Source: Lagopus muta
Lineage: Eukaryota > Chordata > Aves > Galliformes > Phasianidae
DNA length: 64,000 bases
Assembly: GCF_023343835.1 (NCBI RefSeq)
Contig: NC_064437.1
Coordinates: 51,472,972 to 51,536,971, forward strand
Direction: 5' to 3'
Of the stretch, positions 1 to 64,000 are shown piece by piece. How positions within the stretch are numbered: the stretch's first letter is position 1; every line of letters begins with the position of its first letter. Position numbers and translations under genes: made by a program. Under the pieces are notes generated by a model. That model did not search any database, had not been told where the DNA came from, and saw only the letters and a list, made by a program, of their open reading frames with translations.

Positions 1-1363
1 GCTCCCAAAACTAAGGGGCCTCTCATGATGTGTGCGTGTGCCTGGGTCCCAATGCATGACCTGAGGTACATAACACCTCCTGCTCCCTGTGTATACATGA
101 CATCCAATGGTGGGTGCTTGCTTATTCAGCCACATGATTGGGAATAGCAAGGAGGAAGTAGGGCAGAGAATAGCAAGGGTAAGGGTGGATCTGTTTTCCT
201 TCTATGTTAGATGCTGTTGACAATGATGCATGTAGCAAACATCCTGAATAATATTTCTGCTTTTGTTTAGCCAGGAGCCAGCAACTGTTCTTTCCTGCCG
301 TGCATGAAATGACCCTCAGGTGCTATTTCCAATATCTGTGCAATTCTAGCATCCCATTTCCAATTTCCATGTAACTCTAAGATCCTATGTCCTCTTAGGT
401 TCCTTAAAAACATTTTGTGCACTGTTCCAACAGCACATAAGATGAAGTACCCATCAAGAATGCTACAAAATTTGTTTTGAACAGCTCCATAGCAGTTATC
501 TTACCTGATAAAAAGAAGTGCAGGGAAAATATTGGTGATGGATCTTACAGACTGAATACTTGCTGAAATGATGATAAACCAGAGTCCATGTGAAATAATC
601 TGTAAGAGAAAGAATGATCTAAGCATTTTAGACTGAAACACAATTCATCCAAGTTTGACATTATATATTTTTATATTTTGATGGGGCATTTGTGAAAAGT
701 AAACTTTTATTTAGCTGTTCACTTATATCTTCAGTAGTTCAATCTATATCCTACAATATGAAAACCAATTCTTCTTTATCCATTCTTTATGTGAATTCTT
801 TTTGCACATTTTATTTTTCCCCATTTTTTCTCAAGAAGTAGCTACACATTCTCTCCTGTTTCTTTTTGTGTGTATTAAGATTATCTCTCCTCTGTAGATC
901 TGCTGTGTGCCAGTATACTCTCTGAAACCTCTTCCTAAATTAGATAAAACTTATTAATTTGTAGTTGGTTGGTGTGTTTTGGTCACCATTTCTTGCATTG
1001 ATCTCAATCATTTTTAGTTTGTGTGTTCCTTCTCCAGCCAACTGTGTCCACTTGTGAACTTTTGTTGCTTTCTCTGCAGGTTGACAGCAATTGAAACTGT
1101 CTTATTTACCAGGTGTGCCCACAGAGTATGGGAAAAATGTGCTGTGCAGACAGGAGCTGAAAGAAGCATAGTGTTGCTGGTGAAATCCCTCCAGATTAGG
1201 ATCTGACAAACAATAATCTTCTATATATTCTAGACTCCTAATTTTACTTTTCCCGTTGACTTTTCTTGTCCTGAAAGATTGTCTTGCTTAGGATCACAGC
1301 AACCTTTCTGTAACTGTAGGGATGACATTTGATACCTCCTAGTCTGGTGAAAACACATAATTG
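1..1363. other. Intergenic DNA, no gene seen
   Basis: This AT-rich stretch has no open frame longer than about 60 codons and no recognisable protein family. It lies downstream (3') of the DUSP11-like gene. I see no repeat that I can name. Confidence 0.5.
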
Positions 1364-1834
1364 CATAGAATCATAGGAGTTGGAAGGGACTCTTAAAGGC
1401 CATCTGGTTCAACTCTCCTGCAATGAACAAGGACATCTACAGCTCCATCAGGTGCTCAGAGCCCCCTCCAGCCTGACCTTGGGTGTGTCCAGGGATGGGG
1501 CACCCACCACCTCTCTGGACAACCCGTGCTGGTGCCTCACCATTCTTGCTGTAAAAAACTTCTTCCTTACCTTTGATTGTATCTCCTTTCTTTTAGTTTG
1601 AAACCATTTCCCCTTGTCCTGTAACAGCAGATCCTGCTAAAGAGTCTGTGCCTTTCTTTCCTACAGCAGCCCCTTAGATACTGGAAGGCTGCTCTCAGGT
1701 CTCCTGGAGCCTTCTCTTCTCCAGGCTGAACACAGCCTCAGCTCTCTCAGCCTGTCCTCACAGGGGAGGCATTCCACTCCTTGGATCAGATTTGTGGCTT
1801 TCCTCTGGATGCACTCCAACAGGTCCCTCCTGTA
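1364..1834 (-). mobile_element. CR1 LINE fragment (3' end), minus orientation
   Basis: Read on the minus strand this is the 3' portion of a CR1 non-LTR retrotransposon. The plus strand shows the reverse complement of the usual tail ('catagaatcataggagttg' at the left edge). It then carries the typical 'aggctgaacacagcctcagc' and 'ggatgcactccaacaggtcc' blocks of bird CR1. The copy is diverged and 5'-truncated at about 1834, with no usable reading frame. The family is the dominant bird LINE; the exact subfamily cannot be set by eye. Confidence 0.85.
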
Positions 1835-4800
1835 CAAATTTCATAATTGTTTGCATGTATTTCAGTAACTTTCAATTTGATTTTTATAGTCTCTCGTAAA
1901 TATTGTCTGAATAGAAGCTAGTATAGGATTTGTTGCATGGCCTTCTTCAAAACCTCCTCAAAAAGTAGCAATATGCACACAGCCTGCCTTTGAAGTCTTC
2001 ACCATGAGTAAAGGCTTCATATCAGAGCATTGGTCAGCATTCAGAGACTGAATACTGACCAATAGCTCCTGCAGTCCAAAAGGTACCTCAGAGATATCCA
2101 TGAAATGATATGAGGGACATCCTGACTGGTATTACAAATCAGGACATTGCCACACACAGCTTTTGTGAAGAATGTTTGAGGCATTCCAGTTTCTTGAAAT
2201 TAAACAGCGTTAAAATCAATCATTTAGTTAAAACCAAACATCACCACATTTACATTATGAAATCCAATGAATTAACATTCATTTACACACTTCTTATCTG
2301 TGAAGTGAAAAGTCCTCATTTTAGCCTAGCTGATATCTGTGCCCCTGTTATAAACAAGCATTTAACATTTTGGATGGCCTCTTGTTCCTGTTGCTCCTGT
2401 TGCATGGCTCTTAGGAGATAATATAACCATTTCATACAGTTGTTTTTCTTTTTTTTCCCCAAAAGCCAAAGTTTTCCAGAAGTTTTATGTTTGCATTTAA
2501 ATCCTCCCTGTTTTTACCTCTGTCTAAGCAGTGTTAGCAGTAGCTATAGCACCTCTTCTGTCAAGAAAGTGACTGAACTATATGTACATTCACTAAACAT
2601 GGCTTATGAACTCTGAACTATTTCAGGGTTCGTTAACAATGGTAATTCACATAGATATTTAGGAGAGCAGTGAGCTCAATTTATATAAGTAAGTGTATGT
2701 ATACGCTTATAATACACACACATACATGTATATAAATGATTCATATCCAGAAAGCTCCTCCCAAATATCTGTTGGTTTGTGGGATTTATTGAAAAAAGGC
2801 ATCAGATAAAAATGAGAGCCATAGAGTCAAAGAGAAATGGAAATAATATGGTCAAACTCTTTCTATAGATCTGCAGGTATACATAAGCCTGGGGAAAAAC
2901 ATAACATGGAGTAGAAAGAACACTAGAAAGAGACTTTTTATTACATTTTTCCATTGCATAAGCTTGTGTAGTTGCAAGTTTTGTTCATCTTATTAATCTA
3001 ATCCCAGTAGTCAAATTTTCTTTTTTTTTTTTCCCATTAGATAAGGCAAGAGGGACATTATCCTGTGCAGCCTGAAAACGAAAAACAAAAAGCATGTAAT
3101 ACCAGTGTGCACAAACTGAGTACAAACAACATAAATAGAAAAGCAGTGCTGTCATCAGGGATGTACAGATGTAGAAACACGCTGTAATGCTGACTGAACA
3201 GGAACAGAGGTTTCACACCCAGTCTAGCTCTTTCCAAAGCTGTTGCTTTATAAAGATAGAAAAGAAGGCTTATCTGTGGCCATTATTACAAGTTCTGCTA
3301 CAATTACTGAGCTTATATTAGATTGAAAAATAGGTTGGGTGAATACATCTTTACTGTACTGACTGACAGAAAACAATATTTTTAATTTGCAAACGCTTCT
3401 TCTCAGAATGTATTTTAGGCCTATTAAAGATTTATGAGGTAACTATTGAAAATCAGAACTCACCGCTGCTATTAAAAAGTTCAGCATGATGTAGAAACAC
3501 TCCACTTGAGGGGGGATTAACAGTTATCAACATTAGCTTGTAGCCTGTTATCTTCTCCTTAAGGAGTTAATTTTGTTTTATAGGCTTTAGCTTGGCAGTA
3601 CAACTTTCAAAGTGAAAAAATCTCTGTATTTATGTTAAAAGAGGTTGTTTTGAGGAACTGCATGAAAGTCATCGTCGTCTGTGTCAGCTTTTAAGTATAT
3701 TTATTTTGGGGGCTCTTTCATCTTCCTTTGTGGAACATTCAGGCTTGAACATTGCTTACAAAGGAAGAAAACGACTCTTGCTTCCAAGCGTGAGTGCACT
3801 GGCTTACTTCCTGTCTTTGGTGAAGCTGCTGCTTCAAATTTCTGTGTTACTCTAATTCATAACTGTAAGTTTAATGCAGTGGGCACAATTACAGTAAATT
3901 TATGATGCATTTTGATACTGGGGGCGTGCAAGAAGTCAGCTATGCACTTGTAACATGTAAGTTGGATTGGATTCTCAAATTCCTCAAATGATGGGATTGT
4001 TTTCAATGTGTGAAACAGATTTGTGGCATAGTTTCATATTTGATTGTCTGAAATTCTCATTGGATTCTGGAGGGTGTATCTTCAGGCTATTATACTACAC
4101 CTAGATATTTAAAGCTTAAAGGAAAGCCTTAATTAGTTTTATCTGCCACGTGATTTTGTGGAAGGATTAGAGGCCTGAATGCTGCTGTATGTGTTTGGTA
4201 GCTTACACAAGCACAGTGCTCACACTGCTGGAAGACCCAGGTAAGAAGTTAGTAGGAATTCTTTCTCTAACCTGTGTCTGCTTTTTATACCCAGTAATCT
4301 TTGGCCAGCTTTTTACATGTACATCTTTTGCACATTTCTTCTCTCACGCTGGTAACTCTCCACCTCCTGACATTTTCCTTTTCACTCCTGTGATCATTTT
4401 TCTCTTCTCAGTTATTTTCTGCCCTCCCTTTCCCCTCCCCATTGCCTTTTCACCTCAAGAAAAAAGGGCAATATTGCGGTCTACAGCAAGGTTACTTCCT
4501 CACCTGCTTCTCTGGTGACTGGAGCTGGAAAGAAAGATCTGTGGGTTTGGTGCTTGCTAGCCACTGGAACAGGAAGGAACACTCCATTGACAGCTGAAGC
4601 AAATATGAATCAGCCTAGAGAGGAATCACATACCAGTAGTTGGTAACAACACAAAAGCAATTTCTTTTTTTATTCACCTGTATGCTTCACTGCCTGATGA
4701 AAATCAGCTGCCAATTAAATATTCACTTCAGGGCAGTAACAAAAGGAATTTTTATATGAACTCAGAGTTTAATAGTTACATATAATGAAACTCTTACAAC

Positions 4801-7800
4801 TTCTATCTTTCTTTAAGATTTCACACTTGATGCCATAGGAAAACAACATCCTCCATAGAAGTCCTGCTCTTTATTGCTATGCCATATTACAGAGGTATTT
4901 CTAGGTTCGCTGGGAAAAAATCCATAAATGAGGTCAACAAGGTTTCATGATATTTTTGTAGAACTATGAAAGATATAAGAGAAGGAAACTTATTTTAGTC
5001 AGTGCCACTGAAATACAATATTCAGCTAAAAAGAACAAAAAGCATTCTATTTAATTCCATTTTCCACCATGTGGATCAATTAGTAATTGAATACTACAGA
5101 GACTAATATGCAGTAATGACTCAGCTGAGGAACGTGAGATAACTTTCAGTAACATTTTATGTGGGTTTAGCTCTGCCAAATTCTGTCAAGAACAATAGGG
5201 AGGGAAAGCCTTGTCCTACGTTCTAAAAAAATATTTATAAAACCACCCTTGGCTATTTCCATATAGTCATCACAAAGCCATTTATGGAAACATCATATCT
5301 ATTAATTTTGCTTGAAAAGAGGAATCCAGCATAGTTATGAAAGTGGTATTTATTTTGTCAGACAGCAGAAGCTGCACTGTGTGACTGCACTTATAACACT
5401 GGACTCTGGAGTGCTTTATCCTCCTAACATGCTAACTTTCAGTGGTGGCATAGGGAACATCTTAAATCCATTGCAGTCTTTATGATTGGTCTTGAAAGGG
5501 TGCTGCAGCCATCACTGATCCATTATATTTGTCAATGTGAACATGAGTACTCAGTATAAATCTCAATTTCCACCCACTTGGGGGAACCACCATAGGCTGG
5601 CAGCTCATAGTTGGGTACTGGCAACAATCTACTGGCAACAATCATTTGCAAATGTGTGTGGCACAAACATCACCTGTTCATTATCATTAGCCTGCCTTAT
5701 CAGAGCCCTGTTCAAGCTACAGCAAACTTCCATTGTGCTGTGAGTGACGAGCACAGTTGTTAAGTAGTACACCAGGGATGCAAAAATGCCGGTATATCTT
5801 TACATCAATACTCAAACTATACCTACTTAGAAGATGCTCCCTGATTTCAGAGGTAAGTTGCTCAGGATCCTGCATGTCGTCTTCTACAAAACATCCCATA
5901 GTATACTCCTGCCAACTCTTCAAGAAAGTCCTCATTATTTATCTCTAGGGAAAATGACTGGAGTGAAAAATATCAAGCATCACCGTAGAATTACAGAACC
6001 ACAGGTTTTTGCAGTATTTATAACTAAATCATTTTAGAGACTAAAATACTAACTCCTTATACCAACTACAGTCTAGAGAAAAAAAGGTGAGTTTATAAAC
6101 AATTTTCTTTTACTTGCTACATAAAGCAGCCAAAAAAAATGTAAATCCTAAATGGGATCATGCATTATTGTACTGAAGAGGAATATTATTATGGGTTACA
6201 TTTTTAAGCCTCGTGCACCAATGGCTCTTAATCTGAAGAAGGCCATTCCATCAAATTATTAATATTCACAGTTTATTTTAACAGATAATCTTTACTGTCA
6301 GTGCTGTGGTTGCATTTCCAGCTGTTTTAGGCAGCCTGGGCCCTGCTGTTAGGGCCCAGTTAGGAGGCAGTGTCATGGAGCTGGCTCCGTGTAGAGCCAC
6401 TTCAGATACATTTACACATATATTTTCAAGATTTAGAGGACATAGCACATAATTTTCATAGAACTGAGCATCAGTTGTACTCCTGCCAAGCCACTAAGTT
6501 TTGACTGAAGGTAGCCAGTAGGAGATCACTGGCTATTACCAACTGCTATGTGGTGAGCTGGGAGGCTTTCTGCATTGCAGCACCCTGCACACAGAACATG
6601 CACATTCGATGTAGCTTGCAATGGGTGCTGTGTTTGGATTGCTCACAATTAGCTGCAGGGGTTACAGCACTAAGAGCCATTCTCCGTTCCTGAGGATGCC
6701 TGCTAATCACAGTACATTCCCTGGCAATGGAATATTCCATGCTAACAGACTCATGGAAGGTTTTAGTCTGTGCCACCGACACTCTCCTCTAACAATTCCT
6801 AGCATACTTCAGGAGGTAAGACGCATTTCAGGGACCAGTCCCAAACAGAAACTCTCAAACAGTCCTGCAGGAGCTGACCAAGGACTACTAAAGGCCATCA
6901 TCCATCCTAAATCCTGAGGGAGTTGCCCCATTTCTGATCGTGTGAAACTTTGCACTGACCAGCTCTTCAGCCACACAGCACCTCTGGACTGAAGTAAGAA
7001 AGGATTGACTGTAGGGTCATTTCAATCCTAAAGATGTACTTCAAATCAAAAAACATAAAGAGCAAATATTTGCTCTTTGTTCACTTTATGAATACTGCAA
7101 ACATAGTGTAAGAAGAGAACAAATGCTTGTAATAACATTTCATAAATCTTAATTCTCTCATGGAAAGCACCATGAAGATTTTTTTTTTTTTTGGTTGGCA
7201 TTATTATTTTAAGAATCTGGATATGGTAGCCCAAGTTTCAGACCTTCCTTTCCCCTAAATAAAGAAGCACAAAGACTTTCATTTTACTCTTCATTTTAAA
7301 AGAATAAATGAAGGAAGAAATGTTCCTTTTTCTTAACGTTTAGTTCCAAAATCACATTACATTCAGACACCTTCATTCCTGAGCGCATATGAATGAGGCT
7401 CACAAAGCTATATTTAATGGGAAATACTATTGGCTAGCTGCTGTAAAAATGAAGGAATGATTTACTTCGTATAATGAACAAAGCCAAAGTTGCTCTACCA
7501 GTTGCACAGGCAATGAAATATTTGCACTTTGAATTTATATGCACAGAATCCTTTTAGAACTTTTTGCATGTGTTAAAAATCAGAAGAGTTGCCAGCTGTT
7601 CCAAACTTCCTAAGTCTATTCCTTATATAGTAGTCATAGACCCTTGAATTCAGAAGTCTGTTTTATGCTGCTAGTCAAAAGGCAAAACAGGTCTATGGAG
7701 TTCTTGCCATGAACACACTCTTTCTGCAGTGTTCTAGTGTAGATTTATATGCTCTTGCTTTGCTTTACAGCTGTATTGCTTTAAAGCAGTTTCTTAACTG

Positions 7801-8418
7801 TAGGACTTGAGCTGCAGCTGTACATCTGCAGCTGGCATCATTTTTGTTACTTTCTGTTACACTACTGTCCTGAGGCCCAGGTGAAGTGGCAATTCAGAAG
7901 AGACTGTTGCAATACACCACTCTAAAAGCAACTTATAGTTTTCCATTCTGATTACCTTGCTGTGCTGTAGAAGAAGTCAGTAGAACAAAAACTGAAGAAT
8001 GAGACACACTTGACTGACAAACATGGAATTTTAAGAACATAAGTAGAAGCAATCTTGGACAGCTGAGAAAGGCAATCTGCTGATAAATGTGAGCTGCCTC
8101 GTTTGGACGTGTTACTAAAAAAATTGTGAAATTCATCTGCACTGAGCCATTCTGAAGCATTTATAATTGAGGGAATTAGGAAAAAAACCAACACAGCAAT
8201 ATAGAATATTCAGGTTGCTGAAAAACAAGTTTGACATTTGCACTGTCAAAACTCCAAGTCACCTCCAAGTTCTCAGCAGCACAAAATTGCACACCTAGGT
8301 CAGTTCTGTTGATGAGACAGAAAAACTGGAATTAAACTACAATGCTGCAGAGATTGTTAGCAATAACTGTTAGCAATAATAACAAGCTGCTATTATTAAA
8401 AGATGAATTTGACATAAA
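1835..8418. other. Intergenic DNA downstream of the DUSP11-like gene
   Basis: No gene could be supported. Open frames here are under 110 codons and lack family resemblance. Isolated good splice-donor words occur (for example CAG followed by GTAAGA near 4231, and GAG followed by GTAAGA near 6815) but have no convincing partner acceptors. A short GGGCCC inverted pair at about 6338-6358 could form a small hairpin. Otherwise I see only simple A/T tracts. Confidence 0.45.
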
Positions 8419-8424
8419 TTTATT
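8419..8424 (-). terminator. Candidate poly(A) signal AATAAA of the DUSP11-like gene
   Basis: The plus strand reads TTTATT, so AATAAA lies on the minus strand about 415 nt past the DUSP11-like stop codon. It is the first canonical hexamer I found downstream of that stop. An ATTAAA only 2 nt past the stop (8832-8837) is also possible. Neither is proven. Confidence 0.4.
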
Positions 8425-8838
8425 TCATTCATTTCATAGTGTTTTTTCTATAACCTTAAGGTAGTTTATCTGACAGTGCAATATTTTGTTATGACTTTAG
8501 CATCTTACTATTACATACATTATAAATAAATGTAAAACAAAAGACAATTATCACTCACAAAGTTGTATAGTTTAGAGTACATGGCTTCAATTTTGCCAAG
8601 AGGAATGACTACTTTCATCCCATGTATACCAAGACCTTGTCTCCAACTACACTTAACAAATACCCTAATAAATATAGAAGTAGAAACAAATCTTACAATA
8701 GAGATCAGTTCTCTACTACTGGAGTTTGCATTTCCCTAACATGTAAAAAAAAACAAAACCAACCAAAGAACCCTGGCCCACATAAAGTAAAACTGATTGA
8801 TGCAAGCTTAAGCTGAGGAAACAGTGCCTTTCTTTAAT

Positions 8839-9151
8839 TCAGTTCCAGCTGTAATAGTCTCTTGGAGGTACATCATAAGGTGTTCTCTCCTCCTCTTCAG
8901 GTCCATAATCTAATGGCAGACCATAATTGTAATCAACTGTTACAACTGGTAATCTTTTGCCTTGTTCCATTTCTCTAGTAGTTTCAGCTTCAAAAGTTTT
9001 TATTTCACAGTCTAATGAACTATCTTCCTGGTGTACGGATGAGGATGGATGCATTGTGCATGAAGAATATGGTGCAAATCTGCTTTTTCCTCTGCTAAAT
9101 TCATCTGAAGGATGCACTCTCCTATTGTCTTCAGGACAGCTTGCTCGATTA
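8839..9151 (-). CDS. DUSP11: DUSP11-like last coding exon (residues 559-662, stop)
   Basis: The acceptor is CCTACAG followed by TAATCGAGC, and it enters at phase 2 (AG+T gives Ser559). The exon reads to a TGA at 8839-8841. The peptide is acidic and Ser-rich, with a conserved-looking end rich in Tyr, Pro and Asp ([17 protein letters not shown], then YYSWN). A frame extending upstream to 9315 is read-through into the intron, not coding. Confidence 0.85.
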
Positions 9152-12100
9152 CTGTAGGAAGAATAAACATGAACAGTGAAGTCATTGAAATTAAAACTGC
9201 CTAGCCCTAAAAGAGCAAGAATCAGATTTCTACTTTTGTTTTTATCCTCTCTAATTAAAATTTCTCTACTAGATGTTAGAAATATTTTTTTTAAGTTTAG
9301 TAGGTAAATGAACAAGAAAATGCTTTGTGTTTCAGCTGCTGTTTCTAATTAAAATTGCCTATTTACTGAAGGTTTCTTAGGGTCCATTTTTGTTCCTGAA
9401 CACATTTTCATTGTGTGAAAAATACTTAACAGCAGCTGTCTGTTACACAGTCTCAAGCAACATTACACTGTGTATTTATCTTGCAAAATATTTTTGCATT
9501 CTTCTGCAACAGAAGAATCTACAAAATATCATATTTAATTTTTGTTATGGATTCTCTTTGGTACAGTACTTTGTAAAATAAATGGTGTATAAAGCTGATT
9601 GAGAACAATCTTTGTAATTTTTAATCTTTGCCTTCACTAAACCATAGATGAATATTATTGGAAGGGATGTCTAGTAATGTCTAGCTCAGTCCCCTGCTCA
9701 AACTCTTTCTTGCCATATGAGGTTGCACAGAGGTCCAGCTGAGCTCAAGGTATTTCAAAGGATGGCAATTCCACAGCTGCTCTAGGCAATGCATTTCTGT
9801 ATCCTCAAAGAAACAGCCTTTTTCCATATAGGCTACAGAATTTTTGATGGTCTAATAAGAGTCTGTTGCCCCTTATCCTATCACTGCACACCATGAAAAA
9901 GAGTCTGCCTCACTCTTCTTTGTACTTTCTCATCAGCTCGTTGTTAGACATCACTAAGAGTTAAACATACTATCAGCAGTTCCTTTTTTTGCTTACTGAA
10001 CACGTTTTTTTTTGTATTTTGAACACAGGTTTTTTTTTGCATTTTATAATAAGTGAGCTTGAACTCTCCTTGTTATTCTGATGACTTAAGTGAGGAACTC
10101 TCAGTTTCATAACTATTATAATCTATATGAAGCCTGATATAGATGGACTACAATTTAGTCACATTACTTGCTTAATGTTCAGATTCAATGGTTTAAGCAA
10201 AAAGAAATTAACAAATTTTTACACAACAGGTAATTTGTATTTTTTTAGTTGGATACTGAAAGAGTAACAGTATAAATCAGAAAACAACATAAAACCTGGT
10301 ATTTACCTATAGCTTCTGTTGAAGTCATCCTTATCAGATCCATAATCTCTGTGAAGCGAAGGAGATGAGGAGAACTGAGGTTCTGATACATTTTCATGGG
10401 AAGAGAAAGGTTGATTTCTGAAGATAATCAAAATAATCATGTCAAGAGGAGTACAAACTACTGTAGGCTTTTGAAAAACATCAGTTAAAATTACTTCAAA
10501 TAATTTAATAGCTATTAACATTTCTTCAAATTAAGTTTTATTAGAAATATCTTAATCCTATTAGTTTAACACGTCAAAATAGTACCCTCATGGTGCTGAT
10601 ACACTGCCTGGTTTCACCTGTACAATGAAAAAGATTAAATCAAGTTTTACTAGCCCAGCAATTATCTGAACTATGTTCTGAAAGATCAAATAAATATTTT
10701 GAAATATATTTGCAAGAAACTTAACTACTAAATCCATTTTACTAAGTGATATATGCTTTTGGAAGAATACAACGCAAAAGGAGCAACACAATGCAGTCAG
10801 AAGCAAAAGGATTTCTACAAATGATTAATTCATGAAATAAGGGAATGTCAAACTTCCTTTAACATTACTGTTATCTCAGTTCAGATGAGAATATAAATAA
10901 AAATTTATATCTTTTGTCTTGAGGAGTGCTGTTTAAATTTGACAAAGTTTCGTTTCAAGCTGAATCCAGAAAAGGTGAAACATGAGCTTTAAGGAAGCAC
11001 AATCTTGTAGTTTAGGTAAGGTGCCTTCAAATTTACAGCACTGAAACTTAAGTCAAATACATCCAGACTTCAAAATAAAAAGTTGATTGTTAACTAACTG
11101 ATCATTCGTGTGTGATTTCAGCAAGACCTGGATAGGCTGGAGAGCTGGGCAGAAAAAAACCGGATGAGGTTTAACAAAAGCAAGTGTAGAGTCTTGCATC
11201 TGGGGAGGAATAATTCCATGCACCAGTACAGGTTGGGGGATGACCTGCTGGAGGGGAGCTCTGCAGAGAGGGACCTGGGTGTCCTGGTGGATGACAGGTT
11301 GGCCATGAGCCAGCAGTGTGCCCTTGTGGCAAAAAAGGCCAATGGCATCCTGGGGTGCATTAAAAAGAGCGTGGCCAGCAGGTCAAAGGAGGTGATCCTC
11401 CCCCTCTACTCTGCCCTGGTAAGACCTCATCTGGAGTACTGCGTGCAGTTCTGGGCTCCCCAGTACAAAGAAGACAGGGATCTCTTGGAAAGAGTCCAGC
11501 GGAGGGCCACGAAGATGGTGAAGGGCCTGGAGCATCTCCCCTATGAGGAAAGGCTGAGTGAACTGGGTCTGTTCAGCCTTGAGAAAAGGAGACTGAGAGG
11601 GGACCTGATCCAGGTCTATAAATATCTAAGGTGTGGGGGGCAGAATGGCGAGGCCGGACTGTTTTCATTGGTGAGTGGAGACAGGACAAGGGGAAACAGC
11701 TGGAAACTGCAGCATAGGAAGTTCCACACAAACATGCGCAAGAACTTCTTTACAGTGAGGTGACGGAGCACTGGAACAGGCTGCCCAGGGAGGTGGTGGA
11801 GTCTCCTTCTCTGGAGATGTTCAAGACCTGCCTGGATGCCTACCTGTGCTACCTACTGTAGGGAACCTGCTTTGGCAGGGGGGTTGGACTCGATGATCTC
11901 TGGAGGTCCCTTCCAACCCCTACAATTCTGTGATTCTGTGATTTTAAACAGATGACTGTTTCAAATAAATGTATTTAAAAGAGTTTAAAATTTAATTTAG
12001 AAGTGCTGCTAGTTCTGGTCTTACTGTTAAAGGATAATCAAAATAATCGTATATGAAGAGTAATACAAATTACTGTAGGCTTTTGAAAAGTATCAACTAA

Positions 12101-15100
12101 GACTATTTCAAACTGCAGTGCTTTCAATTGTACCTGTCTGAACACCATTCATGTGGCAGGTCATCTTGAACAGGATGATCACGGAGGGGTCTTGACCTTT
12201 TTTGTCCTTGCCCTCTATTAACATAATCCAAGTCTTTTAACTGAGGCTGCTCCTGTAAGTCATCATAAGGCTGATGGTCGTGAAAAGGTCTGCGCCTTTG
12301 CCCAGGACCTTTATTATCATAATCTTTGAGCTGCACCTCTGTTTGTAAGTCATTGTGAGCATTGTGAGGATGGTGATCATGGAAAGGTCTCGATCTCTGC
12401 CCACGGCCCCTGTTAACAAATTCAAACTCTTCCAGTTGCATCTGGGGCTGTGACTGATAGTCATGGAATGGTCTCAGTCTTTGGCCAGGACCTTTTTTGA
12501 CACGATCTGACTCTTCTGACTGCACTGGAGTCTGAAATTGATCACGAGATGGATGATTGTGGAATAGCCTTTGCCTCTGGCCACGGCCCCTGCTACCAAA
12601 ATCAAAATCCTTTGACTTCATATCTTCCTGTGAATCACTGTGGGATGGACAGTCAGGAAAAGATCTCTGCCTCTGCCCATGGCCTTTGTTAAATTCAAAG
12701 TTCCTTGATAGTCTCTCTGTCTGTAAATCACCACGAAACTGGCATCCATAAAAAGGTCTCAGCTGTTGTCCAGGTCCCTTGTTACTGAAGTCTTTCAGCT
12801 GTGTGTCTTCTTGGCAATCATCATAAAACTGGTGATCAGGAAATGGTCTTTTCCTCTGCCCTGGTCCCTTATTGTAGTCCCAATTTCTCATCTGCATTGG
12901 TGCTCGCAAGTTATCCTGAGTCTGATGGTCATTAAATGGTCTTCGTCTTCGTCCAGGTCCCTTATTAATGAAATCAAAATCTCTCAGTTGTGTTTGTCCT
13001 TGCAAATTATTATGAGAGTTGTCATCATAAACTCTTAATCTTTTCCCAGACCTGTAAAGAATTTTTTTCTTAAATAGAACATCTGTACTTATAAGTACAA
13101 GTTATTAATGAAAGTAAGCTTTTTTTAATCCAAGAATTGATATGAAACACATTGCAAGTAAAACATGTATGTATCAAAGTTACTAAGAATCTAAACTCTA
13201 AGCAAAATTATAAAACTTTCAGACAATGTCAAATTAGAAGATATGACAAACATTCAACTATAATTCCATAGGGCAAAACCAGAGATATGAAATTAATTAA
13301 AAATAAAACTCAGACTGCTGTAGAATAACAAAGACCAGCAGGCATAGTAAAACTCTAACATTTACCCAAAAGAGCTGCTCACCAATTCCTAATAGCACAT
13401 ATTCCCTATCTTCCCTTTATCTTCTCATTACTTTTTCTAATTCTGTAAATATACTTTGCATGAGTAAGCTACATGAAAACAAAATCTCTTCTAACTTAGA
13501 ATATTTCAGTGCTTTCAGTGTTTCAAAACACCACATCTCTAATTGTTAAAATCAGCTGATCCTCTTGTAACATTGTAGTGGATTGCCACTATAGAAACAG
13601 CTCACACACACTAAGGAAAATCCATCTTTTGCACTATGGGGTTTTTGGCTTTTCATTCCAGGTTTCAACTTATTACCCCTGAAAATCTTCATTAGGGAAT
13701 TGTTCCGCAGGTCCTTCTGCTGCATTTGGTGGGGGAACAATATCTTCATCTGAATCCCATACATCCATTCCAAGGTTACTGTAAAGAATAAAAACATCTC
13801 TCATAAGCTTCCTTTTCTCCCAAACATACTGAGAGAGGAAAAAAGAATCACAAAGATTCTTCAGTTGAGAATTACTGATTTTCTTAAAAATATTAAGTTA
13901 ATCTTACAGACATTCAAGATTTTCATAGCAAATTTCAATCTTGTGAATCTAGTTGAGGAAGGGCTGTAGAGAAAGCCTAAACTTCATATATTTACAACAA
14001 TATCAAAAATGTGAGACAAGTACCATACTTCAAAAAATTCAGCACAGAACTTTCTTAATCACACTCAGTCACACCAGCAATTAACACAGTAAAACAAGAA
14101 CAAAGGGCACTAAACTAAAAGGAGCAAAGTCTGTCAGATATTATTTTAAAATCAATGCGATGCTACAAGTTGTAGTTGTACAAATAATGTACTGAGATGT
14201 AAATGTTAATTATTCTTAGGTGCTCCGGGGTGTACCGGATAAAGTGTACCGGTAATATGATAAAGACAAGAGATTCCATATGCGTCAGGAATATAAATAC
14301 TAAAAGCAGGAGCTTTGGGAACAATCTTCCACCTTACTTTCTCCACTACAACTGGTTTTTGGTTTTTTTTTTCTTTTAGTTTGTTTGTTTTTAAATAATC
14401 TAGTTCCACCACACCATCAACAGCAGGCAGAGCACAGAGCTTATAATGAAATCTTAGCAGTAGCTCTTCTCAATTTATAAGAGAGCACAGACTCAATATA
14501 GTTGGGATAGTATGATACAAGTGCACCAGTGCCCAGTCGTATTCATCAAAGCCATATAAATTCAAAATATAAACAAAGGTACTTTATGTTATTCACATCA
14601 GAAGTCTTGCAGAATTTATGAAGCTGTTTACAAAGTGTTTAAGAGGGACAATTTTGGCTTACAAATGTAACTAAACTTTTAAAAATACATCCTGGAAAAA
14701 TCTTAAGTGCGCAACTAAAAGCTTTTGCTTACCTTCTCATTGGTTGTGTTCTGAGATCTGTGAGGTATACAAGACCATCCATGCAATGACCCCTAGCATC
14801 ACCAAAAGCTAAAGAAAAAGAAGAACATGTCCAATGACATGTGCATAAACTGGGTCACAAGAAGATGAAATAGCAGCTTTCTATTCACCACGAAATACTA
14901 AAAAAAAATCGCATTAATACAAATGCCACAGCAAGCTGTAATTGTTGAAGCAATTTTATTCTTTTAAAACTGAAACTAGTAGTGGTAGCAACCTATCACT
15001 GAAAAATTCTTCAAAGCAAAAGCCAAAGAAAAAAGAATTAAAGAGCTGAAACTTCCTGTCACTCAGTTTGCTAACGCTCAAACCTCATTTGAAAGAAAAT

Positions 15101-17111
15101 CAGCAGAAAATCTTCTCTGGAGACTACCACAGGAGGTAACAACACGCAACAGCAGAACAGCACACTGCAGCACAACTGTAGCATTTGTGAATACAATTAT
15201 AGTTAAATGTGAATTACAACCCAACATTTGTCTGAGTTCAAAGCTTGTAACATACCTTGGATTGCTGCCTCTGGATCCCAGCCTTCAACGTCTATAAGAT
15301 ATCTAAAGAAAAACTTGATTACTCTGCTGTCCCAAAGGGATTATAGACTAATATAAAGTCACTATATCTTTTGTAAATACTGATATTTTTTTTTCAACCC
15401 TTACCTACATATAAGGTAGCCAGTTCTATTAATTCCATTAGTACAGTGGACACCAATGAGTTTTTCTATCAAAAAAGATAAACACAGGCTTTAGTAGTTC
15501 AGAAAATGAAATTACTTGAAATTAGCTTAAGACAAAAAAAAAGTGCTGAACATTTTATTAAGTCGTTGTTGTTTACAGAATGATACTGTCATGCTTGTAA
15601 AATAACATATCATCCAGACTTTGTCTTCTTCATGCCAGATCTCTAGCAGCAGTTAACTCATTATTTCCAGACCTGTGAAGACTGCAATTAACTCTAAAGA
15701 ACATATGAAAAAGGAATGATATCAGAGAAAGCTGCCAGCCTCCAGTCAGAACTGCAGTAATAGGAAAGAGTAAAATACGGTTTTGAAAGCAACCTTGGCC
15801 AACTAGCAAATGTAACACTAAATAAGTTAATGTTCAAATTCTTTTAAAACTTACAAAAAGAAGAAAAAAATGCATAATATCCTTAGTATCTAGGAGTATG
15901 AAATGCATTACAAGAAGAATTAATTTAACTGGATTGAAAATTCAGGTGATTACTGGGACAAATCATAGAGATAAAGTATTCAGGTTCACAGACACAGACA
16001 AGCACTCTGATGGGAATCAGTTATGTCAAAAGAAAACATATTTTCTGAAAAGATTATACTAATCAGCTGTAGGCTAAAAGAATGAGTTACTACTATTAGG
16101 CTGTTTCAACTGAGGTATTTCCAATAAGGGAAACAGCAATGTGGTCATGCAAGGCACTGATAAAAACCTCATCCAGACTATTTCACACACCAATACACAA
16201 CAGAAAAAAACCCAACAAATTAAAATACATATTTAAAGGTCCACTGTGCTCGTCACAAAAAAGGGCCTATTTAGTGAGAATAAATAATATGTAAGAGCAA
16301 AATTTGGTATAAGAATATTAACTGGTTAAGAGTTTAAATCTAGATTTAGAAGACAAACTTCAAACGTCAGAAGCACAAAGTTCAGGCAGGGACAAAGTAC
16401 TGACAGAAGGTCTCTAAAACGGACTTTGATAAATTTTTTAATGAGATCCACTATCACTGTTTGCCATAGAACAGGACAGTCATGCTATCGTGTAAGTTTA
16501 TTCTAGGTTGGTGTCCCAAACAGTAAAAGAACAAACTTTAGAAGTTATTTGTAAGTAGAATCATGATTAGTTACCATGGAAATCTGAAACTGAGGGCATG
16601 TTACAATGCATAAGTTAACATAAAAACTGAAAGCTCACACACCACTGAATTTACATAATTACATAATTTTGCTAGTGCAAAAACACAAAAACCAGCAGCA
16701 GATCCACACTGTGGAAATACTGACACCGCATCTGCAAAATGATTTTTAAAAACTGCTAGGACACGATGGCAACAATTCAGAAAATTGCTGCGTGTGACTA
16801 AATGGGCTTCGTTAGATTGCATATCAGTGCCCAGTGCCATCAGAGAAACCCTGTACTATTTTCAACATCCACAGAGAAGCAGCAGCTGTGACACTGAGTT
16901 TATGGGGAAAAATCTGAGCCAGATTCTATTGAGTATTCTCTTTGTCAGCTAGATGGAGGTAACCCATCTAAACCTTGTGAAAAAGGTGGAGTTCAGATGG
17001 GGGCATTCAACATGCACTGGATAGAGACTTCCCCAGCACAATTAGAGAAGTATAATATAGAAGCCTAACTACACTGGGATCAAGGAGTACAAAAATATTT
17101 GCAATTATAGT

Positions 17112-17142
<31 letters not shown>

Positions 17143-20100
17143 ATTGCTCAGCAGTGGTCTGTAAATTACCAGAAATTCATAAGCAAGTTTTTCTCACTTG
17201 GAGTTGCTTTGCCACATGACAGATACAGGTATAATACTATTAAGAAATGAATTGTTACTTTTGAGAAAGGTGTGTTACAAATACAAGACAGAAGGTATAT
17301 TACGTTTACTACCACATAATAGTAAATTGGAAAATGCTGTGGAGTGCTTTCAGACATCTGGAGTTCCAGATGCCATAAGGCATCTATTGTAATTAATAAA
17401 TGATGCAGCTAGCACCAAAGTATTATTATTTTTTAGTCTTTTACAGCATAAGATGCTGATATTTACCATTTCTTGCATTTTCCCATAGGAATTTTCGGAC
17501 CCATTTCTTGAATTGTAGAATAGTAGCATTATCAGGAACTTCGAGTCCAACAGTATAAAGTTTCTTATACTGCACACTTCTAGGTAAATCCTAGAAACAT
17601 GAAGAAAAACATGGTAAAAATTACTGAAATCTTGCATTAATGAAAACCCTAAGCTGTATCTAAAATATCAGCAATGCAAAACAGTAGTTTCAATGCTGCA
17701 TAGAAACTGAAAACAATCATGACATGACTTCACAAAGAGCCATTCTCAGAAACCAATATTTACATTTCTGTTGTACAGAAACTCTTCTATCAGATAAGGT
17801 CTTTACATCTACCTACCCCTAAAAATAAGATGGCACATGAATTAATTAAAAAGAGCAGATTATTTTAATTCCATTCCAACACATTTAACAATTATTAGGA
17901 ATGTCTACCCTGCTGAATCTACCTGCAGTCATATTCACACATCTTTCCCCTTAGTGTACCAAGCCAATGCACATTTGAAGATCAACATTCAGTTATAACA
18001 TGGCTACTTATTCTCCATTTCAATAGAAGGCAATTAAAATTCTACGAGCTGGTCAACTAGTAACAAATCTATGATGAAGGAAGCAATTTCAAGATGTATC
18101 CTTTTTTCAGTGGATTCCACTGGAGATGCCTCCAATCTCTTTTCTACAGTGCCTAACACTGAAGTCTTCATCCATTACTCTGAGCTGCCATAGCACAAAT
18201 GAGTCACCGATGTAACTAGCAGGTAGGAGGAGCTTCTTCCTGTCACAAAGCATTCTGTTTCTATTAGAGACACGAAGTCTAGATGGCTCAACTCATCTAT
18301 TCCAATTCAAGGCGAGTAAATGCAAAAATACTTTAAAACAACGATGGCAGTAACTATTACAAGATTTGCTATGACTCTTACAAGTACCTTAACTTCATAG
18401 TATCGTGTGGTGTATGTTAAATCGATAATTAATCCGAGCTCCACATTTAGGGCTTTCATTGCAGCAATTAAGTCTTTTGGTGTAAATTTCTGGGTTGGGG
18501 TAAGCCTCTGGTTAATTGCCTACAACAACAATGGAAAAGGATCATTTGCTTTTTGAGTTCTAATAAGACATTTGCTATATTCAGTTTATTTAAATAGGAA
18601 AAGGGCAGTTTTCAAAATGGAATGTTTGCAGTATCAAGAGCACATCTACGTTTTATACAGATAAAAAAAAACAAAATAAAAATTTGTTTCTGTTCCAATG
18701 AATAGGCAAGAAAACATGAAGGAATTTACACTTAAACAACATTAACAAAAAACCACTAATTTAATGGACAAAAACCTTGCAAAATGCAGCATATAATAAT
18801 TTTATATACATACTGATTAAGTAACTAACTAAACAAGGAAGCTCAAAACACTGCAATCCCTCCCCCAGAACTTCTTTTGTCCTGCACAATAGCACAACAT
18901 TAACAGCATATTTCACATAAAACATCAGAAGTTGTGATGCCAGAGTTCACTTACTCTCAAGGCTTTAACCCTCTCCCCACAAATGTTACGCAGGCATTTT
19001 TATCCCTGGTTCAACTCTTGTCAGAAAGTACTTGTGTGTCATCTAGCACTGGGAAATGTTAAATAAGTCTATAATACAGTGGCATGTTGGTGGATAATGA
19101 TAATCATTAATTAATTAATTGTATTAATTAATTTCATTTGACAGACACAGCGTGAAAATTGTTTACTCACCCTATTGTAGCCTGTGGTTTCTGACATGTG
19201 TTCTCCGCTCTAGGTATGAAAATGCCTCGTGCACAAATCTGGATTTTCTCTGAATAGGGAGCTGTCCATTGTGAGAGCCTTTTGGCTCTGTCACCACCAA
19301 TAAAGAGTGGCAGAACAGATGCAGCAGCCTCAACCACCTCTCAGTTCCTTTGTTAATAAGAAATTCAAGTAGACTGGACTCAGAACTAATGGAAAGGAAG
19401 GCAGCCACAGACCACACACCTCTCAGAACCACAGATGCTATAGGGTAACTATTCTATCTTTTGACTGTACGGATTCTTATCTAAGATGCTAGCACTTTGA
19501 GTTGAGTCTGGAAACAGAGAGAGGAATTCTAATTTAAGAATGAACAGCAGAAAACTCCTATCTATCAAAGCTGGTATATGATTAGAAAGCTTGCACTGAA
19601 ACAGTAGGGCTGAAAGTGCATAGAAGTATTCATTCCTGAGTATTTCAAATGTTGGTGTACTGCTGAAAAACTGTGGAGGTTGTCTAAGTGCAAACCTAAC
19701 AAAGACTAGTCACAATCATCTCTCAACTACTCAGAACTATTTTCTAATAAAATCTGAAACTGAATTCACGAACTTTGAGGTGAAAACTACTAACCTGCAG
19801 AAGTCTGTGGCAGAACTTGTAAAAAGTTTTGGTTTTTTTTTTGCTGTGTGAACTTGCACTTAAAATCAAGTGAAAATACACCCTAAAAAGTAAGACATCT
19901 ATAAACATTTTGCTTCATCATGTTAACTGTGTTATGGAAAGCTATTTGAGATGCTATTTGAGATGCTATTTGAGATTTTCTGAAGTACTCGACAAATCCT
20001 GCTGAGTTTACCTGCCCTTTTTATGATCTCTGGTGGAGCTCCTTCCAGGCTATCAGAGAACTACAGGGGAAAGGTAAACTAACAACCAAGTATCTTCCTT

Positions 20101-23100
20101 TGAAATCTGGAGTGACAGTGTAATGCTACAATGGGACGATAACGGCAGGGTGGCAGAGTCTTGGGCTACAGCAACTGGGAACAAGCTCAAATGCAGCAGA
20201 CTCAGATGCAGAAATGTAGGAAAAAGGCTATTTACCTTTGGAAGGCCTCAAGCAGGCAGGGATCTCTGGCAAGAGATGCCTTCATCTCCACTGCCAACCC
20301 TTAAGTGAGGTCTGGCAAGGGGTGGATCTTGGCTCCACCCCTTCCAGTCACTTAGGTACACTGCAAGCACCTGAGCTCCTCTGGGCTGGCCCTGCCTTCC
20401 CACCAGGTGCTCAATCACTGCTTCAGGCTGTGACTCTGCATTTCCACTACAGATGGGAAACTAGAAATACATGGAGTGCAAAAATCCTGTCCAGAGAAGT
20501 GTGTTTGTAAAAAAAATGGTGCTGGATCAAGTGGAATTACAGGAGCTGATAATGCAAAAAAGTCTCTCTCCCACCCCAACAGTAGAGAAGCTAATTACAG
20601 ATCTACTGAACCTGACTTCTACTGATAAGTAGATCTACCCTCTGGCAGTCTTGGTAGAAAGGCACATGGCTACTGCATCGTTCTTTACAATTATGCAGAG
20701 CAAGTATGACCAACTAAGACCTTTGGTGTCAAACCAACCAAAGCATCATACTGAAGCTGGGAAAGCAGCTAAGGAAGTAAATCCTGCAAGCACTCCACTT
20801 CAGTCTAACAGAAGTGAAGTGAATGGTGACTGAAAATGTAATGGGCTCTAATATGCCAGAAGAAAAAAAAAAAATTAACTACATGAATACTAGAGTGCAA
20901 TCAGTAGACAACAGTTAAGACTTCCTTACTTTTAACTGCTATGGTTATGTCTAGCCATTGAATATTAAAAGAGCTTAGAAACTTTTTTTTCCTGTGTATC
21001 TGAAGTAAGAACTTGTATGAATTAATTTATACAGCATTTGTGTTGATTTATACAGAAAGGCAAATTTGCAACCATGTACCTCAACCCATCAAAGAACTGA
21101 AGTCTCCACATTTTGTTCTGTCACAAAAAAATTTAGAGATCTAGCTTAGTGTATTTAATGGATTAAGGCTCTATTCCATGTTATTAAGTATCTAATGGAG
21201 TTACTAACACAGAAATAGAATAAATCTATGAATACCGTGTTTCTCCATATCATTGAAGCTTACCAGTAATCTAAATCTCTAATTTTAAAAGTACTGCAGT
21301 GTAAGTGTATTTTAATAAGTGCTTCATCTTTGAAAAATGGTATTTTGGTTTATACTGCCTAGACTGTTATTCATATCACAAACCCCTTCCATGGCAATAA
21401 TCAGACTTTTCTTCTAACAGTCATGAAAGGATGTTAAATAAGATGTTGAGTTTAGGCCACTAAATTAGTGATTAAATGACTTTACTGACTGGTTAGAGAT
21501 TGTCTTATTTACAGAAAATAAAAAGACTAACACTAAATACACCAGAAGAGTGAAAAAAAAAATAGATAATTGTGTAAATAAAGCCACTGGTAGATGACTG
21601 GATTTATTATTTAAACAAAATATTTGCCCATAAATCTTTTTTGAAGTTTTTGTGAGTATTAATGCTATTTTTCATTATTTTTGTACTGTATTTAGTAAAG
21701 ACAATGTGTAGTTACTGTTTATACATACCCCTTTTAAAGGTACTTTGAACGCAATAAATCTAGTTCCTGGTATAGGCTGCCCAACCGGTGTCAAACTCCT
21801 CCATCTGTAATGAAATAAATATTTATTTTAAAATATTTTTAAATAACAGATGTCAACAAAAGACACAAATAGCTCTAAGTAAAACTTCTAAAATAACGTA
21901 TGTCCTCTTTGGATTAAAACTTCTGTAAAGCAAAGCACATAAAAAACCCTTTTCTTTAAAACTGTAATAGCAGTTACTTCAAACCATATGAAATATCTTA
22001 CAAATATCAAGCAACTCTGCTGTCACATTTAGCAGTAGATTTAATGTAGTAGTTATTTAAAACTTCAAGCATAAAGACACAATAGTTACCTTTTCCTGCC
22101 TACAGTGGGCACCTACTAGCATAAAGCTTTAAGATTTCCAAAAAGCACAATCAATAGTTCCTAAATTTCTTGGTCACATAAGCAAGCAGTTGCAATAGAT
22201 ACGCACAAAAGTTTGAAAAAGATGTCCAATTAGATCCTTGTATGTATGTAAAATCAGCTTTCTAAAAAATTATCTTCCATTAGTATCCTGTTTCACCAAC
22301 ACTAACATTATTTTAAAAGTCATAAAAATTCATTTTGTTATGATACTACATATTTGAACACAATTAATAGCTTAGCATTCTTCTGGGATAAATGAAACAG
22401 GGAGCTGCCTAAAAGATGCTAGGAGAACATGAACAGTGTTACCACAGGACTGATGGAGAAGGAAGCTTATTTAGCACATTACACAACTTACATAAACACA
22501 CTCCTATTGTTTGCAAGCCTAAAATCAGGAGTCATAATAAAATGAATATTTATTCTCCATAAAGCACTATGATAAAATATTTTTTACAGATCATGTGCAT
22601 GACATACATTAGAATTATGCCCCCAAATCTGCAGCTGTTACAAAGTCGTTTCGCCGTATTGACAGCATGTTCCAAAACAGTCTTTCTCCTTCCTTTCTGT
22701 TTCAGCTTCCAGAAAACTCTGTTCCCTCAGAACGTTAGGGAACTTACAGACAAGGAGCACCAACATAGAGTAAAGTAGAAGAACAAAGTACAACAGGTAA
22801 AAAAAGCCCACTTCTTACTTTATGGTCACCAGAAAGTCTTCAATGGCTGAATCAATTTTTAACTTGGCTGAATCAAACATTCTTAGATACAGTGTTACAG
22901 CCTCACTTAAATCATTTAGATGACAACGAAATGCTAAGTTTACTTTCATTTAAAAGTATAAAACTTTTAGATTTTGCAAATACATTCACTTTGTAGTATT
23001 CTTCTTTTTCAGGGCAATATTTTTCACTGCTCTTTCTCTTGGTACTCTCAAAACCAAAGAATATTTGATAGTAGAAAAATTAAGCAAAAATCACTTTAGT

Positions 23101-26100
23101 AACATGAAGACTTACGTTACAACAATCAAAGTCTTAGTAATTCCAAATCCGCAAAGAAATGGCATTCACTGATTTTACACAGTGCTGAAAAAATTCTTTG
23201 TGTAGCACATTTCAGAGATGCCAGTGTAAGAATACATTCATGACTAAAGGACATGTTCTATGCAACATGCGTCCTAGTTTAAGATAGATAAATTCAATAG
23301 GAATTAAGATCGCAAGCAGTATAAGCATACAGAAAATACCCAACCTAACAAAACCCACAACATAAGTGTCCAGACTGCAAGATGTGGTCAGTTTAAAAAA
23401 ATTAATTGTACCAAAAAGAAGTTTAATCAACCCTGTGCATAGTTTAATTTTACCTTGTTCACATCATAAACCACTGTGATTCTGTGATCATCTTAAAAAG
23501 AAGCTAAATGCTGTGAACCATTATTAGATGTACATTTGATCTGACCTACTGTTAAAATAATGAGAAAATCAAGGCTTAACACCAACTCCAGCCTCTGGCT
23601 ATTTTTAATAACTCAGGAAATTAAAAATTTTTGCTCTCAAACTTACAGGCAGAATCAGAAAATGGGCTGCTTCTGGGAATAGAGTAACTAGTATGAATAC
23701 CAATAAAATACACAACATGCTTTACAACAGTGGGATTCATTCATCAGGCAGCCAAAGGCCATAATTGCACATACGCATTTAGAAACATTTTGAAGGAAGG
23801 CAGAAGTAAAGTATCCCAACCACAGAAGACCAACCAGCTCATGCAGGGAGACAGCTGGATGCCATAGGCTAGAAACTCAAGTTGCCTTTAACCAGCTTTA
23901 CCTTGGAAAACTGTATAAGTGGAAATCTACTGTAACCAATGTAAATTCCAAGTAACTAGAGATCAGCAAAAATGCTAAAAAAAAAAAAAAAAAACACTTA
24001 AAAATCCTATTTACAAGACTCAACACCATCATCATTCCTGTAGCAATGATTAAAAGGTTTGAGTGAAAAACACTGAACGGGACATAAAGTAGCTGAGAAG
24101 ATAGTAGGAAGTTTCCACAAAGAGCCAGTGGTATCTGCCTGAGACACAATGTGTGCTTCTAGGCATTAGAAACATTCAGGTATTTACACTACAGTGGAGA
24201 CAGCTCTGGCCATAGAACAGTCACATTAGAAAGACACTGTGATATGAGTATAAAATGGAATTGTAAATTCAGTAAATCATTGCAGCTTAATAACCCAAAC
24301 AATAATCAAATAAAGACAGACCAGGAAGAAAATTAGAACTTCTGCATGAAACACAACAGCTGTCAAAATACAGGCAGGAAGTCATCATACTCTAAGGCAA
24401 ACTGTTACCTGACAAAATGTGCTATTTCTGGACTTTTCATAAAATGAGTAGCCAGGTCAAACACCCTTCAGAACCTCATGTGTGTAAAAGAACTGCAAAT
24501 CAAATTCTGCTTTAAGTTTGCATCAAAACAGCTGAGAGGTTTTTTTTTAATCAACCCAACATGGTGATTTTTTTCTGGTCTCTATACAAAACCACAACCC
24601 CAAATTTATTTGTTTGAATAGAAAAATACTGAAGAGAGAGCAGCACTCAAATACAAAGTGACATACTGCACACACACAACATGTTTTTAATTACGGTTTT
24701 ATTTCTACAAGTTTTCAAATAAGTAAACAATCCATGGAATACATGCAGAGTAAGATCTGAAATGTAACGAAACAAAAATTAATGAATTGCTTAATTCTCT
24801 TCCTTTCCCACTTCTCTATCATTGTTTGTCTTCGTCGCTTCCCAACCATCATCAACAGTCTCAGAACACAGGCAGAATTTTACCAGCCATTCCAAATAAG
24901 AGAATCACATCTCAGTTGAAAAGTGTTAAACTCCAATTAAACATAACTCCCCCTTCCCTCTGAAATCTCTGTGACTCCTTCATGACTTCCAGTTAAATAA
25001 GTACAATTATTATTGCTACTACAGACTGTAGTTAGCTCAACTATAAGCGGCTTCATATCTGGTTTACATTAAGATATGTTATTACACTTATCCATTTTTG
25101 TTTAAATGGAAAGCATTGTTTTATGGCCTTATTTTCTGTCTAAAAATCTTAGATGTGCAGTAACAGATTGATTTGCTTTCTTAAAACAAACTTCATGCAT
25201 CTTGTTAAAAGTACGTTCACAACGCACAGGTAGAAATCAGTCAATTTTGTCTTTTTTAATGAAAATACTCCACTCCTTGGATTATTACTTTTTCTAGACT
25301 CTAGGGGAAACATAAAATAAGGTTATATTTTGGCAGATACTATTCAAAGCAGAATCTGAATTGATGAAATTATACCCACAGTAGGACTTGGGATGCTGAT
25401 GCACCACATGTGTAACCCTGTAAACCATCACAGCACTTTATGAAAGCTCACTAGATAGCTTGAACACATTCTACTGGCTGACTCCCAGTAAAACACTGTA
25501 ACATACAACTACCAAACAACAGTACCTTTCAGACCCTGGGGGAAAGTGTAGCAGAGCAGGACACTTGAGTCCCTCTCTTATATTAAATCTCATTTTGTTA
25601 CGAAATCACCTCCACAGCACTATTTTATAGGCTTTGAGGCTGCAATGGATACTGCACATCTTAGTTTTGCTCCAAGACTTTACTTGGAAAAGGGAGAAAT
25701 GACTTTCGCTATGAAGGAATACGGAAAATTGTACTTCCAGGCTACTTTCTCTCCTCTTTGCTGGAGCAAAGGCTGCGCAAAAAGTGCAACATCAAGCATT
25801 CAGGGCTAGGGGAAAGCAACAGGTATGCAAGAACAAGAAATGAGACATGTACTGCAGACCCAGTGGCAACATCAGCTATTAATACTTCTTCAGGTGCTGG
25901 CACACTCACAGTTCTGATTCCAGCAACATTGCACAGTGCTGTAATACAACCCTTACATACACTCAACTTTAGTTATGCTGCAGACACAGTATTGTAAAGT
26001 GACAGTAATTAGCTGACCAATTTTTAAAAATACACTATTTTTTTAATTTGTACCATCTCTAGCTAAAGCCTAACTGAGCCTTCAAATTTATCATACTGCT

Positions 26101-27715
26101 TTAATTGGCAGAAAGGAAAGTGGATTAAAACTGTTAAGAATTGCATAAAAAATGGAGGCAGTAACAAAGACAAGCTAAAAAATGCTGGCTGTCAACTTAT
26201 CTACTACCAGGCTTCTCCTGCACTATCGTTACCAAACAAAATAATTTAGTGTTATGTTCACAGTGATACAATAGAGATTTTATTTCCATAGTTAAATACT
26301 GTCTTCATGTTGCAGTGTACCTCAATCTTACTTCTTCCAAAAGCTGGGAACACTTTGGTATCATGAGCTTTGTCACATGATAACACTATCTTTAAAAGCA
26401 ATTACTCTACAGCAGATGTTCTCCTCTCTGTGAAAGATACACAGGTGTTAGTTTCTAATCAGAGGCCAGAAGCACAGGCCACTGTTTCTTCCATGTTTAC
26501 AGAAGAAACGCACATAACCTAAAAGCACCTCAAGCTCAAATGCCATGGGAAAAGAAGGGAAAAATGAGTAACTGACACATTCACAACATTTTAGTAATAA
26601 TTTTTAAGTATGAAAAAAACAAGCAGGAGTTATTCTTACAGGCTCCCTTTATTATTGCTTGCAAGCCTAACCCACTTTCAGGATAACTTTTTGTGTTAAA
26701 GTTCTAACTGAATTTTAACAGAAACTTTCAAACAAATGAATGCATGCATAGAATTTTCTAAAATTTTATTCTATTTTTAATCTCCGAGTATGTCTGCTAT
26801 TGAAATAATCAGTTTCTAGAAGCTAATTCTAAAAGTTTGCTTATTGTTTGTTTCTATTCACTGCTTTAGACCAGCACGTTTTGCAAGAAAACACTTTTTG
26901 TATGTCATTGTTCCTCCTAAGAATGTTCTCAATAAGGTTCCTCTAGATAATGTCCACCTTTCCCAAAATATCATATTAATTCCAAGTTACTGTCCTGTTA
27001 CAATATGCTCGTATGTCTCACCACACCCTCCTATCACAGAATTTGTTCAAACATCAGCAGTAAAACATAGCTTAAGTTTTAAAGTTGGACTTCCTTCAAT
27101 TTTCTTTTTTTTTTTTAAGAGCTCAATAGTGGGACCACATTTGTTTTAAATGAGAATATTCAGTGGTGCCTATATGCACTCCCACTAAAGCCATCAGAAA
27201 GCAAGTAGAATAATACATTATTTTGTGTGTTTTTTGTTTTGTTTTTTTTTTTTTTTTTCCACTGATAGAACATTTTTTGTCATCCTATTGTGAAAACAAA
27301 AAACAAGAGACAGAGGATAACGTGTTTCTGGACCTGTGTGTTCTTTGATCATGTGCACGCAACCAGCTGCTCTCATCTTATCTACTCTTCCCTTACTCTG
27401 AGCAGTCAGGATGGGCTACTCTCCCATTTACCCAGGTAAGTATGCATCTGGGGGTGAGTAAGTTAGGAAGAAGGGACTGCATTTGTCTGATGAAGGAGAA
27501 CGTTCAGATGGGCTGGAGCATCATACTCACCTGGGGGATGACAAGCTGTGTTGTTCCTGTCTTGGAAAAGATACCTAGCTTACCTGGCAGTACATGGCAA
27601 AGAAGCACCTGGGGCAGTGAATGCCCCTTCTCTATGGGCAGGGCTGTACCCGCTCCTGCCTCTCGCTTAGTGTGAGGGATACTTACCCCTCGGGGATAGT
27701 GTTCTTCTTTACCAT
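8839..27715 (-). CDS. DUSP11: DUSP11-like RNA/RNP phosphatase with repeat-expanded tail (whole gene, spliced)
   Basis: The joined minus-strand exons are 27687-27715, 21729-21804, 18388-18519, 17467-17590, 15405-15465, 15256-15302, 14733-14808, 13677-13778, 12134-13051, 10307-10417 and 8839-9151. They give 1989 nt (662 codons plus stop), and every junction keeps phase. Residues 9-182 match the DUSP11 (PIR1) cysteine-phosphatase domain. Seen are [12 protein letters not shown] near the start, [14 protein letters not shown] (about 65-78), and the active-site loop [10 protein letters not shown] at 127-136, with catalytic Cys128 and phosphate-binding Arg134. By family knowledge the enzyme removes gamma and beta phosphates from 5'-triphosphorylated RNAs, mainly in the nucleus. 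Mammalian DUSP11 is about 330 residues as I remember it, so this protein is about twice as long. The excess is residues 183-662, a polar tail with about ten ~30-residue repeats. It ends in YSWN, a word I also recall near the human C terminus. The catalytic identity is firm; strict orthology rather than paralogy is inferred. Confidence 0.88.
9638..9930 (-). mobile_element. Old CR1 LINE fragment, minus orientation, in last DUSP11 intron
   Basis: The plus strand carries weakened reverse-complement CR1 words ('ttggaagggatgtctagtaa' at the tail side, then 'ccccttatcctatcactgca' and 'gaaaaagagtctgcctcac'). This matches the 3' end of a much diverged CR1 lying in the same direction as the host gene. 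The edges are approximate. Confidence 0.6.
10307..10417 (-). CDS. DUSP11: DUSP11-like tail exon (residues 522-558)
   Basis: The acceptor is TTATCTTCAG and the donor is ATAG followed by GTAAAT. The exon is 111 nt, begins and ends in phase 2 (a symmetric exon), and encodes a Ser/Asp-rich linker (for example [19 protein letters not shown]). No known domain is seen. The intron just upstream of it (10423-10500) has a near copy at 12033-12112. Confidence 0.8.
10423..10500. repeat. Paralogous intron segment, copy A
   Basis: About 78 bp abutting the acceptor of the 10307-10417 exon. It shares GATAATCAAAATAATC and ACTGTAGGCTTTTGAAAA, in the same order and spacing, with 12033-12112 in the same intron. 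Seen directly; the origin as a local duplication is inferred. Confidence 0.8.
11112..11945 (+). mobile_element. CR1 LINE, 5'-truncated, plus orientation (antisense to host gene)
   Basis: This is a relatively young CR1 copy holding the C-terminal end of ORF2 (the reverse transcriptase polyprotein) and the full 3' end. A frame from 11164 to 11763 encodes about 199 residues of the family's conserved tail ([16 protein letters not shown], then [19 protein letters not shown], then [19 protein letters not shown]). It closes at a TGA near 11761 where the usual GTGAGGGTGACG reads GTGAGGTGACG. That one-base loss breaks the frame shortly before the normal end. The 3' end shows the diagnostic short direct repeats ('attctgtgattctgtgatt'). 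The element lacks its 5' half and cannot move by itself. It sits in the intron between the 12134-13051 and 10307-10417 exons. Confidence 0.95.
12033..12112. repeat. Paralogous intron segment, copy B
   Basis: Second copy of the segment at 10423-10500, just downstream (in gene direction) of the repeat exon's donor. On the minus strand it also ends in an acceptor-like CTTTAACAG near 12024-12032. No clear exon follows, only a short frame ending in TAA, so this may be a decayed duplicate exon flank. Confidence 0.75.
12134..13051 (-). CDS. DUSP11: DUSP11-like giant repeat exon (residues 216-521)
   Basis: A single open exon of 918 nt, entering and leaving in phase 2. The acceptor is TTTACAG followed by GTCTGGG. 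The donor is ACAG followed by GTACAA. It encodes one leading degenerate unit (216-244) and nine tandem units: 245-275, 276-305, 306-336, 337-368, 369-400, 401-428, 429-461, 462-493 and 494-521. The core consensus is NKGPGQRxRPFxDHQ, followed by a variable acidic/Gln linker ending in LKDFDF-like words. The units are rich in Gly, Arg, Gln, Asp, His and Phe and look disordered. RG/GQR-type repeats suggest RNA or RNP contact, but that is inference. Mammalian DUSP11 tails, as I remember them, lack this array. Confidence 0.88.
12134..13051 (-). repeat. In-frame tandem repeat, ~90 bp period, ~10 copies
   Basis: The DNA of the giant tail exon is an array with a period of 84-99 bp. The clearest words on the plus strand are variants of 'ggtctgcgcctttgcccagg' (encoding the PGQRRRP core), recurring near 12287, 12389, 12474, 12568, 12669, 12760, 12849 and 12939. 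Copies differ at many positions, so the array is not a fresh expansion. Their spacing changes only in multiples of three. Confidence 0.88.
13677..13778 (-). CDS. DUSP11: DUSP11-like exon (residues 182-215)
   Basis: The acceptor is CTTTACAG followed by TAACC and the donor is CAGGG followed by GTAATA. The exon is 102 nt and symmetric in phase 2. It follows the catalytic domain and encodes an acidic linker ([18 protein letters not shown]). This is where the repeat-bearing tail begins. Confidence 0.85.
14733..14808 (-). CDS. DUSP11: DUSP11-like exon (residues 157-181)
   Basis: The exon encodes [19 protein letters not shown] and a few more residues. This is the last helix block of the phosphatase domain and matches the family's RGHC...YIEDL block. 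The acceptor is TCTTTAG; the donor is GAAG followed by GTAAGC. Confidence 0.9.
15256..15302 (-). CDS. DUSP11: DUSP11-like exon (residues 141-156)
   Basis: A 47-nt exon encoding [15 protein letters not shown], the helix just after the active-site loop (family form RYLIDVEG). The acceptor is TTCTTTAG; the donor is CAAG followed by GTATGT. Its phases (2 in, 1 out) fit both neighbours. Confidence 0.9.
15405..15465 (-). CDS. DUSP11: DUSP11-like active-site exon (residues 121-140)
   Basis: A 61-nt exon encoding [19 protein letters not shown]. It holds the cysteine-phosphatase signature HCxxGxxRTG with Cys128 and Arg134, so the catalytic loop is intact. The acceptor is TTGATAG; the donor is TGTAG followed by GTAAGG. 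Confidence 0.94.
17112..17138 (+). repeat. Poly(A) tract, 27 bases
   Basis: Uninterrupted A run in a DUSP11 intron. There is no recognisable retroposed sequence on its 5' side. It is likely a length-variable mononucleotide repeat. Confidence 0.95.
17467..17590 (-). CDS. DUSP11: DUSP11-like exon (residues 80-120)
   Basis: Encodes [19 protein letters not shown] and the following helix [14 protein letters not shown]. The family form is DLPETVPYLKIFTVGHQVP. The acceptor is GTTTCTAG; the donor is AATG followed by GTAAAT. It leaves in phase 1. Confidence 0.93.
18388..18519 (-). CDS. DUSP11: DUSP11-like exon (residues 36-79)
   Basis: A 132-nt in-phase exon encoding [18 protein letters not shown] and then [18 protein letters not shown]. 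The second block is shared by DUSP11 and the RNA triphosphatase domain of capping enzymes. The acceptor is TTGTTGTAG; the donor is TTAAG followed by GTACTT. Confidence 0.93.
19941..19975. repeat. 12-bp tandem repeat, ~3 copies
   Basis: The unit 'gctatttgagat' is repeated about three times in a DUSP11 intron. It is a small minisatellite with no seen function. Confidence 0.8.
21729..21804 (-). CDS. DUSP11: DUSP11-like exon (residues 10-35)
   Basis: Encodes [19 protein letters not shown] and then KVPLKG. The human form from memory is [20 protein letters not shown], so identity is clear. The acceptor is TCATTACAG; the donor is AAAGGG followed by GTATGT. The first base completes codon 10 (GG+A, Gly). 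Confidence 0.93.
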
Positions 27716-27716
27716 G
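27687..27716 (-). CDS. DUSP11: DUSP11-like exon with start codon (residues 1-9)
   Basis: A 30-nt exon with a very strong acceptor (long C/T tract then TTTCAG) and donor (GAGGG followed by GTAAGT). The ATG at 27713-27715 is preceded by a single exon base (27716). It encodes [10 protein letters not shown], which aligns with the human KKGGNHIPERW segment just before the catalytic domain. If the upstream exon ends at the strong donor at 27967, an in-frame TAG (28017-28019) with no ATG after it makes this ATG the first usable start. Its context, A at -3 and G at +4, is good. If another upstream donor is used (for example at 28527), an N-terminal extension remains possible. Confidence 0.82.
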
Positions 27717-27966
27717 CTGAAAGCAGGAGCAGGCAGAGCAGGAGACAGCGGTGAAAGTGCGCACTGCAGCAAAGGAGAGAGAACCGCGCAGTTAACACGG
27801 TGCCTATCTCTTTCTCCATCAATGGGCATTTTCACAGGGCTGACTCAATATAAAGTAAATGAAGCAGTCAGCCGCGGCTGGAAGCCATCCTGAAAAAGTT
27901 CTGCTGCTTGCAAGCTACTCTATGCTCTCCACCGCAACTGTACAAGAGGGAAAGACAACAACTCAC

Positions 27967-28100
27967 CTCTCCTCTCCAGGAGACCAAAAGAACCAGAGAG
28001 GAGAGGCGGCGGGTTTCTAACTCTCGCAGCAGCGCTGCAAAGGTGAAGATGTTCCAGGCAGACCCAGAGCAGTCCGCTCAGCCCTCGCGCTCCCACAGCC
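27967..28100 (-). other. DUSP11: Predicted noncoding first exon of the DUSP11-like gene (5' edge unknown)
   Basis: The minus strand shows the donor AGAGGAGAG followed by GTGAGT, with GT at 27965-27966. It is the best donor between the CpG island and the start-codon exon. Sequence upstream of it has a stop (TAG at 28017-28019) in the frame that would join the ATG exon, so the exon reads as 5' UTR. The 28100 edge given here is arbitrary because the transcription start is not visible. Confidence 0.5.
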
Positions 28101-28606
28101 AGAACTCGTCTCGACTGGAAGCTCCGAGCATCTGCAAGAGGCGAGGCCGGCCCTCAGCGAGCTGGACGACCACCTGCCCCACGCGAACCTCGGCGGGGCC
28201 GACCCCGCGGCGGCCCGAGCACCAGCAGCGGCCGCCGAGCCCAGCGGGGCGCAGAGCTCCCCCTGCGGCACAGGGCCCATGGTCGCCGCTCCACAGAGGA
28301 CGCCTGAGGCTGGGCCGGCTCGGGGCGCTCGGCGGGAAGCCGCCAAGCCGAGAGGAGGGATTAAAAAAAGACACGGGGGCAAAGGGGAGGTCGCGGCCCG
28401 ACGGCTGGGGGCCGGGCTGTCGGCGAGGGGCCGGGCCGTGAGAAGCAGGGCGAGGGCTGCAGCAGGATGCGGTAACGAGGGAAGGCCCGGGCGCCGGGGC
28501 GGGGAGGAGCGGGGCTGCGGGCGGCCCGTACCCTGACAGGATTTCCCTTGCAGAGGAAGGCTGGAGCGAGACGGGCGGCACAGAACGTTCCCGAAACGGT
28601 CTCGAC

Positions 28607-28617
28607 TGCGCATGCGC
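28607..28617. promoter_or_regulatory. NRF1-type palindromic site 1
   Basis: TGCGCATGCGC, matching the well-known NRF1 consensus, inside the DUSP11 CpG island. Confidence 0.65.
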
Positions 28618-28777
28618 GGCGGCTGGCCAGCTTGCCGGGAGGGGGCATTGCGCCTGCTCCTCGCGGTCGGGCCGGCGGGTGCCGAGCGCGCGTGCGCGGC
28701 GGCCGCGACCCCTAGGCTCGAGCGAGCACCCGCTCAGTGCGCGTGACCGGCCGGCCAATGGGACGCGGCCGTGCGTC

Positions 28778-28788
28778 TGCGCATGCGC
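28778..28788. promoter_or_regulatory. NRF1-type palindromic site 2
   Basis: TGCGCATGCGC again, 171 bp from the first copy and about 20 bp from a CCAAT box. Confidence 0.65.
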
Positions 28789-29100
28789 CGGGAGCCCGTG
28801 GGCGCAGGAGAGAGGCTGGGAGGCGTGTGTGGTGTGGAAATGGCAGGGATAGGGGTTGCGTTTACTGCTGAGCGGGCGGAATGAGACGGGTGTGCTTCCC
28901 GTAGCGAAACGTTTTGTGGTCGTGGGGAGCGGAGCTCGAAGGGAGCCCTGAGGGAGAGCCGGGTCTGGGGGGCGTCCTCGCCCGCCCCCTTCCTCAAGTG
29001 CGCCTGCGCTGCTGCTGTGGAGCTGCGGTATTGCGTCTGCACCGCCAGGAAGGAAGGAAGTGTGCGGAGGAGGCTGTGTCTGCTGGCAGCGAGGTGGTGT

Positions 29101-31886
29101 TCTGAGAAAATGGTGGTGTATCTTCTATCTAGACCGCTGCCGGGGCGTGTGAAACGCTTGTTTCTTGGATGAAATCATGAATTGTGTGCTTACTGCAGTG
29201 CAGCTATGGAAAAGCCTGGCACCCGCCGCCTGCTAGGTGTCACCAGAACTTTTCTACACACCTTGTTTTTGAGTACAAAACATCCCCTGAGAATAGGAGA
29301 ATCCAGATCGTATTTTGGGTTTTCTTCAGATTTGTGAGGGAGAGCTGTGGAGGCTTCTCACATTTCAGCTGTCACGTGCAACGTGGTGAGCGAGGTTTCA
29401 CTGCGGTGCTGTCAGGAGTTCTGCAGCTCTGGGTAGTGCTGTGCTGTCCCTTTGAGTTCTGGAAACAAACAAAAGTCCTGTGAATTCCAGAAACAATGTG
29501 AAATTTTTATTTTTTGTTTTATTTTAATCTGAGGGAAGCATGAGACCATGGAGCGACTCGCAGTTGTTAAGAGCATAGTGCTACAATGAGGTGCTTCTAT
29601 TGAGAGGATCCTAAACTCTCAAAGTTCTCACATTTCATCTCTGAAGAACAGATGAGTTTCTTAGAGTCAAATGTGAAGTTTTCCTCCTAAACCTAATGCT
29701 TTAAATTACAACTGGTATCAGCTGTATAATATCTCTTTGTTCTTCTGGAAAGCCATCGTGCTCCTCAACAAGAGCCTCACACTGCACTGGTAAGCAAGGC
29801 CCAGTGGAATTCAATTTATTACCTCATAAGATGCAAAGCCACCTTGAAACTTGAAGAAAGTTCTACAACTGCAGTTAGATTTAAAGGAGGCAGTTTTGAT
29901 AGTATTAGAGTAAGAAAGGTGATGCATTTGATCTGGCACAGCGTTTTTAACAAAGGAACTTCTAGATTCTGGCTCTTTTGAGTGTTGAGTTGCCGCATTG
30001 AATTAAGTTCAACAGGCAAACTGGTTAGCAGTCGTTCTGCCAGATTGTGCATACAAGACAAAACGAAGATGGTATTGAGAATCCTGTGCTCCACAGTTTT
30101 TGAAGTATTTGATGGCCTCAGTAGATTTCTGGGGACTTCTGAATTGTTACCCTGTGCACCTTGCCTAACTCATATCAACTTTGCTGCAGTCTCCTGATAG
30201 TCATGTGCGTTCTGTAGTCAGTAAGCATATCATCCATCTCTGTAAAAGTATTTTCAATTAGCTAAAGAACATAAAGAATTCTGTGGGGGGAAAAAGAAAT
30301 CTTTGAGAGCTTAAATAAAGCACTCTGCTGACATTACTTCTTAGTACAGTATAATAGGACTTCACTGTACAGGAAGGCAGGAGTACTTCATCCTTTTTAT
30401 TTCTCAGGTAATTAAGATGCTGTAATTCATGTGTGTTGTCTCAGAAAGCTTTACTGTGGATCAGTAAACGACGGCAGTTGCATGAACAGTAGTGATAAGC
30501 AGTGTTACTCTTTAGCTGTTATGTAGCTTTAACATCTTTGTAGGATTGAAATGTAACCTATCGGGGTTCTTATACCCAATTTTAAACTGGTAGTAAGTTA
30601 AAACTTACTACAGTTTTCTCAACAAAGTATATAAATGTGTACTAAAAATAGGAATGAATACTGTTAGCAGAACAGTCCCCTAGTGATCTGAAGGTTAAAA
30701 ATTGTATTTTGCAAGAAAATATTTTTGGACCTTTTCAGAAAAACTTTCTTGAAAGTGAAAGTCGTTCCGTTCTTGGTTTTGGTAACCTTTATTTAATTGT
30801 TCATCTTAGATTTTTTGCTATTTTGAATTTAAGTTGTAGTCTCAATTTGCATTTCTCAGGAGGCAGAGAATGTGCTTTCTTCTCCTATAGTTTATACCCA
30901 CATTTAATCACTATTATCCTTTAATTGTAGTTCTTATTCAACTTATTGAGTTTTAAGTTATTTTTCTGTATAAGAGTAGTTATTCTGGATGTGGTGGTTT
31001 CAGTGTACCTGAGCAAATTGAAGCATGATTTGAGCCATACGTAATTTATTGCAGTTCTCAAATCCCACTAAGAAATTTTTCCAGCCGTCTAATAATTACT
31101 TTAGAGCTTTAGGATATACTGTTTCTTATTTTTCCTTTGTTGTGTTTTAAAATATGGACAACTAGAATGTGTTCAAATGTTGGTTAGGTCTGTACTGTAT
31201 AGATCTACAATCCTTTTGTAAGTTTACACTGTTCCTACAGAGATTATGCCTGCTCTTTTTGCTTCAGTTTGCAATATACAACGCAATATCCCTGATTAAT
31301 TAGATGTTAAATATTAGTTTGAATGTGATGTATACATTACAGCAGTTCACTGGTAATAAATCTCTCTTTTTTTGCTGTAATTGCAACAAACCTGGAAGCT
31401 CACATTGAAGTCTGATGTTATTAACCCAATATCTTTTAGGATGTAATTCTGAATCTGAAATGCTGTGGATCAACAAAAACTTTGTTATTTTTATTTACCT
31501 TGTATAAAATTTGAGTAAATAAAATTCTATTCAGAAAAAAAAATTAACAGAAATAGGCTTTGTTGTGTGAAACATAAATTTGAGTTGTAACCACCAGAGG
31601 GAGCATATTGTATAGTCAGGACTCCCTTAAAAGTGCCTGCTTGTGACTGACAGATTAATTCACATTCCCCATTATTTTCTCATTGGGAAAGAGTGCAACT
31701 GGGAATTAACAATCAGTGTTAAATATTGAGTATCAGAAAACCTGTGTATTCACTTTAGTTTGTCAGTATTTTTATTTCATAATATAAAAATGTGAGCAGT
31801 TCATCAGTTAAAATGGGGGGGGGGAGAAGTGGGATTTCCTTGTACTTTTAAAATGTTGAAAGCTTTTCCTGATTTGTTTTTCATAG
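29101..31886. other. No gene recognised (divergent side of DUSP11 promoter)
   Basis: AT-rich DNA with only short open frames. It could be the first exon and intron of a divergent plus-strand RNA, but no clear first exon could be placed. Confidence 0.4.
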
Positions 31887-31947
31887 CTTACTGAAGATGC
31901 TGGTAGACCACAAATAGAAGAACCTGTAAATCAGGACCTACAGGAAG
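31887..31947 (+). other. Exon-like block, plus strand, unknown gene
   Basis: A 61-nt block with a good acceptor (pyrimidine-rich GATTTGTTTTTCATAG) and donor (GGAAG followed by GTAGTA). Of the three frames only one is open. It encodes LTEDAGRPQIEEPVNQDLQE, an acidic peptide with coding-like composition. I do not recognise it and found no partner exons nearby. It may be a small coding exon, a noncoding RNA exon, or chance. Confidence 0.35.
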
Positions 31948-33208
31948 GTAGTACAAGAAAAATACTTATTTACATACTTCCTGCTATTGTGCAGCAAAAC
32001 TTGAGCAGTCAGTTAGAAGCCCATTAGGTTTCATTTTTATGTGCTTACATTGAATAGTCCTATTGAACTCAGTGGCAATTCCCATGGTTGAAGCTAGAGG
32101 TTCCTACATTTGATTTCCTTGTATTCACCTAACAGCAGTGACACCAGCTCCAAATGGTAGGTGAGGTCTTGTGTGTGAGGAGGGGTGCCCTCCAAACCTC
32201 TATACTTTCACACCCTTGAATGAGAAATCCATGCTGCTTCTTCCCATCCCCATCACTTCATCCTCTCTATTTTGCACCCATCTAAACAGTACACTGACTG
32301 AAGAATGCAGAAGAGACACAAGACCTGTTTTGCTATGTACAAAATGAAGCTGCCATGATGCACAGTGAACAGAAATGGCTTGTGGAGAAACCTAATCTGT
32401 GGGTTAAGTTCATCTCTTTGTACAAATAAGATTATAAACTTTAAAGATGTGGCAATTTGATGCAATTTGTATATGACATGCAACTGTTGCAGACAGGCTA
32501 AAAGGGATTTATTTCTGTAGCCTGGCTTCTAGCAGTCCTGAGTATGTGAGTATGGAGGCCAGTTATCCTAATATTGATGCTTATGATATAAAACCAAATT
32601 GTGTTTCAGGAATGCGTTAATTTAATGCATGCAATTTAAAAAAAAAAAAAAAAAAAGGTATTTCTAAATGTATTTTTGTTACAAGATTTATTGAGTTATA
32701 ATGCTGACCAGAAGGGTCTGGGAAAGCATTAATGGAGGAAAAGTATTTAACTAAGTATTTAAATACTGTACAAACTTGCACTGTCAAAGCACAGAACAAA
32801 ATACTGACTTAAATTGAGCTACATCCATTTTATCTCAATTCACTTAGCATTGGCTCACTAAGCGTGATACGTTCCAGGGTGTGTATTGTTGTGCTTCATT
32901 AGTCTTGTTTCAGTGTGAAATGATCTGAAAAGTATAATCTCATTATCTGCAGTTAATTGTTGATCATTAGCTTGTACTTAAGTCTTGTCAAGCTTGAATT
33001 TCAAGATTTAAGCTGGAGATACTTCTCCTATATTGGCATTTCTAATTAGAAAAGCAATATTTGTTAGACATCTCAAAGTTGTTAACCTGTAATTCAGCAC
33101 TGAGCCTGCTGAAGTTGAAGAAGCATTTTGGCAACATTCTAAGAAACATGATTTGAGTTTTGGGTGGTCTTGTGTAGAGCCAGGAGGTTATGGGGTTGCT
33201 GGTTTGGT

Positions 33209-33226
33209 GGGGGGGGGGGGGGGGGG
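33209..33226 (+). repeat. Uninterrupted G18 run
   Basis: Eighteen consecutive G, flanked by further G-rich words. It has the potential to fold as an intramolecular G-quadruplex. Such runs are also assembly-error hot spots. Confidence 0.9.
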
Positions 33227-36200
33227 TGGGTTGTTTTTTGGTGTTTTGTTTTGTTTTTTCCCAGCTGATGTACCCATTTTACTGTATGATAAGACAAATT
33301 GTTCTCCTGTTAACTGGAGTGTTAACTGTTAATGTACATGAGGTGCATTTAGAGTGAGGTTTCTGTAAATCACTGTACACTTAGTGATATTGCCCTCGAC
33401 TATAAAATCTTGAGAGCTAAGGTTTCCTTAGGACATAAATTTTTTTGTTTTATTGAGATTGGAGGGGAAACCTGTATTTAAGAATATTATTGTATATGTA
33501 ACTTTCTGGGAGGAAAAAAGGGTGTATAGGTACCATCGTCAGTAGCTGATGAAAGCTAGACGACTGTGTGTCCTGGTTCTGCTGAAGTGCAATGCATGAG
33601 ACCTCGTGTTAGATTTTAGCTAATCCAAGTGCGTGTTTCACACATGAGTCAGTCTTCACAACTTCTCTGCTTTCAGAGCAAATCAAGGATTACAGTGCCC
33701 CCTACAGCAGCTCTGCGGTTTTTGTTTTTTCTTTGAATCCTTTGGTCGAGCTAAATGCAGATACTTGCCAGGTACACTACCAGTAAAAATAATAGTGGCT
33801 CAGGGAAGCCTTTTTTATTGTTCTTTATTTTTTCAATTTTTAAGAATGATCTTCAGTTTCTAGTTGATTTTCTCCGTTGCTTCTCAGAGATTTTCATCTG
33901 TCCCTGAGCTACTTATTTCTGTCTTATTAGCACTGGTGCACTGTGATGTTGGAAATTGCTGGTTGTGGCTCTCCTGAGCAGAAACTAAATTCAGCTAGAG
34001 AAGGGTATGCTGAGAAGTCTGTGGCGACTGCGATTTCCCCTTCTTGACCACTGCTTATTGAAGCACGTGCTCCTGGACATGTGATGGGGATGCAGCTATG
34101 CAGCTCTTCCCTAGTTGATTTAAGTGGAGCAGGAAGAGAAACCCAAAACAGGAAAGACTGATTTAAATTAAGACAACACTGGCTTAAGAAGAAGTGACCA
34201 TAAATAAATGAGAGCTGATAGACTTGAATTCTATGAGCTTTAAGTCTTGGAAGACCAAGGGTTCAGAACAGTATAATGAAAGGAATTATGTCGCATATTT
34301 GTGTATGATAAGTTTTTGGGCTTAACCTGAATATCTCCTCCAGTCTCATGCCTTTAATGAAGCTTCAGTCTATGAGGAAGTTCTCTCAAAATTTTAATGA
34401 AAGATTTCATTCCAAATAGTTTTCCTTGACCTGTAGAGTTCTTTAGAAGTCTGTGATATGTCTCTGTTTTTATTCCTAAGGGTTTTTGCAGAGACTTGGA
34501 TTGTGGAGATGGTTGACCTTTTTCTTAAAAAACAAAAAAAAAAAAATGGGTTGGAGTGGAAGTGGTAGAGATGTCCAAGTCCATGACTTGGAAGTTTTCA
34601 GGAAGTTTGGGAGAATTGAGCGTTTCTCCTTCGCTATTTCTTGAAAGCATCCTCCTTCAGGAAAATGCTTAGGCATATGCTTGTCAGCTGCTCACGTGTT
34701 ATAACATAGGTGAGGTGCCTATGAGGTAGAGAAGTATAAATTTTGTTTGAAAACTGTAGTTACTATGGCCAATTAAAATCAAGAGTATGCATGGCTTTGC
34801 TTTTGGGTGAGGAAAGGAGATGACCTTTCAAATCTTGACCATCCAAATACATTTAGAAAAAAATTTACATGGCTTTTTCTCTTACGTCAGCCGATTTGGA
34901 CTTAGATGTTCCTTTCTTTTTCTTAATGAAAAGGAGAAACCTCTATTCTTTGATGTCACACAAAATTATGCATGCTTCATGCTGGGCAGCTGATGAAGGG
35001 AGCATTTTCTTGTCACACCTGTTTCTCAGCCAGTAAATTCTCCTTGATGCAGGTGGTAATGAATCATATATTTTTCAGTTTTATCAGGATTCTCATCAGT
35101 TAGGATTTCACGTTCAGAACTGTGGGAAACTTCAGTGTGATGACTTAAGGTTTCTGGTGCTTTCTAGTTAATTTTTTTTTTATAACAGTAAATCAGACTC
35201 TGAGATGTTCTGGACTCATTAGATCCAATGCAGCATGCAGTTTACAGGATACAGGCTGGAATTCTGATGTGGGTGTGTGCTGATCTTATGCTGTATATCC
35301 CATATGGTTCATTAATTGAGTTTCAAATACCTACCTGGGACAGTAGGTACCTGGTAATCTGGTGAAAATATAGGAATAAAGCAAAATGATTTTTGCAGGA
35401 AACATCTTCATTCACAGTACTAATCAGAAAAGGCCAGTTAGATTTTTGTGCCGTAGAAAAAAATGCATATTTTTGAAAAATAAAGAGGGCACCAGGAACA
35501 AAGGAAGCATTACAAGCATTAATGTACCCTTTTATATATAAAACTTTGTTCCATTAAAAGATTCGTGTTCAGATTAGCCACAAGGTTGGCCTTAGCTTAT
35601 GCTATTGGGCTAGTCAGAAAGATATACAAATTCATTCAAGGTTTTTGGTAAAGGCTCTAAAAGTCAATTGAAAAAAAGCATTTTGAAATGGGGATGATCT
35701 GTGAAATACTGTAGCCTTGGTCTTGCATTCTTTCACAGTATGTGGGATTCAAGGAATAAACCATTCCAAAGTACTTTTGTCTTAAAACAGCTGCAAGAAC
35801 ATTTTAAATTTGTTGCTGAAGAAGAGATTAAAAATTGTAAATGCTTCCAGCTGCTCTGATTTAGGAGCACTATTGTTAAACTTCTGCTATTTTCAACATG
35901 CATACCTGTGTTTGTAGGAATACTTCAACATATACAGGACAAAATGTACTAATGTTATTCTCTTGCTTTTTTTTAAGTGACTAAAACAACAGGGCTTATG
36001 CCCTGACTGTTTAGGATGAGTATCTTCATTATTAATGCAGTTCAAAGTAAATTGATTTCTCTTAATTGAAACAGATATTTGTAATACCATGTTTTGGACA
36101 GCATTGCTATTGACATCTTAAAGTATTGCTTTGACCTCAGGAAAATTTTTTTTTTCATGTTTTACTATTCATAATTTATTTTTTCCTAGATCACAAAATA

Positions 36201-37782
36201 GTGTTTTCTTTCGTGGTGCTGCACGTCTTTATTTTCTCATCCTGGTTGAGGTTATCAGTCCTCTTTTTGGTCTTTAGAATGCATTTGAAATTAAACATAG
36301 AATAGAGAGGAAAAATGCTGAAGACCTGGGCTTCAAGATAATCCTGCCAGAGGCCTCCGATTCTTATTGGCAAAGATAAAGCTAGCATGAAGTGATAGTA
36401 AAGAAGGGAAAATTTCTGTAAAATGCTCTGGAGAGTTTCAGTCAGCATTGTTTTTTAATATAAATTCTGTTTATGTTCATCTACAATACTTCCCCTCCCT
36501 CCTTTTTTACTTCTGTAAACTCATGGCTTCATTTGCATTTGTTTGTTAGGTGTTGGTTTTGGTGTTTTTTTTTCTCAGCATGAAAGCCAATGACAGAAGG
36601 AGTCACGAATGATAGAGGTAGATTCTGTTGTGACACGGAGACTGAGTTCAGCCAACTTAAAATACAGGTTATAATACAGTGGTGGGACAATGCTGCCCTT
36701 TGATTTTATAATTTCAGTTCTTGAGATTTGTGAGAAAGTAGACCAGTAATTAATGTCACAGGTGTATGCCTGATACTTATTGAAAATCAGCACCTGTCAA
36801 ATCTGAATAGCCTAGCTCTGAGACTCAGCTAGTGCCCTAAACTTAAGCATCTGTTATCTGTTGTATTTAAACCGTGAAAGAGACAGAGGTGGATGGTATT
36901 AACAGTGATTTCTAGGAGGTTAGAAGACTTTTCTCATACTTTCTTTTTTTCTGTGGTTCACATTATATATTCCATGAGATGCTGTGGGACTTCATGCTGA
37001 GCTGTATTTTTAATGAAAGATGAAATTCTGAGACAGAGCAAGAGTCAACAAAAGCAATGGCACTCCATTTCTGGTTTGGGAAAAAAATCTGGGCTCTTCA
37101 GTGTTCAGCTTTTAAGTTACAATTAGAAATTGCTTAAGCAAATCTGAAATTGTGGTGGATATTTCTGGTGTTGAAAATATAGTTTGGCTGCCTTCGGTAA
37201 GCTATCAGATATGAACTTCTGTCTTTCTTTATTTTAATTAAGGAAAAGCTATAGCTCTTGGTTTGTCATTTTAAGACTAGATATGATGCAGTATTTATCA
37301 TCTCCCTAGAAGAGTTCTACTGATTAGTTACAACGTTTTGTTTCTACCATTTATGTCAGTTCATCAAGTTTCAGCTTCCTGGAATTGTCTTTTGTTATGC
37401 CTGTATCTGCTTGTTTAGGACCCTATGTTAGATATGCTCATTTTGAGAATTTTGTTAGCAACCCTTTCTGTTTATAATGTTAAATTGAATTTCTTGACTC
37501 AGTCTTTAGAATCTAAGATGTATTATAAATTTTTATCAAAACTTTTTGAAGCTTTTCCATTCCTTAAATTCACAGATAAGATTTTTTTTTTAATACATTA
37601 AATATTTTCATTGTATTTTGTCTTTATGCCAAGATTAGTGCTGACTTTCTTGGTTCCTAAACTTTCGTGCTGAGGATGGGTGTACTTGGTGAGTTAGTAG
37701 CTTTTGTAGTCTATTTTTATGGAGTCTTTCTGTAGAGTTTCCTGCCAATGTATATGTTTTCCCTTATTGTTGCTCTGAGAGC

Positions 37783-37783
<1 letters not shown>

Positions 37784-37819
<36 letters not shown>
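37784..37819 (+). repeat. Poly(A) tract, 36 bases
   Basis: The longest pure homopolymer in the window. There is no recognisable retroposed body upstream. Confidence 0.95.
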
Positions 37820-37820
<1 letters not shown>

Positions 37821-39894
37821 CATGGATTTCTGAGTCATACTGTAAACTTAAATGGAAATAAAACCTGTGATGTCAACTACTGCTCTGAAGAATTGATGCA
37901 GATATTGATAATGAGGCATAAACAACAGACACAAAACATTGTTTATTTACCTAACAAAAACATACTGCACATGAAGTGTTTAGCAAAATTAAATGTATAT
38001 CCATTACATCACAAAAATTATTGACAATTAACTGCTTTAATGTATAGAATTTCTGCATGTAGTCAGACCTACTTGCTAAGTGGAAGGCACAAGAAATCCT
38101 TTCGTGGATACCTGTTGACTAATTTGCATTAAGAGGTATTTCTCCATTACCTCTATTAGTATTGGCTTAAATCCTGAATGATTTCATTATCTACGTAAAT
38201 GCTTAATCTCTTGGAAACCCTGCTAAGCTCTTGCCTTCACTGAAAGCTATGACAATTTGTTGTAGTTATTTCTGTATTTAAATAAATTGTTTTCAGATTC
38301 TATGAAATGTTCCTCTGTTTTCCTTTGTAATAATGGAGAAGTACCAATTTCATCCTTTCTATCATGTTATTTTACATTGTTTTGCTGTTTGCTCTTAGCA
38401 GTTCCTTCAAGCCATACCAGGTGTTTGTTGGGCTTTTTTGATGTGTTTTTTTTTTTTTTTTCTTTCAGTTTGTTGGTGCAGCCACTGCAATTGTATATTT
38501 GTGAAAACTATAATTTGTGCTGCAATTACTCTACTGACATGAAAGATTTCACTTATTCGAAATTGTCGTGCATCTTTTTGAAAGGAACATGGAACCATTT
38601 GTAAAAGGTTGCAAAATGAAGTGCTGCTTTAATTCTAGATGTGCTATGGTCTTACTGCATATATGTAAGAAAACTAGCAAGCCTTTTTAGTTTTTTTTTT
38701 CCCACTGGAAGTCTATTTCATTGCCAGTATGTATTTTCTGTTGTTTTAGAGGAAAAAAGTGCCATCAACTCTGGAAAATGCAGAATATTTCTTTTGGAAT
38801 CTCATAATAAAGTTGAAAATAAGCTGAACAAGCAGTTCAGTGCTCTTGTCCTCTCCAGAATGCTGACTGCTTGGTCAATAGGGAGGATGTAAAAAGTGAA
38901 ATTAATCAACAGGAAGATAAAATGGTTTCCTGTTAAATATTAAAAAAAAAAACAAAAAAACAACGAAAGCAAAGACAAAAAACCCCCCTACAACCCTCAT
39001 GTAATATAAAGAGGAATATATAAGCAGAGAAATAAAGAAGATGGCAATGGAACTGCTTTGAGAATTGCTTCTGCACTCCTGCAGTTGAGTTAATCCAGGA
39101 AGTGGAAAAAATTCTTCTGATGTATCTTTAGCCTTTGTGGTCTGTAGTGCTACTTACTTGCTACCTTCTTACCAACAAGTTCTTCCAAGTCTCGGGAGGC
39201 TTCACAAAGGATTCTCAAAACAAATATGCAGTGATCTCAATGATGAGGGAGTTTCTCTTTAGAGCCATAATCTGAACTCAGATAAAGCAGCCTGGTAAGG
39301 ACTTTTCTCCTAGTAGAGAGACTGTTTCCTAGCAGGATCTTATCCTATTTCCACGTCTGTCATTGAATGCTCTTTTGGATGCATGGCTCTGTGCCCAGTC
39401 CTTCATCTGTTGATGAAGATAGTTGTTTTGGTACTCATAACCTTTGCTAGAAGAGTATGGAATAGCCAAATCCTTGTGGATAATTGTCCTTATTGCTCCA
39501 CAGTGAGCATGCACTAAGATAGGATAAGGTGCAATACCAGATGTGGGAAGCCACTCTCTGTGATACGGGCACTTTCTCTGAAAACTGTTTCTGTGGCATT
39601 TCTGAAGAAATTCTGTCTTTTGAGATGTGTGAAGAAGCCATCTGGAATGCCATTTACCCTCCTGTAAGATCTGTGCATTTAAACATACTGCTACATTTAG
39701 CTAAACACTGCTTTAGTCACTGTTTAAAAACAAAGAAGCCTACAAATTTCTAATTAACACGTTTCTAATGAATACATCTTACCATTGTGTAATGCATCAT
39801 TTCAGAACTACAAAAATAAACCACTGTTGAATGTTGCTAAATTTCATGTAGGTACATTTTCCAATGCTTCTTCAACACCTAGGACTTATGTTTG

Positions 39895-40005
39895 TCTTGA
39901 CAAGATGGCAGACAGTTTTGTCTAGGCCTGGCTCTTGCTGTGTATGGCTGGTCCAAATGGTATCTGAAATTCCTTCCAACCTTTGCTTTTCCATGATTGT
40001 ACACT
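39895..40005 (+). mobile_element. Probable CR1 3'-end remnant, plus orientation
   Basis: About 110 bp resembling the very end of CR1 ('atctgaaattccttccaacc' then 'ttccatgatt'), strongly diverged. Edges uncertain. Confidence 0.5.
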
Positions 40006-41825
40006 GAATTGGCATTCTAATGGCTGTTAGTCTTCCTATAAGCAATGATTAACATGAAAAGATTCCTACAGACATGTAATCACAGTTTCAAGTTGTCATT
40101 TAAGTGATTCATAGACTATGGAAAATGCACACTTTCTTTCATGAGAATTTTAACAATGTTCTATGAAAATGTTCTTGTATCTTATTTTTTCAGGAGAGTA
40201 AGTTCACACGTTCCAAGAACAGCAAGTTGCATTTCTGGACAGTTTGAAAGCACATACATCAGCTAATACGTATAGTAATGATGCAAATAACTTGCATGGT
40301 GAATGTGAATGTTATAGTGAATAAGCATAATGAATCTCAAGTTTGCAGTTTTAGTACCTGTATTATTTATTTATATTATTTATAATGGAGACTGAAAATA
40401 GCACAGCATCTTGTTATTGCCACTTGGTGTTTTAAAAATTTGCTGCTCTGAAATAAAGACTACTAACTGGGCACTACTGTTCAGTTAGATAAGGCCTATC
40501 TGCTCTAGAGGCTGATTTTCCTGTGAACACTTGGAACCACTCATAAATTAAGGAAGCATGCCATATTGCTTGAAAAATCTTTTATTTCTAATTACATGCC
40601 AGTCTGCAAAATATGAACTTTGAATTTCAGCTTCTAAATGAAATGAATTTCTGGCAGAAATTAGGACTATTTGATAGAGGTAATAAGCCCAGATCATGGG
40701 AGACAGATGAAACTTGGTGTGTTACGTACAAAAACAAATCTTCACACTTGAAATTTAAAATCTTTTGAATTCTACTGGAATACCTAACTGAAGTGTAGCT
40801 GTCAGTCCTTGTAGTTAGAGATTCATAAAGGTCAGGTGGTAATTACTGTTTTGTAATTACAATTAAAAAAAAAAAAACAAAAAACTCAAAAACAACCAAC
40901 TATGGGATTTCATGGAGAAAGTCTAGACGGAAGGTTTGCCACCTTAAGGATGAAGACAAAACTTTCCAGAGGAAAGTATCAGTAATTCATGTATGCTGTC
41001 ACTGTACTGATGTAATGTATTGTCCCTATTCCTTGGTGGAACAGAACAGAGCTTGCTTTCCCTCTGTAGCTTCCAGAAGGTTTTCCACAGTTAGAGCTTA
41101 TCCCTGAAACAATGGATGTAAGCTAATAGAGACCTCAGATTTTCATTTTCTAGCCTTCTGGGAATGATACTTTGAGCAGCCCACATGATGTTTGGAGTTC
41201 TATATCTTCTTTCAATTGTAAAATGTATACATTATTAGTAAATTAATTAGTAACTAAAAACTATTACCTTCTGCCCTCGCAGCTATTATAAATAATCTAA
41301 AAGCTTGTGGCAATAGCCTTTTGCCAAAAGCCAAGTGTTCTTCTAATTGAGTTCAAGTATTGAAAGGATTGCATGTATCACTTTTTTTTTTTTTTTGAAT
41401 GAGAGCAAAATGAATTCATGTCTTTCCTCCTGCAACACTTCTTTTGTTCTCAATTTCTTTGTTACAGCTGTGCACTGGATACAAGGTTGTTGAAGTGTAC
41501 AATGTTGAACATATGCTGTGGGTACAATTAGTTCCAAAGCCCCTTCCTGCATGATTTCCTTCCCACTCAAACCCCCTCCCCCCAGTTTGCAGTGTTTGGG
41601 TTTTGTTTTGGTTTTTTTTTGTTTTTTTTTTTTGGTTGTGTCAGCATTCCCAAAGCTGCTTATATATATAGTGTCATAGAAGTAAGGGGTGGTGAAGTGG
41701 AGAAAAAGTCCATATACCTCCAGCTCATATGCAGTGGTGATAGAAGACTTATTAGGGCCAGTTTAAATATTAAAAAAATAAAACAAAGCATAGTATGCAC
41801 TGGGACTTTCTTATTCAAAACTAGT

Positions 41826-41831
41826 TTTATT
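41826..41831 (-). terminator. Candidate distal poly(A) signal for CCNJ
   Basis: AATAAA on the minus strand about 2.7 kb past the CCNJ stop. Another lies at 42794-42799, and more occur further left near 40.4-40.6 kb. The family has a long 3' UTR, so the true end is uncertain. Confidence 0.25.
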
Positions 41832-42793
41832 TTTAAAAATAAATTGAATGCATAGCACTCACAAAGATTCCATTGTTTTGGACATTTTGCATTTAGGAGC
41901 ACCATTCTTATTTATGCTATAGAAAACATTTTGGTTCTAGTAGTAAGAACAGTGTATCTTTAATGTACACTGGTAAAGCCCTTTTAAATAATACATCAAA
42001 ACTGTTCAGTATACATTTTCTCTGCAGTCACTATGAAGCTGTAGTGTCAGAAAAAAAAAAAAGACAGACTAAGCAATAAATTAAAAACAAACAGCAAGTA
42101 GTGGATTTCTTTACAGTTGACCTAATGTCTTAAAAATTGTCAAATAAAAATATCCTATTAAATGTAAGTTGGTTGTATTAACTAACTGAATAATCCCCCC
42201 ACCCATTATCATTCCAGTGTTAAGTATTAGTTAAATTTTTATATATCAAATGCCTATGGGATAACTTTACTAATACTCAAAAAAAAAAAAAAAAAAAAGC
42301 CTATACTGATGCATCACAACTAAAGATGATGAGTTAGCTGATGAGATTTTCCAAAAAAGTTTGCTACAGGCATCTGCTGTTACTTCAAGTCATGGTCTAT
42401 TACAAGACTGTACATTCATAGTATCAGAGGTAGTTCAGAGCACTGAGGACTTGGATATAGCATTGCAACAAAATGAAACTGGTAGAAGGAAGTCCATTTC
42501 CCTTTTACATGGGTAACAATGCTGAATAAAAAGCATGGCATCTTATGAGGTGGAAAATCTCAACTTAATGCTACTTTCAGACAAGGGGAAATATTCATTA
42601 ATAGATGGAGAGGTGAGGAAAAAGATTTTACACTTAAAAGAAGTAAGAATTGACCCTATGCCTATTTCAAAGCTGATTCTCAACAATAAACTTTTGTTAT
42701 CCTCCTAAACCCCTCTTGACTTAGACTTTTATGCTACAAAAGCCCTCAACAAAAATTGGGATTTATACAGAAAATAGAACAAAAGGAACAGGA

Positions 42794-42799
42794 TTTATT
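42794..42799 (-). terminator. Candidate poly(A) signal for CCNJ
   Basis: AATAAA on the minus strand about 1.7 kb downstream of the CCNJ stop codon. It is one of several possible sites. Confidence 0.25.
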
Positions 42800-43025
42800 C
42801 TCCTCATCAATAAATAGATTTTTTTGTAGCATGTTATCATTCAATTCCAGAGAGAATGAATGTATTTGCATTCTCTCCATTCTGAACATAATGGGAAGGC
42901 CCTCTCTCCAGTGACAAAGCACTCACCTTACTATTGGTAGCATATCTTAACTGCCCCTATTTTCAAAGTGGTCTTTGTGAGATCCCCAATGGGATGGTAC
43001 AAGTTTTGTAAGTGTTGCTACTAAG

Positions 43026-43091
43026 ATGAGCAGAAGATGGAGATGGTAAGAGAACAACATGAGCAGAAGATGGAGATGGTAAGAGAACAAC
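43026..43091. repeat. 33-bp tandem duplication (2 copies)
   Basis: Copies at 43026-43058 and 43059-43091 are essentially identical (unit begins 'atgagcagaagatggagatg'). The lack of divergence suggests a recent duplication. It lies in what is probably the CCNJ 3' UTR or just beyond it. Confidence 0.9.
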
Positions 43092-44535
43092 AACAAAAAA
43101 GCCTTAAGTTTACAACCTATAAAGATATTTTAAAGTAGTAAGAATCCTGTCATCCAAATTTCCTCCCATATTCTACCACAGGAGAGGCTGGTATTTTTTT
43201 TATTTTTTAAGCAGTTTTGCCCTACTATCTTCATTACCATTTTCATCCAAGAGTTGGACAAGTGAAGCTTTCTACTCTCAGACAGCCTGCTCCACAGGAG
43301 ATAGTGTAATTTCATACAGTTATGTGATTAACATCTTAATTGTGATAAAGCAGTTCACTCTGCAACACATTTTGACCCACCCATTTAGAAGAGTAGATCT
43401 CTGCATTTTCTTCTGGAATTCCCAAACAGAATATAAATTTGCCCCGCTATTACCTGAGAATTTCCCTCCACTGTAAGCCTGACACAGATTGGATTTCTAT
43501 TTGACTGCCTTTTTTTTTTTTTTTTTTTGTAGAATTGATACTGTCAGTACAATTGGAGGATGCTTGGTTGTTGTGTGTGCATGTTCATGGAGGAATCACA
43601 GCCACTGTAACAATCTGGCACAGCACTAGCTCGGACGAAACTTTCTCTTTTCTTCAATCATTAATACCTCACTGCTGGACAGTAGTTCACATCTACATTC
43701 TGTGAACACTAATGCATCCCTTTGGTACTTGGTGTGTAGATGCCCTGAAAAAAAGCCACTCCATTTGCTATAATCTCTTCCCTTTCTCCCTCAGGTTATA
43801 CCCAATTAAGCGTACAAACCAGCAGCGCAAAGTAATGAGTAGAAAATTCCCTGAGTTAGTATGAAAGAGTTACTTTAAACAAAAAGGACAAGGAAAGAAA
43901 AAAGAAGGAAAAACATAGCATCTATCCTGTGGGGTACAAAACTTAAAAAACTAGCCACAATACCAGTTAACTCAAATGCAAATATCTAAAGCAAATATCC
44001 AACACAAAAGCAAGAGCGTGGAGTTATCAAAATGAAATTTGTTTCTTCCTCTGGTCCCTACATATTTGGACAAATCTGGCATTCAGTGGATTCTTAAGTT
44101 TCAGTAAATTTAAAGTAAACGTTAATACTGTATGGTGGTATTACATAAATGTCTTCAAAAATAATACTGCGTATCTCCTTCATTAAACAGTAATTCTGTA
44201 GTTAGTCCACAGCCATTTTTCTTTTGGCTAATATTTCAAGTATGTGCATTAGAAGCACAGACTATTCTGAGTGCCTGAGTAAGAAGTTACTATGCCCAGG
44301 TATACACACTCTTTCAGATGTTCCGTGTGCTTAGTTTAAGCAGTCTGTATTTGAGCTCCAGTACTAATTGTCAATCCAGTTGCCTTTTTTTCCTGGAAAG
44401 ACTTTTTTTTTTTTTTTTTTTTTAATACAACTTCCTGCCCTCAAACATATTTGAGGTTAAACAAAAACAAAATAACTCCCCCTCAATGCAACTTCCTGCC
44501 CCCCATAAACAAGCACAAGATCAGTTTTGTATTTA

Positions 44536-44947
44536 TCACCTCTCAAAGCAGGGAGTAACACAGGAATATCGTCCATTCACTTGGTAACTCCGGTTGTAGG
44601 AGACACTTATACATGGCTTCACTTCTAGAGGAACAGCTAGTGACATGGCAGCACCAGTCTGTACATGGGATCGAGCCTGGACACTAGACTGTAAGGCAGC
44701 AGGGCAAGTCTGAAGTGGATAAGATGCTGTGTGATTAGCTGATACTATCTGTTGACAGTTTTGCTGTTGTGATGTCTGATGATGATACTGTAATGAAGAC
44801 TGATGAGCTTGGAGATACTGTGGTATGTGTGGTTGAACATTAGCCTGATGAGCAGTTGGACCTGGGGTCTGAAATACAGTATGTTGAGCAGACTGAGAGT
44901 GTTGTCCTTTTTGCTTATTTGCTTCCTTCACATCATTATCATGTGCA
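44536..44947 (-). CDS. CCNJ: CCNJ exon 5 (residues 247-383, stop)
   Basis: The acceptor is TTTGTTTTAG followed by TGCACATG, entering in phase 2 (AT+T, Ile). It reads [15 protein letters not shown], then a Gln/His-rich low-complexity tail, to a TGA at 44536-44538. Confidence 0.93.
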
Positions 44948-47900
44948 CTAAAACAAATGGAGAAGACAGAATACATTAAAATAGATATAAAAGTCATTTG
45001 AACTCTTGGATTAACTGAAGAGCAGTAACAAATGCTGTGGTTACCAGAAAGGATCCAAAGCTTAAGAAAAATTATTTTTTTTTTTTAGTCTGCCCTTTAA
45101 AGTTTGTTTCTTTTCAGGATTTCACTTATTTTCCTAGCAATTCTAAACCAAATTTTAGTGCAATACAAGCAATACAGCAGTATCTAAAATAGTCTCAGTG
45201 CAAGAAAGTCTGCTAGTATACTGCAGTTGAGTGCCAGATCATTGAAAGTATACTTACTTCTTGTCTCTGTCTTATTTAAATGCGGTAACAGAGTAGAAGT
45301 TTTTCTTTAAAAAACATGATATTCTGTCCTGCTCTGTACTTAAACAGTTTAGTTCACCTGATTTTCTTTTGATTTATACCTTCCTTAAACGTATTTAGAC
45401 TTTTTCTTTCACATGCTCTTGTGCTGAGGTGAAGCAAGCAGGTGCCAGCTGCACACTTCTATTGGACCTTAAGTCAGATAAGGTTTTGGTTCTGTATGTA
45501 CAGGGCTGATCTCTCGAGCTTAGTATGGTTCAGCCCATCAACAGTCTTAAGAGACTGCAAGCTTTTTATGGTGCACTGCAAAAAAGACTGTAAGCTTCCC
45601 CTGTCCTCCCATATCAAAGCATTCCAAAGTGATACTGAAAATGCAACACATTTGCGTGCTCTAGGTACCATTCACTTCATTACATTTGTTGCTGAAGAAA
45701 ACAGAGGTCAAAGGTGATAATGTCAACCTTATTTACAGTTTTGATTCTTCCAGATTCAGAATTTTCTGTACTTTAACAGTGCATAATTGTACTTATATAA
45801 GGGCAAGAGCAAACCTCTATAGGAGGATAGCAATTACTGTGGGCACAGGTTTAGATCTTGAGCTTTGGAATATAAGAACTGATTTGATACCCTTTCCCAG
45901 CAAGTTTCAAGTTGGCATTTGCTGGTGTTTTGTGTGATGTCATTTGCATTGCTACATGGTAACACAAAACTAGATGCAACCACCCAGCTGATTTTTCTCT
46001 CAGTAAGTTGGCTTTTCAAACAATTCCACGTTTGATCCAAAATCTGCCTGGAGCCTCTTTTTAACTTCCAAGGCACAGTCTTAAGAGCAAGCATGAGATC
46101 CTGAGCCTCCCATACTCTTTTTTGCCTGTTAATGGACTACAGAGATTGGGAACAAGCTATTTAACAGATTCTCTGAGCATGTTATACCTAAAAATATTAC
46201 TTAATACATAAGTATATGTAAGTATAAACAGATATTTAAAAAAATCAACACAATGTTAGAAGCAATTAGGCATACCAACAGTTTGGTACACCGGCCAGAA
46301 AAAAGCAGCTATTAACTTACATTAAAAGGCGTTCAATACATGGCACTAGAAAATCCCAGGAATATGCAGTAAGATGATGCAGTCGAGTAGGCCATGTTGG
46401 TGAGAGGCGTAAGATAATCCTTGAAGAAGCTACACATGCAGTGGCAACTAAAGAAGGGGCATAATTTAAGAATGCATGATCTAGAATGAAGAAAGCATAA
46501 AAAAAGATTCATTTAAGTTGGACATAATCTGCCAAGACAACAAAGAAGTAATTACCTGAAATACATAACTCACCTTGCAGCGATACTTCAAGAAAGTAAT
46601 CAGCATATTTTGCCATATATAACTTAGTCTTCTCCAAGCAAACCATCGGCCAGCCATCATGAAGATCAGTTTCATGGACAGCAATAGAAAGATAATAGTC
46701 GATGAAATGAGCAGCAGTTGGGAGGCACAAATTCCACTGAAATGTTTCTAGCAACAGTAACTCCATATGAAGCAAATTCTGTTTTGTTAGTACCAAATTC
46801 ATATTAGTCATACATCCCAAGCTGTTCAGTTGTTCAAGTTTGGGAACACTGTCTTCCTTTTCTTCAAATTTACCTTCAGATGAACAGAAAGAGGGGGAGA
46901 AAGGGTTCAGCATGCGTGAACTACAAAACACATTGCATCTACTCACTGTTGTTGGTCATATTTCAATTCTAGTACATCAAATAAGCTTTAGACTTTTCCA
47001 CAAATGCAAAGCTCAAATGGAAGACTTACTTGGAGACATAAAGTAGCATGTACTATAAAGGACTGAATTTCAGCAGATAATGTCATCGTGCTGGATATCA
47101 TACAGTGCCATATTTCCTGTTGATCCATCTGCCCATGAACCAGTTACTGTTTGCCAAGTGCAGAAGTAAGCTATGTTATGACATCCGTGGCACTACTTAT
47201 ATTAAGTTTTTGTCACCAAACTACTGTATTATGAAGTGATATAGTGAAATACCACTGCCATGGGACCTAATCACTCTCTCTCTTCCCCACAAACCCTGTT
47301 TGGTTTTAGAAATCATTAGAGTACAGCTACCTCTCTAGTCAATTTATCTGCTCTGTTATTACCTGTTATGCTAGGTGCATTTTTAGATTTGATAGCAGAT
47401 ATGCTGCTCCAGCATTTCAAAGAAGTGGATTTCAGCAATGTACATCTGAAAAACCACATTGCCATATAAACTTAACACTGCTGGTAGCTTCAACCTTCCC
47501 TGGACTTTAACTTGTCAGGCCTGTATGCTTTTAGCCTGAAGCAGAATTGTATATGTAGAAAATCCATTAATAAGGGAAACAAGTGTCACATTTCCATACA
47601 GTTTGCCATATGGTTGTGCTATTTAAATTTCATTGCAAATTCTTTCCATCTTACACCCACTATTCAGTACTACAGATATGTTGTAAAAGCACATTTTTAG
47701 AGACTTCTGCAGGACTGAACATACCAATCGTTTGCTTTCACCCCACTAACAGTGAGAGGTATTTACACAGGAGTTAAGGCCATGCCAGCCCCAGCCTGTT
47801 CGTTTTTGTTTTCCACACTTAACTAATTACAGAAATGGAAGCTTTTCAGGACTCACATATTCATTTCTCTTATTACTTCTACAACTTTATCAGGCATAGT

Positions 47901-50900
47901 GTGATTTGTCTAGCTTACCATACTGTTTGAACAACTTGTTTGAGCCACACAGGACAGAAGTTCAAAGCAGCATTTTGGTTTGTGCTTTCCATACTAAGTC
48001 ACACAGTGCTTCTCAGAAGAATGTGTACTTCAGGCTCTCATAAGCACTATTTGCAGTTTGTTACAAAGGATAGTAAAAGTGATTAAGAAAAAAAAACCAA
48101 TAATCCTCTTCAGAACATGAATTTAATTTGAAGATCTGGCATTAGTTCAGAGACTATCCAGTTTCTTAAATGGATTATACTGGTTTCTGAGGCCAGGTTT
48201 TTAATACTCAGAGCCCCATCCTCTGCCAAAGTGGCTGGTGGTATCCAGTCAAAATTTACCCCCAGAAGAATTCCAAAACAACTCCTTTTATCTTTCAACT
48301 GTTCTGTTGAATAGCTGTACTGCTGAAGACAGAGTGCACTGAAAGGAAGCAGTATACCAAAACCAGAAAACCAGAGCACAGAGGTGTTAACTAGCGGACA
48401 GGGCCTACAATGTGACATATCTTGTTTGAGAAAATGAAAATAGATTCAGAGAAATGGGTTAGCAGAAACTGAACCAGCAGCCAGCTCTGCTACCAGCACA
48501 AAGCTTGGGTGCTTGGTTTAAGAACAATTGCCAGCAAGCATGCTGCAAACTACATTCACATATTACTGGGGACTTGTAAAAAGGCTCCAGAAGTGCATAA
48601 AGATGGATACACACCACAGGATTCTAGCTGAGCACTATATAAGCAGCAGCACAGTTATTAATGAATGTTTGTAATTAATTCTATCTTCAGAGTACTGTGT
48701 AATCACCAGTGTATTCACCTACATTACATTTTTTATGTGACACAGCACAGGATTTACTTTAGCCTAGGCTTGCACAAAGAACAGCACAATTTACAAAATC
48801 TGAAGTATGCCAGACACATGCAGCACCATCAACAGGCTGCAAAACAGTCTACATATGGTTTATTTCATTTCTTCCTTTATCACAAGTATCTTAATTGTTT
48901 TCAGCACTGGATCCACCTATTTTGACACGTTCTTCAGAAGGCAGCCTTTCCGTTCCTGTAGCTTCCCTCTGAAAAATTCGTCTTAGAATAATTCGTATTT
49001 CCAAACACAAACACTGGTTTTTAATTGCAATTCACTTTTTCCCCTTTGTATTATCAGGTGCCAACAGAGGTCCAAACAGAAATCTAAAGAAAGGCTTATC
49101 ATCTGGGCCAAATTTAAGTACGCAAATCTAACCCTCAGTCTTTTATAACCACTTTGTTTCCTCTGCCCCCTGTATCCCCACCAGGTTACTCCCTGCACTT
49201 GGCAGAACCACCTGTATTGCTCTTATTCAACTATGGTACTACATACTTACTTGCTAAAAGTAAACAGGAAAGAGCAACCACATGCAGCTGCTGTATGGAT
49301 ATGTCATAGCGATCCATAAAGAGGTCCAGCAGATACACAGCTAGATGTCGTGCAGCAGGACAGAGTCTGAACCGATTGCTCACAATGGCAATCAGATCTG
49401 CAAAGTATCTTCTCAGATGTAACTGGGGAGATTGGCCTTTGTAGGAGGGCAGCTTCAGCTCCTAGATGGACAGCAGCATGCAATTTTATTAAAACCACCA
49501 TTTAGTGTACACTGGCATCAAACCAACATAGCTGGTATTCTCACATTTATTATGGAACTTGCAAACTACTTCTTTCCTCTTCTTTTTGTTCCCCTAGCTT
49601 CAGTATCTCTTTTCACAGAGCAAAGATTATTTGTGGTATTACAGAATTAAATATTTTGGTTCTGCATAACATTAGTATAACAGTGTAAGGCTTAACATAT
49701 TTCCACCAATCAGCTAGAATGACTGCTGATTTTACCTTCTCTACTGCAAAGGCTTCTCCAGCAGGGAAGCACCAGCATTATGCAAGGACTTCTCAGATGC
49801 TTCAACACGAAGTCCAATAGCTTAACTCAGCCCTCTTCTGTTACAGTTTGATCTGAGCAACCAGACTTTGTACCAAAGCTGGTTGTCCTGCAGGTGCCTT
49901 TGTGAGGGGGGCAATGACAGCTATATCTGAAGCTGGGAACTGGGAAAGAAGCAGGGGGACACCATCTCTTCCTGCATGCACTTCCGACCCTGACTTAATC
50001 TGATCTCACTGATGTTGCCCTGACACTGATTACAGCACGCTCTCAGACACTGAGTTAAAGGCACATAAACCTCACACAGCCTGAGATTTGGAGAGGGGGA
50101 CAACACCAAAGCCCTACCAACACTACAGAGAAGAAAAGCCTTTAGCACTGTGTTTGAAATACAAAGTTTGACCTGGCAGAAGTAGAATCCGAGGGCTCCT
50201 GCCTACATCCCCTTGGTGCAGCACAGCAGCTCAGCCGTTGCCTGCTGTCACGCATATTTTTATGAGTTACATTGTGCATTGCAGACTAAGTAGGATTTTG
50301 ACTACAAGTAGATTTCCAGCAGAACAATCCAATGACATCAGGTTAGAACTGAGTCACCCCCAATTTTCCAAGTTTTAGCATCAATTCAAAGTTCCGCAGT
50401 GTTTTATAAAATCAGGAAAAAAATTCATCGTGACCAAAGCCATTCATACCTACGAAACTTTGGAATTTCACAATCTGACTTAGCTGTAGTAACTGTAACT
50501 CTGAGAGCACATACGTTATCCTGTTTTTCTCGTGTTTCTCCCCCTCCACAAGTTACTTTGGCAGTCACACCTTTGAGAACGATAATCCTCTCCGCAAATG
50601 CCACAAGGCAGCAGAAATAGGCTCAGTCACTATCAACTCGTTTTCCAGTCAAGATGCTCTCTACCACACCAAACCATCCCCAGCAAGCAACTCCCAGTTA
50701 GAGCTGAAGCAATTCTGAACAGCCCCTAAATGCTCCCGATGCTGTGCTGGCGGTGCAATAGCATCACCACTTCCCTGACTTTGAGCTCGGAGCCGTTCGC
50801 ACATCTGAGCAAAGTCCTTTTCCTTTTATACCGGACGAACAGAGAACAGCCCAGCGGGGCAGATCAGCTGTCAAGACCGAGGGCAGGCTGAGCACACGGC

Positions 50901-51101
50901 ACCGCGTGTCCCGCTCTAGAGACGCGGCCCAAAGGTCTCAGCCAACGCCAACGCCGGCACCGACACCGCTCGCCCCGCTCCACCCCGGCCCCGCGCTGCC
51001 CGCTCCCGCCGCCCCCCCCCCGGCGGCCCCACCTTGTAGCGCAGCGCCTGGTGGATGTCCGCCGCCAGCTGTCCGGTCCACCACTGCGCCTCCAGCTCCA
51101 T
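44536..51101 (-). CDS. CCNJ: Cyclin J (whole gene, spliced)
   Basis: Exons 51033-51101, 49251-49461, 46574-46873, 46321-46480 and 44536-44947 join in phase to 1152 nt, 383 codons plus stop, the length I recall for human CCNJ. It starts [20 protein letters not shown]. The N-terminal cyclin box spans about residues 20-145 ([19 protein letters not shown], then [20 protein letters not shown]), and the C-terminal cyclin fold about 146-246. The tail is Gln/His/Ser-rich and ends [20 protein letters not shown] plus Arg. Identity to the vertebrate family is near-complete over the cyclin boxes. Cyclin J is a poorly understood cyclin-family protein; the Drosophila form binds Cdk2 and acts in early embryos and germ line. 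Strong match to CCNJ rather than CCNJL rests on memory of the human sequence. Confidence 0.95.
46321..46480 (-). CDS. CCNJ: CCNJ exon 4 (residues 194-246)
   Basis: A 160-nt exon. The acceptor is TTCATTCTAG and the donor is TTTTAAT followed by GTAAGT. It encodes [19 protein letters not shown], then [20 protein letters not shown], part of the second cyclin fold. Confidence 0.93.
46574..46873 (-). CDS. CCNJ: CCNJ exon 3 (residues 94-193)
   Basis: A 300-nt exon beginning [19 protein letters not shown] and ending [13 protein letters not shown]. It spans the end of the first cyclin box and the start of the second fold. The acceptor is CATCTGAAG; the donor is TGCAAG followed by GTGAGT. It enters and leaves in phase 1. 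Confidence 0.95.
49251..49461 (-). CDS. CCNJ: CCNJ exon 2 (residues 24-93)
   Basis: A 211-nt exon. The acceptor is CATCTAG followed by GAGCTG and the donor is AGCAA followed by GTAAGT. It encodes [20 protein letters not shown] and on to [14 protein letters not shown], the core of the first cyclin box. Confidence 0.95.
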
Positions 51102-51960
51102 GGGGGGCGGCGCGGCGCGGCCGGGGCCTGGGCGGAGGGGAGGAAGCGGCGCCGGCTGAGCGCGGGCGGGCGGGCGGGACGGGGCGGCAGCGCCACGCTC
51201 GCCCCTTCCCCGCTCGCCCACAGTTAAGCGCGATCAGCTGCCGCTCTCGCCGCGGGGCCCCGCGGCCCCCCGGCCCAGCTGGCCGTCATGCGAGCCGGCG
51301 GCACAACTGAGGCTCGTTAAGCCCCGCCGCCGGGCGAGGAGCCCGATCGCGCCCCAACAAAGGGCCGGCGGCGCTCCCCCTCCCCCACTCACCCTACGCA
51401 ACGGCCGCGGCAGGGCCTGGCGCGGGGCACCTGAGCGCGGCGCGGCGTGCCAAGGGCTCCCCTGCCATCACGCGGCGCCGCCCGCCTCACCCATTGTTAA
51501 AGGGCCGAGCGGGGCGGCGTGTGTACAAAGCCGGGCAGCGGCCGCCCCGCCGCCAATCGCTAGCTGCCTTACAGCGCGGCCCGCCCGCCGGCCGCCAATG
51601 GGAGCGCGGCGCTCACAGGGGCGCGGCGAGCCCCGCTGTCCGCGGCCACGCGCGGGAAGCCTTTGGGCCCGCGGAGCTGCCGTAGCCACCTCTCGGTAAG
51701 GAGCCGGGGGAGGGGCGGAGCCGTTACGCGGGCCCGCCTTGGGGCGGCCTCACTGGGAACGGGTCCCGGCGGCGGGGCGATCCGGGCGCTGAAGTGGGCG
51801 GTGTGCGCCTTTCCTGTGGGCCTGCCCACTGAGCGAACGCTCTGAGGGCGGTTTGGGCGTTTCGATTCCGCAGCTGTGGGGTTCTTCGTCTTGTGACGTT
51901 GGGACGGCTGTATGAAGGAGCTCGGGGCAGCGCGGGGCTCTGCTGAGCCTCGAGCGTGAG
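50860..51960. promoter_or_regulatory. CpG-island promoter of CCNJ, probably bidirectional
   Basis: Very GC-rich and CpG-dense, covering CCNJ exon 1 and about 850 bp upstream. Two CCAAT boxes lie at 51553-51557 and 51595-51599, about 450-500 bp upstream of the CCNJ ATG; no TATA box is clear. Many overlapping open frames here are GC artefacts. On the plus strand a good donor (CTCTCG followed by GTAAGG, GT at 51696-51697) could end the first exon of a divergent RNA. Confidence 0.8.
51033..51101 (-). CDS. CCNJ: CCNJ exon 1 coding part (residues 1-23)
   Basis: The start ATG is at 51099-51101, with a C-rich leader (CGCCCCCC before ATGG). The donor is TACAAG followed by GTGGGG at 51031-51032. It encodes [20 protein letters not shown], then RYK, nearly identical to the human N terminus. 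The 5' UTR extends into the CpG island to an unknown start. Confidence 0.93.
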
Positions 51961-53498
51961 ATGTTTGGGAGAGCCAAAAAGTACGCGAAGTTATGTCCCA
52001 CTGGGTTAAATACCACTAATAAAAGTTACAAAACTTCATATTTACGTGCAGATAGCAAACTTTCACCTGTTACCACTTTTTCTTGTTTTCCCTGGCTCAG
52101 CTGTGAGCTTTTCGTTGCCCCTTTTTGCTCGTGTCAGTGCTGCACCTCAGGCTGTTAGTGAAGTGGTGAAGGAAACGCACCTTTTGGGCTGCAGAAAGCC
52201 GTGACCCTCAAGTGTGGGACTGACCAAATCGAGGAGGAAGGTTTGCAGCTGGGTGTGCCCTCACTTAATCCGTGCTCCTGCACCTGAGAGAACGGCCCTC
52301 TGCTCTGCTAGGAGTTGTTGCCCAAACGAGCTCCTGCACCTGCTCCAGGAGGGCTTTTTCCACCTGGTTTCCCCTGGTTGGCAACCTGCTCTAGAGGTCT
52401 TCCAAAATACTCGGTTCTTTATAGTGGTTTATGTCTTAAAGTTGTTGTCAAATATCCAAACAGACGCCTAACGAGGGCGTTCAACCTGGTACAACAAGTC
52501 ATGCAAAGTGATGGAGAATAAATGCTTTGGATGCAATTTATGTTGAGGGGGTAGATTTAAATTTATATTTCTGCCTGTGTTTAGACATGATTCTTTTCCT
52601 TAATTAAGAAAATAGAAACCAGCTGTTTGACAGAACCAGTTTAATGACTCTGTAACCAAGACTGAAGTAGCCTGTTCCTACACAAATATATTTCTGACTT
52701 TGGTGGATAATCACATGGATTTCAGTAAAATTCCCTTTTTCTTCTGGGGAATGGTGCTGGTATTTGGAAATCTTTGTTTTTTAAGGCACATTTTGGTATA
52801 TCTTGTTCTGTTGTGTAGCATAGCTTCCTGAAGAAAAAGAAGTTTGAGAGGAAAACTCAATTGTTTGAAATGCAAGTGCATGCTCAAGCTGATTGTAATA
52901 TTTGCAGAGCAAGTACGCAGTTTTTTTTCCAGGAATTATTGATTCCTGAAGAAAGGTAAAATAAAATTTGTATTCCAACTCAGCCACAGGTTGCTAATGG
53001 GCTTGTGGTCATTGACAGTATCTTTAATCTTTGAAAATGTGTTGTCTGCTTGAGAAAGAGGAAACTAATAAATTCTGATGTGCTGAAACCTGCTGCAATG
53101 GGCCCAAATAGGGACGTTTTCACTCTTACGTCCTGGGAGAAATTGCTGTTATTAGCACTGCTGCTTTCCTTAGAGCTTCCTAAAGACTGCGTGGATTAGT
53201 CTGTTCCTGAAGTATTAGATGGAAAAATGGACAGATGTATGCTGGCTTCTTTCTCAGTTGTCTGACCTGTGTAGGAAATATTGTGATAAAGCTATGGGCT
53301 ATTTTATTTATATGTCTTAATAGGAAAAACACTCACTTGTGGTTACTTGCTGTGCTACAGAGCTGAGCTGTGGAGCTATGCATTTCAGATCCCTGTAATG
53401 CTTCATTATTTCAAATTTTGGTAGGCACAAATTACAATGTATTTCAATTAAATTATTGATCTTGCAAACAGTTTCATGTGTGTCTCCTTTTCATGCAG
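51961..53498. other. No gene recognised (possible intron of divergent RNA)
   Basis: The sequence turns AT-rich beyond the island. It has short open frames only, with no family resemblance. Confidence 0.4.
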
Positions 53499-53591
53499 TC
53501 AGAAAATAGGTTTGGAAAGAGTCTCACAGTCTTGCCTGAGGCCGGAATTGCTCTGGTCATGCGTTTTTCTGATCTCCCAGACAGCAGTAAG
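53499..53591 (+). ncRNA. Exon-like block 1 of a candidate divergent transcript
   Basis: A 93-nt block with a strong acceptor (GTGTGTCTCCTTTTCATGCAG) and donor (CAGTAAG followed by GTGAGA). Two of three frames stay open throughout. One encodes FGKSLTVLPEAGIALVMRFS within it. It matches no protein I know. It could be an exon of a long noncoding RNA starting at the CCNJ CpG island, or of a small unrecognised protein. Confidence 0.35.
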
Positions 53592-53949
53592 GTGAGATCA
53601 CAATCTCTATGAAGAGTGCATGACAGTGCTTCATTGTCCTTATGTTTGATAGTTTATTAATGTTTGGTGCATGGGTCAAGCTTTTTACTGCCTATAAACC
53701 ACAGACACTGAGAACTGACAATTGAAGACTGTATTGTCATGCCTCTCTTCCATTGTTTCTTTAGCTGCAGTAATCACTGATCATTTTATCTTTCCTTACA
53801 GGTCATAATTTCTAAACCTCCAATTGTTATTCTTCTCTGGGCACATCTTGATTGTTCATGTCCTTCATAAGTGCACGACCTAAGCTGAAATGCCGTGTAG
53901 TTAGCTCGAAGGTATTTCTCTTCTGAGGTGGCCTCTGTTCTTTTCACAG

Positions 53950-54082
53950 AAAATCACCCCATTGAGAAAGCCAGAGCACTTCTGTACAGCTACATTGTTA
54001 CCTGCAGGACCTACGCATCTCTGCACCTTAACTTTTGACTGGAAGAACTGAGAGTCTTCTTGGAGTTTCCAAATTTTATGAG
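53950..54082 (+). ncRNA. Exon-like block 2 of a candidate divergent transcript
   Basis: A 133-nt block with acceptor CCTCTGTTCTTTTCACAG and donor TATGAG followed by GTAAGC. Read in phase after the 53499-53591 block, the frame closes at a TGA after 33 codons. The pair therefore looks more like a noncoding transcript than a long coding gene. Another acceptor-like TTTCCTTACAG sits near 53801. Confidence 0.35.
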
Positions 54083-56057
54083 GTAAGCGAATTTGCTGAT
54101 TGCTTTCAGAGTCCAGAGCTGTCAAGGTTTAGAGAGTTTAAATGGAAATGGAAATAGTGGTAATGAAATGTGGATAGGTTACTGCAGCTTCTTTGCATGT
54201 CTTATGACCTGTCCTAAAAGTGGACAGATCCTAAAAGTTTAACTGGTGCTGATTTTATCTGCTTTTGGTGTTCATTGCTCTAAGTATTCCTGCTTAGTCC
54301 TCCTATATGTAAGCCAGGACAGAAGCAGAACAAACTTAGCAAGTTCTTAGAAAAAACAGAGGATATGAATGATTACTTTCATTAGGTATTCATCTGGTAG
54401 TAGGGCCTTTGTTGGTAAGAAACTGGAAGTGTGAAGTTTTCTACTTATGTGTAGTACATGGAATCTGTGAGAACAGAAAACTGTAGATAAATGTTAGGAA
54501 ACCATTTTAAAATGCGTATTCTCTTTCTGTGTATGGCCATGAATCACCTAAGAAAATACTTATGTCTCAAGGGGAAAGTAGGATTGGATGTGAGAGCTCC
54601 TCTATGTGCTTTGAAAAAGTGCTAGGTAACAAGAAACAATGTTATTCTTGGAATTCACCAAGAAAAAAATATGACCTTGAATGATATCCAAAACAGCGTA
54701 GAACGGAACCTGTAAAATCTGGACTAAAATGCTTGTAACATTTTTGTGGAATCTTCTAATGGGAAAGCTACTGAAGTTGTAGAATTTATGGACCTGTAAT
54801 TCACAGATTATAGTCCCAACACAAATTCAGACATGATGGGTGAGCAGACTTGTCTTTATAGTTACTGGGAGGTTCTATATGTCAAGAGCTGATACATATA
54901 TTTCTGTTTAAGCTACTTTTCTCCCTACGTTTTTGGTGGTTCTCATTGGCCTCTGGAAAAAGAAACATCTTTTAAAATACAAATTGAGAAATTGCAAGTA
55001 ATTGCCAAGTACAGCAAATACTCTGATCTTGAGAACAGCAGTCTCTCTACATTAGAAACGTAATCCTCCTCCTAATATAGAAGGATCCATTTCTGTACAC
55101 TGTATTTAATGTTAATGGCACATTAACCACAGAGTCTAACAGTTTCTAAAGACTGACACATTGTTTTAGTTTTGTGCCTATTGTCTTACATTTGTTTCGA
55201 TATTTTCATCTGAATAAAAAATTGTAACATAGAAATGTTGTTTCTGAAGGGCTGTTTCTGAAGTTACAGTATAAGAAAACCTCAGTTTTGTGAAACTTAT
55301 TAAAAAAAAAAAAAAAAAATCTTTAAAAAGAAAACTGATCCAAGCCTAGTTCCTGTGTTTCTTAAGGCTGGGAAAGTTAGCTCTGTTTTCACTACTGTGT
55401 TTGTTGATCTTATTTTCAAACAAAGGCTGCATTTGATGACATTCATAGCAGTAAAATTTCAGAGCCATTTAATTAAAAGAATGAATCATTCTGAAGACAG
55501 GACTGTAGCTGCTCTCGGAGTTCTTTGCAACACGGTGGTAGATGAAATGTAGCACGTCGGTTAAGTTGTAACACTTTAGAAGCATTAATGTGGGGCTGTC
55601 TCCTACTGGAAGTAATCTGTGGCTGTGTTTGTAAATGCCTGTATTGAATGTTAAAGGTACTCTGTGGGTAAGATTTTAAAAGTTGTCTAGGGATTTGGAT
55701 TCCCAGAACAGCTACTAAAATGTGATTACTGTGTTTGAACATAGCTGATAAATAACCTTTGGAGCTGCTGTCTCTAGTTATTAATACAACTATTAAGAGA
55801 AAAGGCACCCAAGAATTCTCTGGCTTGAATGATACATGCTTTCTCGAAGGATTTTGATAAGCAGTTTGGCTTTAAGTGTTTTCCCATCCTCTGGGAAGCT
55901 ATTGCAAAAAAAAGTGTGTCTGTGAATGTTTTGTTTGGCGTTAAGATAAATATGTATATTTTTGGTAATGTGTTGGGTGAAGAAAACACTCATGTAAGTG
56001 AAATAGTGCTGATGGATATAATTTGCACTGAGGGGTTTCTTTTTCTTTTTTTTCTTT

Positions 56058-56089
<32 letters not shown>

Positions 56090-56429
56090 TTACTGTAAGT
56101 CACACACAGTTTAGGAAATAACTATGAAGACCCAAAGATTTTTTGCATCTCAAACATATGTACGTACTTCCTGCTTGGAAGGCTTCAGCTCATTTGACTG
56201 GAATTTAGGAAAGACTTGATCTTTGCAGTGCTTCTTATTGAAGTGTTTGACTAGTTGGTTGTCAGTTCTGTATCCAGGCAGAAAACTTCACAGGTCCGGT
56301 TTCTTGCTAATGAAAACCTAGCTGCTACTACTGAAAGTAACCATCAATACATATATATTTCTTTTTTCTAAAGGCTTTCTGAGTTTAACTCTGTTCTGAT
56401 TTTCATGTGCAGGGTGAGGCCGGAATACT
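54083..56429. other. No gene recognised
   Basis: AT-rich DNA with only short open frames. A T-rich simple-sequence block lies at 56036-56091. Confidence 0.4.
56036..56091. repeat. T-rich simple-sequence block
   Basis: About 56 bp of nearly pure T with a few C interruptions. Confidence 0.9.
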
Positions 56430-56830
56430 CAGAGCTCTCTGCTTTCTTTCAGATGAGGGAAGCCTGCTATTAGGTCCTTCTGAATTGTCTCTTCTGTGGG
56501 CTGAAGAAGCTCAGATCATTCAGCCTCTCTTTAGAGGAAATGTTCTAGTTCCCAACAAGCTTGGTGGCCACCTGATGAATTTTTTGCAGTGAGTCCATGT
56601 TGTTATGCTGGAGGGAGGAGGGAGTCCCAAATCTGGATGCAGTCTTTTAGATGAGGTTCAGTAAGTATGAAGTAGGGGGTAATATCACTTGGGTAATATC
56701 ACTTTTTTCATCTTCTTGCTAAGGTCCTGTTAATGCAGTCTGGCTTGCTGTTAGCCTCCCTGTTGTTCTGGCTGGTTTAGCACTTTCTTCCAGGATGCTT
56801 GCCAGGGTAAATCCTGCCAAATCCAATAGG
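56430..56830 (-). mobile_element. Old CR1 LINE fragment, minus orientation
   Basis: The plus strand shows weakened reverse-complement CR1 words in the expected order: 'gtgggctgaagaagctcaga', 'cagcctctctttagagg', 'atgaattttttgcagtgagt', 'aaatctggatgcagtctttt' and 'gttaatgcagtctggcttgc'. Strongly diverged; edges approximate. An apparent 61-codon plus-strand frame over it is an accident of the repeat. Confidence 0.7.
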
Positions 56831-59800
56831 GTTTGTGTGTGTTTCAAGTACTGTGCTGCTTGTTACATAGCTTAGAAGTGCTGAACCTTGTTCTGATGCC
56901 TTGGTAGTGACGGGGCTGTAGTTTGGTGTTGTAGTATGTAGAAACAGTGTACCCTAATCTGATCATAAATCACAATGGTATCTGGGACCTTGTTCTGTAG
57001 CAGTGATGACTATGGTAAATTCTTCTTCTGATATATCAGAGACTCTTTAGGTCTTACTATGATAAAATAATTCAAGACATATTTTACTGCCAGTCACATG
57101 GTCATGTATTGAGGGAGCAGATGTCTGTATGTCTGGTTGATGTGTGGATATGCCATTCCCCAACTTTATGGACAGACACTTCACCATTGCTTCTTAATGT
57201 CATCTTATGCTATTCAATGCATAATTACCTAGTCGCAAAACATCTAGCTGAGACATGTTTTTAAGAGACATGAGTCAGTACTCTGTATTTTCACTCATTG
57301 CATTGTGAGTCATTACACCCACTGTGTCATTAACAATGCAGAGACAGACCTCCATCTGGATAATGTTAAAAGCACTGTGATGATTTGCTTAAAAAGTGTA
57401 TTAACAGTTCAGTTGAAAGAATATCTGAATAGAATGGTAAAATGAATCCTAACTGTTTGGTTTCACAGTACATTATCACTGGTACTCCTGTCTGAGACTG
57501 TGACCCTGTACTGTGTTAGGGTATTCATTTGGTACTGTTTGAAGAACACACTTGCAGACTTGTATAAAAGCAGTGCCCATAACAGGTGCTTTATTGGTTG
57601 AAACTGATCAGCGCTGACTGTTTCTTTAACACAGTAAGGAAGCAGACTGTATCAAGATAGGTTCTGCTCTAGAAAGAAATGGGCAATCTTCATCACCCTG
57701 TGTAAGAGATGAGTGGAATTGATGAGACATTGCCCATTCAGCACCATAAAAAACTTCAGACATGGATGAACAGAGCTGTCTATGACCTCTGTTTGGTGGA
57801 TTTGCAATTTGAACTGGGTTGTATGCACAATTCCTTATAAACTCACGTGTTTACTTTCTTGCCCCATTCATAATTATGTTAAGAACAATGAATAAAAACC
57901 ATCTCTTCCTACTGTTGGCAAAATGGAGTCACATTAACTTATTGATTTGAGTGAGGAACGTTGTATATGAGAAAAACTATATGAACCTCAGTCTGAAGTT
58001 ACAAATATCAGCATGGTAAATAAACACTTCTATGTCAGCATAATATTTTAAATTGGTTCAAGATTATCTTTGACAAGAAAACAAACTAGCACTTAATGTT
58101 TCTTCTCTGACTAATAGCCTCAGTCTTAAGAAATGTCAGCTTGTGTTTTTTTAAGTGGCAGTCCAACAATTTCAAAATAGGTGGAAAAAGTCAATTTTTG
58201 TGTTTGAGTCATTCCTTTGCTTAGTATGTGACTGCAATTAGAGCAAGTATTGCTTATAAGAAATAATTTGATGTTGCTGGGTGTTTTATATTTGCAAAAA
58301 AATCTGTTGCGCTTTGGAAGTTTTTCAGTGGTTCCTGCCTGTTTTGTTTTGTTTGTTTGTTTTTCCCCAAAACCACCAGAATTGAATTGAATGGAGTTCT
58401 GATCCCCTGTAAAAGTTTTGCAAACATGAATGATTCAATTTAAAGTTACCCCATTGCATGGGTTGATGTTTACATGCCCAAAGCTAGTTTTTTGTAATCA
58501 GGTGGTGCTGTAGTGGATCAAGAATTCTGGATTGCGGAGGGTGAATGCAAATGCAGCATGGTAATGTTGGTGTGACTACATGGCTGTGTGTGATTGATCG
58601 AGGTGGGGAGCATATGTTGGAATGGAGGTGGAAAAGAGCAGAATAGGGATAGGAATGGCCAGGAACTGGTGAGTCCTCTGATGATCAGAGCAGTGCTCAG
58701 ATACTGATGAGCTTGGGTGGGGTTGCCGTGGAAAAGTTGGCTTTTGAAAGTATATTATTGTTCATTGTTAGATCAACATGTTATGGTAGATCACAGACTA
58801 CGTATGGAAAAAAAGCATGTTAGGCTGTAGTGATTTTTCCAACCGTTTGATTATTTTTTTTTTGTCTGACAATGTTTGTTAAAAATTTCAAATGAGAACT
58901 TCTGTAATTCTGATCTAGAAGTGGAAATAATGAATGAATAAAAAATAGATTTAAATTTATGAGATTATGAAGACCAGAGGTATGATGCTACAGGGACAGA
59001 ACCACACATACTGGAGTCAGTTTGCATTATGGTTTAATTAAATATTAAAGTCAACTTTTGGATTCCTACAAGTGGTTTAAAAATGTGTTACTGTGTGACC
59101 CAAAGCTTTGATCTAGTATAACATCACACTGACCTTTCAGCTTTGTTTAAAGAATTTAATTGGTTATGCTAGTACTGGTTAGAATTATCTGTTAGTACTC
59201 AGTTACTTTGTATATGAACAGGAATCATCTGTTCTCTAAGCAGCCAATGTGAGGCTTACTAAAATTATAAGGCCAGTGTACTCTGTAGTTTATACTGCTA
59301 CCTTTCCAATGAATTCAAAATGTGATCAGGTTTCCACTACTGGCTGGCCCAACAGGATATAGATCTGCAGTCAGTGACTGGGGAAGCCTGGTCTGACAGA
59401 TGCGTAAGAACATTTTGTGTTTCTGAGTTTCACTTCCCTGTTCTGTGAAGAATTCGGCTGTGGTTCAAATGGTTCAATGAGACTTATGCAATGCAATTAC
59501 TGGAAACAAATAATCTTGTAAAGCTAACTCATTCCAGTGTCTCCATTAGAATCAAATGAATAATATAAGTTGAGATGGCATGCTTCATCTTAAGGAGAAT
59601 ATAAGGAGGAGCAACCTTTACTGCAGTTACTGGAGAAAAAAAAAAAAAAAAAAAAAAGCTTTGATTATTCTACTGTCAATGAAAAAGAATAAAATTATTT
59701 TTAAAGGATAGAATAGTCCCCTTTTTGCTTGACTTTGTAGAACTACAATAGTTTGACTGAACTCAGAGAGAAAAAACCTCAGGAGAAGTAATAAAAGAAT

Positions 59801-61844
59801 CTACTGTCTTTTGCTTCTGAGTTCAACTTAGGTCATGCTGAATATTATTTCACAGCCTTTCTCTAGTGGTTTGTCAGTGTTTTTCAAAGCCAAAATATAT
59901 GTTTTAGGCTGATTAATGGTCTACCCTTAGATGAGGGCAAACAGTTAAATATTCTGAGGTTGCAGAACACAAAGTGAATTGAGAGCTATCCAGCTTAGCT
60001 ACAACATCCTCCCCACTACAGGAGAAATTTTATTTCACTGTCCCTATTGCCTTTAACCAAGATTTTGTGTTTCCCTTGAGTCTACATCAATCACAGTGCA
60101 AAATTAAATAATAGCAATGCGTGTTCACTTAAGATACAGTTTAGAGAATATGTGGCTGTGAGCCAGCAATATATGATCAAAGAAATCACCATGGATCTGT
60201 AATGCTCCACAAATCATGTAGTAGGGAAACTGTAATGTAGGGAAAGTTATATGCAGTGCATACATCTGTTTTCAACTATTTTGAAGTTTGGATTATTGAA
60301 ACATAAATACGCACAAGTATATTGAGGTTACTTTTACGGTGTTATGGAATGGGCCTATTTCTATGTATCATAAGGAGCAGCTGAATAAGCTGAAGAGTTT
60401 TGCAAAAGACCAGTGTTTGTCCTACTGTTCTGTTTCTAGCTTCTTTCTGAAGTAGCAGAAAAAATGATGCAATTCTGAATCAGGATTTTCTTGTGAACAA
60501 CCAACCTACTTACTTCACTAACAGCTTGATATGAGGAGAAGATGTCATTCTGGAAAATGCAGTATAACACAAGTTATTGTTCAAGTCATTTAGAAAGAGT
60601 TCTCAGGAGTAACATTCCAGTGTAATTGCTCATCTGTCAAGGGCCTGCCCTGAAAGCATTGCTTAACTTTGTCCTGCTGCCAACTGGCTGGAAAAGAGTG
60701 GAATTAATAAAAACCAATATATTCAAAGCCTGTATTACCATACTTTAAACATGTCATCTTTGAACATATCACCAAGGTTTAATTTGATGATATTAATAAT
60801 ACATATTTTAAAGTTCGATGTTGGTTACTATAACAGTTCTGTTCCCACTAAAGTTACTGAAAAATTTGACACTGAAAGATTTGTTTTGTAGTTGTCAAAA
60901 TCTGTACAGTCTTTACTGGGTAATTTGTTACTTTCAGTGCCTTGTGCACCAGGAGTAGTTCTGGTACCATTCCTGTTCCCTGCTATGAGAGTAGCTGCCA
61001 TGTGAATAGCTGTCTATCAGACAGAATCTATTTATCTGGGATATTAATGATATAATTGAGGAAAACAAATTCCTTCCAAAGCTGAAGAGTGAATGGTTAT
61101 GTATACACGCTGTTTTGAGGATACAGAGAATATATTCATTGTCTGAGTAATCAGGCACCTCCACCATCAGGAGTGATGCAGGATAGGAACTATTGGTGGA
61201 AAGCCAGATATTGCTGCTTTCCTCCATGTAGCTTGCAGCTCTGCATTGCATTAATATCCTGATATCCTCAGTAAGTTACCAACTACACTTACACTAACTG
61301 CCATAGGCTGTTGGCAATATGAAGCCAATGGATTTAGGAGAACATCATGCTCCTGGCTGCTGCAAGGACTGGCATTTCAGAAGAGCGTGGTTAGGGGCTG
61401 CTGCCAGAACTGATGTGATTCCTGTGTGCGATGCTCTGCCCAGGAGTAATGGAGGCACTGAGCTGAAATCTGCTGTACTTGCTTTGGCCCTCTTCTTGGT
61501 AAATGAAGTGTTTCTGTTTATAGAACTGTCAAATCTAGTACTGTCACTTGCCCTTTAATTTTGCAATCACACCTAGTGATTTTGCTCTTTCAGTAGTATT
61601 CATGGGGCATCCTGGTTTATACAGAAGGAGGAAACAATATATTAAAAAGCAAAACAAACAAACAGAACCAGAGCTCTCTTCCTAACTCTCTTTATTCATT
61701 GCTAAGGATTTATTCCTACTAAGGGAAAGCTTCTAAGCCTATGTGTAGAATTATATTTCATCTCAGAATCTATGTTTATGTATCTTAAAAGCAGACATTG
61801 GGTATTGTTAGCAAAAATATCTGGGTAAATAACACATGCGTATA
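56831..61844. other. No gene recognised
   Basis: AT-rich DNA with no coding family seen. It contains an A22 tract at about 59636-59657. A 105-codon minus-strand frame at 60934-61251 has no family resemblance and no splice support. Confidence 0.4.
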
Positions 61845-62376
61845 ATACAAGGGCTGCTCTGAAAGTAGTGCCTCCAGTGTTATTATGTCTGGCCTATGAA
61901 ACCAGAGGCTGATGGTGGTGGTATGGCAGCAGAAGCTGAACCTTACTGCCAGTATTCCATTACATGTTGTTGCTGTGTGACAGATGGCAGCAGAGGGGCA
62001 GTCTGACACAACGGTGTCTGATACGGAAATGTGTATGAAGGAAAGGTGTGTCATTGAATTCCTCCCTCCATGCAGAAAAAACTGCACCCATTGACATTCA
62101 GTGATGCTTACTGAGTATTTATGGAGACCAAGCAGTGGATGTGAGCACAGCAAGGCAGTGCATGGTGGGTTTCAGTGGCGGCAACAGCTGGTCATCTCTG
62201 TTCTTGCAGATGTATGTGAGTGCAGTGTGCAGGCTCTTATTCATTAGTGGCAATAATGCATAGCTGATGGTGATGGTTATGTTGAAAAACAGTGTTTTGT
62301 AGCTGGAAATTTGCTCTGTCAAGTAGTATTATTGTGCTTTTTGCATAGTAGGCATTACTTTTTGGAGCAACCTACG
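61845..62376 (+). mobile_element. Non-autonomous mariner-type element (Galluhop-like)
   Basis: About 530 bp bounded by imperfect terminal inverted repeats. The left end reads GGGCTGCTCTGAAAGTAGTG then CCT; the right end, reversed, reads GGTTGCTCCAAAAAGTAATG then CCT. Between them a decayed frame shows a mariner-like helix-turn-helix start (CVIEFLPPCRKN, then DVSTARQ-type words) with stops and frameshifts. The sequence then passes straight to the 3' end, so most of the transposase, including the catalytic part, is deleted. This matches the short internally deleted copies of the chicken Galluhop/mariner family as I remember them. It cannot move without an enzyme supplied elsewhere. Confidence 0.75.
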
Positions 62377-64000
62377 AAGTTTCTTTTAAATGAAGACATG
62401 TGCAGAAAACAAAGCCACACTGTCTCAGAGTAATTTAGGACTAAGAATAATGGGAATGAAATAAAAGCAGGCAGGTTTTACTTCACAGGATGTTGATGTT
62501 AACTGCCCTTTGCACAAAAATTAAAGACAAAAATGTGTGTGTGCTTCTTAGGGAGTTAAGGATAAGCTTAGAGATGCTGAATAGGTATCTGTGATAGATA
62601 ACGGGTCATTTGCAGTAACAGTCTTTGTGGGCTCTTAATATTATGAAGTATAATGTGGTATGAAGCTGTTTGCCCCACTGTGAAAGAGAAGTCAGTTATC
62701 TTTTACCTACTATGGACAAGAGTGTAACAGAGCAGTTGCTATGAAGAAGCCTGTCAGGTTTGTTTATGCACAAAGTATTTTGAAGTACCTCACTTGAAAT
62801 GGGGTTACGATATACAGAACGATATCTTAAGAGGTATGGAAGTGATGAAATTTTCCCAAGTTGAAAGTGATTTCAACTCTGAGAATGCATTGAAGTGCCT
62901 TAATTTCAGGATCATCTTCATACTTGAGTGAAGTGGTAAATTCTTTAATCTTGTGGTCATTCTACCAACTGAACCTTACTAACATTTTTAGCCATTTTGA
63001 ATGTGCCATTGTGATTACTGATTTTAGCTAAAGAGCAGTGGAGAATTGCCAGTTTTTCATGGATTTAGCTATTATGATTATATCATTTATGCATTTCTCA
63101 CTGTGATTTTGATTCTTTTGCCTCTGTTGAAACTACGTTATGTATCTGTCTTCTAAACTGTGAAATTAAAGAGTACTTTACCAAACACACTTGTAGAAGC
63201 TGTCAGGATTGTTTTGGAGTCTTGATAATTTGGGATTCTTCAGAGCTGACAGAAGGACTGCAAGAATATACATTCATTAGTATTATTCTAATATCTAATA
63301 CTAGCCAGAATTTTTAATCTTTTTAGCCAGAGTTCTTTTTACCTCTAAAAGTATTGAAGACACCTCTTTTCCTTATTGACACATTACCATCTTCAATTTA
63401 AAAAAATTAAATGAGGCTGAAAGTTGAGGCAGCTAAGAGCAGGGAGAAATGTTTTGGAAAGTGGTGTGTGACTCAAATACCTACTAAATTAAAAATTGCT
63501 GACTCTTGATCTCAGTGGTTTGGCCTCTCCCCAGATAATTGAATGGACTGGTTGAGAATCACTGAATCACGCCTAATGTGGCAGGAATGACTGAGTAAGA
63601 GTTGCCAGTATGTGAGCAGGGAGGTTGTGGTATGCTCTGGAGAATACCATCTCTGTCCCTTTAAATATAATGTGCGCTGATCAGGCAGAGTCTTAAGAGC
63701 TGGATGAGTCCATCAGACCTCAGGGCATGGGGCTGCCCCTGAAAATTTGTATCTGCATTCCAGGCAGAGTTTAGGGAGCCCCACTGAACCAGGGAAAACT
63801 GGCAGGCTAGGCTATGAGGACTTTTTTTGAACACTTAAGCTATGTGCTTAAATATTTGATTTTGTTCCTAATGAATCATGTCTTGGCTTGAAAAGGCTGG
63901 TGTTGCTATAAACCTCAGTTGGCTCTAAAACACTTATCCTGGAAAGTCTCCTGTGATGCCCAGATTGAGTGGGATCTAGTGAAAAGCCATGGTGAGAAAC
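62377..64000. other. No gene recognised
   Basis: AT-rich DNA, no open frame with family resemblance, no named repeat seen. Confidence 0.45.

Follow-up and report, generated by a model that had tools for sequence, protein, structure and literature searches.

A gene on the minus strand of the 64,000-nucleotide stretch of DNA analysed here (the window), which we term DUSP11L, is, from sequence comparison, probably not the ortholog of DUSP11 but a faster-changing paralog that would have arisen by duplication at the DNA level. Its product carries a tail of nine full repeat units (u1–u9, 28–33 aa each) preceded by a degenerate unit (u0), all within one exon, and the codon comparisons presented below indicate that, over the time since these units came into being, purifying selection has acted on their amino-acid sequence. 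Our tentative reading, in which we place a little less than even confidence, is that the tail would serve this divergent paralog as a multivalent, disordered tether to RNA or RNP.

The gene model (Table 1) comprises eleven coding exons, all of which are open and bounded by GT-AG splice sites, and yields a product of 662 aa. Exon 1 is located near CpG-rich windows (28001–29000), while the boundaries of the repeat-bearing exon 9 conform to consensus (acceptor ttctttacag/GTCTGGG, donor GACAG/gtacaa) and are joined in phase 2 on both sides. Exons 8, 9 and 10 (window 8839–13778) are all of phase 2-2, so that any of them could be skipped without a frameshift and tail-less isoforms are possible.

Table 1. 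Location of the features discussed in the text (window positions unless a contig is given).
Feature	Position	Strand	Remarks
Coding exon 1	27687..27715	-	MVKKNTIPE plus 2 nt; phase 2 out; donor GG/gtaagt; read by eye; human chain aligns from NxIPExW
Coding exon 2	21729..21804	-	76 nt; length and phase as exon 2 of C30 DUSP11
Coding exon 3	18388..18519	-	132 nt, as C30 gene
Coding exon 4	17467..17590	-	124 nt, as C30 gene
Coding exon 5	15405..15465	-	61 nt, as C30 gene; carries catalytic P-loop
Coding exon 6	15256..15302	-	47 nt, as C30 gene
Coding exon 7	14733..14808	-	76 nt, against 73 nt in C30 gene; family motif ERxNY altered
Codon GGT (Gly) at position of human DUSP11 Arg192	14774..14776	-	Numbering verified on H151, C152 and R158
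Coding exon 8	13677..13778	-	Phase 2-2; acidic/proline linker; final codons run into unit 0
Coding exon 9 (repeat array)	12134..13051	-	918 nt; phase 2-2; residues 216–521
Unit 0 (degenerate leading unit)	12967..13050	-	Leave-one-out score 26.3 bits, best shuffle 9.4
Units 1–9	12136..12966	-	NKGPGQRxRPFxDHQ core plus acidic/aromatic spacer; leave-one-out HMMs
Coding exon 10	10307..10417	-	Phase 2-2; Ser-rich
Coding exon 11 (last)	8839..9151	-	Open reading frame to stop TGA at 8839
Retroelement fragment	11111-11950	+	Inside intron 9; 3' end ATTCTGTG repeats; no Pfam match
Cyclin-like exons	44536-46955	-	Upstream of the DUSP11 paralog, same strand; CpG-rich windows 50501-52000
Canonical DUSP11	C30:1833147-1837438	-	8 coding exons; 296 aa; no array

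When the genome was searched with the catalytic domain of the window protein at E ≤ 10, twelve matches were obtained, namely six window exons, four exons on contig C30 (43–54% identical), one on C2 and a further, weak one on C8 (E 5.6). The four C30 matches belong to a canonical DUSP11, the coding exons 2–6 of which (76, 132, 124, 61 and 47 nt) are identical in length and phase to those of the window gene, exon 7 differing by 3 nt; introns conserved to this degree point to duplication at the DNA level rather than retroposition. The two genes differ in their tails, which are encoded by a single exon in the C30 gene and by four in the window gene, in product length (296 against 662 aa) and in neighbourhood. 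Approximately 1.6 kb past the C30 stop, on the same strand, there is an exon whose translation is similar to 2xze, human STAM-binding protein (E 1e-30); as human DUSP11 and STAMBP are, we assume, neighbours, it is the C30 copy that occupies the STAMBP-adjacent position and not the window copy. The initial annotation had equated the window gene with mammalian DUSP11, a view that is not supported given the presence on C30 of a canonical gene which adjoins STAMBP, keeps R192 and carries no array. The single exon on C2 (C2:35045669–35045749) presumably resembles the mRNA capping enzyme and would not be a third DUSP11.

Catalytic-domain identities amount to 121/177 between the C30 and human proteins, 101/178 between the window and human proteins and 99/180 between the window and C30 proteins, and the score to human DUSP11 (4mbb) in the PDB search is 287 bits for the C30 protein as compared with 222 bits for the window protein. 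Over 177 sites, the human and C30 residues agree against the window protein at 35, the human and window residues against C30 at 14, and the C30 and window residues against human at 12; the near-equality of the latter two counts would be compatible with duplication either before or after the bird-mammal split. The reverse arrangement, in which the window gene is the true bird DUSP11 ortholog and the C30 gene a derived copy, is in our judgement very unlikely: the end of the window protein, DYYSWN, may resemble the human tail, but the C30 protein is the closer of the two to human, retains the ERxNY motif and is encoded beside STAMBP. At one position of the C30 protein, following the Pro of human VPDDETI, Asn replaces Asp (C30 IPNNQTI).

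The window gene is flanked by a cyclin gene and BTAF1. The former, which we take to be cyclin J, gave a Pfam Cyclin_N score of 18.2 bits, under the curated cut-off of 23, while the latter is represented by five DUF3535 matches (a domain that we take to mark BTAF1) at C8:51441471–51447929, beyond the 3' end of the window gene and in the same orientation. Two N-terminal-looking peptides of this putative BTAF1 neighbour had no match in the PDB.

With respect to the catalytic domain, the window protein is clearly of the DUSP11 type, matching 4mbb with an E value of 5e-65, and its P-loop is intact, HCTNGINR being aligned with H151–R158 (HCxxxxxR). The domain had been described as ordinary, and this proved wrong since, though the P-loop is intact, the motif ERQNY has become DGLVY and R192 is replaced by Gly. 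Residues 191–195 of the human protein read ERQNY, as they do in the polynucleotide 5'-phosphatase 1yn9, presumably a baculoviral enzyme, and the C30 protein has ERMNY at this location. In the accessible sections of PMC12058148, R192 is mentioned as having a suggested part in beta-phosphatase activity, capping enzymes are described as being without it and viral DUSP11s as retaining it. The loss of Arg192 thus suggests, at the level of sequence, that the paralog may no longer perform the full triphosphate-to-monophosphate reaction and may have acquired a specialised role.

Alternatively, the repeat-bearing exon 9 and the altered motif of exon 7 might be regarded as signs of relaxed constraint in a gene decaying towards a pseudogene, and both its faster change (35 sites, as compared with 14 for the C30 copy) and the loss of a motif that human DUSP11, the C30 protein and 1yn9 all retain are in line with this. 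We nevertheless consider decay highly improbable, because none of the eleven coding exons of the model is interrupted and all have GT-AG splice sites, the P-loop is intact, the catalytic domains of the window and C30 genes differ with a pN/pS of 0.35, and two Dusp11 unigenes are listed for chicken spleen in the accessible part of PMC3409229 (Table 4 therein). One of these two unigenes bears the label 'BTAF1; Dusp11', which is what read-through or a merged assembly would yield, since the BTAF1 neighbour follows the window gene in the same orientation. By analogy this hints that the chicken counterpart of the window gene is expressed, although both unigenes might be pieces of a single gene.

Turning to the tail, the exon at 12134..13051, encoding residues 216–521 as nine full units plus a degenerate lead, was reproduced as initially annotated, in coordinates as well as in unit count, and is likewise in frame and free of stops. 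The array also lengthens the protein about twofold, as had been claimed relative to the mammalian enzyme (662 aa against 330 aa for human DUSP11 in the accessible text of PMC12058148). G3, G5 and R9 are invariant in all nine full units, and further conserved core columns include Pro11 (7/10), Phe12 (8/10, with Tyr in one other unit), Asp14 (8/10) and His15 (6/10). In leave-one-out HMM analysis, where the start of unit 0 was placed in the final codons of exon 8, all ten units scored between 20.6 and 59.3 bits as compared with best shuffle scores of 7.8–12.3 (500 shuffles each), and the self-similarity of the array at lags of 61, 93, 63, 32, 30 and 31 exceeded the maximum of 500 shuffles. The unit HMM gave −1.3 on exon 8 and −13.9 on the C30 tail against a best shuffle of 4.5, and no scored match on exons 10–11. 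At DNA level, a repeat search recovered 8 copies (the reference plus seven at 62–76% identity) at a spacing of 84–99 nt, whereas Tandem Repeats Finder reported only short local repeats, the DNA being too diverged. The sense reading frame of exon 9 contains 0 stops; the other five frames contain 38, 8, 24, 9 and 15, the first two of these being the other sense frames, and the chance of a stop-free exon at this base composition is approximately 7e-9. Repeats are located inside a single long internal exon (918 nt, ten units), their disorder being a prediction.

Selection on the array was assessed by comparing its units. Pooling of the 45 unit pairs, which are non-independent, gave pN = 0.329 and pS = 0.807, i.e. 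a ratio of 0.41 (jackknife 0.39–0.43), as compared with 0.90 in the codon-shuffle control (SD 0.03, 200 shuffles). The ratio is 0.33 in core columns and 0.50 in spacer columns, and unit identity at the three codon positions is 0.67, 0.63 and 0.43, respectively. Substitution at synonymous sites has reached saturation between units, with dS not computable for 29 of the 45 pairs, and for this reason the ratios are rough, average over the long history of the array and are no proof of selection at the present day. Adjacent units are 0.46 identical as compared with 0.42 for other unit pairs, and recent duplication or homogenisation of units is ruled out by this similarity in conjunction with the synonymous saturation. 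The unit scores, the ratio of 0.41 with saturated synonymous sites and the symmetric exon together substantiate the initial proposal that the array is old and has been selected to stay open.

These data also bear on the notion that the tail is an entropic spacer or a tolerated expansion, for which disorder and openness would suffice and the number of units would have no functional meaning, as may be the case for many long internal exons with repeats. Longer internal exons tend to be richer in tandem repeats and their indels mostly encode structure-less regions (PMC12457776, accessible sections), and the spacer columns of the array do have a pN/pS as high as 0.50; it is the sequence itself that is conserved, however, with three residues invariant in 9/9 full units despite saturated synonymous sites, and the values of 0.46 and 0.42 indicate that the likeness between units is not derived from recent duplication. 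A mere spacer role is accordingly rather improbable in our view.

In the genome of 1,026,658,476 bases, the array was matched once, both by DNA and by protein (E ≤ 1), such match counts being lower bounds, and no paralog or donor of the array was found elsewhere in this genome at E ≤ 1 besides the window copy. Searches of Pfam and the PDB with the array returned no family and no solved structure. No match to the array was obtained in phages, while in viral_contigs the array, the catalytic domain and the two-gene alignment gave 1, 3 and 588 pattern-matching stretches, respectively, none of which was confirmed. Two matches of the array in PHROG (E 0.032 and 0.084) were taken as chance.

The hydropathy and charge of the array place it on the disordered side, and an AlphaFold2 model from a single sequence, which is weak evidence when taken alone, gave a pLDDT of 45.5 and a pTM of 0.12; the array is thus predicted to be, and probably is, intrinsically disordered. 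The RGG/RG class of RNA-binding regions is defined by tri-RGG, di-RGG or tri-RG clusters. The array contains 0 RGG, 6 RG, 2 di-RG and 0 tri-RG motifs and one FG, and so falls outside this class, its two di-RG motifs counting only under the loosest class; a classical RGG box was rejected given the 0 RGG. Net charge is +5 over 306 aa, which is nearly neutral, as compared with +19 over 114 aa in the far more basic tail encoded by the last exon of C30 DUSP11. Two strongly basic clusters, KKKKKRHH and RKRRRRRHKKR, are present in the C30 tail. Within the array, the basic Gly/Arg core of each unit alternates with an acidic/aromatic spacer, and charge segregation is modest, with z values of 2.4–2.8, exceeding 294–299 of 300 shuffles depending on window size. 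Condensation of the tail would be compatible with this modest segregation. Ddx4 is an RNA-granule protein with a disordered tail of alternating charge, and in tails of this type basic Arg/Gly/aromatic blocks alternate with acidic blocks, as in the array; the latter differs in its regular unit of 28–33 aa, its lack of RGG, its one FG and its modest charge segregation.

If the tail is indeed a tether, each unit would offer the Arg/Gly-rich sequence NKGPGQRxRPFxDHQ as its core and an acidic/aromatic spacer behind it, and the multivalent tail would keep the enzyme bound to RNA or RNP assemblies, thereby concentrating substrate around it or directing it to a granule. Catalysis would remain in the N-terminal domain, and the paralog, without Arg192, would have taken a specialised role. 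According to the accessible sections of PMC12058148, the catalytic core of one viral DUSP11 (residues 1–197) is sufficient for activity in vitro, which implies that this viral tail at least is dispensable for the chemistry, and human DUSP11 is mostly nuclear whereas the two viral DUSP11s tested are pan-cellular. By analogy with a core that is active alone and with such differing localisation, a DUSP11-family tail may more plausibly set location or substrate access than chemistry.

The near-neutral charge and the lack of RGG motifs, both unlike strong RNA-binding tails, count against a tether to RNA, and the conserved Asp and His following RPF, which argue against a purely electrostatic RNA binder, would be explained at least equally well by a specific motif for docking to a protein. 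The main rival reading, serious though in our view less likely than not, is that GQRxRPFxDHQ is a linear motif for one protein partner, e.g. an RNP or decay factor, which the array would bind through avidity and in the absence of direct RNA contact. Conserved Pro, Phe, Asp and His columns would be unusual for purely electrostatic RNA binding and the core is more constrained than the spacer (0.33 against 0.50), both of which speak for docking; on the other hand, the array has no counterpart in Pfam or among solved structures, no domain is known to serve as its partner, and the cores are Arg/Gly-rich, as is often the case in RNA-contacting tails.

Among known systems, the window protein is closest to DUSP11/PIR1 (RNA/RNP complex-1-interacting phosphatase; human 4jmj/4mbb), with which it shares the P-loop HCxxGxxRTG and 101/178 identical residues and from which it differs by the absence of the ERxNY motif with its Arg192 and by the ten-unit array. 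The triphosphatase domain of mRNA capping enzymes is related (PDB 2c46 and others) but scores 96 bits as opposed to 222 for DUSP11. These enzymes are, like the window protein, without the R192 residue (PMC12058148, accessible sections), while no guanylyltransferase domain was seen in the window protein. The avipoxvirus vDUSP11s belong to the same phosphatase family and are traced by the authors of that paper to an avian host; in the sections accessible, proteins of 303 and 403 aa are named, and unlike the window protein they retain R192.

A full-text search for DUSP11, evaluated by title and the start of the abstract and covering few subscription journals, revealed neither the tail nor a second avian DUSP11 gene among the matches listed, and neither is described in the accessible parts of PMC12058148, PMC6600418, PMC3409229 and PMC12457776. 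Divergent paralogs are known already, as are long internal exons with tandem repeats; what is new is their combination here. As DUSP11 trims the 5'-triphosphates of host and viral RNAs, thereby tuning RIG-I sensing (PMC12058148, accessible sections), a second avian copy with an altered active-site motif and a large, conserved repeat tail would mean that two enzymes may share RNA 5'-end processing in birds, and that studies in which 'avian DUSP11' counts as a single gene may mix paralogs, including in the search for the avipoxvirus donor. A bolder and, in our opinion, unlikely extension is that birds possess a second, neofunctionalised DUSP11 which, having lost from its active site the arginine for the second dephosphorylation step, would be tethered to RNA by its disordered ten-unit tail and, beside the canonical DUSP11, would stop at the 5'-diphosphate or read 5' ends without turnover; if true, such a paralog would change which RNAs are marked as self.

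Intron 9 of the window gene displays some features of its own. A direct repeat of 80 bp, the copies of which (window 10423–10500 and 12033–12112) are 82.5% identical, is present at the ends of this intron, one copy approximately 20 nt from the donor and the other 5 nt from the acceptor, around an insert of approximately 1.5 kb. The pair is a local duplication, and no copies besides these two turned up in a search of the genome, the count of which is a lower bound. A candidate exon 10-like remnant beside the repeat was discarded, since its score of 14 was attained by 137 of 200 shuffles. The retroelement fragment within the intron, which we take to be CR1-like, has a 64% identical copy at 1350–1828 in the opposite orientation.
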